This document shows positions 1 through 40,814 of a stretch of DNA of 40,814 nucleotides, one piece after another; position 1 is the first letter of the stretch; each line of letters begins with the position of its first letter. The stretch comes from Candidimonas sp. (GTDB lineage: Bacteria > Pseudomonadota > Gammaproteobacteria > Burkholderiales > Burkholderiaceae_B): the NCBI GenBank assembly GCA_004298545.1, contig SCQX01000308.1, positions 1-40,814 of the forward strand. Direction: 5' to 3'. The translations under genes and the position numbers were made by a program. The notes below the pieces were generated by a model. The model saw only the letters and a program-made list of their open reading frames with translations, made no database searches and was not told the origin of the DNA.

Positions 1-1
1 A

Positions 2-298
2 TTGCGCAATACGGTCGATCCCGCCAGCGGCAAAAGCTGGTACGACCTCACTGCGCAAGCGTTCGCCGTTTTCCTGCCGGTGAAATCCGTTGGTGTCATG
101 GGCGACAGCCGCACCTACGACTACGTCGTCGCGTTGCGCGCCGTGCAGACCACCGATTTCATGACCGCCGACTGGGCCGAGTTGCCGTATTCGCTGTTGA
201 AGAAAGTGTCTTCACGTATCATCAATGAAGTGAAAGGTATCAATCGCGTCACGTACGATGTGTCGAGCAAGCCGCCGGCGACGATCGAGTGGGAGTGA
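2..298 (+). CDS. guaA: GMP synthase (glutamine-hydrolysing), C-terminal part
   Basis: The gene enters from the left edge; only the last ~98 codons are present and the true start lies outside. GuaA aminates XMP to GMP in cytosolic purine synthesis. The visible part is the C-terminal dimerisation domain, recognised by the family's typical ending ([20 protein letters not shown]), including the conserved ...KPPATIEWE tail and the preceding segment with the VVALRAVQT and [12 protein letters not shown] stretches. It ends at a TGA that overlaps a putative integration core (283-294). The 3' end of guaA is a known insertion hotspot for genomic islands, and an integrase follows about 310 bp downstream, so the end of this gene probably doubles as an attachment site. 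The reading frame is intact to the stop. Confidence 0.95.
283..294 (+). other. attL core (12-bp direct repeat)
   Basis: GATCGAGTGGGA lies in the final codons of guaA and recurs exactly at 25638-25649. Position at a guaA 3' end, a known target of P4-type integrases, and the neighbouring integrase support an attachment core. A 12-mer match alone could arise by chance in 25 kb with low probability; the location makes it convincing. Confidence 0.7.
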
Positions 299-426
299 AT
301 TTACGTCCTTCGAGGACTATCGCCAGTTATCGAAAATCTGACATAACGTGTTGATATAAAAGAAAATACGTTACGACAGCTATCGGTGGCTATCGCCGGC
401 CAGCAAAACAAGTTGGCGGTAGCGCT

Positions 427-582
427 GACGGTAAAAATCGAGGCCGAATTAAGACCCGCTCGTTGACTATTCAGACTTTTACCGTCTTTGACGGTAAAAG
501 CGCTCCCTGGAATGCTGGTGTCATGCGGCTTTCCGGGCATCAACAGGTTTCCTGGTCCCTGACGGTAAAACCTGACGGTAAA
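427..582. repeat. Left-end GACGGTAAA(A) motif cluster, putative integrase arm sites
   Basis: The motif GACGGTAAAA/GACGGTAAA occurs on the + strand at 427-436, 490-499, 561-570 and 574-582 and inverted at 477-486. Two of the copies are 13 bp apart just before the integrase start. The same motif occurs twice, 12 bp apart, near the right end (25558, 25570). Short repeated motifs flanking the core are what integrase arm-binding or excisionase sites look like. The 301-608 gap contains no gene I can support; this cluster and the hairpin at 476-500 are what it holds. Confidence 0.6.
476..500. repeat. Perfect 11-bp inverted repeat with 3-nt loop
   Basis: CTTTTACCGTC, TTT, GACGGTAAAAG: two of the arm-type motifs face each other as a perfect hairpin about 110 bp upstream of the integrase start. 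It could act as a paired protein-binding site controlling integrase expression or excision. A terminator role is less likely because no T-run follows. Confidence 0.6.
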
Positions 583-608
583 GCCGTCAAAAGCCGGAGG
601 AAACCACG

Positions 609-1865
609 ATGCTCACCGACGCTGCACTGCGTAACCTGAAGCCTAAGTCCAAGATTTATAAGGCTTCTGATCGGGATGGAATGTACGTGACGGTATCGCC
701 TGGCGGTACCGTCACCTTTCGCTACGACTACCGCCTGCACGGTCGCCGCGAGACGTTGACTCTCGGACGCTACGGCCCGGGCGGTATCTCACTCGCGATG
801 GCGCGCGAACTGCTCCTGGAGGCGCGCAAGACTGTGGCCCAGGGCGTATCGCCTGCGCTCGAAAAGCAGCGTGCGAAACGCCGGGTGACCGCCATCGAGA
901 CCTTCGGCACGGCGTTGGACACGTGGCTGACCAATGCACGATTGGCCGACAGCACGCGCGCCATGCGCAAGCACATCATCGACCGGGACATCCTGCCGGT
1001 CTTCCGGAACCGCTTGCTGATCGAAATCCAACCCGAGGACCTACGGGCCTTGTGCAACAAGGTCAAGGAGCGCGGTGCGCCCGCCACGGCCGTGCAGATT
1101 CGGGACATCGTGAAGCAGGTCTACGTCTACGCCATCGCCCACGGCGAAAAGGTGGACAACCCCGCCGACAGCGTGCGGGCGTCGTCGATCGCGACCTTCG
1201 TCCCGAAGGATCGCGCGCTGTCGCCGCTGGAAATCCGGCTGATGGTGCAGCAGTTGGAGTCGGTGGCGACCTACCCGACCATCAAGCTGGCGCTGCGCCT
1301 GATCCTGCTGACGCTGGTGCGCAAGAGCGAATTGATCCAGGCCACTTGGGAGGAGGTCAATTTCGAGAATGCGACCTGGACGATTCCGAAGCAGCGGATG
1401 AAGGGGCGTAACCCACACGTGGTCTACCTGTCCACTCAGGCGCTCGACATCTTCGTCACGCTGCACGCCTGCGCGGCAGGCTCAAACTTCGTTTTCCCTT
1501 CTCGCTACGATCCACGGCGGTGCATGTCCAATGCGACCCTGAATCGCATCACGATGCTCATCGCAGAAGGCGCCAAAGCCAAGGGTCTGCCGCTGCAGCC
1601 GTTCACGGTCCACGACCTGCGCCGTACCGGCTCGACGCTGTTGAACGAAATCGGCTTCAACCGCGACTGGATCGAGAAGTGCCTGGCCCACGAGGAGGGC
1701 CGTTCCTCGCGCTCGGTCTACAACAAGGCCGAGTATGCCGAGCAGCGGCGCCACATGCTGCAAGAGTGGGCCAACTTGGTCGATGCCTGGGGTGCCGGAC
1801 AGACCTACGTACCGAAGCTGATGCCGAGGAACGTGGTCGTGCCGGCGTTGAGCGCAATCGCGTAG
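609..1865 (+). CDS. int: P4-type tyrosine site-specific integrase
   Basis: A 418-residue protein of the usual length for P4-like integrases. It would catalyse recombination between the guaA attachment site and the element. Layout: N-terminal DUF4102-type arm-binding domain (about residues 1-90), SAM-like core-binding domain (about 95-190), catalytic domain (about 205-385). The catalytic set is visible: R238 (LVRKSE), H335 and R338 (HDLRR), H361 (LAHEEG) and nucleophile Y371 (RSVYN). A strong Shine-Dalgarno (CCGGAGGAA) precedes the ATG. The gene points away from guaA, and its upstream region carries GACGGTAAA motifs that may be its own arm sites, so integrase binding could also repress it. Intact and probably functional. 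Confidence 0.95.
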   Translation: MLTDAALRNLKPKSKIYKASDRDGMYVTVSPGGTVTFRYDYRLHGRRETLTLGRYGPGGISLAMARELLLEARKTVAQGVSPALEKQRAKRRVTAIETFGTALDTWLTNARLADSTRAMRKHIIDRDILPVFRNRLLIEIQPEDLRALCNKVKERGAPATAVQIRDIVKQVYVYAIAHGEKVDNPADSVRASSIATFVPKDRALSPLEIRLMVQQLESVATYPTIKLALRLILLTLVRKSELIQATWEEVNFENATWTIPKQRMKGRNPHVVYLSTQALDIFVTLHACAAGSNFVFPSRYDPRRCMSNATLNRITMLIAEGAKAKGLPLQPFTVHDLRRTGSTLLNEIGFNRDWIEKCLAHEEGRSSRSVYNKAEYAEQRRHMLQEWANLVDAWGAGQTYVPKLMPRNVVVPALSAIA

Positions 1866-2016
1866 GGGCCGCATCATGGCCTGCCTTGAATCGGTCTTTG
1901 CCGCATTGCATCGGGTTTATCTTTTCGAGAAAAGTGTCACTCTGAGTGATCGAAAACGAGGAAATCTGAACTTCTTGCTGGTTGGACTGGGCGAGACGCG
2001 GCCTAATCCTGTCCTA

Positions 2017-2042
2017 GATAGGTTGTCATTTGACAACCTATC
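2017..2042. promoter_or_regulatory. 26-bp palindrome, probable operator of the 2070/2350 gene pair
   Basis: Two perfect 12-bp arms (GATAGGTTGTCA / TGACAACCTATC) separated by TT, ending 27 bp before the ATG at 2070. A TTGACA hexamer sits inside the right arm (2030-2035), but a -10 box 17 bp further on would place the transcript start too close to the ribosome binding site, so I do not name it as the promoter. Position and symmetry fit autoregulation by the HTH protein encoded second in the pair. Confidence 0.65.
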
Positions 2043-2069
2043 GATCCATCCTCATACTGGAGGCTACTG

Positions 2070-2345
2070 ATGGCCCGCCCCTCACACCCGAAGAAAGAGG
2101 TTGAGGAAGCTCTCAGGCACGCCGAAGAACAGGACTGGCGCGTCGAAGTCGGCGGCAGCCATGCTTGGGGCCGGATTTACTGTCCGTACAACGACGAGGA
2201 ATGCCGCTGCGGTGAATTCTGCATCACCAGTGTATGGAGCACGCCGAAGAGCCCCGGCAACCACGCCCGCGCCATGCGGCACGTCGTGGACAACTGCACC
2301 ACGCACCGCAAGCAGCACGGTGCTGACGATGGTGCCAAGGAGTAG
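2070..2345 (+). CDS. Small HicA-like protein, putative toxin of a two-gene module
   Basis: A 91-residue basic, Cys/His-containing protein. The N-terminal part (KKEVEEALRHAEEQDWRVEV, then GSHAWGRIYCP) resembles the HicA double-stranded-RNA-binding fold in length and in the Gly-Ser-His context, and a CRCGEFC cluster follows near the middle. The ATG is preceded by a GGAGGC ribosome binding site. It is separated by only 4 bp from a downstream gene with a helix-turn-helix domain, and a perfect palindrome sits upstream, an arrangement typical of toxin-antitoxin loci. The HicA relation is inferred by eye; the extra cysteines are not usual for HicA, so another small RNA- or metal-binding family is possible. 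Confidence 0.6.
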   Translation: MARPSHPKKEVEEALRHAEEQDWRVEVGGSHAWGRIYCPYNDEECRCGEFCITSVWSTPKSPGNHARAMRHVVDNCTTHRKQHGADDGAKE

Positions 2346-2349
2346 CGCG

Positions 2350-2874
2350 ATGGAATACACCTTCACCTTGAAGTACCAGCTTGCCGACGACGACCGCGAT
2401 ACGGATGCGCTGGTCGAGCGTCTGGGTGAAGCCGGTTGCGACGATGCCTTGGTCGGCATCGGGCAACCAGGGCGGTTGGCGCTGGAGTTCACCCGCGAGG
2501 CGGCTGACGTGGATGCCGCCGTGCATAGCGCGTTGGCCGACGTGCGCCGTGCGGTGCCGTCGGCACGCCTGATCGAGGTGGCGCCGGATCTGGTCGGGCT
2601 GACCGATGTCGCCGAGATCGTCGGCGTGTCGCGGCAGAACATGCGCAAGTTGATGCTGGCTCATCCGGGCAGCTTCCCGGCGCCGGTGCATGAAGGCACT
2701 GTGTCGATCTGGCATCTGGCGGACGTGCTGGCCTGGTTGCAAACCAAGGGCGGCTATGCGCTAACGGCGGACATGCTGGAGGTGGCGCGAGTGGCCATGC
2801 AGGTCAATGTGGCAAGGGAGGGGCGGCGGCTGCCGCGGTCGGCGTCCAAAGGATTGGAGGCTCTGGTTGGGTGA
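2350..2874 (+). CDS. Helix-turn-helix DNA-binding protein, putative antitoxin/regulator
   Basis: 174 residues, start chosen at the ATG 4 bp after the previous stop (AAGGAGTAG supplies the ribosome site, overlapping that stop). Residues ~1-75 form an alpha/beta segment (EYTFTLKYQL ... DDALVGIGQPG ... LALEFTREA) that looks like a small partner-binding domain. Residues ~80-125 form a MerR/AlpA-like HTH (LVGLTDVAEIVGVSRQNMRKL then FPAPVHEG and IWHLADVLAWL). It is a likely repressor of its own operon through the palindrome at 2017-2042 and, by context, the antidote to the upstream HicA-like protein. An excisionase-type role near the integrase is the alternative. Confidence 0.65.
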   Translation: MEYTFTLKYQLADDDRDTDALVERLGEAGCDDALVGIGQPGRLALEFTREAADVDAAVHSALADVRRAVPSARLIEVAPDLVGLTDVAEIVGVSRQNMRKLMLAHPGSFPAPVHEGTVSIWHLADVLAWLQTKGGYALTADMLEVARVAMQVNVAREGRRLPRSASKGLEALVG

Positions 2875-2967
2875 GTAGCACTCTCGCCCCGCTGGCAGGC
2901 TTTATTTGTCGGTCGGTCGAGACGCACGAGAAAGGCGGGGGCGTTACTTCGGCCTGAGTAGGAGCAT

Positions 2968-3330
2968 TCACCGCATGGGTCGATATCGACGCTGCCTGAC
3001 GTCCGGGCCAGTGTGCACGTCGATCTTTACGGTTCGTGCGGCCCGCTTCCGAGCTTCGATCCAAGCTTCAACTTCTTCCAAATCCCAGACCACGCACCGT
3101 AGCGTCAGTCGGAAGCGTCGAGGGAACTCGCCGCGCTGCTCCATTTCGTAGATAGTGGTCTCCGCCAGGGGCACGATCTGATGCAGCTCGCGGCGGCGGA
3201 TCGTGCGGCGAAAGGGGAGTGGGGACCCTTTTGGGAATTGCGGAAGCTTGGTGTACTGTTCGGTACCAGGATGGGGTAGGGAAGCGTTGGGTTGCGCCGA
3301 GGTCCAGAGCAGTTCCGAGGCAGCCATCAT
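2968..3330 (-). CDS. AlpA-family phage/ICE transcriptional regulator
   Basis: 120 residues on the minus strand. The core (RRELHQIVPLAETTIYEMEQ, then RGEFPRRFRLTLRCVVWDLEEVEAWIEARKRA, split here for length) is the AlpA winged-helix pattern: recognition helix around TTIYEMEQ, the R-G-x-F-P-x-x-x wing, and the W-x-x-x-E-V-E-x-W-I-E helix. AlpA proteins activate or repress integrase/excisionase genes in P4-like elements, and many act as recombination directionality factors. Its ~40-residue N-terminal extension is low in recognisable features; a shorter start is possible. It is the only plausible excisionase-type gene close to the integrase. Confidence 0.8.
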   Translation of the reverse strand: MMAASELLWTSAQPNASLPHPGTEQYTKLPQFPKGSPLPFRRTIRRRELHQIVPLAETTIYEMEQRGEFPRRFRLTLRCVVWDLEEVEAWIEARKRAARTVKIDVHTGPDVRQRRYRPMR

Positions 3331-3633
3331 CTAGATTCCATGAAGTGGTTCGCAATGAACATCATGGTGGCTATCGGTGGCGATCGTGGCAACTCGTTGC
3401 AGCATAGTTGGGCGTATGGAATAAATACGCCAGCATGGGCTCACGAGCGACACTCAACGGTTTAAGGGGGTCAGAATTGCCAGCTAGCGCCTGGCGAATC
3501 TTCCTCATTCTATCGGACTGATAGCGTTGCTCTCGGTGCCGAATTTGCAAGCTACGCCCCGCGATCGGTTGAAGCGCGACCATTCGTGATGGGTAGCTTA
3601 GACAACCTTAGGCCGGTTTAGCCAGGACGTAGC
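3331..3633. other. Non-coding gap between the AlpA gene and the four-gene operon
   Basis: No gene I can support. It includes a stretch (3364-3378) resembling the GCTATCGGTGGC sequence seen near 377-388 in the left end, which may be a shared binding site or chance. A short minus-strand reading frame (3371-3583) has no recognisable features. Confidence 0.4.
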
Positions 3634-5490
3634 CTAGGTAGGCGCGACCGGAAGTGATACTTCCTGAGCAACTGAATCAATGGGCGGAACAGCAATTTTC
3701 GTATCGCTTGCAGAGGTATCGAGCCCAAGAGACATGAAGTCGAGGTCAAACGCTTGGCGGCTCATCACGCTGGTATAGAGATCCAATAGCGCAGCCGCAT
3801 ACGGCATGCGGACACGTCCACAGCGCTTTAGACGCCATGTTGCTCGCTCGGGGCGGATGATGGTTTGGCCATCAATCTTCTGTTTTGATGCTTCCTCAAA
3901 AACTGGGGCCTGGATGTATTTGAATGCTCCTGCCGCCGCAAAGCTGAGTTGCAACACGGCAGGTACCTGTCCGGTGATCGGCCTCAACGATGGATCGCCC
4001 AGCGCGTCAATCGCAGGTTTAGTACGATCATCGTAGACCTTCTGCTGGGCGACAAGGAGGCCCTTTGGTGCCGCGTGACCTTTGTCGACCCGCACCCGGC
4101 CGTCTGTTCTAAAGGATGCAAGATCAAGGATCGAAAGCTTGACAATAGTCGCGTTCCGAAAGTCACAAGCCCAATGCTCTCCACCAAGAGAGAATGGCAG
4201 CAGCGGTTCCTTGGGCCTGACCTTATCACTTTCCGGAAGAGTAGTCTTCACTTTAAGCGGAACGAAAAAGGCCGTATCCTGCGCCCGCGAATTTTCTTCA
4301 GGTCGAAGAGAAATATCGCATGGCTGTCCAAGCAGAATGAACCTTTGCTTACTACCGTTGGTCGATGCTTCGTCCTTGTCGATTTCGAACACGTCACCAC
4401 AGGCAATAGGAGTCAGTGCTGTGTTAAGAAACGTATCGGACTCCCAAACTTCGGCCTCTCGGAACGAAGCCAAATGTGGGTCAGGCTCAGTAGCAGGCTT
4501 TTTGAGTGGTATCGCTCGTAGTGCGCGAAGGCATTGAACACTATCTTGAACTTGCTTATCACTGCCGAAGAATGTACGGGCTTCCTTTCCAAGGTACGCG
4601 GTGATAGCCCGCTCAATAACGTGCAACTCTGATACGCCTTCTTTGTAGCCCCGTTCAAACACATGCGCCTCGAGTTGTTCGGGCGGAATGGCCAGCAAAT
4701 TTAGGGTAGCGCTATTAATCGCAGACCGCAACGTATCTTGTGCTCTGGCCAGCACTTGGTGCATGCTTCGTCGCAGACCAGCTCGCTTCATTCCGACTCG
4801 TAGTGCTTCCGCCATTCCCTCTTCGTCGTCGTCCTTGTCGGAGAGGCGCTCTTTAGCGATGACGCAGACTGGTAAACCGAGGTTGTTAAGACCCTTAAGT
4901 AGTTGCTCGCGTAGCTGCTGCTCGACCTCAACTTCCCTGCTCACATCGGCTTCGTGAGTAAGGATGAATGCGGTCCCTTTGGAATCGTTATTCCATAGAA
5001 TTCGCAGCATATCTAGTCCGCGAGTGGGTGATCCACCTGATTCGTTCAAATCAACGATATAGAAGGTATTGGCGTCACCCGCCTTGCATAAATCGCTTAG
5101 CCCTTGGTCCGCCTTTTCGAATGTCCATTTGTCGTCGTCCGCTACACGCAGTAGCTGGCACGCTTTGGTAATAGCGTCAGCCGAGAGCTCGTTAGTCTGG
5201 AATGAAGCGTCTGCCTTCTCTTTTGCGAAGAAGGCAGCGCGGATTTCTTCTACGCGCTGCGGGCTAAGATCTGTCAGGATCTGAGTGATGGTTTGTATTG
5301 CACCGGCAGGGTCAAACTCGTAATTTTCCAACGCATCCTGTAATTCTGCGATTTTGCAAGCTTTTGTGATCTCGAGACCATTTGTCAACAGAGCGGCGAG
5401 TTGGCTAGGTGTGGTATTAAAGCGGTCGTCAATCCAGATCACTCGCTTTGCATTCAAAATATCAAGAACTTGGGAGACCTGCATCATCAT
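3634..5490 (-). CDS. Atypical response-regulator-like protein with split receiver domain
   Basis: 618 residues, last gene of a minus-strand operon, with an ATGA overlap with the kinase-like gene upstream. The receiver pattern can be traced but is broken by a long insert: acidic pair D21-D22 (RVIWIDDRF), phosphoacceptor candidate D147 (FYIVDLNESGG), conserved hydroxyl T178 (AFILTHEAD) and lysine K213 (CVIAKERL). The ~120 residues between the acidic pair and D147 are far more than the ~35 of a normal receiver. Residues ~240-618 form an output region of unknown fold. Pairing with a histidine-kinase-like partner suggests phosphotransfer, but this is inferred. Two further Met codons follow the first, so the start could be one or two residues later. 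I know no named family for the C-terminal part. Confidence 0.75.
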   Translation of the reverse strand: MMMQVSQVLDILNAKRVIWIDDRFNTTPSQLAALLTNGLEITKACKIAELQDALENYEFDPAGAIQTITQILTDLSPQRVEEIRAAFFAKEKADASFQTNELSADAITKACQLLRVADDDKWTFEKADQGLSDLCKAGDANTFYIVDLNESGGSPTRGLDMLRILWNNDSKGTAFILTHEADVSREVEVEQQLREQLLKGLNNLGLPVCVIAKERLSDKDDDEEGMAEALRVGMKRAGLRRSMHQVLARAQDTLRSAINSATLNLLAIPPEQLEAHVFERGYKEGVSELHVIERAITAYLGKEARTFFGSDKQVQDSVQCLRALRAIPLKKPATEPDPHLASFREAEVWESDTFLNTALTPIACGDVFEIDKDEASTNGSKQRFILLGQPCDISLRPEENSRAQDTAFFVPLKVKTTLPESDKVRPKEPLLPFSLGGEHWACDFRNATIVKLSILDLASFRTDGRVRVDKGHAAPKGLLVAQQKVYDDRTKPAIDALGDPSLRPITGQVPAVLQLSFAAAGAFKYIQAPVFEEASKQKIDGQTIIRPERATWRLKRCGRVRMPYAAALLDLYTSVMSRQAFDLDFMSLGLDTSASDTKIAVPPIDSVAQEVSLPVAPT

Positions 5491-8084
5491 GCGTGCACCA
5501 CCAATGAGCTTAAATCAACAGCGAAACGGTACAGACGCCCATCTGCATTTCGGTTAGGAAGAAGCGAAATTTCGCAACCGTCAACACGAAGCAACTCGGT
5601 CACGATGAAAAGGCCTAGGCCTTGACCCGTATCGCGTTCAGGCTTGGCGGTAACGAATATCTCAAACAACGATGCTTCGTAGTCCGGATCAACCCCTGGT
5701 CCACTATCGGAAATGACGAACCCGTTAGCCGTCAATTCCACAACAATCTCTTTCTGCCGCTTCACATGGCCAGTTACCTCTCCACGGTGCAGCCAATACG
5801 CACTATTGCGGGCGAGATTGTCGAGAACTTGCGTGAGGCGTGGGCGGTTCACCCTAACTGTCACGCTGTCTCCCACTATCCGAGTACGGATGCCAGCGCG
5901 TTCATATATCGACGAACGGCTTTTGAAGAAGTCTTCAGCGAATGCCCTCAGGGCGACCGTTTCTTTAACGGATCTCGAGCGCGGCAGCATCGGGTCTATT
6001 AATGCAGCAGCACTTGAAATTGCTGTGCACGATGTGCGGATCGCCCTCAGATGAGGAAGAGTTTCACTCGTCCCTATCTTGGCGACCTTTTCTATCGCTG
6101 AAGTCCGCTGACGAATTTCGGTAAGGTGGGTTCGGAGCTCGTGAGCGAGGCCACGGGCACTTAACCCGACTGCAGCACTCTCGAGAAGTGCAATGGTCCG
6201 TTCGTCTTTTTCATCGAATTCCTGGCGTAAGCGAATAAGGTTGGCGCTCGCCCGCGCACCGTCTGTGAGTTTTGCCTGAACGCTGTGCATGGCCGTCACG
6301 GCGCGACTGGCGACATTCAGAGCCAAGTTCGCAGTTTCAGTGTTCACTCCACCTGTCGTAGCTTCGTGCTCAAGGCGATCTAGATCGGCTTGAAGCTGGG
6401 CTGCGATCCGCGCGGCGTCAGCACGCGCTCCTTCGGTGGACTTAATACCGCTTTCCAAAACGTGGAAGGCGTTGGCGGGTGGATTATCGTTGTCCGATGA
6501 GATGCGTTTGTAGTAATCATCGAGTGCTCTACGGACCTGTTCGAGGCTCTCATTCGCGAATCCTCGGCAGAATTTCGCGATTTGCATAAAACCTCGGTAG
6601 GCTGCGTCTTCGACAAAGCCCTCTCGATCTGACTTTTCGACTAACTTGTAATTATGCTCACCCGTTAACGCGAAATAACCAACGGTATTATCAACTCGCA
6701 TGCCATAGGTGCTGCCAGATGTCATTGACTGTGACAGGCCGAGCCAATCTCCCTGTGATCTGACTCGAAATCCGTCTCGGAGAATAGAAATGCCGGTCAT
6801 GTCCTTCAGAAGCTGCCGGTCAATGCCTATGCCAGCGGCTGCCGGTGCGTCGACGTCGGGAGCGCCTTCGTCTTCAGTCCCGAGCTTGTCGAGATGGAAG
6901 AAGTAGAATGCACCTGAGAGCGGGCCAGGGTCAACGATGGCCGCACCTGTGTCGAGTTGCATATCTGACCACTGAAACGTTCGTTTGAGTTTGACGAACC
7001 ACGCGCCGTCGACGTCGATTTCTTCCTTACGGTAAGGCTTCAGGCGGCCATAGGATTTTAGCGATTCGGCAAAGCCGATGCCGCGATCCGTACCGAACAC
7101 CTTTGCCGTACGTTCTTTATTCTTGCGATTACGTTCCGAGGTAAAAAGTCGCTTTCTAAACCGCGCCGTCGCTACGAGGACGCGTTTTGAAGAATCATCT
7201 TCTCCGTTCTTCCAGGAGAATTCGAACTCAGCGACAGCCCGCTTCAGAAGTTCGTCTGTAACCGACACTAGTGACTGATCATTACCATCCAAAGTGATAC
7301 CAACTGGAAATGTCGAAGTAGCCTCAAAGGGGGAGATTAATCGGGCAAGGCTACGGGTGATTTCCGCGACCCGATCTTTGCGACGCCACTCTGGAAGATC
7401 ACGCAAACCGAGGACTGATACCCGGGTACCCTTGAAGTGCGTATCATTAGGTAAGGAGGCGATAAAAACGGGAATCTGATCGACCGTGCGTGCCGCGTTG
7501 CAGTCAGCCCAACGGAACTCTGCGACTGCTAACGTTGTCGACGCCGAAGTTGCTGTTTCAATTCGCAGGATGTCGCCAAGCTTCATGGAGCCAAGTCGGC
7601 CCAAGCCCTTGTCCCCAAGTGGGGTACGCCCTTTTCTGGTCTTGCTTTTCCGACCGTCGGCCGCGCTTCGTTTGCTGGAACGACTGATCACAAGCCAAGA
7701 ACTCTGTAGCTGCGACGGTTCAAGGCCGTCGCCCTTATCTTCTATTGTGATACGCCCGGTGTAGTTGAGCTTTCGTATGACTTCGACATTGTCGGCGGCG
7801 GGACGAATCGTTAGCGGTTGACCGTCTTTTCCAAGAATCTCGACCGTGACGCTCTCAGTAGATCCGTCGAAGCCCCAATACTTGTTTACGGGGCCTTCCT
7901 CAAGCTTAAATCCAACCTCACGTGTGTCGATATCGATCTTGCAGCCGGGTGCATCGGCATCGTAGGCGTTCTTGACGCATTCGAGGATGGCTTGCTCTAC
8001 GTCGGTAACCAGCTCACTGCCGAGCTGGACCAGAACGTGAGCGCCGACCTTCAATTCGGCTTCGTGGTTGTCAGTCTCCGCCAT
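5487..8084 (-). CDS. Sensor-kinase-like protein with two GHKL ATPase regions (Hsp90/MORC-like plus histidine kinase)
   Basis: 865 residues, starting at the ATG that overlaps the methyltransferase stop codon (TAATG); a longer in-frame extension into that gene is unlikely. N-terminal GHKL ATPase: N-box E35-xxx-N39-xx-D42 (ECVKNAYDADA), Mg/adenine motif D116-K-G-D-G120 (IEDKGDG) and Gly-rich lid G157-DKGLGRLG. The middle ~400 residues are unassigned, then a helical stretch near 560-640. C-terminal kinase core: H-box with H648 (AHELRTHL), N-box around N756/N760 (DNLARNSAYW), G1 box D793 (ISDSGPG), G2 box (DTGQGLGLF). No membrane segment is visible, so it is probably cytosolic. Context implies it senses or remodels something and signals to the receiver-like protein. 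Confidence 0.85.
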   Translation of the reverse strand: MAETDNHEAELKVGAHVLVQLGSELVTDVEQAILECVKNAYDADAPGCKIDIDTREVGFKLEEGPVNKYWGFDGSTESVTVEILGKDGQPLTIRPAADNVEVIRKLNYTGRITIEDKGDGLEPSQLQSSWLVISRSSKRSAADGRKSKTRKGRTPLGDKGLGRLGSMKLGDILRIETATSASTTLAVAEFRWADCNAARTVDQIPVFIASLPNDTHFKGTRVSVLGLRDLPEWRRKDRVAEITRSLARLISPFEATSTFPVGITLDGNDQSLVSVTDELLKRAVAEFEFSWKNGEDDSSKRVLVATARFRKRLFTSERNRKNKERTAKVFGTDRGIGFAESLKSYGRLKPYRKEEIDVDGAWFVKLKRTFQWSDMQLDTGAAIVDPGPLSGAFYFFHLDKLGTEDEGAPDVDAPAAAGIGIDRQLLKDMTGISILRDGFRVRSQGDWLGLSQSMTSGSTYGMRVDNTVGYFALTGEHNYKLVEKSDREGFVEDAAYRGFMQIAKFCRGFANESLEQVRRALDDYYKRISSDNDNPPANAFHVLESGIKSTEGARADAARIAAQLQADLDRLEHEATTGGVNTETANLALNVASRAVTAMHSVQAKLTDGARASANLIRLRQEFDEKDERTIALLESAAVGLSARGLAHELRTHLTEIRQRTSAIEKVAKIGTSETLPHLRAIRTSCTAISSAAALIDPMLPRSRSVKETVALRAFAEDFFKSRSSIYERAGIRTRIVGDSVTVRVNRPRLTQVLDNLARNSAYWLHRGEVTGHVKRQKEIVVELTANGFVISDSGPGVDPDYEASLFEIFVTAKPERDTGQGLGLFIVTELLRVDGCEISLLPNRNADGRLYRFAVDLSSLVVHA

Positions 8085-9400
8085 TAGCTGAACTCGAATA
8101 CTGTAGTAGTTTCGGTTGTGATCATGGCGCCCTGTGAATTGCGCAATGGCATGCGCTTGTTGGGGAGTTGTCGATGCAGAGATGTGATCGGTTTGCCGCC
8201 AAGCTTGGTGACAAGATCCTTGCAAATCGCATCAAAAGGCACGGTCAAGCCAGCTGCTGTGCGGTTTCCTGTGGTCAATACCCAATGTGCAGTTCCAGCC
8301 CAGCTTGACCGCATATGATTCAGGACATCAGCGAAGTCGCCTATAAAGCTTGATACTTTGCGAATCGCGAGCTTGCGATCCGTGCGCTCAGCTTCTCTCA
8401 CGAATGCATCGAAGTGTTGAGAAGTAGCCCGCACGGCAGTTTCTTTCTCCTCTGCCCCGCGAACTGTTCCGCCGAGGCTCACCGCATCGAGCGCGTTTGT
8501 ATTCGCCATCAAACGCTTCGCATCGGAGCTTGGAAAGTCGTCCTCAGGAATCCATCGCATTGCTAAATAAGAGAACTGCCCATAAGGAATGGTAGTTTGA
8601 TTATCACCATACGGTGGTGAAGTGACTAATATTTGGTGATCAGAAATATTCCATTTCAGCGGAGCCTTGCGCGCATCACCGCAGATGATTCTAACTAAAG
8701 GTCGCTTGGTTTTTCGTGTGCCAATCAACTCCCGATATTCCCTAACTCGCATTAGAGATTGACGCAAATTGGTATCGAACGTCAGAAGCACTTGATTCGC
8801 ATCAACATGATCACCAGACGCACGAATATGAAGCTTGTATGTGCTAGTCCGACTGTTCGAGCAAAGTCGCACAGTTTCCGCAAAGACTGTCCACATGACT
8901 CTACGTGCGCCCTTATCTTCGACCTGGGAAATCGCACGGCGCAGGCGAGAAAAATTCACTGCGCTTTCGTCGTCGAACCATTTATTTATACCAGGGAACT
9001 CGACATCGATGGCATCATATATGTCGCTTCGAAGTGCTGACAGAACCGTTTGCGCCGCTCCTTCAATGTCAGCGCCCGCATCTATGGCCACCTTGGCTTC
9101 GCAAACCAGCGCCGCAAGCGGGTTAATGTCGACTCCCGTGAAATCCAGGTCGCGGATCAAGGCTTCCGTCATTACAGTACCAGACCCTACGAACGGGTCC
9201 AGTATCCGGCAGGAAGGCTGCGACTTATGGTCAAGGATGATATCGATAATGTCCCCCTGCATGCAGGGCACCATCATCGCTGGATAGCGAAGAAGGCCAT
9301 GCAAATTGGGCCGGGCGTTGCTACCCGTTTCGCGCCAAGCATTCGGTGGCCTTGTCTCGAGGGTTCGGAGGCGCCGGCGTAATGTGGTCTTAGTCATCAC
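8084..9400 (-). CDS. DNA methyltransferase (N4-cytosine/N6-adenine type)
   Basis: 438 residues. SAM-binding motif I at residues 68-75 (DPFVGSGT) and catalytic motif IV at 260-264 (TSPPY), followed by GDNQTT. Motif I before IV, and S-P-P-Y rather than D-P-P-Y, suits N4-cytosine-type enzymes, but N6-adenine activity cannot be excluded. GDAR at 241-244 probably precedes the catalytic strand. No endonuclease gene accompanies it. It is second in the minus-strand operon: its ATG overlaps the upstream RHH stop (ATGA) and its stop overlaps the kinase start, implying coupled translation. It could mark self DNA for the system or be regulated by it; both are inference. Confidence 0.88.
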   Translation of the reverse strand: MMTKTTLRRRLRTLETRPPNAWRETGSNARPNLHGLLRYPAMMVPCMQGDIIDIILDHKSQPSCRILDPFVGSGTVMTEALIRDLDFTGVDINPLAALVCEAKVAIDAGADIEGAAQTVLSALRSDIYDAIDVEFPGINKWFDDESAVNFSRLRRAISQVEDKGARRVMWTVFAETVRLCSNSRTSTYKLHIRASGDHVDANQVLLTFDTNLRQSLMRVREYRELIGTRKTKRPLVRIICGDARKAPLKWNISDHQILVTSPPYGDNQTTIPYGQFSYLAMRWIPEDDFPSSDAKRLMANTNALDAVSLGGTVRGAEEKETAVRATSQHFDAFVREAERTDRKLAIRKVSSFIGDFADVLNHMRSSWAGTAHWVLTTGNRTAAGLTVPFDAICKDLVTKLGGKPITSLHRQLPNKRMPLRNSQGAMITTETTTVFEFS

Positions 9401-9648
9401 TGTTTTGCTCCCCGGCGGCCGGCTATGTCGCCATCAGTTACTGGGACTCCGACCTCGCGCAAAGCCTCTAATACGAGCGCGCGGCGCGTGCGCCCGGTTT
9501 CAACCGACTTCAGGTCGATTGCACGTTTGACGTGCTTCGGCACAGTGATCTGCAACGGCACCTCAGGCTCATCATGAAAGTTGGTGCTCCGCAACTTGCC
9601 CGAGCTTGTAGACACGCTGGAGCCCTCCACAGCAGTTCGGTTAATCAT
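9397..9648 (-). CDS. Small ribbon-helix-helix protein, first gene of the methyltransferase/kinase operon
   Basis: 83 residues. An unstructured ~28-residue N-terminus is followed by a ribbon-helix-helix pattern: strand (EVPLQITVP), helix (KHVKRAIDLKSVETG), turn, and helix (RTRRALVLEALREVG). This is like ParG/Arc-type DNA-binding proteins. It heads the operon just 25 bp from a strong promoter and probably autoregulates it. A pair of 9-bp direct repeats (TTATTGAAA on the coding strand; plus-strand 9651-9659 and 9696-9704) flanks the start and covers the -35 box and could be its operator. A role in tethering the methyltransferase to DNA is also possible. Confidence 0.75.
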   Translation of the reverse strand: MINRTAVEGSSVSTSSGKLRSTNFHDEPEVPLQITVPKHVKRAIDLKSVETGRTRRALVLEALREVGVPVTDGDIAGRRGAKQ

Positions 9649-9672
9649 GATTTCAATAAATCCTTAAAACGC

Positions 9673-9701
9673 ATTAGACCATGATCATCCTTGAGTTTCA
9701 A
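9673..9701 (-). promoter_or_regulatory. Promoter of the RHH-methyltransferase-kinase-receiver operon
   Basis: On the minus strand: TTGAAA, 17-bp spacer, TCTAAT, each one mismatch from sigma-70 consensus, ending 24 bp before the RHH start. An AAGGA lies between. The -35 box is inside one of two TTATTGAAA direct repeats, which fits repression by the RHH protein. Confidence 0.7.
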
Positions 9702-9770
9702 TAAGTAACTATGGATGAGTCCTTAACTTCCGGGGGCGTTCTCCCGGCCTCAACGGCGTGGCCGGGTCGC

Positions 9771-9873
9771 GCTGTCGTGCTTCGCGTCGAGCCTCGCTGC
9801 GCGAGAGTCTCGACCCCTTCGGGCTTCCATCGCTGACGCCTTCGGCCCTCTCGGGTCTGCGCGCTCCGCTTGC
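9771..9873 (+). repeat. Leader repeat, type 1, copy 1
   Basis: Begins GCTGTCGTGCTTCGC and runs through AGCCTCGCTGCGCGAG, GGGCTTCCATCGCTGACGCC and a Pyr/GC-rich end GCGCT(C/T)CGCTTGC. A close copy lies at 11556-11666. Non-coding, rich in short inverted motifs. The 9702-10073 gap holds only this and the type 2 leader repeat that follows. Confidence 0.7.
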
Positions 9874-10066
9874 TCAAAGCCGAGTGTGTGCAGTGGGCGT
9901 GGTGGGGGTGGTCTTGCTGTTCCCTTCACCGTACCACGGCGTGCTCGCCGTCAAGGGCTGCACGCGCGTTGCGCGCTGGCGTCCTGGCGGCCGGCTGCGC
10001 CCCCTGACTGCTTGCGCTGCGCCGTGCTGGCCACGGTTCCGGGCAATTCCGCCCGAGTAACCGGAG
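9857..10066 (+). repeat. Leader repeat, type 2, copy 1, upstream of radC
   Basis: About 210 bp that recur at 10647-10854. The last ~50 bp (from GACTGCTTGCGCTGCGCC to GGGCAATTCCGCCCG) are identical in both, and each copy ends CCGGAG a few bases before a start codon (radC at 10074; the next gene at 10861). The sequence thus supplies the ribosome binding region and probably a conserved promoter or regulatory leader. Confidence 0.75.
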
Positions 10067-10073
10067 CACGATC

Positions 10074-10583
10074 ATGTCGCAACTGTCCTTTCCCTCGTTC
10101 GATTCCGCGCTGCTGGTGCGCGATGCACGCGGGTGCTATCTGCCGGCATCGGCCGACGACATCCTGGAAGCCGCGCGCCAGGTCATCGACCAGAAGATGC
10201 AGCGGGGGGCGTCGTTCACTTCGCCGGCGACGGTCAAGGAATACCTGTGCGCCAAGCTGGGCGGCCTCGACCACGAAGTGTTCGCAGTGTTGTTTCTCGA
10301 CAACCGTCATCGCTTGATCGAATACGTGGAAATGTTCCGCGGCACGCTCGATGGGGCGTCGGTGCATCCGCGCGAAGTGGTCAAGGAAGCGCTGCGGTTC
10401 AACGCGGCGGCAGTGATCTTCGCGCATCCGCATCCGAGCGGGGTTCCCGAGCCAAGCACGGCCGACCGGACGATTACGCGTCAGCTCAGGGATGCGCTGG
10501 CTCTCATCGGGGTACGCGTGCTGGATCACGTCGTCGTCGGCGGCAATAGCACGGTGTCGATGGCCGAACGAGGGCTACTGTAA
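10074..10583 (+). CDS. radC: RadC-family JAB/MPN-domain protein of ICE type
   Basis: 169 residues, a typical length for the short RadC proteins of conjugative elements. The JAMM metal motif is complete: the H-P-H-P-S-G tract (residues ~122-127, IFAHPHPSG) followed by S and D in EPSTADRTIT. The N-terminal ~60 residues carry the usual SATVKEYL-like helix. RadC/YeeS proteins were once linked to DNA repair but their role is uncertain; JAMM folds are usually metal-dependent peptidases or nucleases. Start chosen at the ATG after ACCGGAGCACGATC. It is followed at once by an intrinsic terminator and is thus transcribed alone. Confidence 0.92.
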   Translation: MSQLSFPSFDSALLVRDARGCYLPASADDILEAARQVIDQKMQRGASFTSPATVKEYLCAKLGGLDHEVFAVLFLDNRHRLIEYVEMFRGTLDGASVHPREVVKEALRFNAAAVIFAHPHPSGVPEPSTADRTITRQLRDALALIGVRVLDHVVVGGNSTVSMAERGLL

Positions 10584-10587
10584 AGCC

Positions 10588-10610
10588 AGGGGGCTTCGGC
10601 CCCCTTTTTT
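10588..10610 (+). terminator. Intrinsic terminator after radC
   Basis: AGGGGGC, TTCG tetraloop, GCCCCCT, then a T-run. The 7-bp all-GC-plus-one stem starts 5 bp after the radC stop codon. Confidence 0.92.
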
Positions 10611-10646
10611 GCTGCGCCTCGTGGCACGACTCCGGCCCCTGTGGGC

Positions 10647-10854
10647 CTGCGCGCTCCGCTTGCCCAAAAGCGGACATGAGCAATGGGCGGGGGGGGGGCG
10701 GTCTTGCTGTTCCCTTCACCGTATCACGGCGTGCTCGCCGTCAAGGGCTGCGCGCCCGTGGCGCTTGCGTCCTGCGGCCGTCTTCGACCTTGTGACTGCT
10801 TGCGCTGCGCCGTGCTGGCCACGGTTCCGGGCAATTCCGCCCGTGCAACCGGAG
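10647..10854 (+). repeat. Leader repeat, type 2, copy 2
   Basis: Second copy of the leader at 9857-10066, here upstream of the gene at 10861. It differs mainly by a run of ten G around 10689-10698 and small changes in its middle; the final ~50 bp are identical. Confidence 0.75.
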
Positions 10855-10860
10855 ATCGTC

Positions 10861-11253
10861 ATGAACGATAAATCGCACGTTTCCCTCGAACAACACGTTT
10901 GCCTTGTCTGCGGTATTCGCTTCGACACCGGCGCCGTCCTGCTGGATCGCCGCCTGCGTGCCAGCATGGAGCACCAGACGGTCACTGGCTGGGGCCTGTG
11001 CCCCGAGCATCAGAAGCTGTTCGACGAGGGCTTCGTCGCACTGGTCGAATGTGATCCGCAGCGCAGCGGCTCGCAGGCGGGTGGTCGCATGAAGCCCGAG
11101 CACGCGTATCGGACGGGCCGGCTGGCCCATCTGCGGCGCACGGTGTTCGCGCAGGTGTTCAACGTGCCGATCGCGGACGACCAGGCTTGTGTGTTCGTCG
11201 AACCTGGCGTGATCGAGCAATTGCAGTCAATGACGGCGCGGGCGGCGAACTGA
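10861..11253 (+). CDS. Conserved ICE-associated small protein with Cys-rich N-terminus
   Basis: 130 residues starting at ATG behind CCGGAG in the conserved leader. Two cysteine pairs are suggested: C-L-V-C near residue 14-17 (HVCLVCGIRF) and a later GLCPEHQKLFDEGF segment with Cys and His, a possible zinc-binding site. The rest (RTGRLAHLRRTVFAQVF ... ACVFVEPGVIEQL) has no motif I can name. Homologues of this type sit between radC and the DUF932 gene in ICE-like islands and are often labelled ATPase, but I see no Walker motif. Function unknown. Confidence 0.8.
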   Translation: MNDKSHVSLEQHVCLVCGIRFDTGAVLLDRRLRASMEHQTVTGWGLCPEHQKLFDEGFVALVECDPQRSGSQAGGRMKPEHAYRTGRLAHLRRTVFAQVFNVPIADDQACVFVEPGVIEQLQSMTARAAN

Positions 11254-12005
11254 TCGCGCATCTATCTGGCGCGTTGTCCTTCGGGGCGGCGCGCCATTTT
11301 TTCTGCTGCGTCCGGTGCCGATACCTTCGCGCCTGCGGCGCTGCGCGCTTCGCTTGCACTCCAGGGGAAAGCCCTGCGGGCTATCCCCGCCGCGCAGGCT
11401 TGGCGCCCCTCGATATCGCCGACCCGGCTGCGCCGGATCGGCCAGACAGCAGCCGCAGCAATTCCGCCGCGCTTTGCCTGTGCTCGCCCTGATCCTGTGG
11501 TTTCTTAGTCTTTGAAGTCCGGGCGTCCCCGGCCACCTGGGAGATGGCCGGCCGTGCTGTCGTGCTTCGCATCGAGCCTCGCTGCGCGAGTCTCGCCCCC
11601 TGCGGGCTTCCATCGCTGACGCCTACGGCCCGGATTTCTCGATCCGGGCCTGCGCGCTTCGCTTGCGTGCGATCGACACACGGGGACGGCCGTTGCCTTG
11701 GTCCACGTCTCCCCTGACTTCATCACCTTGTCCGCGACTGTAGCCCGCTCCCGAGTGCCGTCAAGGCGCGCGGGGCCGAGTCCTCGGCTGCGCCTGCGGG
11801 CCGCACCAACCTCGCGCTTGCCTCCTTGACGGCCCCCGTCCGCGCGCTCCTGACCGTCGCGGGCGATGAACTCAGGAAAGACGGTGGCAACAGGGCCAAC
11901 CGGGTTCCTCGTGCCGACCGCACCGAACAGCCGAAAGGCTGGGCTCCGAATCTTGGAATCCGGTGTGCGGTGAACAGCAAACCTCTTTTCGTCAGGAGAA
12001 GGACC
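11254..12005. other. Non-coding region with leader-type repeats before the DUF932 gene
   Basis: About 750 bp without a supportable gene. It contains a second copy of leader repeat type 1 (11556-11666) and other GC-rich stretches of similar style (GCGCTGCGCGCTTCGCTTGC around 11338). The end (AGGAGAAGGACC) is the ribosome binding site of the next gene. Regulatory leaders or a promoter are likely here, but no clear -10/-35 pair is visible. Confidence 0.5.
11556..11666 (+). repeat. Leader repeat, type 1, copy 2
   Basis: Near copy of 9771-9873: shares GCTGTCGTGCTTCGC, TCGAGCCTCGCTGCGCGAG and GGGCTTCCATCGCTGACGCC, then gains a short CGGATTTCTCGATCCG insertion. Confidence 0.7.
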
Positions 12006-12830
12006 ATGCAACTCGCATCCCGTTTCGCTTCCCATTCCCCCGCACTGCGCAGCGCATACCCGCTGTCCGATGACCAGATTCGCAGGGTAGCCCCATCCAT
12101 TTTCGCGGAGGCCCCGCACGAAAGCCGCTCACAGCGGTACAGCTACATCCCGACCGCCACCGTGTTGCAGGAACTGCGCGGCGAAGGCTTCGAGCCTTTC
12201 ATGGTGTGCCAGACCCGCGTACGGGCTGATGACCGCCGCGACTACACCAAGCACATGATCCGGCTGCGCCACGCCAGCCAGATCAACGGCCGCGAAGCCA
12301 ACGAAATCATCCTGCTGAACTCGCACGACGGCACGAGCAGCTACCAGATGCTCGCGGGCATGTTCCGTTTCGTGTGCCAGAACGGCCTTGTTTGCGGCGA
12401 CACCGTGGCGGACGTGCGCGTGCCTCACAAGGGTGACGTGGCCGGGCAGGTGATCGAAGGCGCGTACGAAGTCCTGCACGGCTTCGAGCGGGCGCAGGAA
12501 TCCCGCAACGCCATGCAGGCCATCACGCTGGACGCAGGGGAATCGGAAGTGTTCGCCCGCGCCGCGCTGGCGTTGAAGTACGACGAGGACAAGCCCGCGC
12601 CCATCACGGAAACGCAAATCCTGATGCCGCGCCGTGGCGACGACAACCGCCGCGATCTGTGGAGCGTGTTCAACCGCACGCAGGAAAACCTCATCAAGGG
12701 CGGCTTGTCCGCCCGCACCGCCAATGGTCGCCGCCAGACCACCCGGCCCGTGCAGAGCATCGACAACGGCATCCGCCTCAATCGTGCCCTGTGGCTGCTG
12801 GCCGATGGCCTGCGCCAGTTGAAAGCCTGA
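12006..12830 (+). CDS. DUF932 domain protein of conjugative elements
   Basis: 274 residues, start ATG with AGGAGAAGGACC upstream. It matches the DUF932 (phage/plasmid-like) pattern: RYSYIPTATVLQELRGEGFEP, the H-M-I-R-L-R-H segment, EIILLNSHDGTSSYQM, the FRFVCQNGLVCGD core around residues 120-132, and the C-terminal LWSVFNRTQENLIKGG. Members are common between radC and parB-like genes of ICEs; their biochemical role is not established, though an ssDNA- or replication-related role is often supposed. Intact and 80 bp upstream of the ParB-like gene, separated by a GC-rich stretch with a weak hairpin (12842-12870), so probably co-transcribed. Confidence 0.9.
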   Translation: MQLASRFASHSPALRSAYPLSDDQIRRVAPSIFAEAPHESRSQRYSYIPTATVLQELRGEGFEPFMVCQTRVRADDRRDYTKHMIRLRHASQINGREANEIILLNSHDGTSSYQMLAGMFRFVCQNGLVCGDTVADVRVPHKGDVAGQVIEGAYEVLHGFERAQESRNAMQAITLDAGESEVFARAALALKYDEDKPAPITETQILMPRRGDDNRRDLWSVFNRTQENLIKGGLSARTANGRRQTTRPVQSIDNGIRLNRALWLLADGLRQLKA

Positions 12831-12910
12831 TTCCCCACGCGGCAGGGGCGGGCAGCAGCCCTTGCCGCTTCTCTCGCTGCTGCATCCCCCAACTGATTGG
12901 AGTCACCACC

Positions 12911-14644
12911 ATGAATGCCTTTACCAAAGCCGAAGCCGTCGCCATCGAAACCGCCGCGCTGCTGGAAGCGGCCGACCCGGCCAAGAACCTGATCTTGGTT
13001 CCCCTCTCGCAGTTGCAGCCGCGCCGCTCCAAGCGCAACGCCCGCACGACGCCGCGCCTGTCCATCCCGGAGCTTGCCGCAAGCATTGCCCGCGTCGGCC
13101 TGCTGCAAAACCTGATCGTGATTGCCGCTGCGGATGGCGAGCGCTACGAAGTCGTGGCTGGCGACCGCCGCCTGACCGCCTTGAAGCTGCTGGCGAAGAA
13201 GAAGCGCATTCCCGCCGACTACGAAGTGCCGTGCCTGCTGGTGCCTGACGCTTCGGCCCGCACCGTCAGCCTCGCGGAAAACCTGTTGCGCGAGCAGATG
13301 CATCCCGCCGACCAGTTCGAGGCGTTCGCCGCGCTGGTCAAGGAAGGCCGCCCCATCGAGGACATTGCCGCCGACTTCGGCGTGTCTCCGCTGGTGGTGC
13401 AGCGCCGCTTGAAACTCGCCAACCTGTCGCCATGCCTGCTGGCCGACTACCGGGCCGGTGCCGTGACGCTGGAGCAGTTGATGGCGCTCACCATCACCGA
13501 TGACCACGCTGCGCAGGAGGCCGCGTTCTACGACGCGCCGGAATGGCAGCGTAGGGCACCCACCCTGCGTGAGCGCCTGACCGAGCGCGAAATTGACGCG
13601 ACGCACCCGCTGGTGCGCTTCGTCGGATTGGATGCCTACACGAAGGCAGGTGGTGGCCTTCGCCGCGACCTGTTTGCGGACGACGACAGCGGCACTTACC
13701 TGACCGACGCTGCATTGCTCGAAACGCTGGTGCACGCCAAGCTGGACGCGCAGGCCGAGGAGGTGCGCGCCGAGGGCTGGGCATGGGTGGAAGCCGTACC
13801 ACACATGAGCCACGCCGACCGGCAGACGTTCCAGAATGCGCCACGCCGGCGCCGCGAACCGACCGCGCGGGAAGCCCGCCGCATCGCTTCGTTGCAAGGT
13901 CGTCTCGACAAGATCGACGCGACGCTGGAAGAAGCCTACGACGCCGAGGACGAGGACAAGGTGGCGGCGCTGGAAGAGCGGCGCGAGCAGGTGGCCGGCG
14001 AACTGCAAGCCATCGAGGACGCCATGCAGGACTACGCGCCGGACGTGCGAGCCGTGGCCGGTGCCATCGTCACCATCGACCGCGAAGGCGAAGCCGTGAT
14101 CTATCGCGGGCTGCTGCGCGAGGCCGAGGCGAAGGCGTTGCGCACGCTGCACCGGCTGCGGCAGGGTTTCGCCGGGGAAAGCGCGAACGAGGAGGGCGGC
14201 GACAAACCCGAACCGACCAAGGCCGCAAACGTCTCCGACCGGTTGGCGCAACGCTTGAGCGCTCACCGCACGGCGGCGCTGCAAATCGAAGTCGCGCAGC
14301 ATCCGCACGTCGCGCTGGCTGCGCTGGTGCATGGCATGGTGCAAACCGTCTTGCAGCCTGACGCCTACAGCGACGGCCTGCCGCTTGGCGTGCGCCTGAC
14401 CGTGAAAGACCGGCTGGAAAGCTTTGCCCCCGACGTGTCGGAATCGCCTGCCGCCGTGGCGCTGCGTACCTTGCCCCCGTCGAACAGCGCACGCTCACGG
14501 GCCTGTCCGTGTTGCTGCAGTCCAACGCGCTGCGCCAGGCGCTGGCGCCCTACGTGCTCGGCGGCGCCCACGGGCGCCTACTCGATGCCGATCACGATCA
14601 GCTTGGCGTGGCCGACGTGCAGGGCTTCGAGATGGAAGAACTGA
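12911..14644 (+). CDS. ParB/RepB/Spo0J-family protein, C-terminus replaced by out-of-frame trbE sequence
   Basis: Start ATG after ATTGGAGTCACCACC. Residues ~25-125 carry the ParB/Srx domain: LVPLSQLQPRRS, SIPELAASIARVGLLQNLIV, the phosphate-binding YEVVAGDRRLTALK and AENLLREQMHPADQFEAF. An HTH follows (IEDIAADFGVSPLVVQRRLKLA). A coiled-coil-like acidic/basic segment lies at ~315-380. The normal sequence is followed to about residue 518 (near 14465-14473). After that the frame reads trbE DNA in the wrong frame (SRACPCCC...) and stops at 14644. ICE ParB proteins of this type are near 650-700 residues, so the C-terminus is lost. It probably binds DNA or handles CTP like other ParB proteins, if still active. 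Confidence 0.85.
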   Translation: MNAFTKAEAVAIETAALLEAADPAKNLILVPLSQLQPRRSKRNARTTPRLSIPELAASIARVGLLQNLIVIAAADGERYEVVAGDRRLTALKLLAKKKRIPADYEVPCLLVPDASARTVSLAENLLREQMHPADQFEAFAALVKEGRPIEDIAADFGVSPLVVQRRLKLANLSPCLLADYRAGAVTLEQLMALTITDDHAAQEAAFYDAPEWQRRAPTLRERLTEREIDATHPLVRFVGLDAYTKAGGGLRRDLFADDDSGTYLTDAALLETLVHAKLDAQAEEVRAEGWAWVEAVPHMSHADRQTFQNAPRRRREPTAREARRIASLQGRLDKIDATLEEAYDAEDEDKVAALEERREQVAGELQAIEDAMQDYAPDVRAVAGAIVTIDREGEAVIYRGLLREAEAKALRTLHRLRQGFAGESANEEGGDKPEPTKAANVSDRLAQRLSAHRTAALQIEVAQHPHVALAALVHGMVQTVLQPDAYSDGLPLGVRLTVKDRLESFAPDVSESPAAVALRTLPPSNSARSRACPCCCSPTRCARRWRPTCSAAPTGAYSMPITISLAWPTCRASRWKN

Positions 14645-15246
14645 TGGCGAGTCGCGCGGCGGTGCTCGCCGTGCTGGGGTATCTGTTCGCGCGCTTCGAG
14701 GAACGGTTCGACGGGGCGCCGACGCTGCTGATCCTCGATGAGTCCTGGCTGTTCCTGGACGACCCGGTGTTCGCCGCGCGCATCCGCCAGTGGCTCAAGA
14801 CGCTGCGCAAGAAGAACGTGAGCGTGATCTTCGCCACGCAGTCGCTGGCCGACATCAAGGATTCGAGCATTGCGCCCGCGATCATCGAGAGCTGCGCGAG
14901 CCGCATCTTCCTGCCGAACCCACAAGCCACCGAGCCGCAGATTCGGACGATCTACGAAGGCTTTGGCCTCAACAGCCGACAGATCGAGATCGTCGCCACC
15001 GCCGAGCCCAAGCGCGACTACTACTACCAGTCGCGCCTCGGCAACCGCCTGTTCGACCTCGACCTCGGGCCGGTTGCGCTCGCGTTCGCGGGCGCCTCCA
15101 TGCCACAGGACCAGCGTGATATCGATGCCGTGCTCGCCGATGCGGCGCCGGGCGATTTCGCCGCGAACTGGCTGCGGCGCCGCGGCCTCGACTGGGCCAC
15201 CGACCTCATCCCAACGTTTTCCTCGCCCTCGGAGCTTCGACCATGA
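14466..15246 (+). pseudogene. trbE: trbE (VirB4-type conjugation ATPase), 5'-truncated remnant
   Basis: Only the last ~260 codons of a ~800-residue ATPase remain, beginning LAPVEQRTLTGLSVLLQSNA right at the junction with the ParB-like gene. The Walker B region (LLILDESWLFLDDP) and the ATFATQS-like motif (SVIFATQSLADI) are present; the N-terminal domain and Walker A are gone. TrbE energises the mating-pair apparatus at the inner membrane. Translation could start at internal ATGs, e.g. 14509 or 14575, but the product could not bind ATP normally. Its TGA overlaps the trbJ ATG (ATGA), so the original operon spacing survives downstream of the break. Confidence 0.9.
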
Positions 15247-15971
15247 AGAAGATCGGGCTGGCCGTCGTCACGGCCTTGCTGCTGTCGGTGTCGTCCACGA
15301 GCTTTGCCCAGTGGGCGGTGTTCGACGCAGCCAACTACACCCAGAACCTGCTGACGGCCGCACGCGAGCTGCAGCAGATCGACAACCAGATCCAGCAGCT
15401 GCAGAACCAGGCAACGATGCTGGTGAACCAGGGCCGCAATCTCGCGAGTCTTCCCTACAGCGTGCTCGCGCAGTTGCAGACGACGCTGGCGAGCACTAAT
15501 CAGTTGATTGCGCAGGCGCAAGGACTGTCCTTCAACGTCGCGCAGTCGCAGGCGATGTTCAATCGGCTGTATCCCGCATCCTACGGCGCCGGCACGACCA
15601 GCGCGCAGATGGTGCAGGACGCGCAGACGCGCTGGCAGACCTCGATGCAGGCGCTGCAGACCGCGACGCAGATGCAATCGCAGGCGGCGCAAAACCTGCT
15701 GGCGGATCAGGGTGTGTTGAGCGGTCTCGTCACGCAGAGCCAGGGTGCGGTCGGTGCCCTGCAAGCGAGCCAGGCCACCAACCAGTTGCTCGCGCTGATT
15801 TCGCGTCAGGCGATCCAGGCCCAGCAACTCGCGGTGTCGCAAAACCGGGCGGCGGCGCTGGATCAGGCGCGGGCGGCGGCCGACGAGGTGCAGGCCGAGC
15901 AGGTCCGCACGCGTTTCATCGGCAATGGCCCGCAATACACGCCGCAGCCGGTGGACTTCTACGGAAACTGA
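15243..15971 (+). CDS. trbJ: Conjugal transfer protein TrbJ (VirB5-like)
   Basis: 242 residues. A Sec signal peptide (MKKIGLAVVTALLLSVSSTSFA|Q) directs it to the periplasm. The mature part is Gln-rich and helical: ELQQIDNQIQQLQNQATMLVNQGRN is the TrbJ signature (split here). VirB5-type proteins are minor pilus components that help in recipient contact. ATGA overlap with trbE upstream and 9 bp to trbL downstream: same operon. Intact. Confidence 0.92.
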   Translation: MKKIGLAVVTALLLSVSSTSFAQWAVFDAANYTQNLLTAARELQQIDNQIQQLQNQATMLVNQGRNLASLPYSVLAQLQTTLASTNQLIAQAQGLSFNVAQSQAMFNRLYPASYGAGTTSAQMVQDAQTRWQTSMQALQTATQMQSQAAQNLLADQGVLSGLVTQSQGAVGALQASQATNQLLALISRQAIQAQQLAVSQNRAAALDQARAAADEVQAEQVRTRFIGNGPQYTPQPVDFYGN

Positions 15972-15980
15972 GGCGCGGCC

Positions 15981-17225
15981 GTGAACGACCTGTCCGTCAT
16001 CGACCAGTTCCTGGCCGTCTTCTCGCGGTACATCGACTCGGGCTTCGGGTTGCTGCACGGCGAGGTCGCGTATCTCTCGGCCACGCTGATCGTCATCGAC
16101 ATGACGCTCGCGGGCCTGTTCTGGGCGATGGGCGGCGAAGAGGTGCTGGCGAAACTGATCCGCAAGACGCTCTACGTCGGTGCGTTCGCCTACATCATCG
16201 GCAACTTCAACACGCTGGCCGGCATCGTGTTCCGTTCATTCGTGGGGCTCGGCCTGCTTGCGTCCGGTTCGACCATGAGCGTAGGCGACTTCCTGCAGCC
16301 GGGACGGCTCGCGGCGATCGGCGTCACCGCCGGCGAGCCGATCCTGCAGCAGGTCGGCACGATGTCGCACGGCATCACGGCAGTCTTCAGCAACTTCGAC
16401 ATGATCGTGGTGCTGCTGTTCGCCTGGGCCGTCGTCGTCATCAGCTTTTTCATCCTGGCGATACAGCTGTTCGTGACGCTGGTGGAGTTCAAGCTCACCA
16501 CGCTCGCCGGTTTCGTGCTGGTGCCGTTCGCACTCTGGAACAAGACCGCGTTCCTCGCCGAGAAGGTGCTCGGCAACGTCGTGTCCTCCGGCGTCAAGGT
16601 GCTGGTGCTGGCCATGATCGTCGGCATCGGCTCGACGATCTTCGGGCAGTTCCAGACACCAGCCGGCGCCGATCCAACGCTGAATCACGCACTCGCCCTC
16701 ATGCTGGCCTCGCTCACGATGCTGGGCCTGGGAATCTTCGGCCCGGGCATCGCGACCGGCCTGGTATCCGGGGCGCCACAGCTTGGCGCTGGCGCGGCCG
16801 CTGGCACGGCGCTAGGCGCTGCGGGTCTTGCCGTTGCGGGCGGCGCTGCCGTGGCGACCGGCGGTGCCGCAGTCGCGGCCGGGACGCGCCTGGCCGCTCG
16901 TGGCGCGGTGGGTACTGCGCGTGCCACCCGTGGCGCTGCCTCCGCCTATCGCGCGGGGGCCGCCGCATCGGGCGCGACCGGAGCGAGAGCATTCGGGGCA
17001 GGCATGGCGAGTGCCACCCGCGCCGCGCGTGGCCATGTGGCGTCTGCCGTCGGAGCGGGTGGTGCATCCACCGCCTCCCGCAACGGGGCACCGGATTGGG
17101 CGCAACGCCTGCAACGCCGGCAACGCTTCTCGCAAGGCGTTTCGACCGCCGCACACGTCGTGCGCTCGGGCGATCACGGTGGCGGCGGGACCGCGCCCGA
17201 GTTGCGCGATCCCTCGAACGATTGA
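15981..17225 (+). CDS. trbL: Conjugal transfer protein TrbL (VirB6-like polytopic membrane protein)
   Basis: 414 residues with a GTG start. The N-terminal ~250 residues hold about six hydrophobic segments (TLIVIDMTLAGLFWAM, VGAFAYIIGNF, IVVLLFAWAVVVISFFIL, LTTLAGFVLVPFALW, VLVLAMIVGIG, LALMLASLTMLGLGIF) as expected for an inner-membrane channel component of the mating pore. Residues ~265-400 are Ala/Gly/Arg-rich low complexity, a normal TrbL tail. Located between trbJ and trbF in the standard trb order. Confidence 0.93.
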   Translation: MNDLSVIDQFLAVFSRYIDSGFGLLHGEVAYLSATLIVIDMTLAGLFWAMGGEEVLAKLIRKTLYVGAFAYIIGNFNTLAGIVFRSFVGLGLLASGSTMSVGDFLQPGRLAAIGVTAGEPILQQVGTMSHGITAVFSNFDMIVVLLFAWAVVVISFFILAIQLFVTLVEFKLTTLAGFVLVPFALWNKTAFLAEKVLGNVVSSGVKVLVLAMIVGIGSTIFGQFQTPAGADPTLNHALALMLASLTMLGLGIFGPGIATGLVSGAPQLGAGAAAGTALGAAGLAVAGGAAVATGGAAVAAGTRLAARGAVGTARATRGAASAYRAGAAASGATGARAFGAGMASATRAARGHVASAVGAGGASTASRNGAPDWAQRLQRRQRFSQGVSTAAHVVRSGDHGGGGTAPELRDPSND

Positions 17226-17237
17226 CGGAGACCCATC

Positions 17238-17942
17238 ATGCGCTTTAAACGACCCGGCGTGCATTACAGCCATACTCCAGCGCCCGCGACGCCTTATCAG
17301 GCGGCCGCGCAGGTGTGGGATGAACGCCTTGGCAGCGCTCGCGTACAGGCCAGGAACTGGCGGCTGATGGCTTTCGGCTGCCTAGGCCTCGCGCTGCTGA
17401 TGGCAGCCGGCCTCGTCTGGCAAGCCGGCGAGTCGCGCGTCACACCCTACGTGGTGGAAGTCGATCACGCCGGGCAGGTGCGCGCGGTCGGAGCGGCGGT
17501 GACACCGTACCAACCCACCGACGCGCAGATCGCCTGGTATCTCGCGCGCTTCATCACCGACGTGCGCTCGCTGTCCATTGACCCGATCGTGGTGCGGCAG
17601 CACTGGCTCGAAGCCTACGGCTACACCACCGACAAGGGCGCGGCGACGCTGAACGCCTATGCCCGCGCCCATGACCCGTTTGCTCACGTCGGGCAGGACT
17701 CCGTATCGGTGGACGTGGCCAGCGTGGTGCGCGTGAGCGACGCCTCGTTCCAGGTGCGCTGGACCGAGCAGCACTACCACGAGGGCACCCCGACGGGCAG
17801 CGAGCATTGGACCGCGATGTTGACGCTCGTCGTGCAGACCCCGCGTACCGAGCAGCAGGTGCGCCGCAATCCCCTCGGTATCTACGTCAACGGCCTGTCC
17901 TGGAGCCGCGACCTGGATGCACCTCAAGGAGCCAAGAAATGA
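17238..17942 (+). CDS. trbF: Conjugal transfer protein TrbF (VirB8-like)
   Basis: 234 residues. One N-terminal membrane anchor (about residues 46-62, LMAFGCLGLALLMAAGLVW), then a periplasmic VirB8-type domain (VTPYVVEVDHAGQVRAVG, QIAWYLARFITDVRSLSID, FQVRWTEQHY, NPLGIYVNGLSWSRD). VirB8 proteins assemble the translocation channel core. Start ATG follows GACGGAGACCCATC. Its stop overlaps the trbG ATG. Confidence 0.93.
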   Translation: MRFKRPGVHYSHTPAPATPYQAAAQVWDERLGSARVQARNWRLMAFGCLGLALLMAAGLVWQAGESRVTPYVVEVDHAGQVRAVGAAVTPYQPTDAQIAWYLARFITDVRSLSIDPIVVRQHWLEAYGYTTDKGAATLNAYARAHDPFAHVGQDSVSVDVASVVRVSDASFQVRWTEQHYHEGTPTGSEHWTAMLTLVVQTPRTEQQVRRNPLGIYVNGLSWSRDLDAPQGAKK

Positions 17943-18946
17943 AACGTGCCATGACTGCCATCACCGTTCTCGGCGTACTGGCCGCGCTATCCGGTTGCGC
18001 GACGCAGGGTAAGCCGCCACCCGCCATTTCGCTGGACCATCCGGTGCAGGCCGAGCCACTGCCGGAACCGGCCAAGCCGGTCGCGGTCGTGGAGGTGCCC
18101 AAGCCCTTGCCGCTGCCGGGCCAGATGAAGCCTTTGCCCGGCAAGGCCGATGCCAAGGCGGCACCGGAGCCTGCAGACGCGAAGGTGCGCGTCGAGCGGG
18201 CGAATGCCGATGCGAGCGTCGCGCCCACCCGCGAGGGCTACATCAACGCGATCCAGGTCTGGCCGTTCTCCGACGGAGCGCTGTACCAGATCTATACGAG
18301 CCCCGGGCGTGTGACGGTGATCCGCCTGCAGCCCGGCGAGGATCTCGTGACGGTCGCCGCCGGCGACACGGTGCAGTGGATCGTGGGCGATACAGCCAGC
18401 GGCAGCGGGGCGAACCGGCGTGTCGCCGTCATGGTGAAGCCGGTGCGTGTGGGCATCAAGACGAACCTCGTCATCACGACCAGCCGGCGCACCTATCTGA
18501 TGGAACTCACGTCCACCCCCAAAGCGTGGATGGCCTCGGTGTCATGGGAGTACCCGAAGGACCAGATGCTGGCCTTGCAAGCCCAGGCACAGGCCGCCGA
18601 TGCGCAGGCGCCGGCGGCGGGTGGGCTGTCACTCGATCGGTTGCATTTCCGCTACGCGATCACGGGTGACGATCCGCCGTGGAAGCCGGTGCGAGCCTTC
18701 GACGATGGCCGGCACGTCTACATCCAGTTCCCGGCCGGCATCGCACAGGGCGAATTGCCGCCACTGTTCGTCGTCGGGCCGGATGGCAAGGGTGAGCTGG
18801 TGAACTACCGGTTTCACGCACCCTACGACGTCGTGGATCGGCTGTTCGGCGCCGCCGAGTTGCGTCTGGGTGGAAAGAAGGCCGCCGTGGTGCGCATTGA
18901 GCGCACCGATGGCGTGGCCGCGGGAGCAGGGCATGGACACGACTGA
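17939..18946 (+). CDS. trbG: Conjugal transfer protein TrbG (VirB9-like outer-membrane complex protein)
   Basis: 335 residues from the ATG overlapping the trbF stop. Signal peptide with a lipobox (LAALSGC, Cys about residue 20) suggests a lipoprotein, which is usual for TrbG. A Pro/Lys/Glu/Ala-rich linker follows (about 25-95), then the VirB9 N-terminal domain (AIQVWPFSDGALYQIYTSPGR, the VTVIRLQPGE and DTVQWIVGD strands) and the C-terminal domain (LHFRYAITGDDPPWKPVRAFDDG, PLFVVG, NYRFHAPYDVVDRLF). It forms the periplasmic/outer-membrane ring with TrbI. Overlaps trbI by 14 bp. Confidence 0.93.
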   Translation: MKRAMTAITVLGVLAALSGCATQGKPPPAISLDHPVQAEPLPEPAKPVAVVEVPKPLPLPGQMKPLPGKADAKAAPEPADAKVRVERANADASVAPTREGYINAIQVWPFSDGALYQIYTSPGRVTVIRLQPGEDLVTVAAGDTVQWIVGDTASGSGANRRVAVMVKPVRVGIKTNLVITTSRRTYLMELTSTPKAWMASVSWEYPKDQMLALQAQAQAADAQAPAAGGLSLDRLHFRYAITGDDPPWKPVRAFDDGRHVYIQFPAGIAQGELPPLFVVGPDGKGELVNYRFHAPYDVVDRLFGAAELRLGGKKAAVVRIERTDGVAAGAGHGHD

Positions 18947-20225
18947 CCGTGGAGCCCAATCGACCTCGAAAGTTGCGCCCGAGGGCATGGCGCTGCGCGC
19001 GGCGCCGCGTCCGGTCACGCGGCTCAACCGCCGCACGCTGGCTGCGTTCGCTACGATCCTGGTGGTCGCGGTCGCTGCAGCCTCGATGTGGGCGCTGCAA
19101 TCGAAGGGCAGGCGCGGCCCGGTCGATCAAACCAATCTCTACAACGTCGATCGCGTCGCCAAGGCCGACGACCTGGACCAGTTGCCTGCCGACTATTCTA
19201 AGCTGCCCGAGAAGCCCGCGCCGGCGCCCGCTGCGAGCGTGCCCCAGCTTGGGCCACCGCTGCCTGGTGAGTTCGGGGCGACATCAGCCGTGACGCCGCT
19301 GCCAAATGGTGCCGCGAATCCGGGGCCCTCGGCCGAGAGCGTCGATCGGCAGCGCCAGGCGGAAGAGGTTGCGCGCTCGGCAGTGTTCTTCCGCACCAGC
19401 AACAACAGCGACAAGCAAGAGGTGGCTGCGGCCGCGGCGCCTGCCACACCGCCGAACGGTGCCTTGGCCAGCCCGTTCAATCCGATGGGCGCCGGCCCCG
19501 CTTCCACGGCGGCACAGCCCAACGATCCGACGGCCATCCAGAACCGGCAAGGCCAGAAGGAGGCGTTCATGGCCAAGGGTGGCGATGCCGCCACGGGCAA
19601 CACCGGCACCTTGCAGGCACCGGCTTCGCCGTACACGGTAATGGCCGGCACTATCATCCCGGCCGCGCTGGTGACGGGCATCAACTCCGACCTGCCAGGG
19701 CAGATCATCGCCGAGGTGACGCAGCCGGTGTACGACACGGCGACGGGCCATTACCTGCTGATTCCGCAGGGCTCGCGCCTGATCGGCCGCTACGACAGCC
19801 AGGTGGCCTTCGGGCAGAGTCGCGTGCTGCTGGTGTGGCTGCGCCTGGTGCTGCCCGACACCTCATCGATCGCGCTGGACAAGCTGCCAGGCATCGACCC
19901 GGCAGGCTACGCCGGCCTGGAAGACGGCGTGGACTGGCACTGGAGCCGCATCCTGGCGGGCGCGGCGCTGTCCACGTTGCTGGGGGTCAACGCCGAACTG
20001 GCCGTCTCCAATCAGAATCAAGCCAACGGCAACACCGTCATCGCGTTGCGCGACAGCGCCCAGGACACCACCAATCAGATCGGCCAGGAGATCACACGCC
20101 GCAACCTGAGCATCCAGCCGACGCTGACCGTGCGACCAGGCTTCCAGGTCAACGTCATGGTGAACAAGGACCTGGTGCTGCGGCCGTACCAGCCGCTTTT
20201 CATCCAGCGAGGGCCGATGCCATGA
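18933..20225 (+). CDS. trbI: Conjugal transfer protein TrbI (VirB10-like)
   Basis: 430 residues. Cytosolic N-terminus, one membrane span (about residues 40-55, TLAAFATILVVAVAAASMW), a long Pro/Ala-rich periplasmic linker, and a C-terminal VirB10 domain with the family landmarks SPYTVMAGTIIPAALVTGIN, LPGQIIAEVTQPVYDTATG, LLIPQGSRLIGRYDS and the final VRPGFQVNVMVNKDLVL. VirB10 spans both membranes and transmits ATPase energy to the pore. Start chosen at the ATG inside the end of trbG. ATGA overlap with the DUF2274 gene. Confidence 0.94.
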   Translation: MDTTDRGAQSTSKVAPEGMALRAAPRPVTRLNRRTLAAFATILVVAVAAASMWALQSKGRRGPVDQTNLYNVDRVAKADDLDQLPADYSKLPEKPAPAPAASVPQLGPPLPGEFGATSAVTPLPNGAANPGPSAESVDRQRQAEEVARSAVFFRTSNNSDKQEVAAAAAPATPPNGALASPFNPMGAGPASTAAQPNDPTAIQNRQGQKEAFMAKGGDAATGNTGTLQAPASPYTVMAGTIIPAALVTGINSDLPGQIIAEVTQPVYDTATGHYLLIPQGSRLIGRYDSQVAFGQSRVLLVWLRLVLPDTSSIALDKLPGIDPAGYAGLEDGVDWHWSRILAGAALSTLLGVNAELAVSNQNQANGNTVIALRDSAQDTTNQIGQEITRRNLSIQPTLTVRPGFQVNVMVNKDLVLRPYQPLFIQRGPMP

Positions 20226-20476
20226 GCGCACCATCGAAAAAACTACGGCTGGGGCCGTTGCCGGATACACAGACCGTCAAGCTGGCCTTTGCGTGTCCGG
20301 CGCGGCTCAAGACCGACCTCGATCGCTATGCGGCGCTGCATGCACAGACCTACGGCGAGGCGGTCGATGCTGTGGCACTGATCCCGCTCATGCTGGAGGT
20401 GTTCATGGCGGGGGATCGCAGCTTTCGGCGGGCAGGGGCGTCGTCGAAGGCGAAATTGGCCAGCACGGCGGGGTAG
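20222..20476 (+). CDS. DUF2274 domain protein at the end of the trb operon
   Basis: 84 residues. KLRLGPLPDTQTVKLAFACPARLKTDLDRYA is the DUF2274 signature (split), followed by GEAVDAVALIPLMLEVFMAGDRSF. It looks like a small ribbon-helix-helix type protein. Genes of this family follow trbI in Tn4371-like elements, always overlapping it as here, and their role is unknown; DNA binding and operon control are plausible. Marks the end of the trb block. Confidence 0.9.
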   Translation: MSAPSKKLRLGPLPDTQTVKLAFACPARLKTDLDRYAALHAQTYGEAVDAVALIPLMLEVFMAGDRSFRRAGASSKAKLASTAG

Positions 20477-20483
20477 GGCGTAC

Positions 20484-20538
20484 CCCAAGTCATATGCAAA
20501 GCTATACAAAAATCGTGGCTTTTCGCATATGAATTGGG
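20484..20538. repeat. 14-bp imperfect inverted repeat after the trb operon
   Basis: CCCAAGTCATATGC at 20484 and GCATATGAATTGGG at 20525 are inverted copies with one mismatch, separated by 27 bp. It begins 8 bp after the last trb-block stop codon. Without a T-run it is not a classical terminator. It may be a protein-binding site or the scar of an inserted short element. Confidence 0.6.
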
Positions 20539-20577
20539 AATGGCTAGTGTGATGTCCCGCAAGAACCTTTACGCGTC

Positions 20578-20690
20578 GTCATTCCGGGGGCCGCGCCCGC
20601 GTGCGGGTGTGGCAACCCGGAATCCAGCTTCTGATGGCTCGACGGCAAGAGCTGGATTCCGGATCGCCACTGCGCGGCGCCCGGAATGAC
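20578..20690. repeat. 113-bp nested palindrome, REP/MITE-like
   Basis: Outer ends GTCATTCCGGG / CCCGGAATGAC are perfect 11-bp inverted repeats. Inside, GGAATCCAGCT / AGCTGGATTCC form a second perfect 11-bp pair. Such GTCATTCC...GGAATGAC nested palindromes are a style of dispersed extragenic element in many proteobacteria. Only one copy is seen in this window. Confidence 0.75.
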
Positions 20691-21171
20691 AAAGATACTT
20701 TTGGGACACCACACCAAGTTTGAACGCTATCACGAGTAGATCCTTGGGTTCGAGATCGGCCAGCATCGCTATGGTCTCAACTACCAAAGCCCCACCGCCT
20801 TCGCTGACATCGGCCGTGACGAGCGGTTGGGCGCGCTAAGATGCAGGCGGTAGCTTCTGATCCATTGCTGCCGTTCGTGCCTCGTTGGCTTTTGTCCGCT
20901 GCGCAGCGGTTGCTGACGGTTGCCGGGCGTGCATTGAACCCACGGTTTCGCCCAGGATGCCGACGTTCGGTCTTCAGCGGCAGTTGCTCCGCCGCGACAG
21001 TTTGAACTCGCAGCAGGCAGCAAGTACGACGACAAGGGCTGCAGCTACTCACCCGGTCGATATTTGACACTCGGTCCGACGGTGAGCAGAGAAGACGGGG
21101 ACATCTAAAATCCTGCGAATCCGGTGCGACACGGCTGCGGCGCGCTATTCTTAACAACACCAGAGGTAGCA
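20691..21171. other. Intergenic region, no supportable gene
   Basis: No gene is supported. A minus-strand frame (about 20787 to 20690, MVVETIAMLADLEPKDLL...) ends by running into the nested palindrome and could be the remnant of a gene tail cut off by that element. The rest shows only short GC-rich stretches before the AGAGGTAGCA ribosome site of the next gene. Confidence 0.4.
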
Positions 21172-22296
21172 ATGACGCCAAGAGCGAACTACGCCGCATT
21201 TGTCGACAACATCTTTGGGGCCGGATCTGCCAAGTTCGACATCGCCAAGACCGACACAAACAACGTAGTCGGCGCGCTTGCGAGCCCGCAAAGGTTTGCA
21301 GAATTTACAGCGAACTTCGAGGAGAGGCTGCGGCGGATCAATGCAGCTATCCAATCCGACCCTAGCCTCCGCAAAGGCGTGATCGGCGCGGTGAACCGCG
21401 TTGCCGAAGATGAGTGGGACGGCGCGTATGCGGAACTCTGCGCGCTGGACTACTTTTTGGCCGCCTCGTTGACCGGCCCGGGCAACATCGAGCTCGACCA
21501 CACAGTGCCGGCCTCAGACACTCTCGCGTCCGAAATGGGCATGCAGAACGCGAACCACGATATGCACTTAAAGTCTCTTGGCGTGTCGATGGACACCAAG
21601 AATCTCTCAGACAAGACCAGGCAGATTCTCGATGGCATCTTCGATGAGTTTCGGAAGGCCAAGGGCATCAAGAGCATGATGATCATGCCCACCTACGATC
21701 ACGACGACGACTTCACGCCGTATGCCTCGAACCGCCCGCAGTTGCTCGCTGAGCTTGTAAGCGGCGTCGACGTGAACGGCAGGACGCCGCGTCTGACAAG
21801 CCAGGTCATCCCGGGTCTCTCCTACGAATTTGCCTGGAATGCTGGGGTCTATATCAGCGAGGGCTCCTACTCGCCAGTCGAACATGCCACGCGGCACCAC
21901 TTGCTCCTGTTTGGGCACATCAAGAAGTTCTCTCGCACAGAGCCGACAGCAATCGTCTATGTGATGTTTCCGTGGTCGGGAGAGACCGCCTTCTTTGGGT
22001 TTGGCAAGGATACGTTCCAGACCGAGTTCGGAAGGCAGTTCTTCAACAACTATCTCGGCTCTGCCGACCTCGGGAAGAGTTTCAATAAGAAGATCAAGTC
22101 GAACATCACGGCCGCCGACGTCACCAGGCACCTCTCCGGCGTAATCTTCTTGGACGACAAATCCGTCACCGCCAAAGACCCCAAGCAGATCAACGTCGAG
22201 GCGAGCTTCGTCTGGAACAAAAACGCCGTCCTCTCGCTGGTGGGGCATCCTCTCGACGTCGAGCTTCGTCGTCGGGGGGCCGTCGATCGCGGGTAG
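21172..22296 (+). CDS. Hypothetical protein, possible nuclease-fold component of the defence cluster
   Basis: 374 residues, start at the ATG after AGAGGTAGCA. I do not recognise a named family. A central tract, AELCALDYFLA ... NIELDHTVPAS ... NHDMHLKSLG, has an acidic residue on a helix, then D, then D-x-H-x-K spacing. This loosely resembles the E...D...(E/Q)xK pattern of PD-(D/E)XK nucleases, with His where Glu is usual. The C-terminal half has mixed strands (TAIVYVMFPWSGETAFFGFGK). It stands alone on the plus strand, facing the CBASS-like genes. The nuclease idea is weak; a substrate- or DNA-binding role is equally possible. Confidence 0.55.
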   Translation: MTPRANYAAFVDNIFGAGSAKFDIAKTDTNNVVGALASPQRFAEFTANFEERLRRINAAIQSDPSLRKGVIGAVNRVAEDEWDGAYAELCALDYFLAASLTGPGNIELDHTVPASDTLASEMGMQNANHDMHLKSLGVSMDTKNLSDKTRQILDGIFDEFRKAKGIKSMMIMPTYDHDDDFTPYASNRPQLLAELVSGVDVNGRTPRLTSQVIPGLSYEFAWNAGVYISEGSYSPVEHATRHHLLLFGHIKKFSRTEPTAIVYVMFPWSGETAFFGFGKDTFQTEFGRQFFNNYLGSADLGKSFNKKIKSNITAADVTRHLSGVIFLDDKSVTAKDPKQINVEASFVWNKNAVLSLVGHPLDVELRRRGAVDRG

Positions 22297-22382
22297 CCGA
22301 AGAGGCCGGCAGGTCCGCAGCGGGCGCTGACGTTCGCACCCCAATTGTGAACGACTCGTCTCGGCGGTACCCGCGCCCCCCG

Positions 22383-22985
22383 TTATTGACGGTTGGCGTG
22401 TCGCTGCGTCGTAGTTCCAGCGTTGCTACGCAACTGCTTCGGCAACATCTTGTTCAGCTCTTCGTCGGTGAAGAAAAGCTCCTCCGCGTTCTTGAGCGCC
22501 ACTTGCGCCTCGCCGTATGCCTTGCTGTTGGTCCTAGGCGCGGCCTTGTAGATGCCTTCCAGCTCGGCGTTCAGGCGGTCGCGATCCTGGCGAACCTCCT
22601 CCAACGGTCGACCGTCTTGCAGATCTATAAGCAGGCTGAGAAGGGCTTCGCGTACGCCCCACAGCTTCGCACCAACCTCGGTGTGCAGCTGTGCCTGCTG
22701 ACCCAGCGACGCCTCTTTGAAGTACAGCGCGCAACCAGCCAGGATGGCGGAGAGGACCGCACCCACTGTGGTCGCCGCCTCGCTCTTGCCAAAGAGAGCT
22801 ACCAGCAGGCTAGTGGTAGTGGCCGCCGAAAGCACGATTTCAATGAGCTTGATGCGTTTGTACCGGGCGACATAGCCGTCGGCCATCTTCTGGTGGGTCT
22901 TGTGCGTGTACGCGGCGCGGCCGTACATTTCGCGCAGTTGCCCTTCCAGCGCAGTGGTCGGACTAGCTGGGGAAGTCGGTGCCAT
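22383..22985 (-). CDS. SLATT-domain membrane effector protein
   Basis: 200 residues from the ATG at 22985, chosen because a good ribosome site (AGGGGC) precedes it; an ATG at 23021 would add 12 residues. It overlaps the end of the CD-NTase gene by 23 bp. Two closely spaced membrane helices (about 47-66, LIEIVLSAATTTSLLVALFG; about 72-89, TVGAVLSAILAGCALYF) lie in a helical protein with a long C-terminal cytosolic tail, the SLATT architecture. SLATT proteins are predicted pore-forming effectors activated by cyclic nucleotides in SMODS/CBASS systems, killing or arresting infected cells. Confidence 0.85.
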   Translation of the reverse strand: MAPTSPASPTTALEGQLREMYGRAAYTHKTHQKMADGYVARYKRIKLIEIVLSAATTTSLLVALFGKSEAATTVGAVLSAILAGCALYFKEASLGQQAQLHTEVGAKLWGVREALLSLLIDLQDGRPLEEVRQDRDRLNAELEGIYKAAPRTNSKAYGEAQVALKNAEELFFTDEELNKMLPKQLRSNAGTTTQRHANRQ

Positions 22986-23841
22986 AGATGCCCCTGTAGA
23001 GTTGTTTGGCGGTGTAGTCATGGCTCTTCTGCTGGTTGTCGATGGCTTCCTTTGTGCGCAGCTCGGCCTGGCGGGCTTTGTACTGGAAGCCACTGCCGTA
23101 GACCCAGGAACCGCTGCCCGGCGCCGTCCAATACGTTTTGCCGCCGTCCTGATCGGCCAGGAAGGCGAAGAAGTCCCTGGTCATCCAGTCGTAGTAGACA
23201 TAGGACTTGTCCTTGTACGCCCAGCTGTCGATAAACTGATAGGCCAAGGTGTCGATGAGCATGCCGCTCATGGAGACGTTGTTCTGGTCACGCCAGGCAC
23301 GTGCCATCCTCGCCAGCTCGACCAAGTTGCCATTGCATGCGGAGTTCCGCGTGCTGAAGGCTGTCATCTCTTGCTTGGGCTTGCAGGCGCGCCAACAGCC
23401 GCCGTTGTTGGTGTCGGCGAACGTGTAGCCGCCTTCAGTGTTCAAAAACGCCGGCAGCACCTCGAACTTCACGCCATCATCAAATCGCAGGACGACAACT
23501 TGCCCGTCCCCGCCGATTTCGGTGACGGAGTAGGTCTTCTGGATGGACGCACGCACATGGGCCAGCAGGGCAGATTGCCCATTGCTAGAATGAGCGTTGA
23601 AACGTGCGTAGAGCTGGTTGGGCAGCTCGTACAGTAGATCTACATCGCTCACGCTCGGGATGGCCGTCGAGCGCCCATAGGAACCCACATAGAAACGGTA
23701 GCTCGCCTTCGAGTCAAGGTTCCGCAGGTCAGCGTTCAGTTGGCCAACGATGCGCCCCGTGCGGTAGCCAATTGCACTCCGCTTCTCCAAGCCGATACGG
23801 ATGTTTCCGCAGAAGGTTTGAAACCAGTCTCCAACCCCCAT
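22963..23841 (-). CDS. CD-NTase (SMODS nucleotide cyclase) of a CBASS-like system
   Basis: 292 residues with a strong GGAGGAAGAGG ribosome site. The nucleotidyltransferase signature is clear: G53-S54 (VGSYGRSTA), then the metal-binding S65-D66-V-D68 (SVSDVDLLYEL), with a third acidic residue E127 (VKFEVLPAF). Helical C-terminal part (LVELARMARAWRDQNNVSMSGMLIDTLAY) as in other SMODS proteins. Such enzymes make a cyclic oligonucleotide signal on phage infection, which would act on the SLATT partner encoded next, overlapping. Ancillary Cap2/Cap3 genes are not present, so it would be a minimal type I system. Which nucleotide signal is made cannot be read from the sequence. Confidence 0.88.
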   Translation of the reverse strand: MGVGDWFQTFCGNIRIGLEKRSAIGYRTGRIVGQLNADLRNLDSKASYRFYVGSYGRSTAIPSVSDVDLLYELPNQLYARFNAHSSNGQSALLAHVRASIQKTYSVTEIGGDGQVVVLRFDDGVKFEVLPAFLNTEGGYTFADTNNGGCWRACKPKQEMTAFSTRNSACNGNLVELARMARAWRDQNNVSMSGMLIDTLAYQFIDSWAYKDKSYVYYDWMTRDFFAFLADQDGGKTYWTAPGSGSWVYGSGFQYKARQAELRTKEAIDNQQKSHDYTAKQLYRGIYGTDFPS

Positions 23842-23871
23842 AACCTCTTCCTCCGTTGCTGCTCAGACAGC

Positions 23872-24474
23872 TCAAGTTCGAACGCCAGACAGGCCTTCCA
23901 GCAGTCTCCGCACTTGATCGTACCCCCGCAGGTCGGCATGCAGGCTGCGCACCAGCTCATCGACGTGCTCGGTAACTTGGGCACGGATGGTGTTCTCGGA
24001 CGGCCTACCGGTCGGCCGAAGGCGCATGAACGGAATGCCGGCGGCTGTGAGCAGTCGGTCCTTCTTGTTGTCGTTCCGTTGCTGGCGCTCGATGTTGTGC
24101 CAGACCGAGTCGACCTTGATGGTCAACATCGGCAGGTATGTCGTCGAGGACACGACGACGATATCGGTATCAATTACTGGAGGACCAGCATCAGGTCTTG
24201 CCTGCACCTGGCGTTCAGCGTTGCGAACTCGAGCGACTGCACTCAGCCTGAGGCAGTCATTTGCGGGGATGCTTTCAAGGACTGCTTCTGGCGGCGGAAG
24301 CGGTCCGTCGCATGTACGATGTTTGACTGGCGTTCTACAGGGCGTGAAGATGTAACGCTGTTGCTGCCCGTCGGAGTGCGGGTTCAACGATGACGACGCA
24401 CCTGATGCCTTCGAGCGTGTTTGGCTCAGGTTGATGGTTCGGCTCAAGGGTAAGTAACGCCTGGAAATTGACAA
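23872..24474 (-). CDS. DUF2726-like protein, possible third gene of the CBASS-like operon
   Basis: 200 residues if started at the TTG at 24474; that start is uncertain. The recognisable part is residues ~85-175: VQARPDAGPPVIDTDIVVVS, then KVDSVWHNIERQQRNDNKKD and RLLTAAGIPFMRLRP. This is the DUF2726 layout (D/ExK strand, H-x-x-x-x-x-x-R-x-x-K/R helix, G-I-P-x-x-R-x), a Vsr-like nuclease fold often attached to topoisomerase or restriction proteins. The first ~80 residues look poorly conserved, so the real protein may be shorter or the 5' end rearranged. It ends 30 bp before the CD-NTase start, same strand. Confidence 0.65.
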   Translation of the reverse strand: MSISRRYLPLSRTINLSQTRSKASGASSSLNPHSDGQQQRYIFTPCRTPVKHRTCDGPLPPPEAVLESIPANDCLRLSAVARVRNAERQVQARPDAGPPVIDTDIVVVSSTTYLPMLTIKVDSVWHNIERQQRNDNKKDRLLTAAGIPFMRLRPTGRPSENTIRAQVTEHVDELVRSLHADLRGYDQVRRLLEGLSGVRT

Positions 24475-24507
24475 ACGCTGCGTATAGGCGTCTGAAGATG
24501 GGCGTGC

Positions 24508-25104
24508 TCAGCCACGTGCGGCTTCCTCGCCGATGGCTTGCGCCATCCAGCCAGGCAGCGTTGCACGCACGGCGGCCAGCGCATTCCACTCGGAACGGGG
24601 GAGGGTGCGGCGCAGTGACGCGAGCGACTTGCCGGCGTGCACGGGTCCCATCCAGGCTAACGCACGCACGGCCGTACCGGCCGGCCGGACACCAAGCGCC
24701 AGCATCCAACGCGGCGCGTGTTTCACCAGTATTTCCGAACGCCCGAGCTTCAATTTCCGGGTACGGCCAGAAGTCAGATAGACCTCTTGGATAGGAACTT
24801 GCCGCGTCAAGCCCAGGGCATTGGCCGCACTGGCGCCGTGCGGTACGACGATTTCGCCGTTTTGCCTGGCCAGTGCCTCGACGACTTTCTCGGGTGCGGG
24901 AGCGCGCGAGCCGAACCGGCTGGAAACCGGAGCAGCGTAAGCGCCACGCGCCACGCGCAGCAGCTTGCCAGCCCTGGCCAGCCGCGAGAACGCCTGATCC
25001 ACCGCCGACCGGCTTCCCAGATGCAGGAACTCCTTGGGCGACAGCACGCCTCCCTCGGGGAGGGATTGTGCTTGTTGCAGGATGGTCTCGGGTAGCGTGT
25101 TCAC
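24508..25104 (-). CDS. AbiEi-type antitoxin (DUF6088) without a visible AbiEii partner
   Basis: 198 residues, GTG start. The N-terminal winged helix (GGVLSPKEFLHLGSRSAVDQAFSRLARAGKLLRVARGAYAAP, split across the fold) and the following GEIVVPHGASAANALGLT and VYLTSGRTRKLKLG segments match the AbiEi/DUF6088 antitoxin group. AbiEi represses its operon and counteracts the nucleotidyltransferase toxin AbiEii, normally encoded immediately downstream. Here the downstream 24474-24507 region leads only to the DUF2726-like gene, so it appears orphaned by deletion. The inverted repeat at 25123-25143 upstream could be its operator. Confidence 0.82.
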   Translation of the reverse strand: MNTLPETILQQAQSLPEGGVLSPKEFLHLGSRSAVDQAFSRLARAGKLLRVARGAYAAPVSSRFGSRAPAPEKVVEALARQNGEIVVPHGASAANALGLTRQVPIQEVYLTSGRTRKLKLGRSEILVKHAPRWMLALGVRPAGTAVRALAWMGPVHAGKSLASLRRTLPRSEWNALAAVRATLPGWMAQAIGEEAARG

Positions 25105-25122
25105 GGAGTATTTTTCTATCAG

Positions 25123-25143
25123 AGAAACGATATACTAGTTTCT
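25123..25143 (-). promoter_or_regulatory. Inverted repeat upstream of the AbiEi gene, putative operator
   Basis: AGAAAC ... GTTTCT, 6-bp perfect arms separated by 9 bp (GATATACTA), ~20 bp before the GTG start. AbiEi proteins bind inverted repeats at their own promoters, so this is a reasonable operator candidate. A TATACT hexamer lies in the spacer on the + strand. Confidence 0.5.
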
Positions 25144-25382
25144 GACATCTTGGTAGCAGCATTTCCTTCCTGTACGCCCGCGTATTCGGCGGGGTGGTCG
25201 AGGAAAAAGCAGGGAAGGGCACAGGTGGGAGTCCTACCGCAATGCTGGGCGAGCGTCGAGGGGGCGTCGCGAGTGCTCTTGGAAAGTTCCCACTGCCGTA
25301 GTCTGGACACGACTGGAGAAACAATTCCAAATCAAAGGCGTCTTGTGGCAGACCACAACCGCAGCAACGGCCATGATTCGCT

Positions 25383-25559
25383 GTGAGTAAAAATGGTTAT
25401 CCGGCCGAACGTCCCCTCACGCTGCCCATCGTGGAGCACGTCGGAATGCATCGACTTGAGGAGGCTGAAGTGTGGTCGCGGGTCCGGTATGATGGACGTC
25501 TGATTGATAATAAGCTGATACCGCGTAAACCCGCGCCAGCAAAGGGTGTGCGTTTCTGA
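25383..25559 (+). CDS. Possible small protein just inside the right end of the element
   Basis: 58 codons from a GTG, ending in the first GACGGTAAA motif. The translation (SKNGYPAERPLTLPIVEHVG, then MHRLEEAEVWSRVRYDGRLI) has ordinary protein composition and no internal stop, unlike the other two frames. I recognise no family. The region before it, from 25144, shows no supportable gene. Position next to an attachment site would suit a recombination accessory protein, but that is only context. No clear ribosome site. Confidence 0.35.
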   Translation: MSKNGYPAERPLTLPIVEHVGMHRLEEAEVWSRVRYDGRLIDNKLIPRKPAPAKGVRF

Positions 25560-25578
25560 CGGTAAAAGCGACGGTAAA
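25558..25578 (+). repeat. Right-end GACGGTAAA(A) pair, putative arm sites
   Basis: GACGGTAAAA at 25558-25567 and GACGGTAAA at 25570-25578, 12 bp apart, ~60 bp inside the right core repeat. Matches the motif cluster at the left end (427-582), where a pair is spaced 13 bp. Confidence 0.6.
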
Positions 25579-25584
25579 GGCACT

Positions 25585-25659
25585 ATGTCGATCGAAGCCA
25601 AACCCTTTAGTCATGCGGACTTGCGTGACCTGTTGATGATCGAGTGGGATTTGTGGAAA
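25585..25659 (+). CDS. 24-codon mini reading frame spanning the right attachment core
   Basis: ATG at 25585 reads MSIEAKPFSHADLRDLLM, then across the att core as IEWDLWK and stops. If the element circularised through the core, this frame would instead end IEWE and stop, like guaA. It may be a real small protein, or the fused tail of a guaA-like attachment sequence. Too short for confidence. Confidence 0.3.
25638..25649 (+). other. attR core (12-bp direct repeat)
   Basis: GATCGAGTGGGA, identical to 283-294 in guaA. The following bases (T TTG TGG AAA TGA) would give guaA an IEWDLWK ending if the element excised. Confidence 0.7.
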
Positions 25660-25773
25660 TGATTTCATAGAGGAGCATGGCACAGCATCGATTGCACAGG
25701 CAGGCGACCGCCTTGGCGGTGAGATGAAGGCGCTTCGTGGTTGACTGGTAAGGTGCCGTTAGTGTGGCGGAGT

Positions 25774-25794
25774 TGTACGGTATAATGGCGTACA
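25774..25794 (+). promoter_or_regulatory. Promoter/operator of the TacA-TacT-type module
   Basis: A perfect -10 hexamer TATAAT (25781-25786) sits between inverted arms TGTACG (25774-25779) and CGTACA (25789-25794). The transcript would start about 20 bp before the antitoxin ATG, near the GGAGATGAACC ribosome site. A palindrome centred on the -10 is a classic autorepressor site for the RHH antitoxin. The -35 is poor (TTAGTG at 25759-25764). Confidence 0.7.
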
Positions 25795-25809
25795 GAATGG
25801 AGATGAACC

Positions 25810-26082
25810 ATGACTACTGCCGCCGCCCGCCTAGACTTGCGTCTTGAGCCGCGCGACAAAGAACGTATCACTAAGGCCGCTGCCTTGCGCGGCCTGCCGG
25901 TGTCGTCTTTTGTCCGTGACGCTGTCTTGCGCGAAGCCGATGCCGCCATTGCAGCCGATACCGTGGTCACTTTGTCCGCTGCTGAATCACGTCGCTTCCT
26001 GGCGGCGCTGGATGCTCCATTTCAGCCCAATGCTCGCCTAAAGGCAACGATGGATGCTGCCGCCTCTGTGGCACAGCGTTGA
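25810..26082 (+). CDS. DUF1778 antitoxin (TacA-like)
   Basis: 90 residues. N-terminal ribbon-helix-helix (RLDLRLEPRDKERITKAAAL, then GLPVSSFVRDAVLREAD) binds DNA; the C-terminal helix (LSAAESRRFLAALDAPFQPN) is the TacA segment that wraps the toxin. Start ATG after GGAGATGAACC. It ends 3 bp before the acetyltransferase gene, the standard TacAT layout, and should autoregulate through the palindrome at 25774-25794. Confidence 0.93.
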   Translation: MTTAAARLDLRLEPRDKERITKAAALRGLPVSSFVRDAVLREADAAIAADTVVTLSAAESRRFLAALDAPFQPNARLKATMDAAASVAQR

Positions 26083-26085
26083 TCC

Positions 26086-26574
26086 ATGGCGTTAGCCTTT
26101 GTTGTCCTCGATGGGCATCAGCATGACCGCGCTGGTTTTTCCTGTGGTGTCGCAGCCCTGGATGACTACCTACTCCGCCGGGCGGGACGGCATCAGCGCG
26201 ACGGTATCGCCACCACGCATGTCCTGGTAGACGATACTGACCCTGCGCGCATTCTTGGCTATTGCTCCCTGTCAGCGGCACAACTCTACCTGCACGAGAT
26301 GCTTGAGCGGGATCGCAGGCGATTACCGGCGTATCCCGTACTCGCCATACGGGTAGGGCGCTTGGCCGTGTCCCAGGTGCAGCAGGGCAAAGGGTACGGT
26401 CAACTGCTACTGGGCCATGCGGTGAATCTTACCGTAGCTGTGCGGCAATCTATGGGTGTGCGGGTGATGATTGTGGATGCAAAGGATGCGGAGGTGGCCG
26501 CGTTTTACGAAGGTTTTGGCTTTCGGCGCACGGCCGGCGCAGCACTGACACTCTATTTGCCGGTACCGGGCTGA
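26086..26574 (+). CDS. GNAT acetyltransferase toxin (TacT-like)
   Basis: 162 residues, the family size. Typical TacT features: N-terminal FSCGVAALDDYLLRRAGRHQRDG, the acetyl-CoA loop Q-x-x-G-x-G (QQGKGYGQLLL), and the conserved FYEGFGFRRT with the catalytic-region Tyr. TacT toxins acetylate the amino group of charged tRNAs and stop translation. The reading frame is intact, so with its antitoxin it is probably an active addiction module right outside the attachment core. Confidence 0.92.
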   Translation: MALAFVVLDGHQHDRAGFSCGVAALDDYLLRRAGRHQRDGIATTHVLVDDTDPARILGYCSLSAAQLYLHEMLERDRRRLPAYPVLAIRVGRLAVSQVQQGKGYGQLLLGHAVNLTVAVRQSMGVRVMIVDAKDAEVAAFYEGFGFRRTAGAALTLYLPVPG

Positions 26575-26629
26575 TGCTGTCATACAGGCACCCATGTGTG
26601 CCGTCATCTAAAAAGGGAGAACGCTGATC

Positions 26630-27014
26630 ATGACGGCGCTCAGCTTCAAAGGGAAAGAATTCGTCTACAACCACCACTTGGCTGTGCCATTTCGGCCCCT
26701 GGTACTGCACCCGGAAAAAGGGATAGGCCCGGCATCGTTGGATGGCAACCTTGTCATCCAGGGCGACAACCTGCATGCGCTCAAGGCGCTGTTGCCGTAT
26801 TACGCCCGAAAGGTGGATTGCATTTTCATTGATCCGCCTTACAACACGGGCAACGAGGGGTGGAGCTACAACGATAACGTCAATGCCCCGATGATTCGGG
26901 AATGGCTGAATAACAATCCGATTGGCATCGAGGATGGCCTGCGACACGACAAGTGGTGCGCGATGATGTGGCCGAGATTGCGGCTGGTACATGAGTTGTT
27001 GAGCGACACGGAGG
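26630..27014 (+). pseudogene. Type III (Mod-type) N6-adenine DNA methyltransferase, N-terminal fragment
   Basis: Good start (GGGAGA ribosome site) and about 128 recognisable codons: NHHLAVPFRPLVLHPEKG, GNLVIQGDNLHALKALLPYY, catalytic motif IV D68-P-P-Y71 in IFIDPPYNTGNEGWSYND, and MMWPRLRLVHELLSD. Mod proteins of this kind are ~500-650 residues and carry SAM motif I in the lost C-terminal part. Sequence diverges at LLSDT/EV (about 27012) where the ketopantoate-reductase fragment begins; the frame then runs on to 27106. No Res endonuclease gene is near. Non-functional remnant. Confidence 0.85.
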
Positions 27015-27017
27015 TGC

Positions 27018-27281
27018 GGACGGGCGGGACTTTGCCGGGTTGTTGGCGGGTACGCCGATGCGGGAACCTCCATGTATTTCGACCGGCTCGGTGGTCGTGC
27101 CCTTGAGGTCGAGGCGTTGACGGGCGCCATTGTTTCCCGCGGAAAGCAGCTCGGTGTCGCGACACCGCTGAACGGCATGCTGCTCTCGCTACTTCGAGCG
27201 GTAAGTGATGGCGCTACCGGCGGTGGCGCGAACGACGCCTGCGGCGTCCAGATGATCCATACGTCTTTTTCGAGCAGATGA
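27018..27281 (+). pseudogene. 2-dehydropantoate 2-reductase (ApbA/PanE-like), C-terminal fragment
   Basis: In a different frame from the methyltransferase remnant: DAGTSMYFDRLGGRALEVEA followed by LTGAIVSRGKQLGVATPLNG and LLSLLRAV is the conserved C-terminal domain of ketopantoate reductases (S-M-x-x-D-x-x-x-G-R-x-x-E-x-x-A-x-x-G, then G-V-x-T-P). The N-terminal NADP-binding domain is absent. After ~27210 the sequence stops resembling the family. Either remnant of a chromosomal gene cut by the insertion of the upstream genes, or debris from a deletion. Confidence 0.75.
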
Positions 27282-27396
27282 GCGAGACAGCCGCTCCCGG
27301 TACGCCCGTGTTCCAAGGCTTTGCATTGATCTGCTTCGCCGGTTTCAAGATTCTCGACGGCTGCCTGTTCATGACGAGAATTTTCTGCGCGCGTGA

Positions 27397-27906
27397 TTAT
27401 GAACCGAAGAGGGCAAGAAGCCCCTCCAGCAGCCGATATGGCGATGGCGGACACCCGACGATGCGGAGGTCGACGGGAAGTACCGCATCGGCACCGCGCT
27501 CGCATGCATAGCTGCCCGCATAAAGACCACCGGATGCCGCGCAGTCTCCAACGGCGACCACCCATTTCGGCGCGGGCATCGCGTCGTAGGTTCGCAGAAG
27601 CGCCTCGTGCATGTTTTTCGTTACCGGGCCGGTCACGAGCAGTACGTCGGCATGGCGAGGCGAGGCGACGAAGCGCAGTCCGAAGCGTTCGAGATCGTAA
27701 TAAGGATTACTCAACGCGTTGAGCTCAAGCTCGCAGCCGTTGCACGAGCCCGCATCAACGAGCCGCAGAGACAGGCTGCGGCCGAGTCGCCGGCGAACCC
27801 TGACATCCAGTTCGGCGGCCATGCGAGCGATTACCGGGTCGGTCGGAATAGCCAACTTCTCGGTGAAGGGGCGGCGCGTGAGGCTTTCAAAGAGTGTTTT
27901 ACGCAT
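27397..27906 (-). CDS. hyfI: Hyf/NuoB-like small subunit of hydrogenase-related complex
   Basis: 169 residues. The N2-type 4Fe-4S ligands are all present: C55 and C58 (GSCNGCELE), C122 (VGDCAASGG) and C152 (IVGCPPSP). This is the NuoB/HycG/HyfI fold that receives or delivers electrons next to the large subunit at the cytosolic face. Start ATG at 27906, 9 bp after the hyfG stop. It is the last gene of the operon; no ferredoxin-like hyfH or maturation gene follows. Intact, in contrast with the large subunit's loss of metal ligands. Confidence 0.9.
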   Translation of the reverse strand: MRKTLFESLTRRPFTEKLAIPTDPVIARMAAELDVRVRRRLGRSLSLRLVDAGSCNGCELELNALSNPYYDLERFGLRFVASPRHADVLLVTGPVTKNMHEALLRTYDAMPAPKWVVAVGDCAASGGLYAGSYACERGADAVLPVDLRIVGCPPSPYRLLEGLLALFGS

Positions 27907-27915
27907 TGGTCGTTC

Positions 27916-29457
27916 TCAGAGATCGTGACCGGAATAGGAGCAGTTGAAGGACTTGTTGCAGATCGGGAAATCAGCGACGATATTACCTTCGATTGCGGCC
28001 TCCAGCAGCGGCCACTGGAACCAGGATGGATCGCGCAGGTGACAGCGTTCAATGCGGCCGGCGACGCCGGTCCGTACCCAAACGAGAATGTCGCCGCGGA
28101 AGCCCTCGACGATCGCCATTCCCTCGCTTGATGTGGTCTTGTTGCCGCTGTCGTGCTCTGCGTAGATTGGGCCGTCGGGCAGGCCGGCAAGAATCTGTTC
28201 GACCAGCCGCATGGATTGCTCCACCTCGTGGATGCGAATCCAGATTCGGGCGTTTACATCACCTTCCTCGAGCAACGGAATCTCGAATTCGAGTTCATCA
28301 TACGGGACATAGCCGGGCCAGCGGCGTGCATCGAAGCGCCTTCCCGAGGCGCGCCCCACGAATCCGCCGGCTGCAAATTGCGCGGCAAGCGCGGGTCGGA
28401 GGACGCCGGCCCCGACGGTGCGGTCCTGCAACGACGCGGTGGTATCGTAGAGGTCGACGAGCCGCTTGAAGCGGCGGCGTATATCCACGATCAGCGTGGC
28501 GATGCGCGCTGCGCCCGCGCCGTCGAGGTCGGTAGTGACACCGCCCGGTGCGATGCGGTCCATCATCAGCCTGTGTCCGAAAGAAGCCGACGCCTCGCGC
28601 AGCACTTGCTCCCTCAGAACGGAGCAATGGGCGAGCATTATCGCGAACCCGCCATCGTTGCAGATCGCGCCGACATCGCCAAGATGGTTTGCGAGACGTT
28701 CCAGTTCGGCCATCAACGCGCGCAGCCAGACGGCACGCACCGGTGGTTCCCAGCCGAGCGCTTGTTCGACCGCGCGGGCAAATGCCAGACCGTAGGCGAC
28801 GGTGGAATCGCCAGAACAGCGGCAGGCCAATTGCGCAGCCCGCTTCGGGTCGGCACCCTGCAACAAGTACTCGACACCCTTATGGGTAAAGCCGAAACGT
28901 TCCTCGAGGCGCACAATGGTGTCGCCGTCGGCGCTGATGCGGAAATGGCCCGGCTCGATAATACCGGCATGGACCGGACCGACCGGCAATTGGTGGACGT
29001 TTTCCCCATCGACGGGCAGAAACGCGTATTCCTTGTCGGATCGGGCGTCATTCCTCTCCGCGGCAAGCGGCGCATGCATTCCCCATTTGCCATGATCGAG
29101 CCAGGGCCGGGTATCTGGCAGGCCGGTCGGAACGAGTCCAAACAGATCTGCCGCGGCGCGCTCCAATCGGATGGCAGGCGGATGAATACGTCCGACCGAC
29201 GGGTAATGCCCATCAGGGCAGGCGAGACTCAACATCAGAATGCGGCCGGGAGCACCGGCGTCCGCCACCACCATGTGAACAGCCTGCGGTTCGCCCCAGA
29301 GTCCGAGCAATGTCAGCGCGCCCGCGCCCAGCCGTTCGGTCGCCTCGGCCCAGATATCGGCCTGCACCTCAGTCCTGGTCCATTGCCGGTGCTCGGCAAC
29401 GATGCGGCCTTGCAGGCTGTGGAAAGGGTCGGGCAGTGTTTTTCCGGGTATCTTCAT
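27916..29457 (-). CDS. hyfG: Hyf/NuoCD-like large subunit lacking the NiFe-binding cysteines
   Basis: 513 residues: NuoC-like part (~1-125), then the NuoD/HycE-like part with the VGPVHAGIIEPGHFRI signature (~159-174). In true hydrogenases an ERxCGxC motif follows; here the equivalent stretch is QLACRCSGDSTVAYGLAF (C212 and C214, not CxxC). At the C-terminus the DPCxxC motif is replaced by DPSWFQWP (D476), and the only late cysteines are C500 and C506 in FPICNKSFNCSYSG. A NiFe site therefore cannot form in the usual way. Known energy-converting-hydrogenase-related (Ehr) complexes have this loss. ATGA overlap with hyfF. The electron partner is unknown. Confidence 0.88.
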   Translation of the reverse strand: MKIPGKTLPDPFHSLQGRIVAEHRQWTRTEVQADIWAEATERLGAGALTLLGLWGEPQAVHMVVADAGAPGRILMLSLACPDGHYPSVGRIHPPAIRLERAAADLFGLVPTGLPDTRPWLDHGKWGMHAPLAAERNDARSDKEYAFLPVDGENVHQLPVGPVHAGIIEPGHFRISADGDTIVRLEERFGFTHKGVEYLLQGADPKRAAQLACRCSGDSTVAYGLAFARAVEQALGWEPPVRAVWLRALMAELERLANHLGDVGAICNDGGFAIMLAHCSVLREQVLREASASFGHRLMMDRIAPGGVTTDLDGAGAARIATLIVDIRRRFKRLVDLYDTTASLQDRTVGAGVLRPALAAQFAAGGFVGRASGRRFDARRWPGYVPYDELEFEIPLLEEGDVNARIWIRIHEVEQSMRLVEQILAGLPDGPIYAEHDSGNKTTSSEGMAIVEGFRGDILVWVRTGVAGRIERCHLRDPSWFQWPLLEAAIEGNIVADFPICNKSFNCSYSGHDL

Positions 29458-30902
29458 TTGAGCAGGTCCGCGACGTTCTGGAACCAGGCGACCATTGCAG
29501 AGGGCATGTAAAGCCCTCCGACCAATACAAGGCCAAGGTGCGCGAAGATCGGCACGTAAGAGGCGCGTACGGGCGTCTTCGGTCCGGCAGGTTCACCGAA
29601 AGCAACAGAGCTGAGGCGTAGCAACAGAGCCCCGAGAGCGACCAACAGACCGAAGGCTGCGAGCGTAGCGAGCGCCGGCGCGCGTGCGAACGCCGAACTG
29701 AGAACCAGAAACTCGCTCATGAAGACTCCGAAGGGAGGAACACCCGCGATCGCGATGACGCCGGCGACGAGTGTCCAGCCAAGCAGCGGGTGGCTGCTCG
29801 TCAGTCCACGGATGTCGGCGATCTTTTGCGTCCCTTTCACCTGGGCGATATGGCCGACCGAGAAGAAAATCGCCGACTTGGTCAGGCTGTGCATGGTCAT
29901 CTGCAGCAGTCCAGCGAAATTGCCGAACGGGCCGCCTATGCCGAAGGCGAAGACGATGATGCCCATGTGCTCAATCGATGAATAGGCGAACAGGCGCTTG
30001 ATGTCGCGGCGCCGGTAGAGCATGAAGGCTGCGAAGATCAGGGAGCCGAGGCCAAGCGTAATCATCAGTGGCCCGACGGAGATTGTTCCCGGACTGGCAG
30101 CCACGATCATCTTGAACCGCAGCAGCGCATAGAGCGCGACGTTCAGCAGCAGGCCCGAGAGCACAGCGGAAACCGGTGTCGGTCCCTCTGCATGCGCATC
30201 CGGCAACCAGGCGTGCATCGGCGCGAGGCCGACCTTGGTACCGTAGCCAAGGAGAAGGAAAACGAATGCGATATTCAAGAGCGAGGGATCGAGCGACGCA
30301 GCGTGCCTGAGCAGATTGGTCCACGCCATTGCGCCCATGCCCTCGCCGATGGCCGATACGGCTGCAAGATAGACGAGGATCGTCCCGAAAAGCGCCAGCG
30401 CTATGCCAACGCTGCCGAGGATAAAGTATTTCCACGCGGCTTCCAGCGCTTCGTGCGTGCGATAGATTCCGACCATCACGACCGTCGAAAGCGTCGCGAG
30501 TTCAATGGCGACCCACATCAGGCCGATGTTGTTGGCCGTCAATGCCAGGTCCATGCCGAACATCATCAGTTGGAACATCATGTGATAAAAGCGCAGATAA
30601 CCTGGCGTCAGGCGCCCAGTCTCCAGTTCGTGGCCGATGTAGCTTGCGCTGAAGATGCTGGTCGTCAGACCCACGAAGGCATTCAGGACGATGAAGACCA
30701 CATTGAGGTCGTCGGCGAGCAGGTACGCGTTGGCAGGCGGGCGGCTCTGGAACAACTGAACCGCGAAGCCGAGCACGATTGCGCTGGCAAGGATATTCAA
30801 CCGGGCTGACCATCGGTAATCCCGCACGAAAGCGAGGAGGGCCGCGGCGACCAGCGAGGTCGCGAGCAGTGCGGCGATGGGGCTGAACACAACTACCGTC
30901 AT
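29454..30902 (-). CDS. hyfF: Proton-pumping membrane subunit, NuoN/M-like
   Basis: 482 residues of almost continuous membrane helices, the antiporter-like (Mrp/NuoLMN) family. Recognisable: the discontinuous helix region LLLGYGTKVGLAPMHAWLPDAHAEGPTPVSAVLSGLLL (split) with conserved Lys and the H-x-W-L-P-D-A-H motif, and RLFAYSSIEHMG. Such subunits pump H+ or Na+ driven by the peripheral arm. 4-bp overlaps both with hyfE upstream and hyfG downstream. Intact. Confidence 0.92.
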   Translation of the reverse strand: MTVVVFSPIAALLATSLVAAALLAFVRDYRWSARLNILASAIVLGFAVQLFQSRPPANAYLLADDLNVVFIVLNAFVGLTTSIFSASYIGHELETGRLTPGYLRFYHMMFQLMMFGMDLALTANNIGLMWVAIELATLSTVVMVGIYRTHEALEAAWKYFILGSVGIALALFGTILVYLAAVSAIGEGMGAMAWTNLLRHAASLDPSLLNIAFVFLLLGYGTKVGLAPMHAWLPDAHAEGPTPVSAVLSGLLLNVALYALLRFKMIVAASPGTISVGPLMITLGLGSLIFAAFMLYRRRDIKRLFAYSSIEHMGIIVFAFGIGGPFGNFAGLLQMTMHSLTKSAIFFSVGHIAQVKGTQKIADIRGLTSSHPLLGWTLVAGVIAIAGVPPFGVFMSEFLVLSSAFARAPALATLAAFGLLVALGALLLRLSSVAFGEPAGPKTPVRASYVPIFAHLGLVLVGGLYMPSAMVAWFQNVADLLK

Positions 30903-31561
30903 CGACGTTCCTCACGGAAACGGTCCAGCGCCTGGAGATCGACGGTGTCGAACCGTTCCCGGATGCGGAACAGGAAGATCCCGATGACGATGAAGGCGAC
31001 CAGGATGGAGAAGGCGATACTGATCTCGACGACGAGCGGCATGCCGTGGGCGCCGGTCCCCGCCAGGATCAATCCGTTTTCGATCGACATGAAGCCGATC
31101 ACCTGGCTGACGGCGTTGCGCCGCGTGACCATCATGAGCAAACCGAGGAGCACGACGGAGAGCGCAAGGGCGACATCTTGGCGCGCGAGGAGGTTTGCGC
31201 CGGCCGTGGCCTGCAGCATGAGGTCCATCGATACCGCGACGAGCCCGATGCCGGTGAGCATCGTCAGACCGGTGCCGACGGCCACCTCGATTTCCCGGTG
31301 CAGCCCCATGCGCACGATCATGCGCCGAAGGGCCATGGGGATGACGATGCACTTGAGGCTGAGCGCCACCAGCGCCGTCACATACAGATCCGGGTTGTCC
31401 TGGATGTGCGCCTGCCAGGCGGCGGACAGCGCCAGGATGAAGGAATGCAGCGCCAGCACGTTGATCAGCGGCAGCAGCCTATCCTGGTAGAGCATCAGGA
31501 AGCTGACGAGGACAAGACCACCCGCGAACATGTGCGCGACGTCGAAAGCCAGGGGCGACAT
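30899..31561 (-). CDS. hyfE: Membrane subunit, NuoK/HyfE-like
   Basis: 220 residues, about six hydrophobic segments. The NuoK-like core is visible as QVIGFMSIENGLILAGTG with the Glu (SIENG) that is conserved in proton channels of complex I. Longer than NuoK because HyfE carries an added N-terminal half. Shares one base with hyfC (31561) and ATGA with hyfF, so translation is coupled. Confidence 0.9.
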   Translation of the reverse strand: MSPLAFDVAHMFAGGLVLVSFLMLYQDRLLPLINVLALHSFILALSAAWQAHIQDNPDLYVTALVALSLKCIVIPMALRRMIVRMGLHREIEVAVGTGLTMLTGIGLVAVSMDLMLQATAGANLLARQDVALALSVVLLGLLMMVTRRNAVSQVIGFMSIENGLILAGTGAHGMPLVVEISIAFSILVAFIVIGIFLFRIRERFDTVDLQALDRFREERR

Positions 31562-32517
31562 CAGATGCCACCTCCCGGTACGAACATGAGCAGCATCCCC
31601 AGAAGACCGAGCATCAGCGCGGTCCCGAGCAGGTTGGGAACGCGGAACACGCGCATTTTGGCGATCACCGTTTCCAGCGTCGCGAGAAGCAGGCTGGCGG
31701 CAACCACCTTCAGCAGGTAGGCCGCCAGCGCGATCGCAAGAGCCGACAATCGGGCTTCGCCGGTGATCAGCCCGAACGGAAAAAAGATGCAGGCGATGAT
31801 CGAGACATAGAGGAGCAGTTTCAGGGATGATGCCAGTTCGATCATGGCGAGGTGGCGCCCCGAATATTCGAGCACCATCGCTTCATGCACCATCGTCACT
31901 TCGAGATGTGTGGACGGATTGTCGACCGGAATGCGGGCATTTTCCGCGAGTGCGACGATGATGAGCGCGACGAGCGCCATGGCGAGCGAGACGCGCAGAC
32001 CGCCCATGTCCGCCATGTGGGCCGCGATGGTCGATAGCTGCGTCGAACCGGCGACGAGGGCAACCGTGAATACGACCATGATCATCGCCGGCTCGGCAAG
32101 CGAGGCGATCATCATCTCGCGACTGACGCCGATGCCGCCGAAGCTGGTCCCGGTGTCGAGCGCGGCGACGGCCTGGACGAAACGCACGGAGCCAAGCAGC
32201 GCGACAATGGCGATCAAGTCGCCCGTCCAGTTGAAGAGCAGGCCGGTCCGGAAGGTCGGGACGAGGGCCGCTGCCACCCATGTGGCGGCGAAGATCACAT
32301 ACGGTGCGACGCGGAAAAACCAGGAGCTGTTGTCGGCAACAACGACGTCCTTGCCGAACAGGCGTCTCAGGTCGCGGTATGGCTGAAAGATCGACGGGCC
32401 GATCCGGCGCTGCAGCCGCGCCGTCACCTTGCGCGTGAGGCCGGTCAGTGCCGGAGCAATTACCAGAACCAGCAGCATCTGCCCGAGCTGAGCCGTGAAT
32501 GCAGCCGTCATCCCCAT
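31561..32517 (-). CDS. hyfC: Membrane subunit, NuoH/HyfC-like
   Basis: 318 residues. NuoH/HyfC signature: RRIGPSIFQPYRDLRRLFGK at the N-terminus, ALVALIIVALAENARIPVDNPSTHLEVTMVHEAMVLEYSG in the middle (split) with the E-x-x-R-x-P-x-D-N-P-x-T-H-L-E motif. This subunit links the peripheral electron-transfer arm to the pumping subunits. Overlaps hyfB by 10 bp. Confidence 0.93.
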   Translation of the reverse strand: MGMTAAFTAQLGQMLLVLVIAPALTGLTRKVTARLQRRIGPSIFQPYRDLRRLFGKDVVVADNSSWFFRVAPYVIFAATWVAAALVPTFRTGLLFNWTGDLIAIVALLGSVRFVQAVAALDTGTSFGGIGVSREMMIASLAEPAMIMVVFTVALVAGSTQLSTIAAHMADMGGLRVSLAMALVALIIVALAENARIPVDNPSTHLEVTMVHEAMVLEYSGRHLAMIELASSLKLLLYVSIIACIFFPFGLITGEARLSALAIALAAYLLKVVAASLLLATLETVIAKMRVFRVPNLLGTALMLGLLGMLLMFVPGGGI

Positions 32518-34505
32518 AGCGCGAGAACCACCAGGAGAACGACAAGCGTGACGAAGACAAATCCGAGATAGTGGCGGATCGTGAGGAACTGGATATGGTT
32601 CAGGATCGTTGCCGATATGCCGACGGCGCGCGCGATCGGCGCGTAGATGGAGTCCCAGACGGGATCGCGTAGGAACCTTCGAAGGACCGCGGGCCGGGTG
32701 TCGCCGGGCGGCGGCATCTCGACCTGCTCACGAGCCGCGAATGCCACCGTCGCGAACACTCGCCGTATGGGCTGCGCCAGGCTGGTGGCGGAATATTGTG
32801 CGACGACGCCAAGCCCTGGATAGCCGCAGTCCCAAAACGGTGCCTTGCGCACGGCGCGGGAAGCAAAGCGATGGACGGTTACGGCAGCGAGGCACGCCGC
32901 GGCCGCGACGAAACCGAACAACAGCAGACCATTGTACGAGCTGCGGCTTGCCGATATTGGAACAATGGATAGCCAGGGAACGTTCGCTTGCAGCGGCATC
33001 TGTCCGGCCACAAGTGCGCCGACAGCCGGCTGAAGCCAGTCGATGACGGCCCCGGGAAACAGGCCGGCCAGCAGACAGAGGGTGGAGCAGAGTAGTATCG
33101 CCGCGAGTGACCAGCGGTCGGCTTCATGCGCCTGTGCTGCTGCAGCGGTGCGCGCACGGCCCAGATAGGTGGCACCGAACGCGCGCACGAAGCATGCAGC
33201 CGCGAAGGCCGCCGCGAGGGCAAGCAGAACGCCGATGGCGGGGACCAGCAGCTTCAATCCCATCTGTGGCAGTTGCGGGCTGGCGAGGACGCTCTGGAAG
33301 ATCAACCATTCGGATGCAAAGCCATTGAACGGCGGCAGCGCGGAAATCGCCATGCTGGCGGCGAGGAAGGCGGCGGACGAGACCGGCATGCGGCAGATCA
33401 AACCGCCGAGCCGCTCCATGTCTTGCTCTCCAGTCGCCGCGATCACGCTGCCGGCCCCGAAGAACAGCGTGCTTTTGAACAGCATGTGGTTGAGGCCATG
33501 GAACAGCGCGGCGGTCAGTGCCAGTGCCGCCGCGCCTTCAAACCCGCTGGCTTTGAAGGCCAGGGCCAGACCGAGCGCGATGAAGATGATGCCGACATTG
33601 TCGATAGTACTGTAGGCGAGCACACGCTTGAGATCGGTTTCCATCAGGGCATACAGCACGCCGATCGCGGCCGTCGCGCCGCCGAGCAGGAGGGCTGGCA
33701 GGCCCCACCACCAGGCCGGATCCCCCATCAGATCGAAGGTGATCCGGACGAACGCGTAGATGGCGACCTTCGTCATCACGCCGCTCATCAACGCCGAAAC
33801 ATGGCTCGGCGCAGCCGGGTGTGCCAGCGGCAACCAGACGTGCAATGGGACGAGACCCGCCTTGGATCCTGCACCGACAATCGCCAATGCGAACGCAAGC
33901 CCGGCCAGGCCAGGCGAGAGATGATGCGCGCGAATAGCGTCGAAGGCGTAATCGCCATGTGCACCGGCCAATAAGCCGAAGGCGAACAGTAGCGCAAACG
34001 TTCCCAGGGTCGCCATAATTAGGTAGACGAATCCCGCATAGGCGGTTTTCGCTGCGTGATGGCGAACCATCACCAGCGCCCACGACGCGAGCGACATGAG
34101 CTCCCAAGAAAACACAAAACTGTAGGCGTCGTCCGCAACGACGACGAGATTCATGGCCGCGAGAAAGGCGGGATAGAACGGCAATACGCGGGCGGGCTCC
34201 GCTTCATGCTGTCCATAGCCCAGCGCGTAGAGAGACGCGCTCGCCGCACCGAAATTGATGATGGCAAGAAAGACGCATGCGAGTGGATCAAGTCGGAAAT
34301 GCGCGCCAAGCCACGGGAGCCCCAGCGGGAGCACGATCTGTGAGGGGGCTTGGTGGATACACAGAATGGCGGCCGCGCACAGCGCGAGCGAGATTGCCAA
34401 GCAGGCGCCGTAGACGATCGGCGTCGCGGCACGGTGGTGAATTGGGATGAGCGATAGTGCCGACACGCCAAGCAGACCCGCGACACATACCAACACCGTC
34501 GACAT
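32508..34505 (-). CDS. hyfB: Proton-pumping membrane subunit, NuoL/HyfB-like
   Basis: 665 residues, close to E. coli HyfB. Antiporter-like helices with SKAGLVPLHVWLPLAHPAAPSHVSALMSGVMTK (split, residues ~220-255) and the RVLAYSTIDNVGIIF segment, then a longer C-terminal part typical of the NuoL branch. First hyf gene of the operon, start ATG with AAGAGGT upstream, ~50 bp after the XRE regulator gene. Pumps ions as part of the membrane arm. Confidence 0.92.
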   Translation of the reverse strand: MSTVLVCVAGLLGVSALSLIPIHHRAATPIVYGACLAISLALCAAAILCIHQAPSQIVLPLGLPWLGAHFRLDPLACVFLAIINFGAASASLYALGYGQHEAEPARVLPFYPAFLAAMNLVVVADDAYSFVFSWELMSLASWALVMVRHHAAKTAYAGFVYLIMATLGTFALLFAFGLLAGAHGDYAFDAIRAHHLSPGLAGLAFALAIVGAGSKAGLVPLHVWLPLAHPAAPSHVSALMSGVMTKVAIYAFVRITFDLMGDPAWWWGLPALLLGGATAAIGVLYALMETDLKRVLAYSTIDNVGIIFIALGLALAFKASGFEGAAALALTAALFHGLNHMLFKSTLFFGAGSVIAATGEQDMERLGGLICRMPVSSAAFLAASMAISALPPFNGFASEWLIFQSVLASPQLPQMGLKLLVPAIGVLLALAAAFAAACFVRAFGATYLGRARTAAAAQAHEADRWSLAAILLCSTLCLLAGLFPGAVIDWLQPAVGALVAGQMPLQANVPWLSIVPISASRSSYNGLLLFGFVAAAACLAAVTVHRFASRAVRKAPFWDCGYPGLGVVAQYSATSLAQPIRRVFATVAFAAREQVEMPPPGDTRPAVLRRFLRDPVWDSIYAPIARAVGISATILNHIQFLTIRHYLGFVFVTLVVLLVVLALWG

Positions 34506-34556
34506 CAGCGACCTCTTGGCCGGTTCGTTTGCAGCGGCTCGTTCATGTCGCTTGCC

Positions 34557-34802
34557 TCAGCCCTTCAGCCGGACGCCACGGCCCCCGCCCGAACTCGTTG
34601 CGCCTTCGCCGATGAGTTCGACGCCTGCCGCATCAAGCCCGGCAATCAGCTTCATCAGGGAATCGACGTTCCCGCGGATAACGCCTTCGCTGGCTTCCAT
34701 TCTCTGGATCGTTGGAAGTGACAGGCCTGACTGCTCAGCCAGAGCACGTTGATCCAGCGCAAGAAGCGCACGGGCCGCCCGCATCTGTCCCGCAGTGATC
34801 AT
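34557..34802 (-). CDS. XRE-family transcriptional regulator upstream of the hyf operon
   Basis: 81 residues from the ATG at 34802, preferred over the GTG at 34811 because AGGTGA then serves as ribosome site and the family usually starts MITxxQ-RAAR. HTH residues ~12-50: RAARALLALDQRALAEQSGL then SLPTIQRMEASEGV. It is followed after ~50 bp by hyfB, so it is probably the first gene of the same transcript and controls it. A GTCT(ATA)AGAC palindrome overlaps its promoter -10. Confidence 0.85.
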   Translation of the reverse strand: MITAGQMRAARALLALDQRALAEQSGLSLPTIQRMEASEGVIRGNVDSLMKLIAGLDAAGVELIGEGATSSGGGRGVRLKG

Positions 34803-34834
34803 GCCGCTCACCTATTTATCATATTCAAAACTGT

Positions 34835-34863
34835 CTTATAGACGCAAAAAATATCAATGTCAA
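34835..34863 (-). promoter_or_regulatory. Promoter of the XRE-hyf operon
   Basis: On the minus strand: TTGACA (perfect -35), 17-bp spacer, TATAAG (-10, one mismatch), in an unusually AT-rich stretch. The start would lie ~25 bp before the XRE ATG. A short GTCTATAAGAC palindrome spans the -10. Confidence 0.82.
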
Positions 34864-35249
34864 TATTTTATACATTAATTATAAGTACCTGCGCAGTCCT
34901 CAACGGCCCGGGTCGACCGGTTCTGCCACATTACGAGCTTGGGCGCCCCGGAGCCCATGGACCTGTGCCCGGAGAAGAACTGCTTCAGGCGTCCACCGAA
35001 GGGGAACGGGCCAGGCGTGTCGGACGTCGAGTATCCGGCTTTGGTCGGAAACACGGAGGATCACCCGCCGGTCGATGTACGGATGCGCATCCTGTGGTTG
35101 CGTGACAGACTCGCCGATGCGGCGGCGTTGCGCATAAACTGTCGTCATGCGCCGTTGCCTGCTGGCGGTAAACGCGCGAGCGTATGACGTTGGCGTTCGG
35201 TCGAGAGTAGAAAACGGACGACGATTACCGAGGAACCCGAGGCGAAACC
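34864..35249. other. Intergenic region between the XRE promoter and the lipase gene
   Basis: I see no supportable gene. Short frames on both strands (plus 34939-35187, minus 34900-35148) lack recognisable motifs or ribosome sites. The last bases (ACCGAGGAACCCGAGGCGAAACC) provide the lipase ribosome binding site. Confidence 0.4.
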
Positions 35250-36272
35250 ATGCAGATCAGCCGCGTCACTGCCGAGCACACTGGTCAGCCGTTCCCGATC
35301 CACGAGAACCTGGTCGACAGCCTGCTCGCGGCACACGATGTCTCAACCGGGCGAGACCCGATGGTCGCGCACGTGCTGGCCACCTGCGCCGGCTACGCCT
35401 ATGCCGACGCCGACACCCTCGCAACGATGATGGCCAGGGTCGGGCTCGAAGCCAACGCCTGCGTACAGCTCACACAGGTCGTTGATGCGATGTACATCTA
35501 TTCGACCGCCAGTCTGGTGCAAAGCCGCTGCGGTCGCGTCGTGATCCTCGGCTATCGTGGCACCGAACTGGCCTCGATCGGCAACTGGCTCGGCGACCTC
35601 GATAGCGGTTCGGCAACGCTGCATCTGGTCGCCGGCGACACGGTCGAGATGCCGCGGGTGCATGCCGGCTTTTACCGCAACTTCCGGGCGACTCGCTGGG
35701 CCGTCGACCAGGAATTGAAGGCGGCGTTGCAGGCACGGTCGCTGGCCGAACCGCGCCGGCGGCTCAAGTACCCGATGCAAGCGCTGTTCGTGACCGGCCA
35801 CAGCCTGGGTGCAGCGATGGCCGTGCTGTTCGCGCTAGGCCTGGCGGAACGCGGAGCGAACTCGGCGCTCGATGCGCGGCTGCGTGCCGTCTACACCTTC
35901 GGCGGTCCGATGGTGATCGGTGAGCCGTTTCCGGCGGAGACCGCGGCGCGGATCGGTGCAAGGCTCCACCGCCACGTGATGCCGGATGATCCCGTGCCGA
36001 CCTTGCCTCCGGCGGCGTGGGGACAATTCGCGCATTTCGGGCACGAGTATCGGTACGCGGACGGCCAATGGCAACGCTCTGAGAACGCGGTCGCGCAGTT
36101 GACCCGCATCAAAGAAATCCCGAAATCGCTGCTGGCCATGCTGGCCAATGAGAAACGCCGGGCCTCGCTGAGCTACGCGGTTGCCGCGCATGGACCGCAC
36201 CACTATCTCGCGGCGTTGCGCCCGGCGGGGCACGTCACTGAATTCGGCGACTTCGCGGCACGATCGGCCTGA
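35250..36272 (+). CDS. Class 3 (fungal-type) lipase
   Basis: 340 residues, alpha/beta hydrolase of the lipase_3 family. Nucleophile elbow G183-H-S185-L-G187 (FVTGHSLGAAM); oxyanion region VVILGYRGTE upstream (~97-106); catalytic Asp likely D246 or D247 (HVMPDDPVPT); catalytic His likely H317/H318 in GPHHYLAAL near the C-terminus. No signal peptide or membrane anchor is evident, so cytosolic unless exported otherwise. Hydrolyses acyl esters, perhaps of phospholipids; the substrate cannot be read. Stand-alone gene. Confidence 0.85.
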   Translation: MQISRVTAEHTGQPFPIHENLVDSLLAAHDVSTGRDPMVAHVLATCAGYAYADADTLATMMARVGLEANACVQLTQVVDAMYIYSTASLVQSRCGRVVILGYRGTELASIGNWLGDLDSGSATLHLVAGDTVEMPRVHAGFYRNFRATRWAVDQELKAALQARSLAEPRRRLKYPMQALFVTGHSLGAAMAVLFALGLAERGANSALDARLRAVYTFGGPMVIGEPFPAETAARIGARLHRHVMPDDPVPTLPPAAWGQFAHFGHEYRYADGQWQRSENAVAQLTRIKEIPKSLLAMLANEKRRASLSYAVAAHGPHHYLAALRPAGHVTEFGDFAARSA

Positions 36273-36620
36273 GCGTATACGCGTTCGCCTACACGGAGAC
36301 GCTGCGCGCAATCGATCGGTCGCTCGATGCATTGCTCGCCGCGTGAGAGCGCATGGTGCGCGAAATCCGGCAGGGCTTGGACGACAACGAGCGGCGGTTC
36401 CTACTGCCGCTGGTTGCTGGCGCACCGGAGTGGTGGTCGCTGCTTGGTATCGAACGGCGCGGTGGCGGGTGGTACCGGGAAGGAATATCCAGTATCCCTC
36501 TGGTCATGGTATTTTCAATGTAAGTGCTCCATTGCGCGCATGATTGCGCCGGCGCCCCAAGGTAGCCATACTAGGCGGCGCCGACGTCGATGAAGCGCAG
36601 CGCACGAGGACATTGCACAT
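36273..36620. other. Intergenic region with possible gene debris
   Basis: No intact gene. In one frame, VYAFAYTETLRAIDRSLDALLAA ends at 36346-36348. Soon after, MVREIRQGLDDNERRFLLPLVAGAPEWWSLLGI (split; from 36353) resembles, weakly, the C-terminal tail of AbiEii nucleotidyltransferases (LT-x-x-E-x-x-FLLSL-x-x-G-x-P-x-W-x-LL). Low confidence. The end (GAGGACATTGCACAT) is the ribosome site of the next gene. Confidence 0.3.
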
Positions 36621-37586
36621 ATGAATTATTCCAAGGCGTGGCGTTTCGACCGTTTCGGCGAACCGTCGGTCATGCGGCTCGTTGAGCTACCGCGACCGAC
36701 GCCAGGTCCGGGCGAGGTATTGATCAGGGTGCTTGTCTCCGGCATCAACCCAAGCGATGTCAAAAACGTGGCGGGGCATTTCAAATCGACCCTGCCCAGG
36801 GTGCCCGGGCGCGATTTCGCGGGCGTAATCGTTGGCGGCGCGCCCGATTGCGACGGTGCAGCGGTGTGGGGCAGTGGCCCGGGGTTTGGTGTGACCCGCG
36901 ATGGGGTGCATCGGGAATACATTACGATGCCGCGTGAATGGGTTGCGCGTCGGCCCCGGACGCTGACCGCGGAAGTGGCGGCGGCCGTGGGTGTGCCGTG
37001 GCTCGCGGCGTGGACCGCGCTGGTCACCGCGGGCCAACTGCGGGCCGGCGAGACCGTGTTGATCACTGGCGTTTCCGGCGCGGTCGGCAACGCCGCGACG
37101 CAGATCGCGCACCGGTACGGCGCGCGCGTCATCGGCGCTGGCCGCTCGGCGGCGAATCCGTCTGGCGCCGATGCGGTCATCGACACGATTCGCCACGACC
37201 TGGCGGCCGAGGCCAGGGCGCTTACCGAAGGGCGTGGTGTGGACCTCGTGCTCGACGCCGTGGGTGGCCCGCTGTTCGAGCCATGCCTGCGATCACTTCG
37301 CAAGGGTGGCCGCCAGATCGCGATCGCCAGTAATCCACAGGGCGTCAGCTTCAATCTGGTCGACTTCTACCACAACCTCGGGCACCTGGCCGGTGTGGAC
37401 ACGATGTCGTTGACAGGCATCGAGATCGCGTCGATCCTGGCACGGCTGGCGGATGGCTTCGAGAGTGGGAGTTATCGCCCGCCGCGCATTCAGGCCTGGC
37501 CATTCGCGCGGGCGGTCGACGCGTACGACGCCGTGCTGGCGTCGAAAGCACCCATCAAACACGTACTGCGAATGGCGCCGGGATGA
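36621..37586 (+). CDS. Zinc-independent NADPH:quinone oxidoreductase (MDR superfamily)
   Basis: 321 residues. N-terminal GroES-like fold with substrate side FGEPSVMRLVELPRPTPGPGEVLIRV and GRDFAGVIVG; dinucleotide-binding Rossmann part with VLITGVSGAVGNAATQIAHR (residues ~147-166, AxxGxxG-type) and RVIGAGRS. No structural zinc cysteines. The acting substrate may be quinones or other alpha,beta-unsaturated carbonyls. ATGA overlap with the next reading frame (37583) suggests co-transcription, although the next protein more likely starts at 37664. Confidence 0.88.
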   Translation: MNYSKAWRFDRFGEPSVMRLVELPRPTPGPGEVLIRVLVSGINPSDVKNVAGHFKSTLPRVPGRDFAGVIVGGAPDCDGAAVWGSGPGFGVTRDGVHREYITMPREWVARRPRTLTAEVAAAVGVPWLAAWTALVTAGQLRAGETVLITGVSGAVGNAATQIAHRYGARVIGAGRSAANPSGADAVIDTIRHDLAAEARALTEGRGVDLVLDAVGGPLFEPCLRSLRKGGRQIAIASNPQGVSFNLVDFYHNLGHLAGVDTMSLTGIEIASILARLADGFESGSYRPPRIQAWPFARAVDAYDAVLASKAPIKHVLRMAPG

Positions 37587-37663
37587 CGGTACTGGCCGCA
37601 CGTTGTTGTGCGTTGGCTCGATCCACTTCATTGTCGATCGGTTGCCAATCCGGGGATGTGAAC

Positions 37664-39265
37664 ATGGCTGCGCGGTTATCCTTGGCCTGCCTCTGCTCGA
37701 TTGCGCGCCCGCGGGGCCTAGCCCCGGGCGTGGCGTTGGTGGCGGCCTTGCTGCTGGCGGGCTGCGCCAGCCTGCCCAAGGACGTACAGCGCCCGGTCTC
37801 GCAGGCTCTGGCCCCGACCGACACCACCTTCCTGGGGCGGCTCGTCGACCAAAAGCGGCCGCCCACGATTGCGCGGGATTTGTCGGGTTTCGCCTTGCTT
37901 GCTTCGCCCGATATGGCCTACGCCGGTCGACTCGCGCTGACCCGACAGGCAAGCAGGACGCTTGATATCCAGTATTACTCCATTCACGTCGATTCCACCG
38001 TGTCCAGCCTGCTGCGCGCGGTGCGCGCGGCGGCGCGGCGTGGAGTGCGGGTGCGCATCCTGCTCGATGATTTCAACAGTGTCGGGCGCGACGCCCAGGT
38101 GATGCGCATGGCGAATGTACCGGGCGTGGAAATGCGCATGTTCAATCCCCTGCCCGGCGATCGCAGCGCGGGCCTGTTGCGCGCGTTGTGGTCTTTGGGT
38201 GATCTTGCGCGCATCCAGCGCCGCATGCACAACAAGTTGTACGTTGCCGATAATGCCTGGGGCATCGTCGGCGGCCGTAATCTTGGAGACGCATACTTCG
38301 GTACCGCGCACGAGCGCGATTTCGTCGATATGGACGTGCTTGCCGCAGGCCCCGTCGTGCGGAGCATTTCAGCCGGCTTCGATCGTTACTGGAACAGCCC
38401 GTTGGCCTATCCGGTTGCATCGCTCATCACGCCCGCCAAGCTCGCGCGTTTGCGCCAAGTCACCGAACCCGCATCCGGCGATGGGGCCGCCGACAAGCCC
38501 GCGGCCCCACGCGCGCAAGCGCTTCCGCCACCTTTGGATTTGGCGGCATTGCCGCTGGTATGGGCACCTGCGGGGCTGTTGGTCGATAGTCCGCTCAAGC
38601 TGATGCCCGCGGACGACGGCGGGCATGCCGACGATACCGTGATAGAAGGCCTTCTGTCATTGTTGCGTACGGCGCAGCACGATGTGATCATCGTTTCACC
38701 GTATTTCGTGCCTGGGAAGCAGATGATGGCGTTGTTCGCGCGCCTGGAAGCGCGTGGCGTTCGCGTGCGTGTGCTGACCAATTCATTGGCTTCCACCGAC
38801 GCGCTGCTGGCGCAGGTGGGTTACGCGCGCCACCGCGAGCAGCTCCTGCGGTTGGGCATCGAGTTGTATGAAATGAGGGCGCGGGAGCGCGCACGGCTCA
38901 GGGATACCGTGCTGGGGTCGGGAAGCAGGGGATCTCATGCCAGCCTGCATGCAAAACTGGTCATTGTGGATGGACGCGTCATTGGTATCGGATCGATGAA
39001 CCTGGATCTGCGCTCCAAGCTGCGAAATACGGAAATCGCGCTGGTGATTCGCAGCCCGATACTGGCGCATCGGGCCGCCGGGCATGTTCTGGCGGTGATC
39101 GCGGTAGCGGCCTGGAAGGTTGAACGCACGCCCGACGGCGCGTTGCGTTGGCATGCGCCGTCGGGTGTGCGTCTTCCCGGCGTCGATCACGACCCCGACA
39201 CCAGTGTGTGGCTACGGCTGTTGACGAAATTGCTGGCGCCTCTGACGCCGGATGACCTGCTGTAG
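37664..39265 (+). CDS. Phospholipase D-family lipoprotein (cardiolipin-synthase ClsC-like)
   Basis: 533 residues from the ATG at 37664 (GGGGATGTGAAC upstream), which places a lipoprotein signal peptide correctly: VALVAALLLAGCAS, lipobox LLAGC. An ATG at 37583 overlapping the oxidoreductase stop would add 27 poorly suited residues. Two HKD motifs: H189-N-K-L-Y-V-A-D with downstream GGRNLGDAYF, and H429-A-K-L-V-I-V-D with GSMNLDLRS. First domain also has TLDIQYYSIHVD. This is the layout of ClsC/YmdC, which makes cardiolipin from phosphatidylglycerol and phosphatidylethanolamine, but other PLD activities are possible. Confidence 0.88.
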   Translation: MAARLSLACLCSIARPRGLAPGVALVAALLLAGCASLPKDVQRPVSQALAPTDTTFLGRLVDQKRPPTIARDLSGFALLASPDMAYAGRLALTRQASRTLDIQYYSIHVDSTVSSLLRAVRAAARRGVRVRILLDDFNSVGRDAQVMRMANVPGVEMRMFNPLPGDRSAGLLRALWSLGDLARIQRRMHNKLYVADNAWGIVGGRNLGDAYFGTAHERDFVDMDVLAAGPVVRSISAGFDRYWNSPLAYPVASLITPAKLARLRQVTEPASGDGAADKPAAPRAQALPPPLDLAALPLVWAPAGLLVDSPLKLMPADDGGHADDTVIEGLLSLLRTAQHDVIIVSPYFVPGKQMMALFARLEARGVRVRVLTNSLASTDALLAQVGYARHREQLLRLGIELYEMRARERARLRDTVLGSGSRGSHASLHAKLVIVDGRVIGIGSMNLDLRSKLRNTEIALVIRSPILAHRAAGHVLAVIAVAAWKVERTPDGALRWHAPSGVRLPGVDHDPDTSVWLRLLTKLLAPLTPDDLL

Positions 39266-39400
39266 AAAGATGACTGCCGCATTTCCCGATGTCGCACGTT
39301 TGCCGCTGGCGGAGTGGTGGCGGCATGCCCCGAGATCACCCCGTAACGCGGCGTAACCTCATCACCAGTTCTCGTAGCAGTTTCGTAGTCATCTCGTGCC

Positions 39401-39406
39401 TATACT
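39401..39406 (+). promoter_or_regulatory. Candidate -10 box upstream of the 39450 gene
   Basis: TATACT 44 bp before the ATG; the expected -35 position has only a weak match (CAGTTT, 39378-39383). The surrounding 39266-39449 region contains no gene. Tentative. Confidence 0.35.
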
Positions 39407-39449
39407 GGCGGCGCCTGAGAAGGGTTGCTTTTGTTTAGAGGCGTTGTCA

Positions 39450-40574
39450 ATGAATCGTGTCTCCGCAATTGTATTTGCCGCCGGCCTGCTGGGCGGCCCG
39501 GCGCTGTTGGTGTCGCCCCCTGCCGCCGCCGAAGTCAGCGTCGGGGTCTCGGTCGGTATCGCGCCGCCACCACTGCCTGTTTACACGCAGCCACCTGTCC
39601 CGGGGCCGGGCTACATCTGGACGCCCGGCTACTGGGCCTGGTCGCCCGCCGGTTATTACTATTGGGTGCCCGGGGTGTGGGTCTTGCCGCCTGTGGTGGG
39701 TGTGCTGTGGACGCCCGGCTGGTGGGGCTGGTCTGCCGGTTTCTACCGCTGGTATCCCGGTTACTGGGGCCCGCGGGTGGGGTTCTATGGCGGCATCGAC
39801 TACGGCTTCGGTTACAGCGGCCGGGGTTACGATGGCGGCTACTGGCGTGGTCGCGATTTTTATTACAACCGTACCGTCAATAACGTCAATGTAACCAATA
39901 TTCGCAACGTCTACGTCGGCAAGACAGTCGTCAACAATGTTCGAAACCGGGTCAGCTTCAACGGCGGGCGAGGTGGCACTGTTGCGCGGCCGACGTCCGC
40001 GCAGCGGCGGTATGAGGGCCAGCACCATTACGCGCCCACATCTTTCCAGACGCGGCAGCGCGAGATGTCGGAGCGCGACCGCGGGCAGCGTTTCGATGCG
40101 AACCGAGGCCGCCCCGAAGCGCCGGCGCGTCAATACCTGGCGCATCCCGAAGAGCGGCAATCCGGCGCGGGTGGACGCCAGCCCGAGGGGCGTCAACAGT
40201 CGCGTCCGGGCACGGGGGGGCCGCAACAAGCACCCCGTGCCGGCGGCCCGGTGCCGCAATCCCGTGTCGCGCCGCCCGGGAACCATCCCAATGCAGGGCG
40301 CCCGGATCGACGTGCGTCAGAACCGGTCCGGCGGGAAGGAATGCAACGGCCACCCGAGCGTATGCAGCGGCCCCCCGAGCGGATGCAACGGTCGCCCGAG
40401 CGGATGCAACGGTCGCCCGAGCGGGTGCAGCGGCCTCCCGAGCGCCGCGCCGGGCCTGGGCCCGGGCGTCCGCCCGCGGTCGAGCGGCCCCGTTCGGCTC
40501 CACAGGCGCGGCCGAGCCAGGAAAGACAACGCGGTGGCGGGCGTGGCGAACAGCGGAAGGACGACCGTCAGTGA
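39450..40574 (+). CDS. Secreted Gly/Tyr/Trp-rich protein with Arg/Pro-rich repeat tail
   Basis: 374 residues from the ATG at 39450; an earlier ATG (39396) is unlikely because the signal peptide MNRVSAIVFAAGLLGGPALL...PAAAEVS then starts correctly. Residues ~45-140 are rich in YxWxPGYW-type repeats (PGYIWTPGYWAWSPAGYYYW, PGVWVLPP, WTPGWWGWSAGFYRWYPGYWG), the YXWGXW pattern known in envelope proteins of proteobacteria. The second half is basic and low-complexity with five tandem 7-residue repeats, MQR(P/S)PER. Function unknown; a cell-surface or cell-wall-linked role is plausible. Independent transcription likely. Confidence 0.8.
   Translation: MNRVSAIVFAAGLLGGPALLVSPPAAAEVSVGVSVGIAPPPLPVYTQPPVPGPGYIWTPGYWAWSPAGYYYWVPGVWVLPPVVGVLWTPGWWGWSAGFYRWYPGYWGPRVGFYGGIDYGFGYSGRGYDGGYWRGRDFYYNRTVNNVNVTNIRNVYVGKTVVNNVRNRVSFNGGRGGTVARPTSAQRRYEGQHHYAPTSFQTRQREMSERDRGQRFDANRGRPEAPARQYLAHPEERQSGAGGRQPEGRQQSRPGTGGPQQAPRAGGPVPQSRVAPPGNHPNAGRPDRRASEPVRREGMQRPPERMQRPPERMQRSPERMQRSPERVQRPPERRAGPGPGRPPAVERPRSAPQARPSQERQRGGGRGEQRKDDRQ
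40341..40445 (+). repeat. Five tandem 21-bp repeats inside the 39450 gene
   Basis: Units start at 40341, 40362, 40383, 40404 and 40425, each encoding MQRPPER or MQRSPER (the last VQRPPER). Units are near-identical (ATGCAACGG(C/T)C(G/A)CCCGAGCG(G/T) type). Such repeats can change copy number by slippage. Confidence 0.85.
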
Positions 40575-40798
40575 CTCTATGGTCCAAGACGTGGCAACCC
40601 AGGGTCACGGTGATCGAGGTCGATCGGGGGCGGAATCCCCCGTGACGACCTCCGGATTCGATGACTCCCGCGTCGATTTCGCCGTGCCGGTGGTCCGTCG
40701 GGCGTCGTCGCGCGTAAGGAATAGCGCGCGAGAAAGCGTCCGGTTCGGGGCGCGATCCGGTGTAGCATTGAAGACCATTCAATTGCCAGGGAAAGGGA

Positions 40799-40814
40799 AT
40801 GGCTTCATCCGAAC
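40799..40814 (+). CDS. Start of a further gene (runs off the window)
   Basis: ATG at 40799 after AGGGAAAGGGA, reading MASSE before the edge. Too little to name it. The 40575-40798 gap holds no other supportable gene. Confidence 0.45.

What the first reader, a model, noticed from the sequence alone, without database searches (positions are those of the whole stretch)
3634..9648. Four-gene RHH - methyltransferase - dual-GHKL sensor - split receiver operon: candidate undescribed system
Seen: four genes on one strand, each pair overlapping (ATGA, TAATG, ATGA), behind one good promoter, inside a defence-carrying island, and with a different base composition style from the trb genes around. The parts are a ribbon-helix-helix protein, a DNA methyltransferase, a protein with an Hsp90/MORC-like ATPase region at the N-terminus and a histidine-kinase core at the C-terminus, and a receiver-like protein with a large output region. 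Known: each part has a recognisable domain. Inference: a signalling-based phage or plasmid defence, or self/non-self DNA sensing, in which the methyltransferase marks host DNA. I cannot match this set to a named defence system, but cannot exclude that one exists.
Basis: partly seen in the sequence, partly recalled or inferred. Interest (0 to 1): 0.88.

Follow-up and report, generated by a model that had tools for sequence, protein, structure and literature searches.

The report
Methyltransferase-linked kinase–toxin defence cassette
Four overlapping genes on a mobile element encode a probable immune cassette in which a DNA-marking enzyme is paired with a two-component signalling relay whose last protein ends in a toxin-shaped domain; the general kind was predicted from genomes in 2021, but this variant, its toxin-like output and its mix-and-match design appear to be new.

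Summary
In detail: four overlapping minus-strand genes (RHH-like, DNA methyltransferase, GHKL-GHKL histidine kinase, receiver-plus-output) form one low-GC operon at 3634-9648, in the cargo slot of an integrative element. Other copies of that slot carry Thoeris ThsB and QatA. No PADLOC system matches. It is not a wholly undescribed kind: Bellieny-Rabelo et al. 2021 (PMC8011034) predicted a HATPase_c_3-HEF_HK-HATPase_c kinase next to a ~600-aa receiver protein and a C5 methylase. The window's proteins miss both Pfam models but share order, architecture and the C-terminal Cys-Asp motif. In 66 distinct viral/prophage loci, a receiver-like gene follows the kinase in 65 and a methyltransferase (C5, m6A, or the window's SPPY type) lies nearby in 47. 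The phospho-His and both ATPase sites are invariant in 56 kinases, and the phospho-Asp in 75 receivers. Output is exchangeable: a separate HNH nuclease, a separate metallo-beta-lactamase-fold protein, or a fused C-terminal domain. A compact relative of the window's fused domain is predicted to have a MazF/CptN toxin fold (TM up to 0.70). Best reading: a modification-coupled, phosphorelay-triggered defence or addiction module with a toxin-like effector. Function, trigger and catalysis are inferred, not shown.

The parts
9397..9648 (-). Gene 1: small RHH-like protein (83 aa), likely operon repressor/controller
   Evidence: ORF; a related reading frame sits before the methyltransferase in L002; no Pfam/PDB match, so RHH is by sequence reading only
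8084..9400 (-). Gene 2: amino-DNA methyltransferase with motif order X-I-TRD-IV and SPPYGDN, probably m4C type
   Evidence: PADLOC MTase_II PDLC03360 E 1.1e-78; relatives sit beside MvaI/BcnI-family restriction enzymes in Lactobacillales plasmids; alignment A7
5487..8084 (-). Gene 3: soluble GHKL (paraMORC-like) + DHp + HATPase_c histidine kinase
   Evidence: HATPase_c_3 and HATPase_c; family profile matches histidine-kinase DHp-CA structures, best E 2.5e-44; H649 and both ATP-site motifs invariant in 56 of 56
3634..5490 (-). Gene 4: receiver domain + helical linker + C-terminal output domain
   Evidence: family profile matches receiver-domain structures; D147 aligned in 75 of 75
4843..5490 (-). 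Receiver domain (residues 1-216; acidic pair D21-D22, phospho-acceptor D147, K213)
   Evidence: model secondary structure; column counts; receiver-domain PDB matches
3763..4446 (-). Output domain (residues 349-576) with GDhF...QPCD motif, C391 invariant in 35 long relatives; MazF/CptN-like fold predicted
9643..9652 (.). Perfect palindrome AATCATGATT over the start codon of gene 1; also upstream of gene 1 in L002 (750-759): candidate operator
   Evidence: one match in the window, 0.02 expected; one match in L002, 0.01 expected
9673..9701 (-). Possible promoter TTGAAA-17-TCTAAT
   Evidence: read; not listed by the scan rule
609..1865 (+). Tyrosine integrase of the carrier element (flank)
   Evidence: Phage_integrase E 2.8e-22
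2968..3330 (-). AlpA-type regulator (flank)
   Evidence: Phage_AlpA E 9.3e-12
10074..10583 (+). RadC, first backbone gene on the other side of the cargo slot (flank)
   Evidence: RadC E 4.1e-45

Best explanation
A mobile, modification-coupled immune (and possibly self-preserving) cassette. Gene 1 is a controller that represses the operon through the AATCATGATT palindrome. Gene 2 methylates the host's DNA and so defines self. Gene 3 is a cytoplasmic sensor: its N-terminal GHKL clamp engages DNA or a DNA-bound complex, and a wrong state (unmodified or invading DNA, or loss of modification) switches on the C-terminal kinase, which phosphorylates H649. The phosphate passes to D147 of gene 4, which frees a C-terminal MazF/CptN-fold effector to attack nucleic acid, stopping the invader or the infected cell. 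SHOWN by sequence: gene set, order, invariant kinase and receiver residues, methyltransferase class, exchange of the output module between lineages, defence-gene company in the same slot. PREDICTED: MazF-like fold of the output. INFERRED: trigger, phosphotransfer, catalysis, defence.
For: Kinase family profile matches solved DHp-CA kinases at E 2.5e-44 and the receiver profile matches REC structures. H649, N757, N761, G796, G823 and G825, and N-terminal E36, N40, D43, D117, G119, G121 and GxKGxGR, are invariant in 56 kinases; D147 is aligned in 75 of 75. Receiver-like gene immediately downstream in 65 of 66 distinct complete loci, methyltransferase-like gene within a few genes in 47 and immediately upstream in 37; classes C5, N6 and N4/N6. 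Short receivers are followed by HNH or metallo-beta-lactamase-fold genes, where the window has a fused domain. Compact relative's output domain: nearly all of the 50 best PDB matches are MazF or CptN toxins, probability up to 1.00, TM (target) 0.58-0.70 for MazF; the window protein's own full model also has MazF first, probability 0.97. Methyltransferase kin pair with MvaI/BcnI nucleases in ordinary R-M, so kinase + receiver stand where a nuclease would. Same slot beside RadC holds ThsB (E 2e-70, 8e-93) and QatA (E 0) in related genomes. Palindrome shared by the two closest operons.
Against: No phage or plasmid restriction has been tested. No Foldseek match reaches E 0.001 (best 0.0023), PemK/MazF Pfam does not match, and profile comparison is weak (first test no match; later local score 22.1 against at most 14.4 in 30 shuffles but HHalign probability only 6%). 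MazF catalytic residues are not evidently kept; the invariant Cys-Asp is different. About 19 of 66 loci show no methyltransferase by my motif rule, so it may not be obligatory. The exact window clade is rare (no other hit in the 398, 369 and 268 genomes sampled by phylum, class and family, except one weak distant receiver).
Confidence: 0.5

Rival explanations
1. Phosphorelay-controlled restriction-modification: the output domain is a DNA endonuclease (or recruits one) that cuts unmethylated DNA; the relay only gates it.
For: Methyltransferase kin pair with MvaI/BcnI nucleases; in related cassettes the output is an HNH nuclease or a Vsr/REase gene is next door; two upstream neighbours are HaeII enzymes; the N-terminus resembles the BbrUII/HgiDII restriction-enzyme model.
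Against: No nuclease signature in the output domain by Pfam, NCBIfam, PADLOC or PDB sequence search; the fold matches are to MazF/CptN RNases rather than DNases.
Confidence: 0.25
2. Regulatory two-component system: the receiver protein controls transcription or activity of R-M and host genes rather than being a toxic effector (the speculation of PMC8011034).
For: Ordinary kinase and receiver anatomy; published proposal.
Against: No DNA-binding output domain found; the output position is taken by nuclease-type genes in sister lineages; toxin-like fold.
Confidence: 0.12
3. Selfish addiction module that stabilises the integrative element: loss of the operon dilutes the methyltransferase, and unmodified host DNA triggers kinase and toxin.
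For: Location between integrase and backbone genes of a mobile element; frequent in prophage-like contigs; R-M-like logic.
Against: The same evidence fits defence; the slot carries defence systems in other copies.
Confidence: 0.1
4. Chance neighbourhood of four unrelated genes.
For: None found.
Against: Order conserved in Alphaproteobacteria, Bacteroidota and many phage contigs at about 20-35% identity.
Confidence: 0.01

Closest known systems
HEF_HK / Response_reg_2 two-component-like elements with R-M genes (Bellieny-Rabelo et al. 2021, PMC8011034)
   Same: HATPase_c_3 + kinase core + HATPase_c protein directly followed by a ~600-aa receiver protein, methyltransferase upstream; PF19192 members fetched here also carry the CD motif in the C-terminal part (L140-L142)
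   Different: Window proteins match neither PF19191 nor PF19192; methyltransferase is SPPY amino type, not C5; extra RHH-like gene; the paper describes no output domain or mechanism for the receiver protein
Detocs defensive two-component system (DtcABC; described in PMC11728103)
   Same: Works alike in principle: histidine kinase and response regulator used as defence
   Different: Detocs has a phosphate-buffer protein DtcB; no methyltransferase, no paraMORC GHKL domain; not a member. Its effector details are from memory and were not tested here
MORC/paraMORC R-M systems (Iyer et al. 2008, PMC2292703) and BbrUII/HgiDII-type restriction enzymes
   Same: N-terminal GHKL ATPase next to DNA methyltransferase; weak match to NF050001, 67 bits against a cut-off of 550
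   Different: Window protein has a second GHKL domain in a histidine-kinase core and a receiver partner
VcSduA (GHKL-Shedu, PMC12137116)
   Same: GHKL ATPase controlling an effector in phage defence
   Different: No DUF4263 nuclease here; effector sits on a separate receiver protein
MazF/PemK and CptN/ToxN toxins
   Same: Predicted fold of the output domain
   Different: Fused to a receiver; MazF Pfam model not matched; invariant Cys-Asp instead of known MazF residues
PorX response regulator (7pv7)
   Same: Receiver + linker + enzymatic output; receiver part found by profile
   Different: PorX output is a PglZ phosphodiesterase
HATPase + REC predicted system in DefensePredictor (PMC13092281, Fig. 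5F legend)
   Same: Names a predicted, unvalidated system with these two domains
   Different: Only the legend could be read; gene content and identity with this cassette unknown

Membership tests
HEF_HK / Response_reg_2 TCS-like elements | HATPase_c_3 and HATPase_c in one soluble kinase-like protein | tested here: met
   51.7 and 53.8 bits, over cut-offs
HEF_HK / Response_reg_2 TCS-like elements | Match to PF19191 HEF_HK | tested here: not met
   no match at E 0.1; only 3 of 56 relatives match
HEF_HK / Response_reg_2 TCS-like elements | Match to PF19192 Response_reg_2 | tested here: not met
   no match; own genome has no PF19192 hit; 4 of 75 relatives match
HEF_HK / Response_reg_2 TCS-like elements | Kinase and ~600-aa receiver gene adjacent, methylase upstream | tested here: met
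HEF_HK / Response_reg_2 TCS-like elements | C-terminal domain with Cys-Asp motif (feature seen here, not in the paper) | tested here: met
   LSPACDL / IQQRCDS in L140-L142 and LGQPCDI in the window; motif level only
Two-component signal transduction | Phospho-acceptor His, N and G boxes; receiver acidic pair, Asp and Lys | tested here: met
Two-component signal transduction | Phosphotransfer between gene 3 and gene 4 | not testable with these tools
   needs purified proteins
Type II restriction-modification | DNA methyltransferase | tested here: met
   PDLC03360 E 1.1e-78
Type II restriction-modification | Cognate restriction endonuclease | tested here: inconclusive
   none found by Pfam/NCBIfam/PADLOC/PDB sequence; kinase N-terminus weakly like the GHKL part of REase models only
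Named PADLOC defence system | System-specific protein models | tested here: not met
   only generic MTase_II, a 25-bit REase_II match and a 14-bit LmuB match
Shedu (GHKL type) | DUF4263 nuclease | tested here: not met
   no Pfam match
MazF/PemK toxin superfamily (output domain) | Fold | tested here: met
   compact relative: MazF TM 0.58-0.70, probability 0.97-1.00, E 0.003-0.06; the window protein's own model is weaker
MazF/PemK toxin superfamily (output domain) | Sequence-family match (PF02452) | tested here: not met
   no PF02452 hit listed among 35 domains at E 10; profile comparison weak
MazF/PemK toxin superfamily (output domain) | RNase activity and catalytic residues | not testable with these tools
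   invariant Cys-Asp is unlike MazF; needs assay
Detocs | Phosphate-buffer receiver DtcB as third gene | tested here: not met
   only one receiver gene in the operon

The most novel reading that the evidence does not exclude
A widespread superfamily of modification-guarding two-component immune cassettes, in which a GHKL-clamp histidine kinase reads DNA self/non-self and a phosphorelay licenses an interchangeable effector (HNH nuclease, metallo-beta-lactamase-fold protein, or a receiver-fused MazF/CptN-fold toxin with a new Cys-Asp active site). This would be restriction by signalling to a toxin instead of by a sequence-matched nuclease.
Probability: 0.35. Interest if true: 0.87.

Novelty: new variant of a known kind. 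Interest (0 to 1): 0.62.

Why it matters
If right, it turns an uncharacterised 2021 genomic association into a testable immune mechanism: a DNA methyltransferase defines self, a GHKL clamp-kinase senses its absence, and a His-Asp phosphorelay releases a toxin-like effector. It would explain why methyltransferases of several classes share one kinase-receiver partner family, would give the receiver protein of that family a first structural prediction for its output, and would offer a bacterial parallel for MORC-type ATPases that respond to DNA methylation.

Tried and rejected
Named-system match: rejected. Pfam/NCBIfam/PDB sequence identity for the output domain: none. Chance adjacency: rejected by conserved synteny. 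Close relatives in viral contigs with P0001 alone: none; the seven-protein receiver alignment A1 was not conserved enough to search with. Phage records: only one distant partial hit. E. coli hosts for three prophage versions: no near match, so no ready E. coli native system was found. First PemK profile test at default settings: no match. Promoter scan does not list the proposed promoter. The idea that methyltransferase class switches freely was weakened: at least 5 changes of class on the kinase tree, with large clades keeping one class. 'Split receiver' wording rejected.

Full report
What is there. Four minus-strand genes overlap end to start at 3634-9648: an 83-aa RHH-like protein, a 438-aa DNA methyltransferase, an 865-aa protein with GHKL domains at both ends and a 618-aa receiver protein. 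The block is AT-richer than the element around it (52.9% against 63.8% GC; GC3 0.52-0.55 for the three large genes). It lies between an integrase/AlpA end and a RadC/ParB backbone. A fair promoter-like pair (TTGAAA-17-TCTAAT) stands before gene 1, but a standard scan does not accept it. The perfect palindrome AATCATGATT over the start of gene 1 occurs once in the window (0.02 expected) and once in the closest relative, the Sphingomonas ginsenosidimutans locus L002, again just before gene 1. This is a candidate operator for the RHH-like protein.

It is a unit. L002 keeps all four genes (kinase 83%, methyltransferase 80%, receiver 74% identical). The last three genes recur in the same order at 20-33% identity on a Rhizobium etli plasmid and a Hymenobacter monticola plasmid, and in prophage-like contigs L010, L015, L048, L090 and L091. 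A search of 2.9 million viral contigs with seven kinases returned 80 loci. Among 66 distinct loci with enough flank, 65 have a receiver-like gene directly downstream. A methyltransferase-like gene is near in 47 and directly upstream in 37 (motif rules, so approximate). Pfam finds N6, N4/N6, C5 and D12 methylases among 50 upstream genes.

What the proteins are. All 56 aligned kinases have HATPase_c_3 and HATPase_c. The phospho-acceptor histidine (H649) and the key motifs of both ATP sites are invariant, and the family profile matches solved DHp-CA kinases at E 2.5e-44. The receiver aspartate D147 aligns in 75 of 75, and the long-receiver profile matches receiver-domain structures including PorX. 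The methyltransferase has the motif order X-I-spacer-IV with SPPYGDN. Relatives sit beside MvaI/BcnI-family restriction enzymes in Lactobacillus and Lactococcus plasmids, which suggests an m4C enzyme of the CCNGG kind (specificity from memory of that family, not tested). So in the window the kinase-receiver pair stands where a nuclease would be.

The effector slot. In lineages whose receiver is only ~210 aa, the next gene is an HNH nuclease (8 loci) or a metallo-beta-lactamase-fold protein (3 loci). In the window lineage a C-terminal domain is fused instead, with GDhF...CD motifs; C391 is invariant in 35 long relatives. AlphaFold of gene 4 (mean pLDDT 68) shows receiver, long helices and a beta-rich domain; its first Foldseek matches are MazF (probability 0.97, E 0.056). 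A compact relative's domain (pLDDT 74, pTM 0.68) gave CptN first and MazF for nearly all of the best 50, probability 0.97-1.00 and TM up to 0.70 for MazF. Sequence support is weak: no PF02452 match, no match in the first profile test, and a later collinear local alignment scoring 22.1 against at most 14.4 in 30 column shuffles, HHalign probability 6%. I take the MazF-like fold as likely and RNase activity as a guess.

Tree and exchange. On a FastTree of 79 kinases the window sits in a fully supported clade of 10, all with SPPY methyltransferases and fused CD domains. Methyltransferase class changes at least 5 times and effector type at least twice (labels assigned, quick tree). Modules are exchanged, but rarely.

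Defence context. Backbone DNA beside the cassette recurs in relatives. The same slot next to RadC holds ThsB homologues in one genome and QatA in another. This is association, not proof. The kinase is found once in the window's own genome, and not in 398 genomes of the phylum sampled, so it is rare accessory cargo.

What is known. Bellieny-Rabelo et al. 2021 (PMC8011034) described HEF_HK (PF19191) kinases linked in 91.6% of regions to Response_reg_2 (PF19192) receivers, with C5 methylases and Vsr, and speculated that they regulate R-M. The window proteins match neither model. PF19192 members fetched here show the C5 methylase-kinase-receiver order and a Cys-Asp motif in the C-terminal part. 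The window cassette is therefore a divergent variant of that kind. Iyer et al. 2008 (PMC2292703) placed paraMORC GHKL proteins in R-M operons. Detocs shows that a two-component system can be a defence (PMC11728103). VcSduA shows that a GHKL ATPase can drive a defence nuclease (PMC12137116). DefensePredictor names an unvalidated HATPase + REC candidate (PMC13092281). I found no paper on the window variant or on a MazF-like output, within an open-access library only.

Mechanism. Most likely: methylation defines self, the GHKL clamp senses its absence or a DNA-bound complex, the kinase phosphorylates D147, and the fused toxin-like domain is released. Shown: parts, order, conserved residues, exchange. 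Predicted: fold. Inferred: trigger, phosphotransfer, catalysis, defence. Main rivals are a phosphorelay-gated DNA endonuclease and a regulator of R-M.

Verdict. The new content is the SPPY/RHH variant, the exchangeable effector slot and the predicted toxin-like output.

Noticed in passing
L133:5748-10921 and L134:3127-8082 (related genomes, slot next to RadC): The same cargo slot carries ThsB homologues (E 2e-70 and 8e-93) or QatA (E 0) beside a caspase/helicase-like protein: a defence hotspot of this integrative-element family.
   Followed up: partly
L098, L100, L101, L103, L104, L105: Relatives of the window methyltransferase pair with a single-GHKL paraMORC-like protein and no receiver in phage-like contigs: a second partner type for the same methyltransferase family.
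   Followed up: no
L024:5731-6735, L025:7737-8756, L026:7721-8719: Receiver followed by a metallo-beta-lactamase-fold protein in three related cassettes, an unusual effector for a two-component system.
   Followed up: partly
upstream-gene set A5 (two members): Two upstream neighbours are HaeII restriction endonucleases (best E 9.7e-147), so the kinase-receiver pair also occurs beside complete R-M systems.
   Followed up: no
L004:10575-12371 (WP_243520915.1): The Hymenobacter receiver protein is annotated 'cytochrome P450' in the public record; by order and profile it is the receiver/effector homologue.
   Followed up: yes
window 29454-34505, minus strand: Genes with Mrp/NADH-quinone antiporter domains, probably a multi-subunit sodium/proton antiporter or hydrogenase-type membrane operon.
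   Followed up: no
window 37583-39265: PLD-domain protein (PLDc_2 E 1.9e-38).
   Followed up: no
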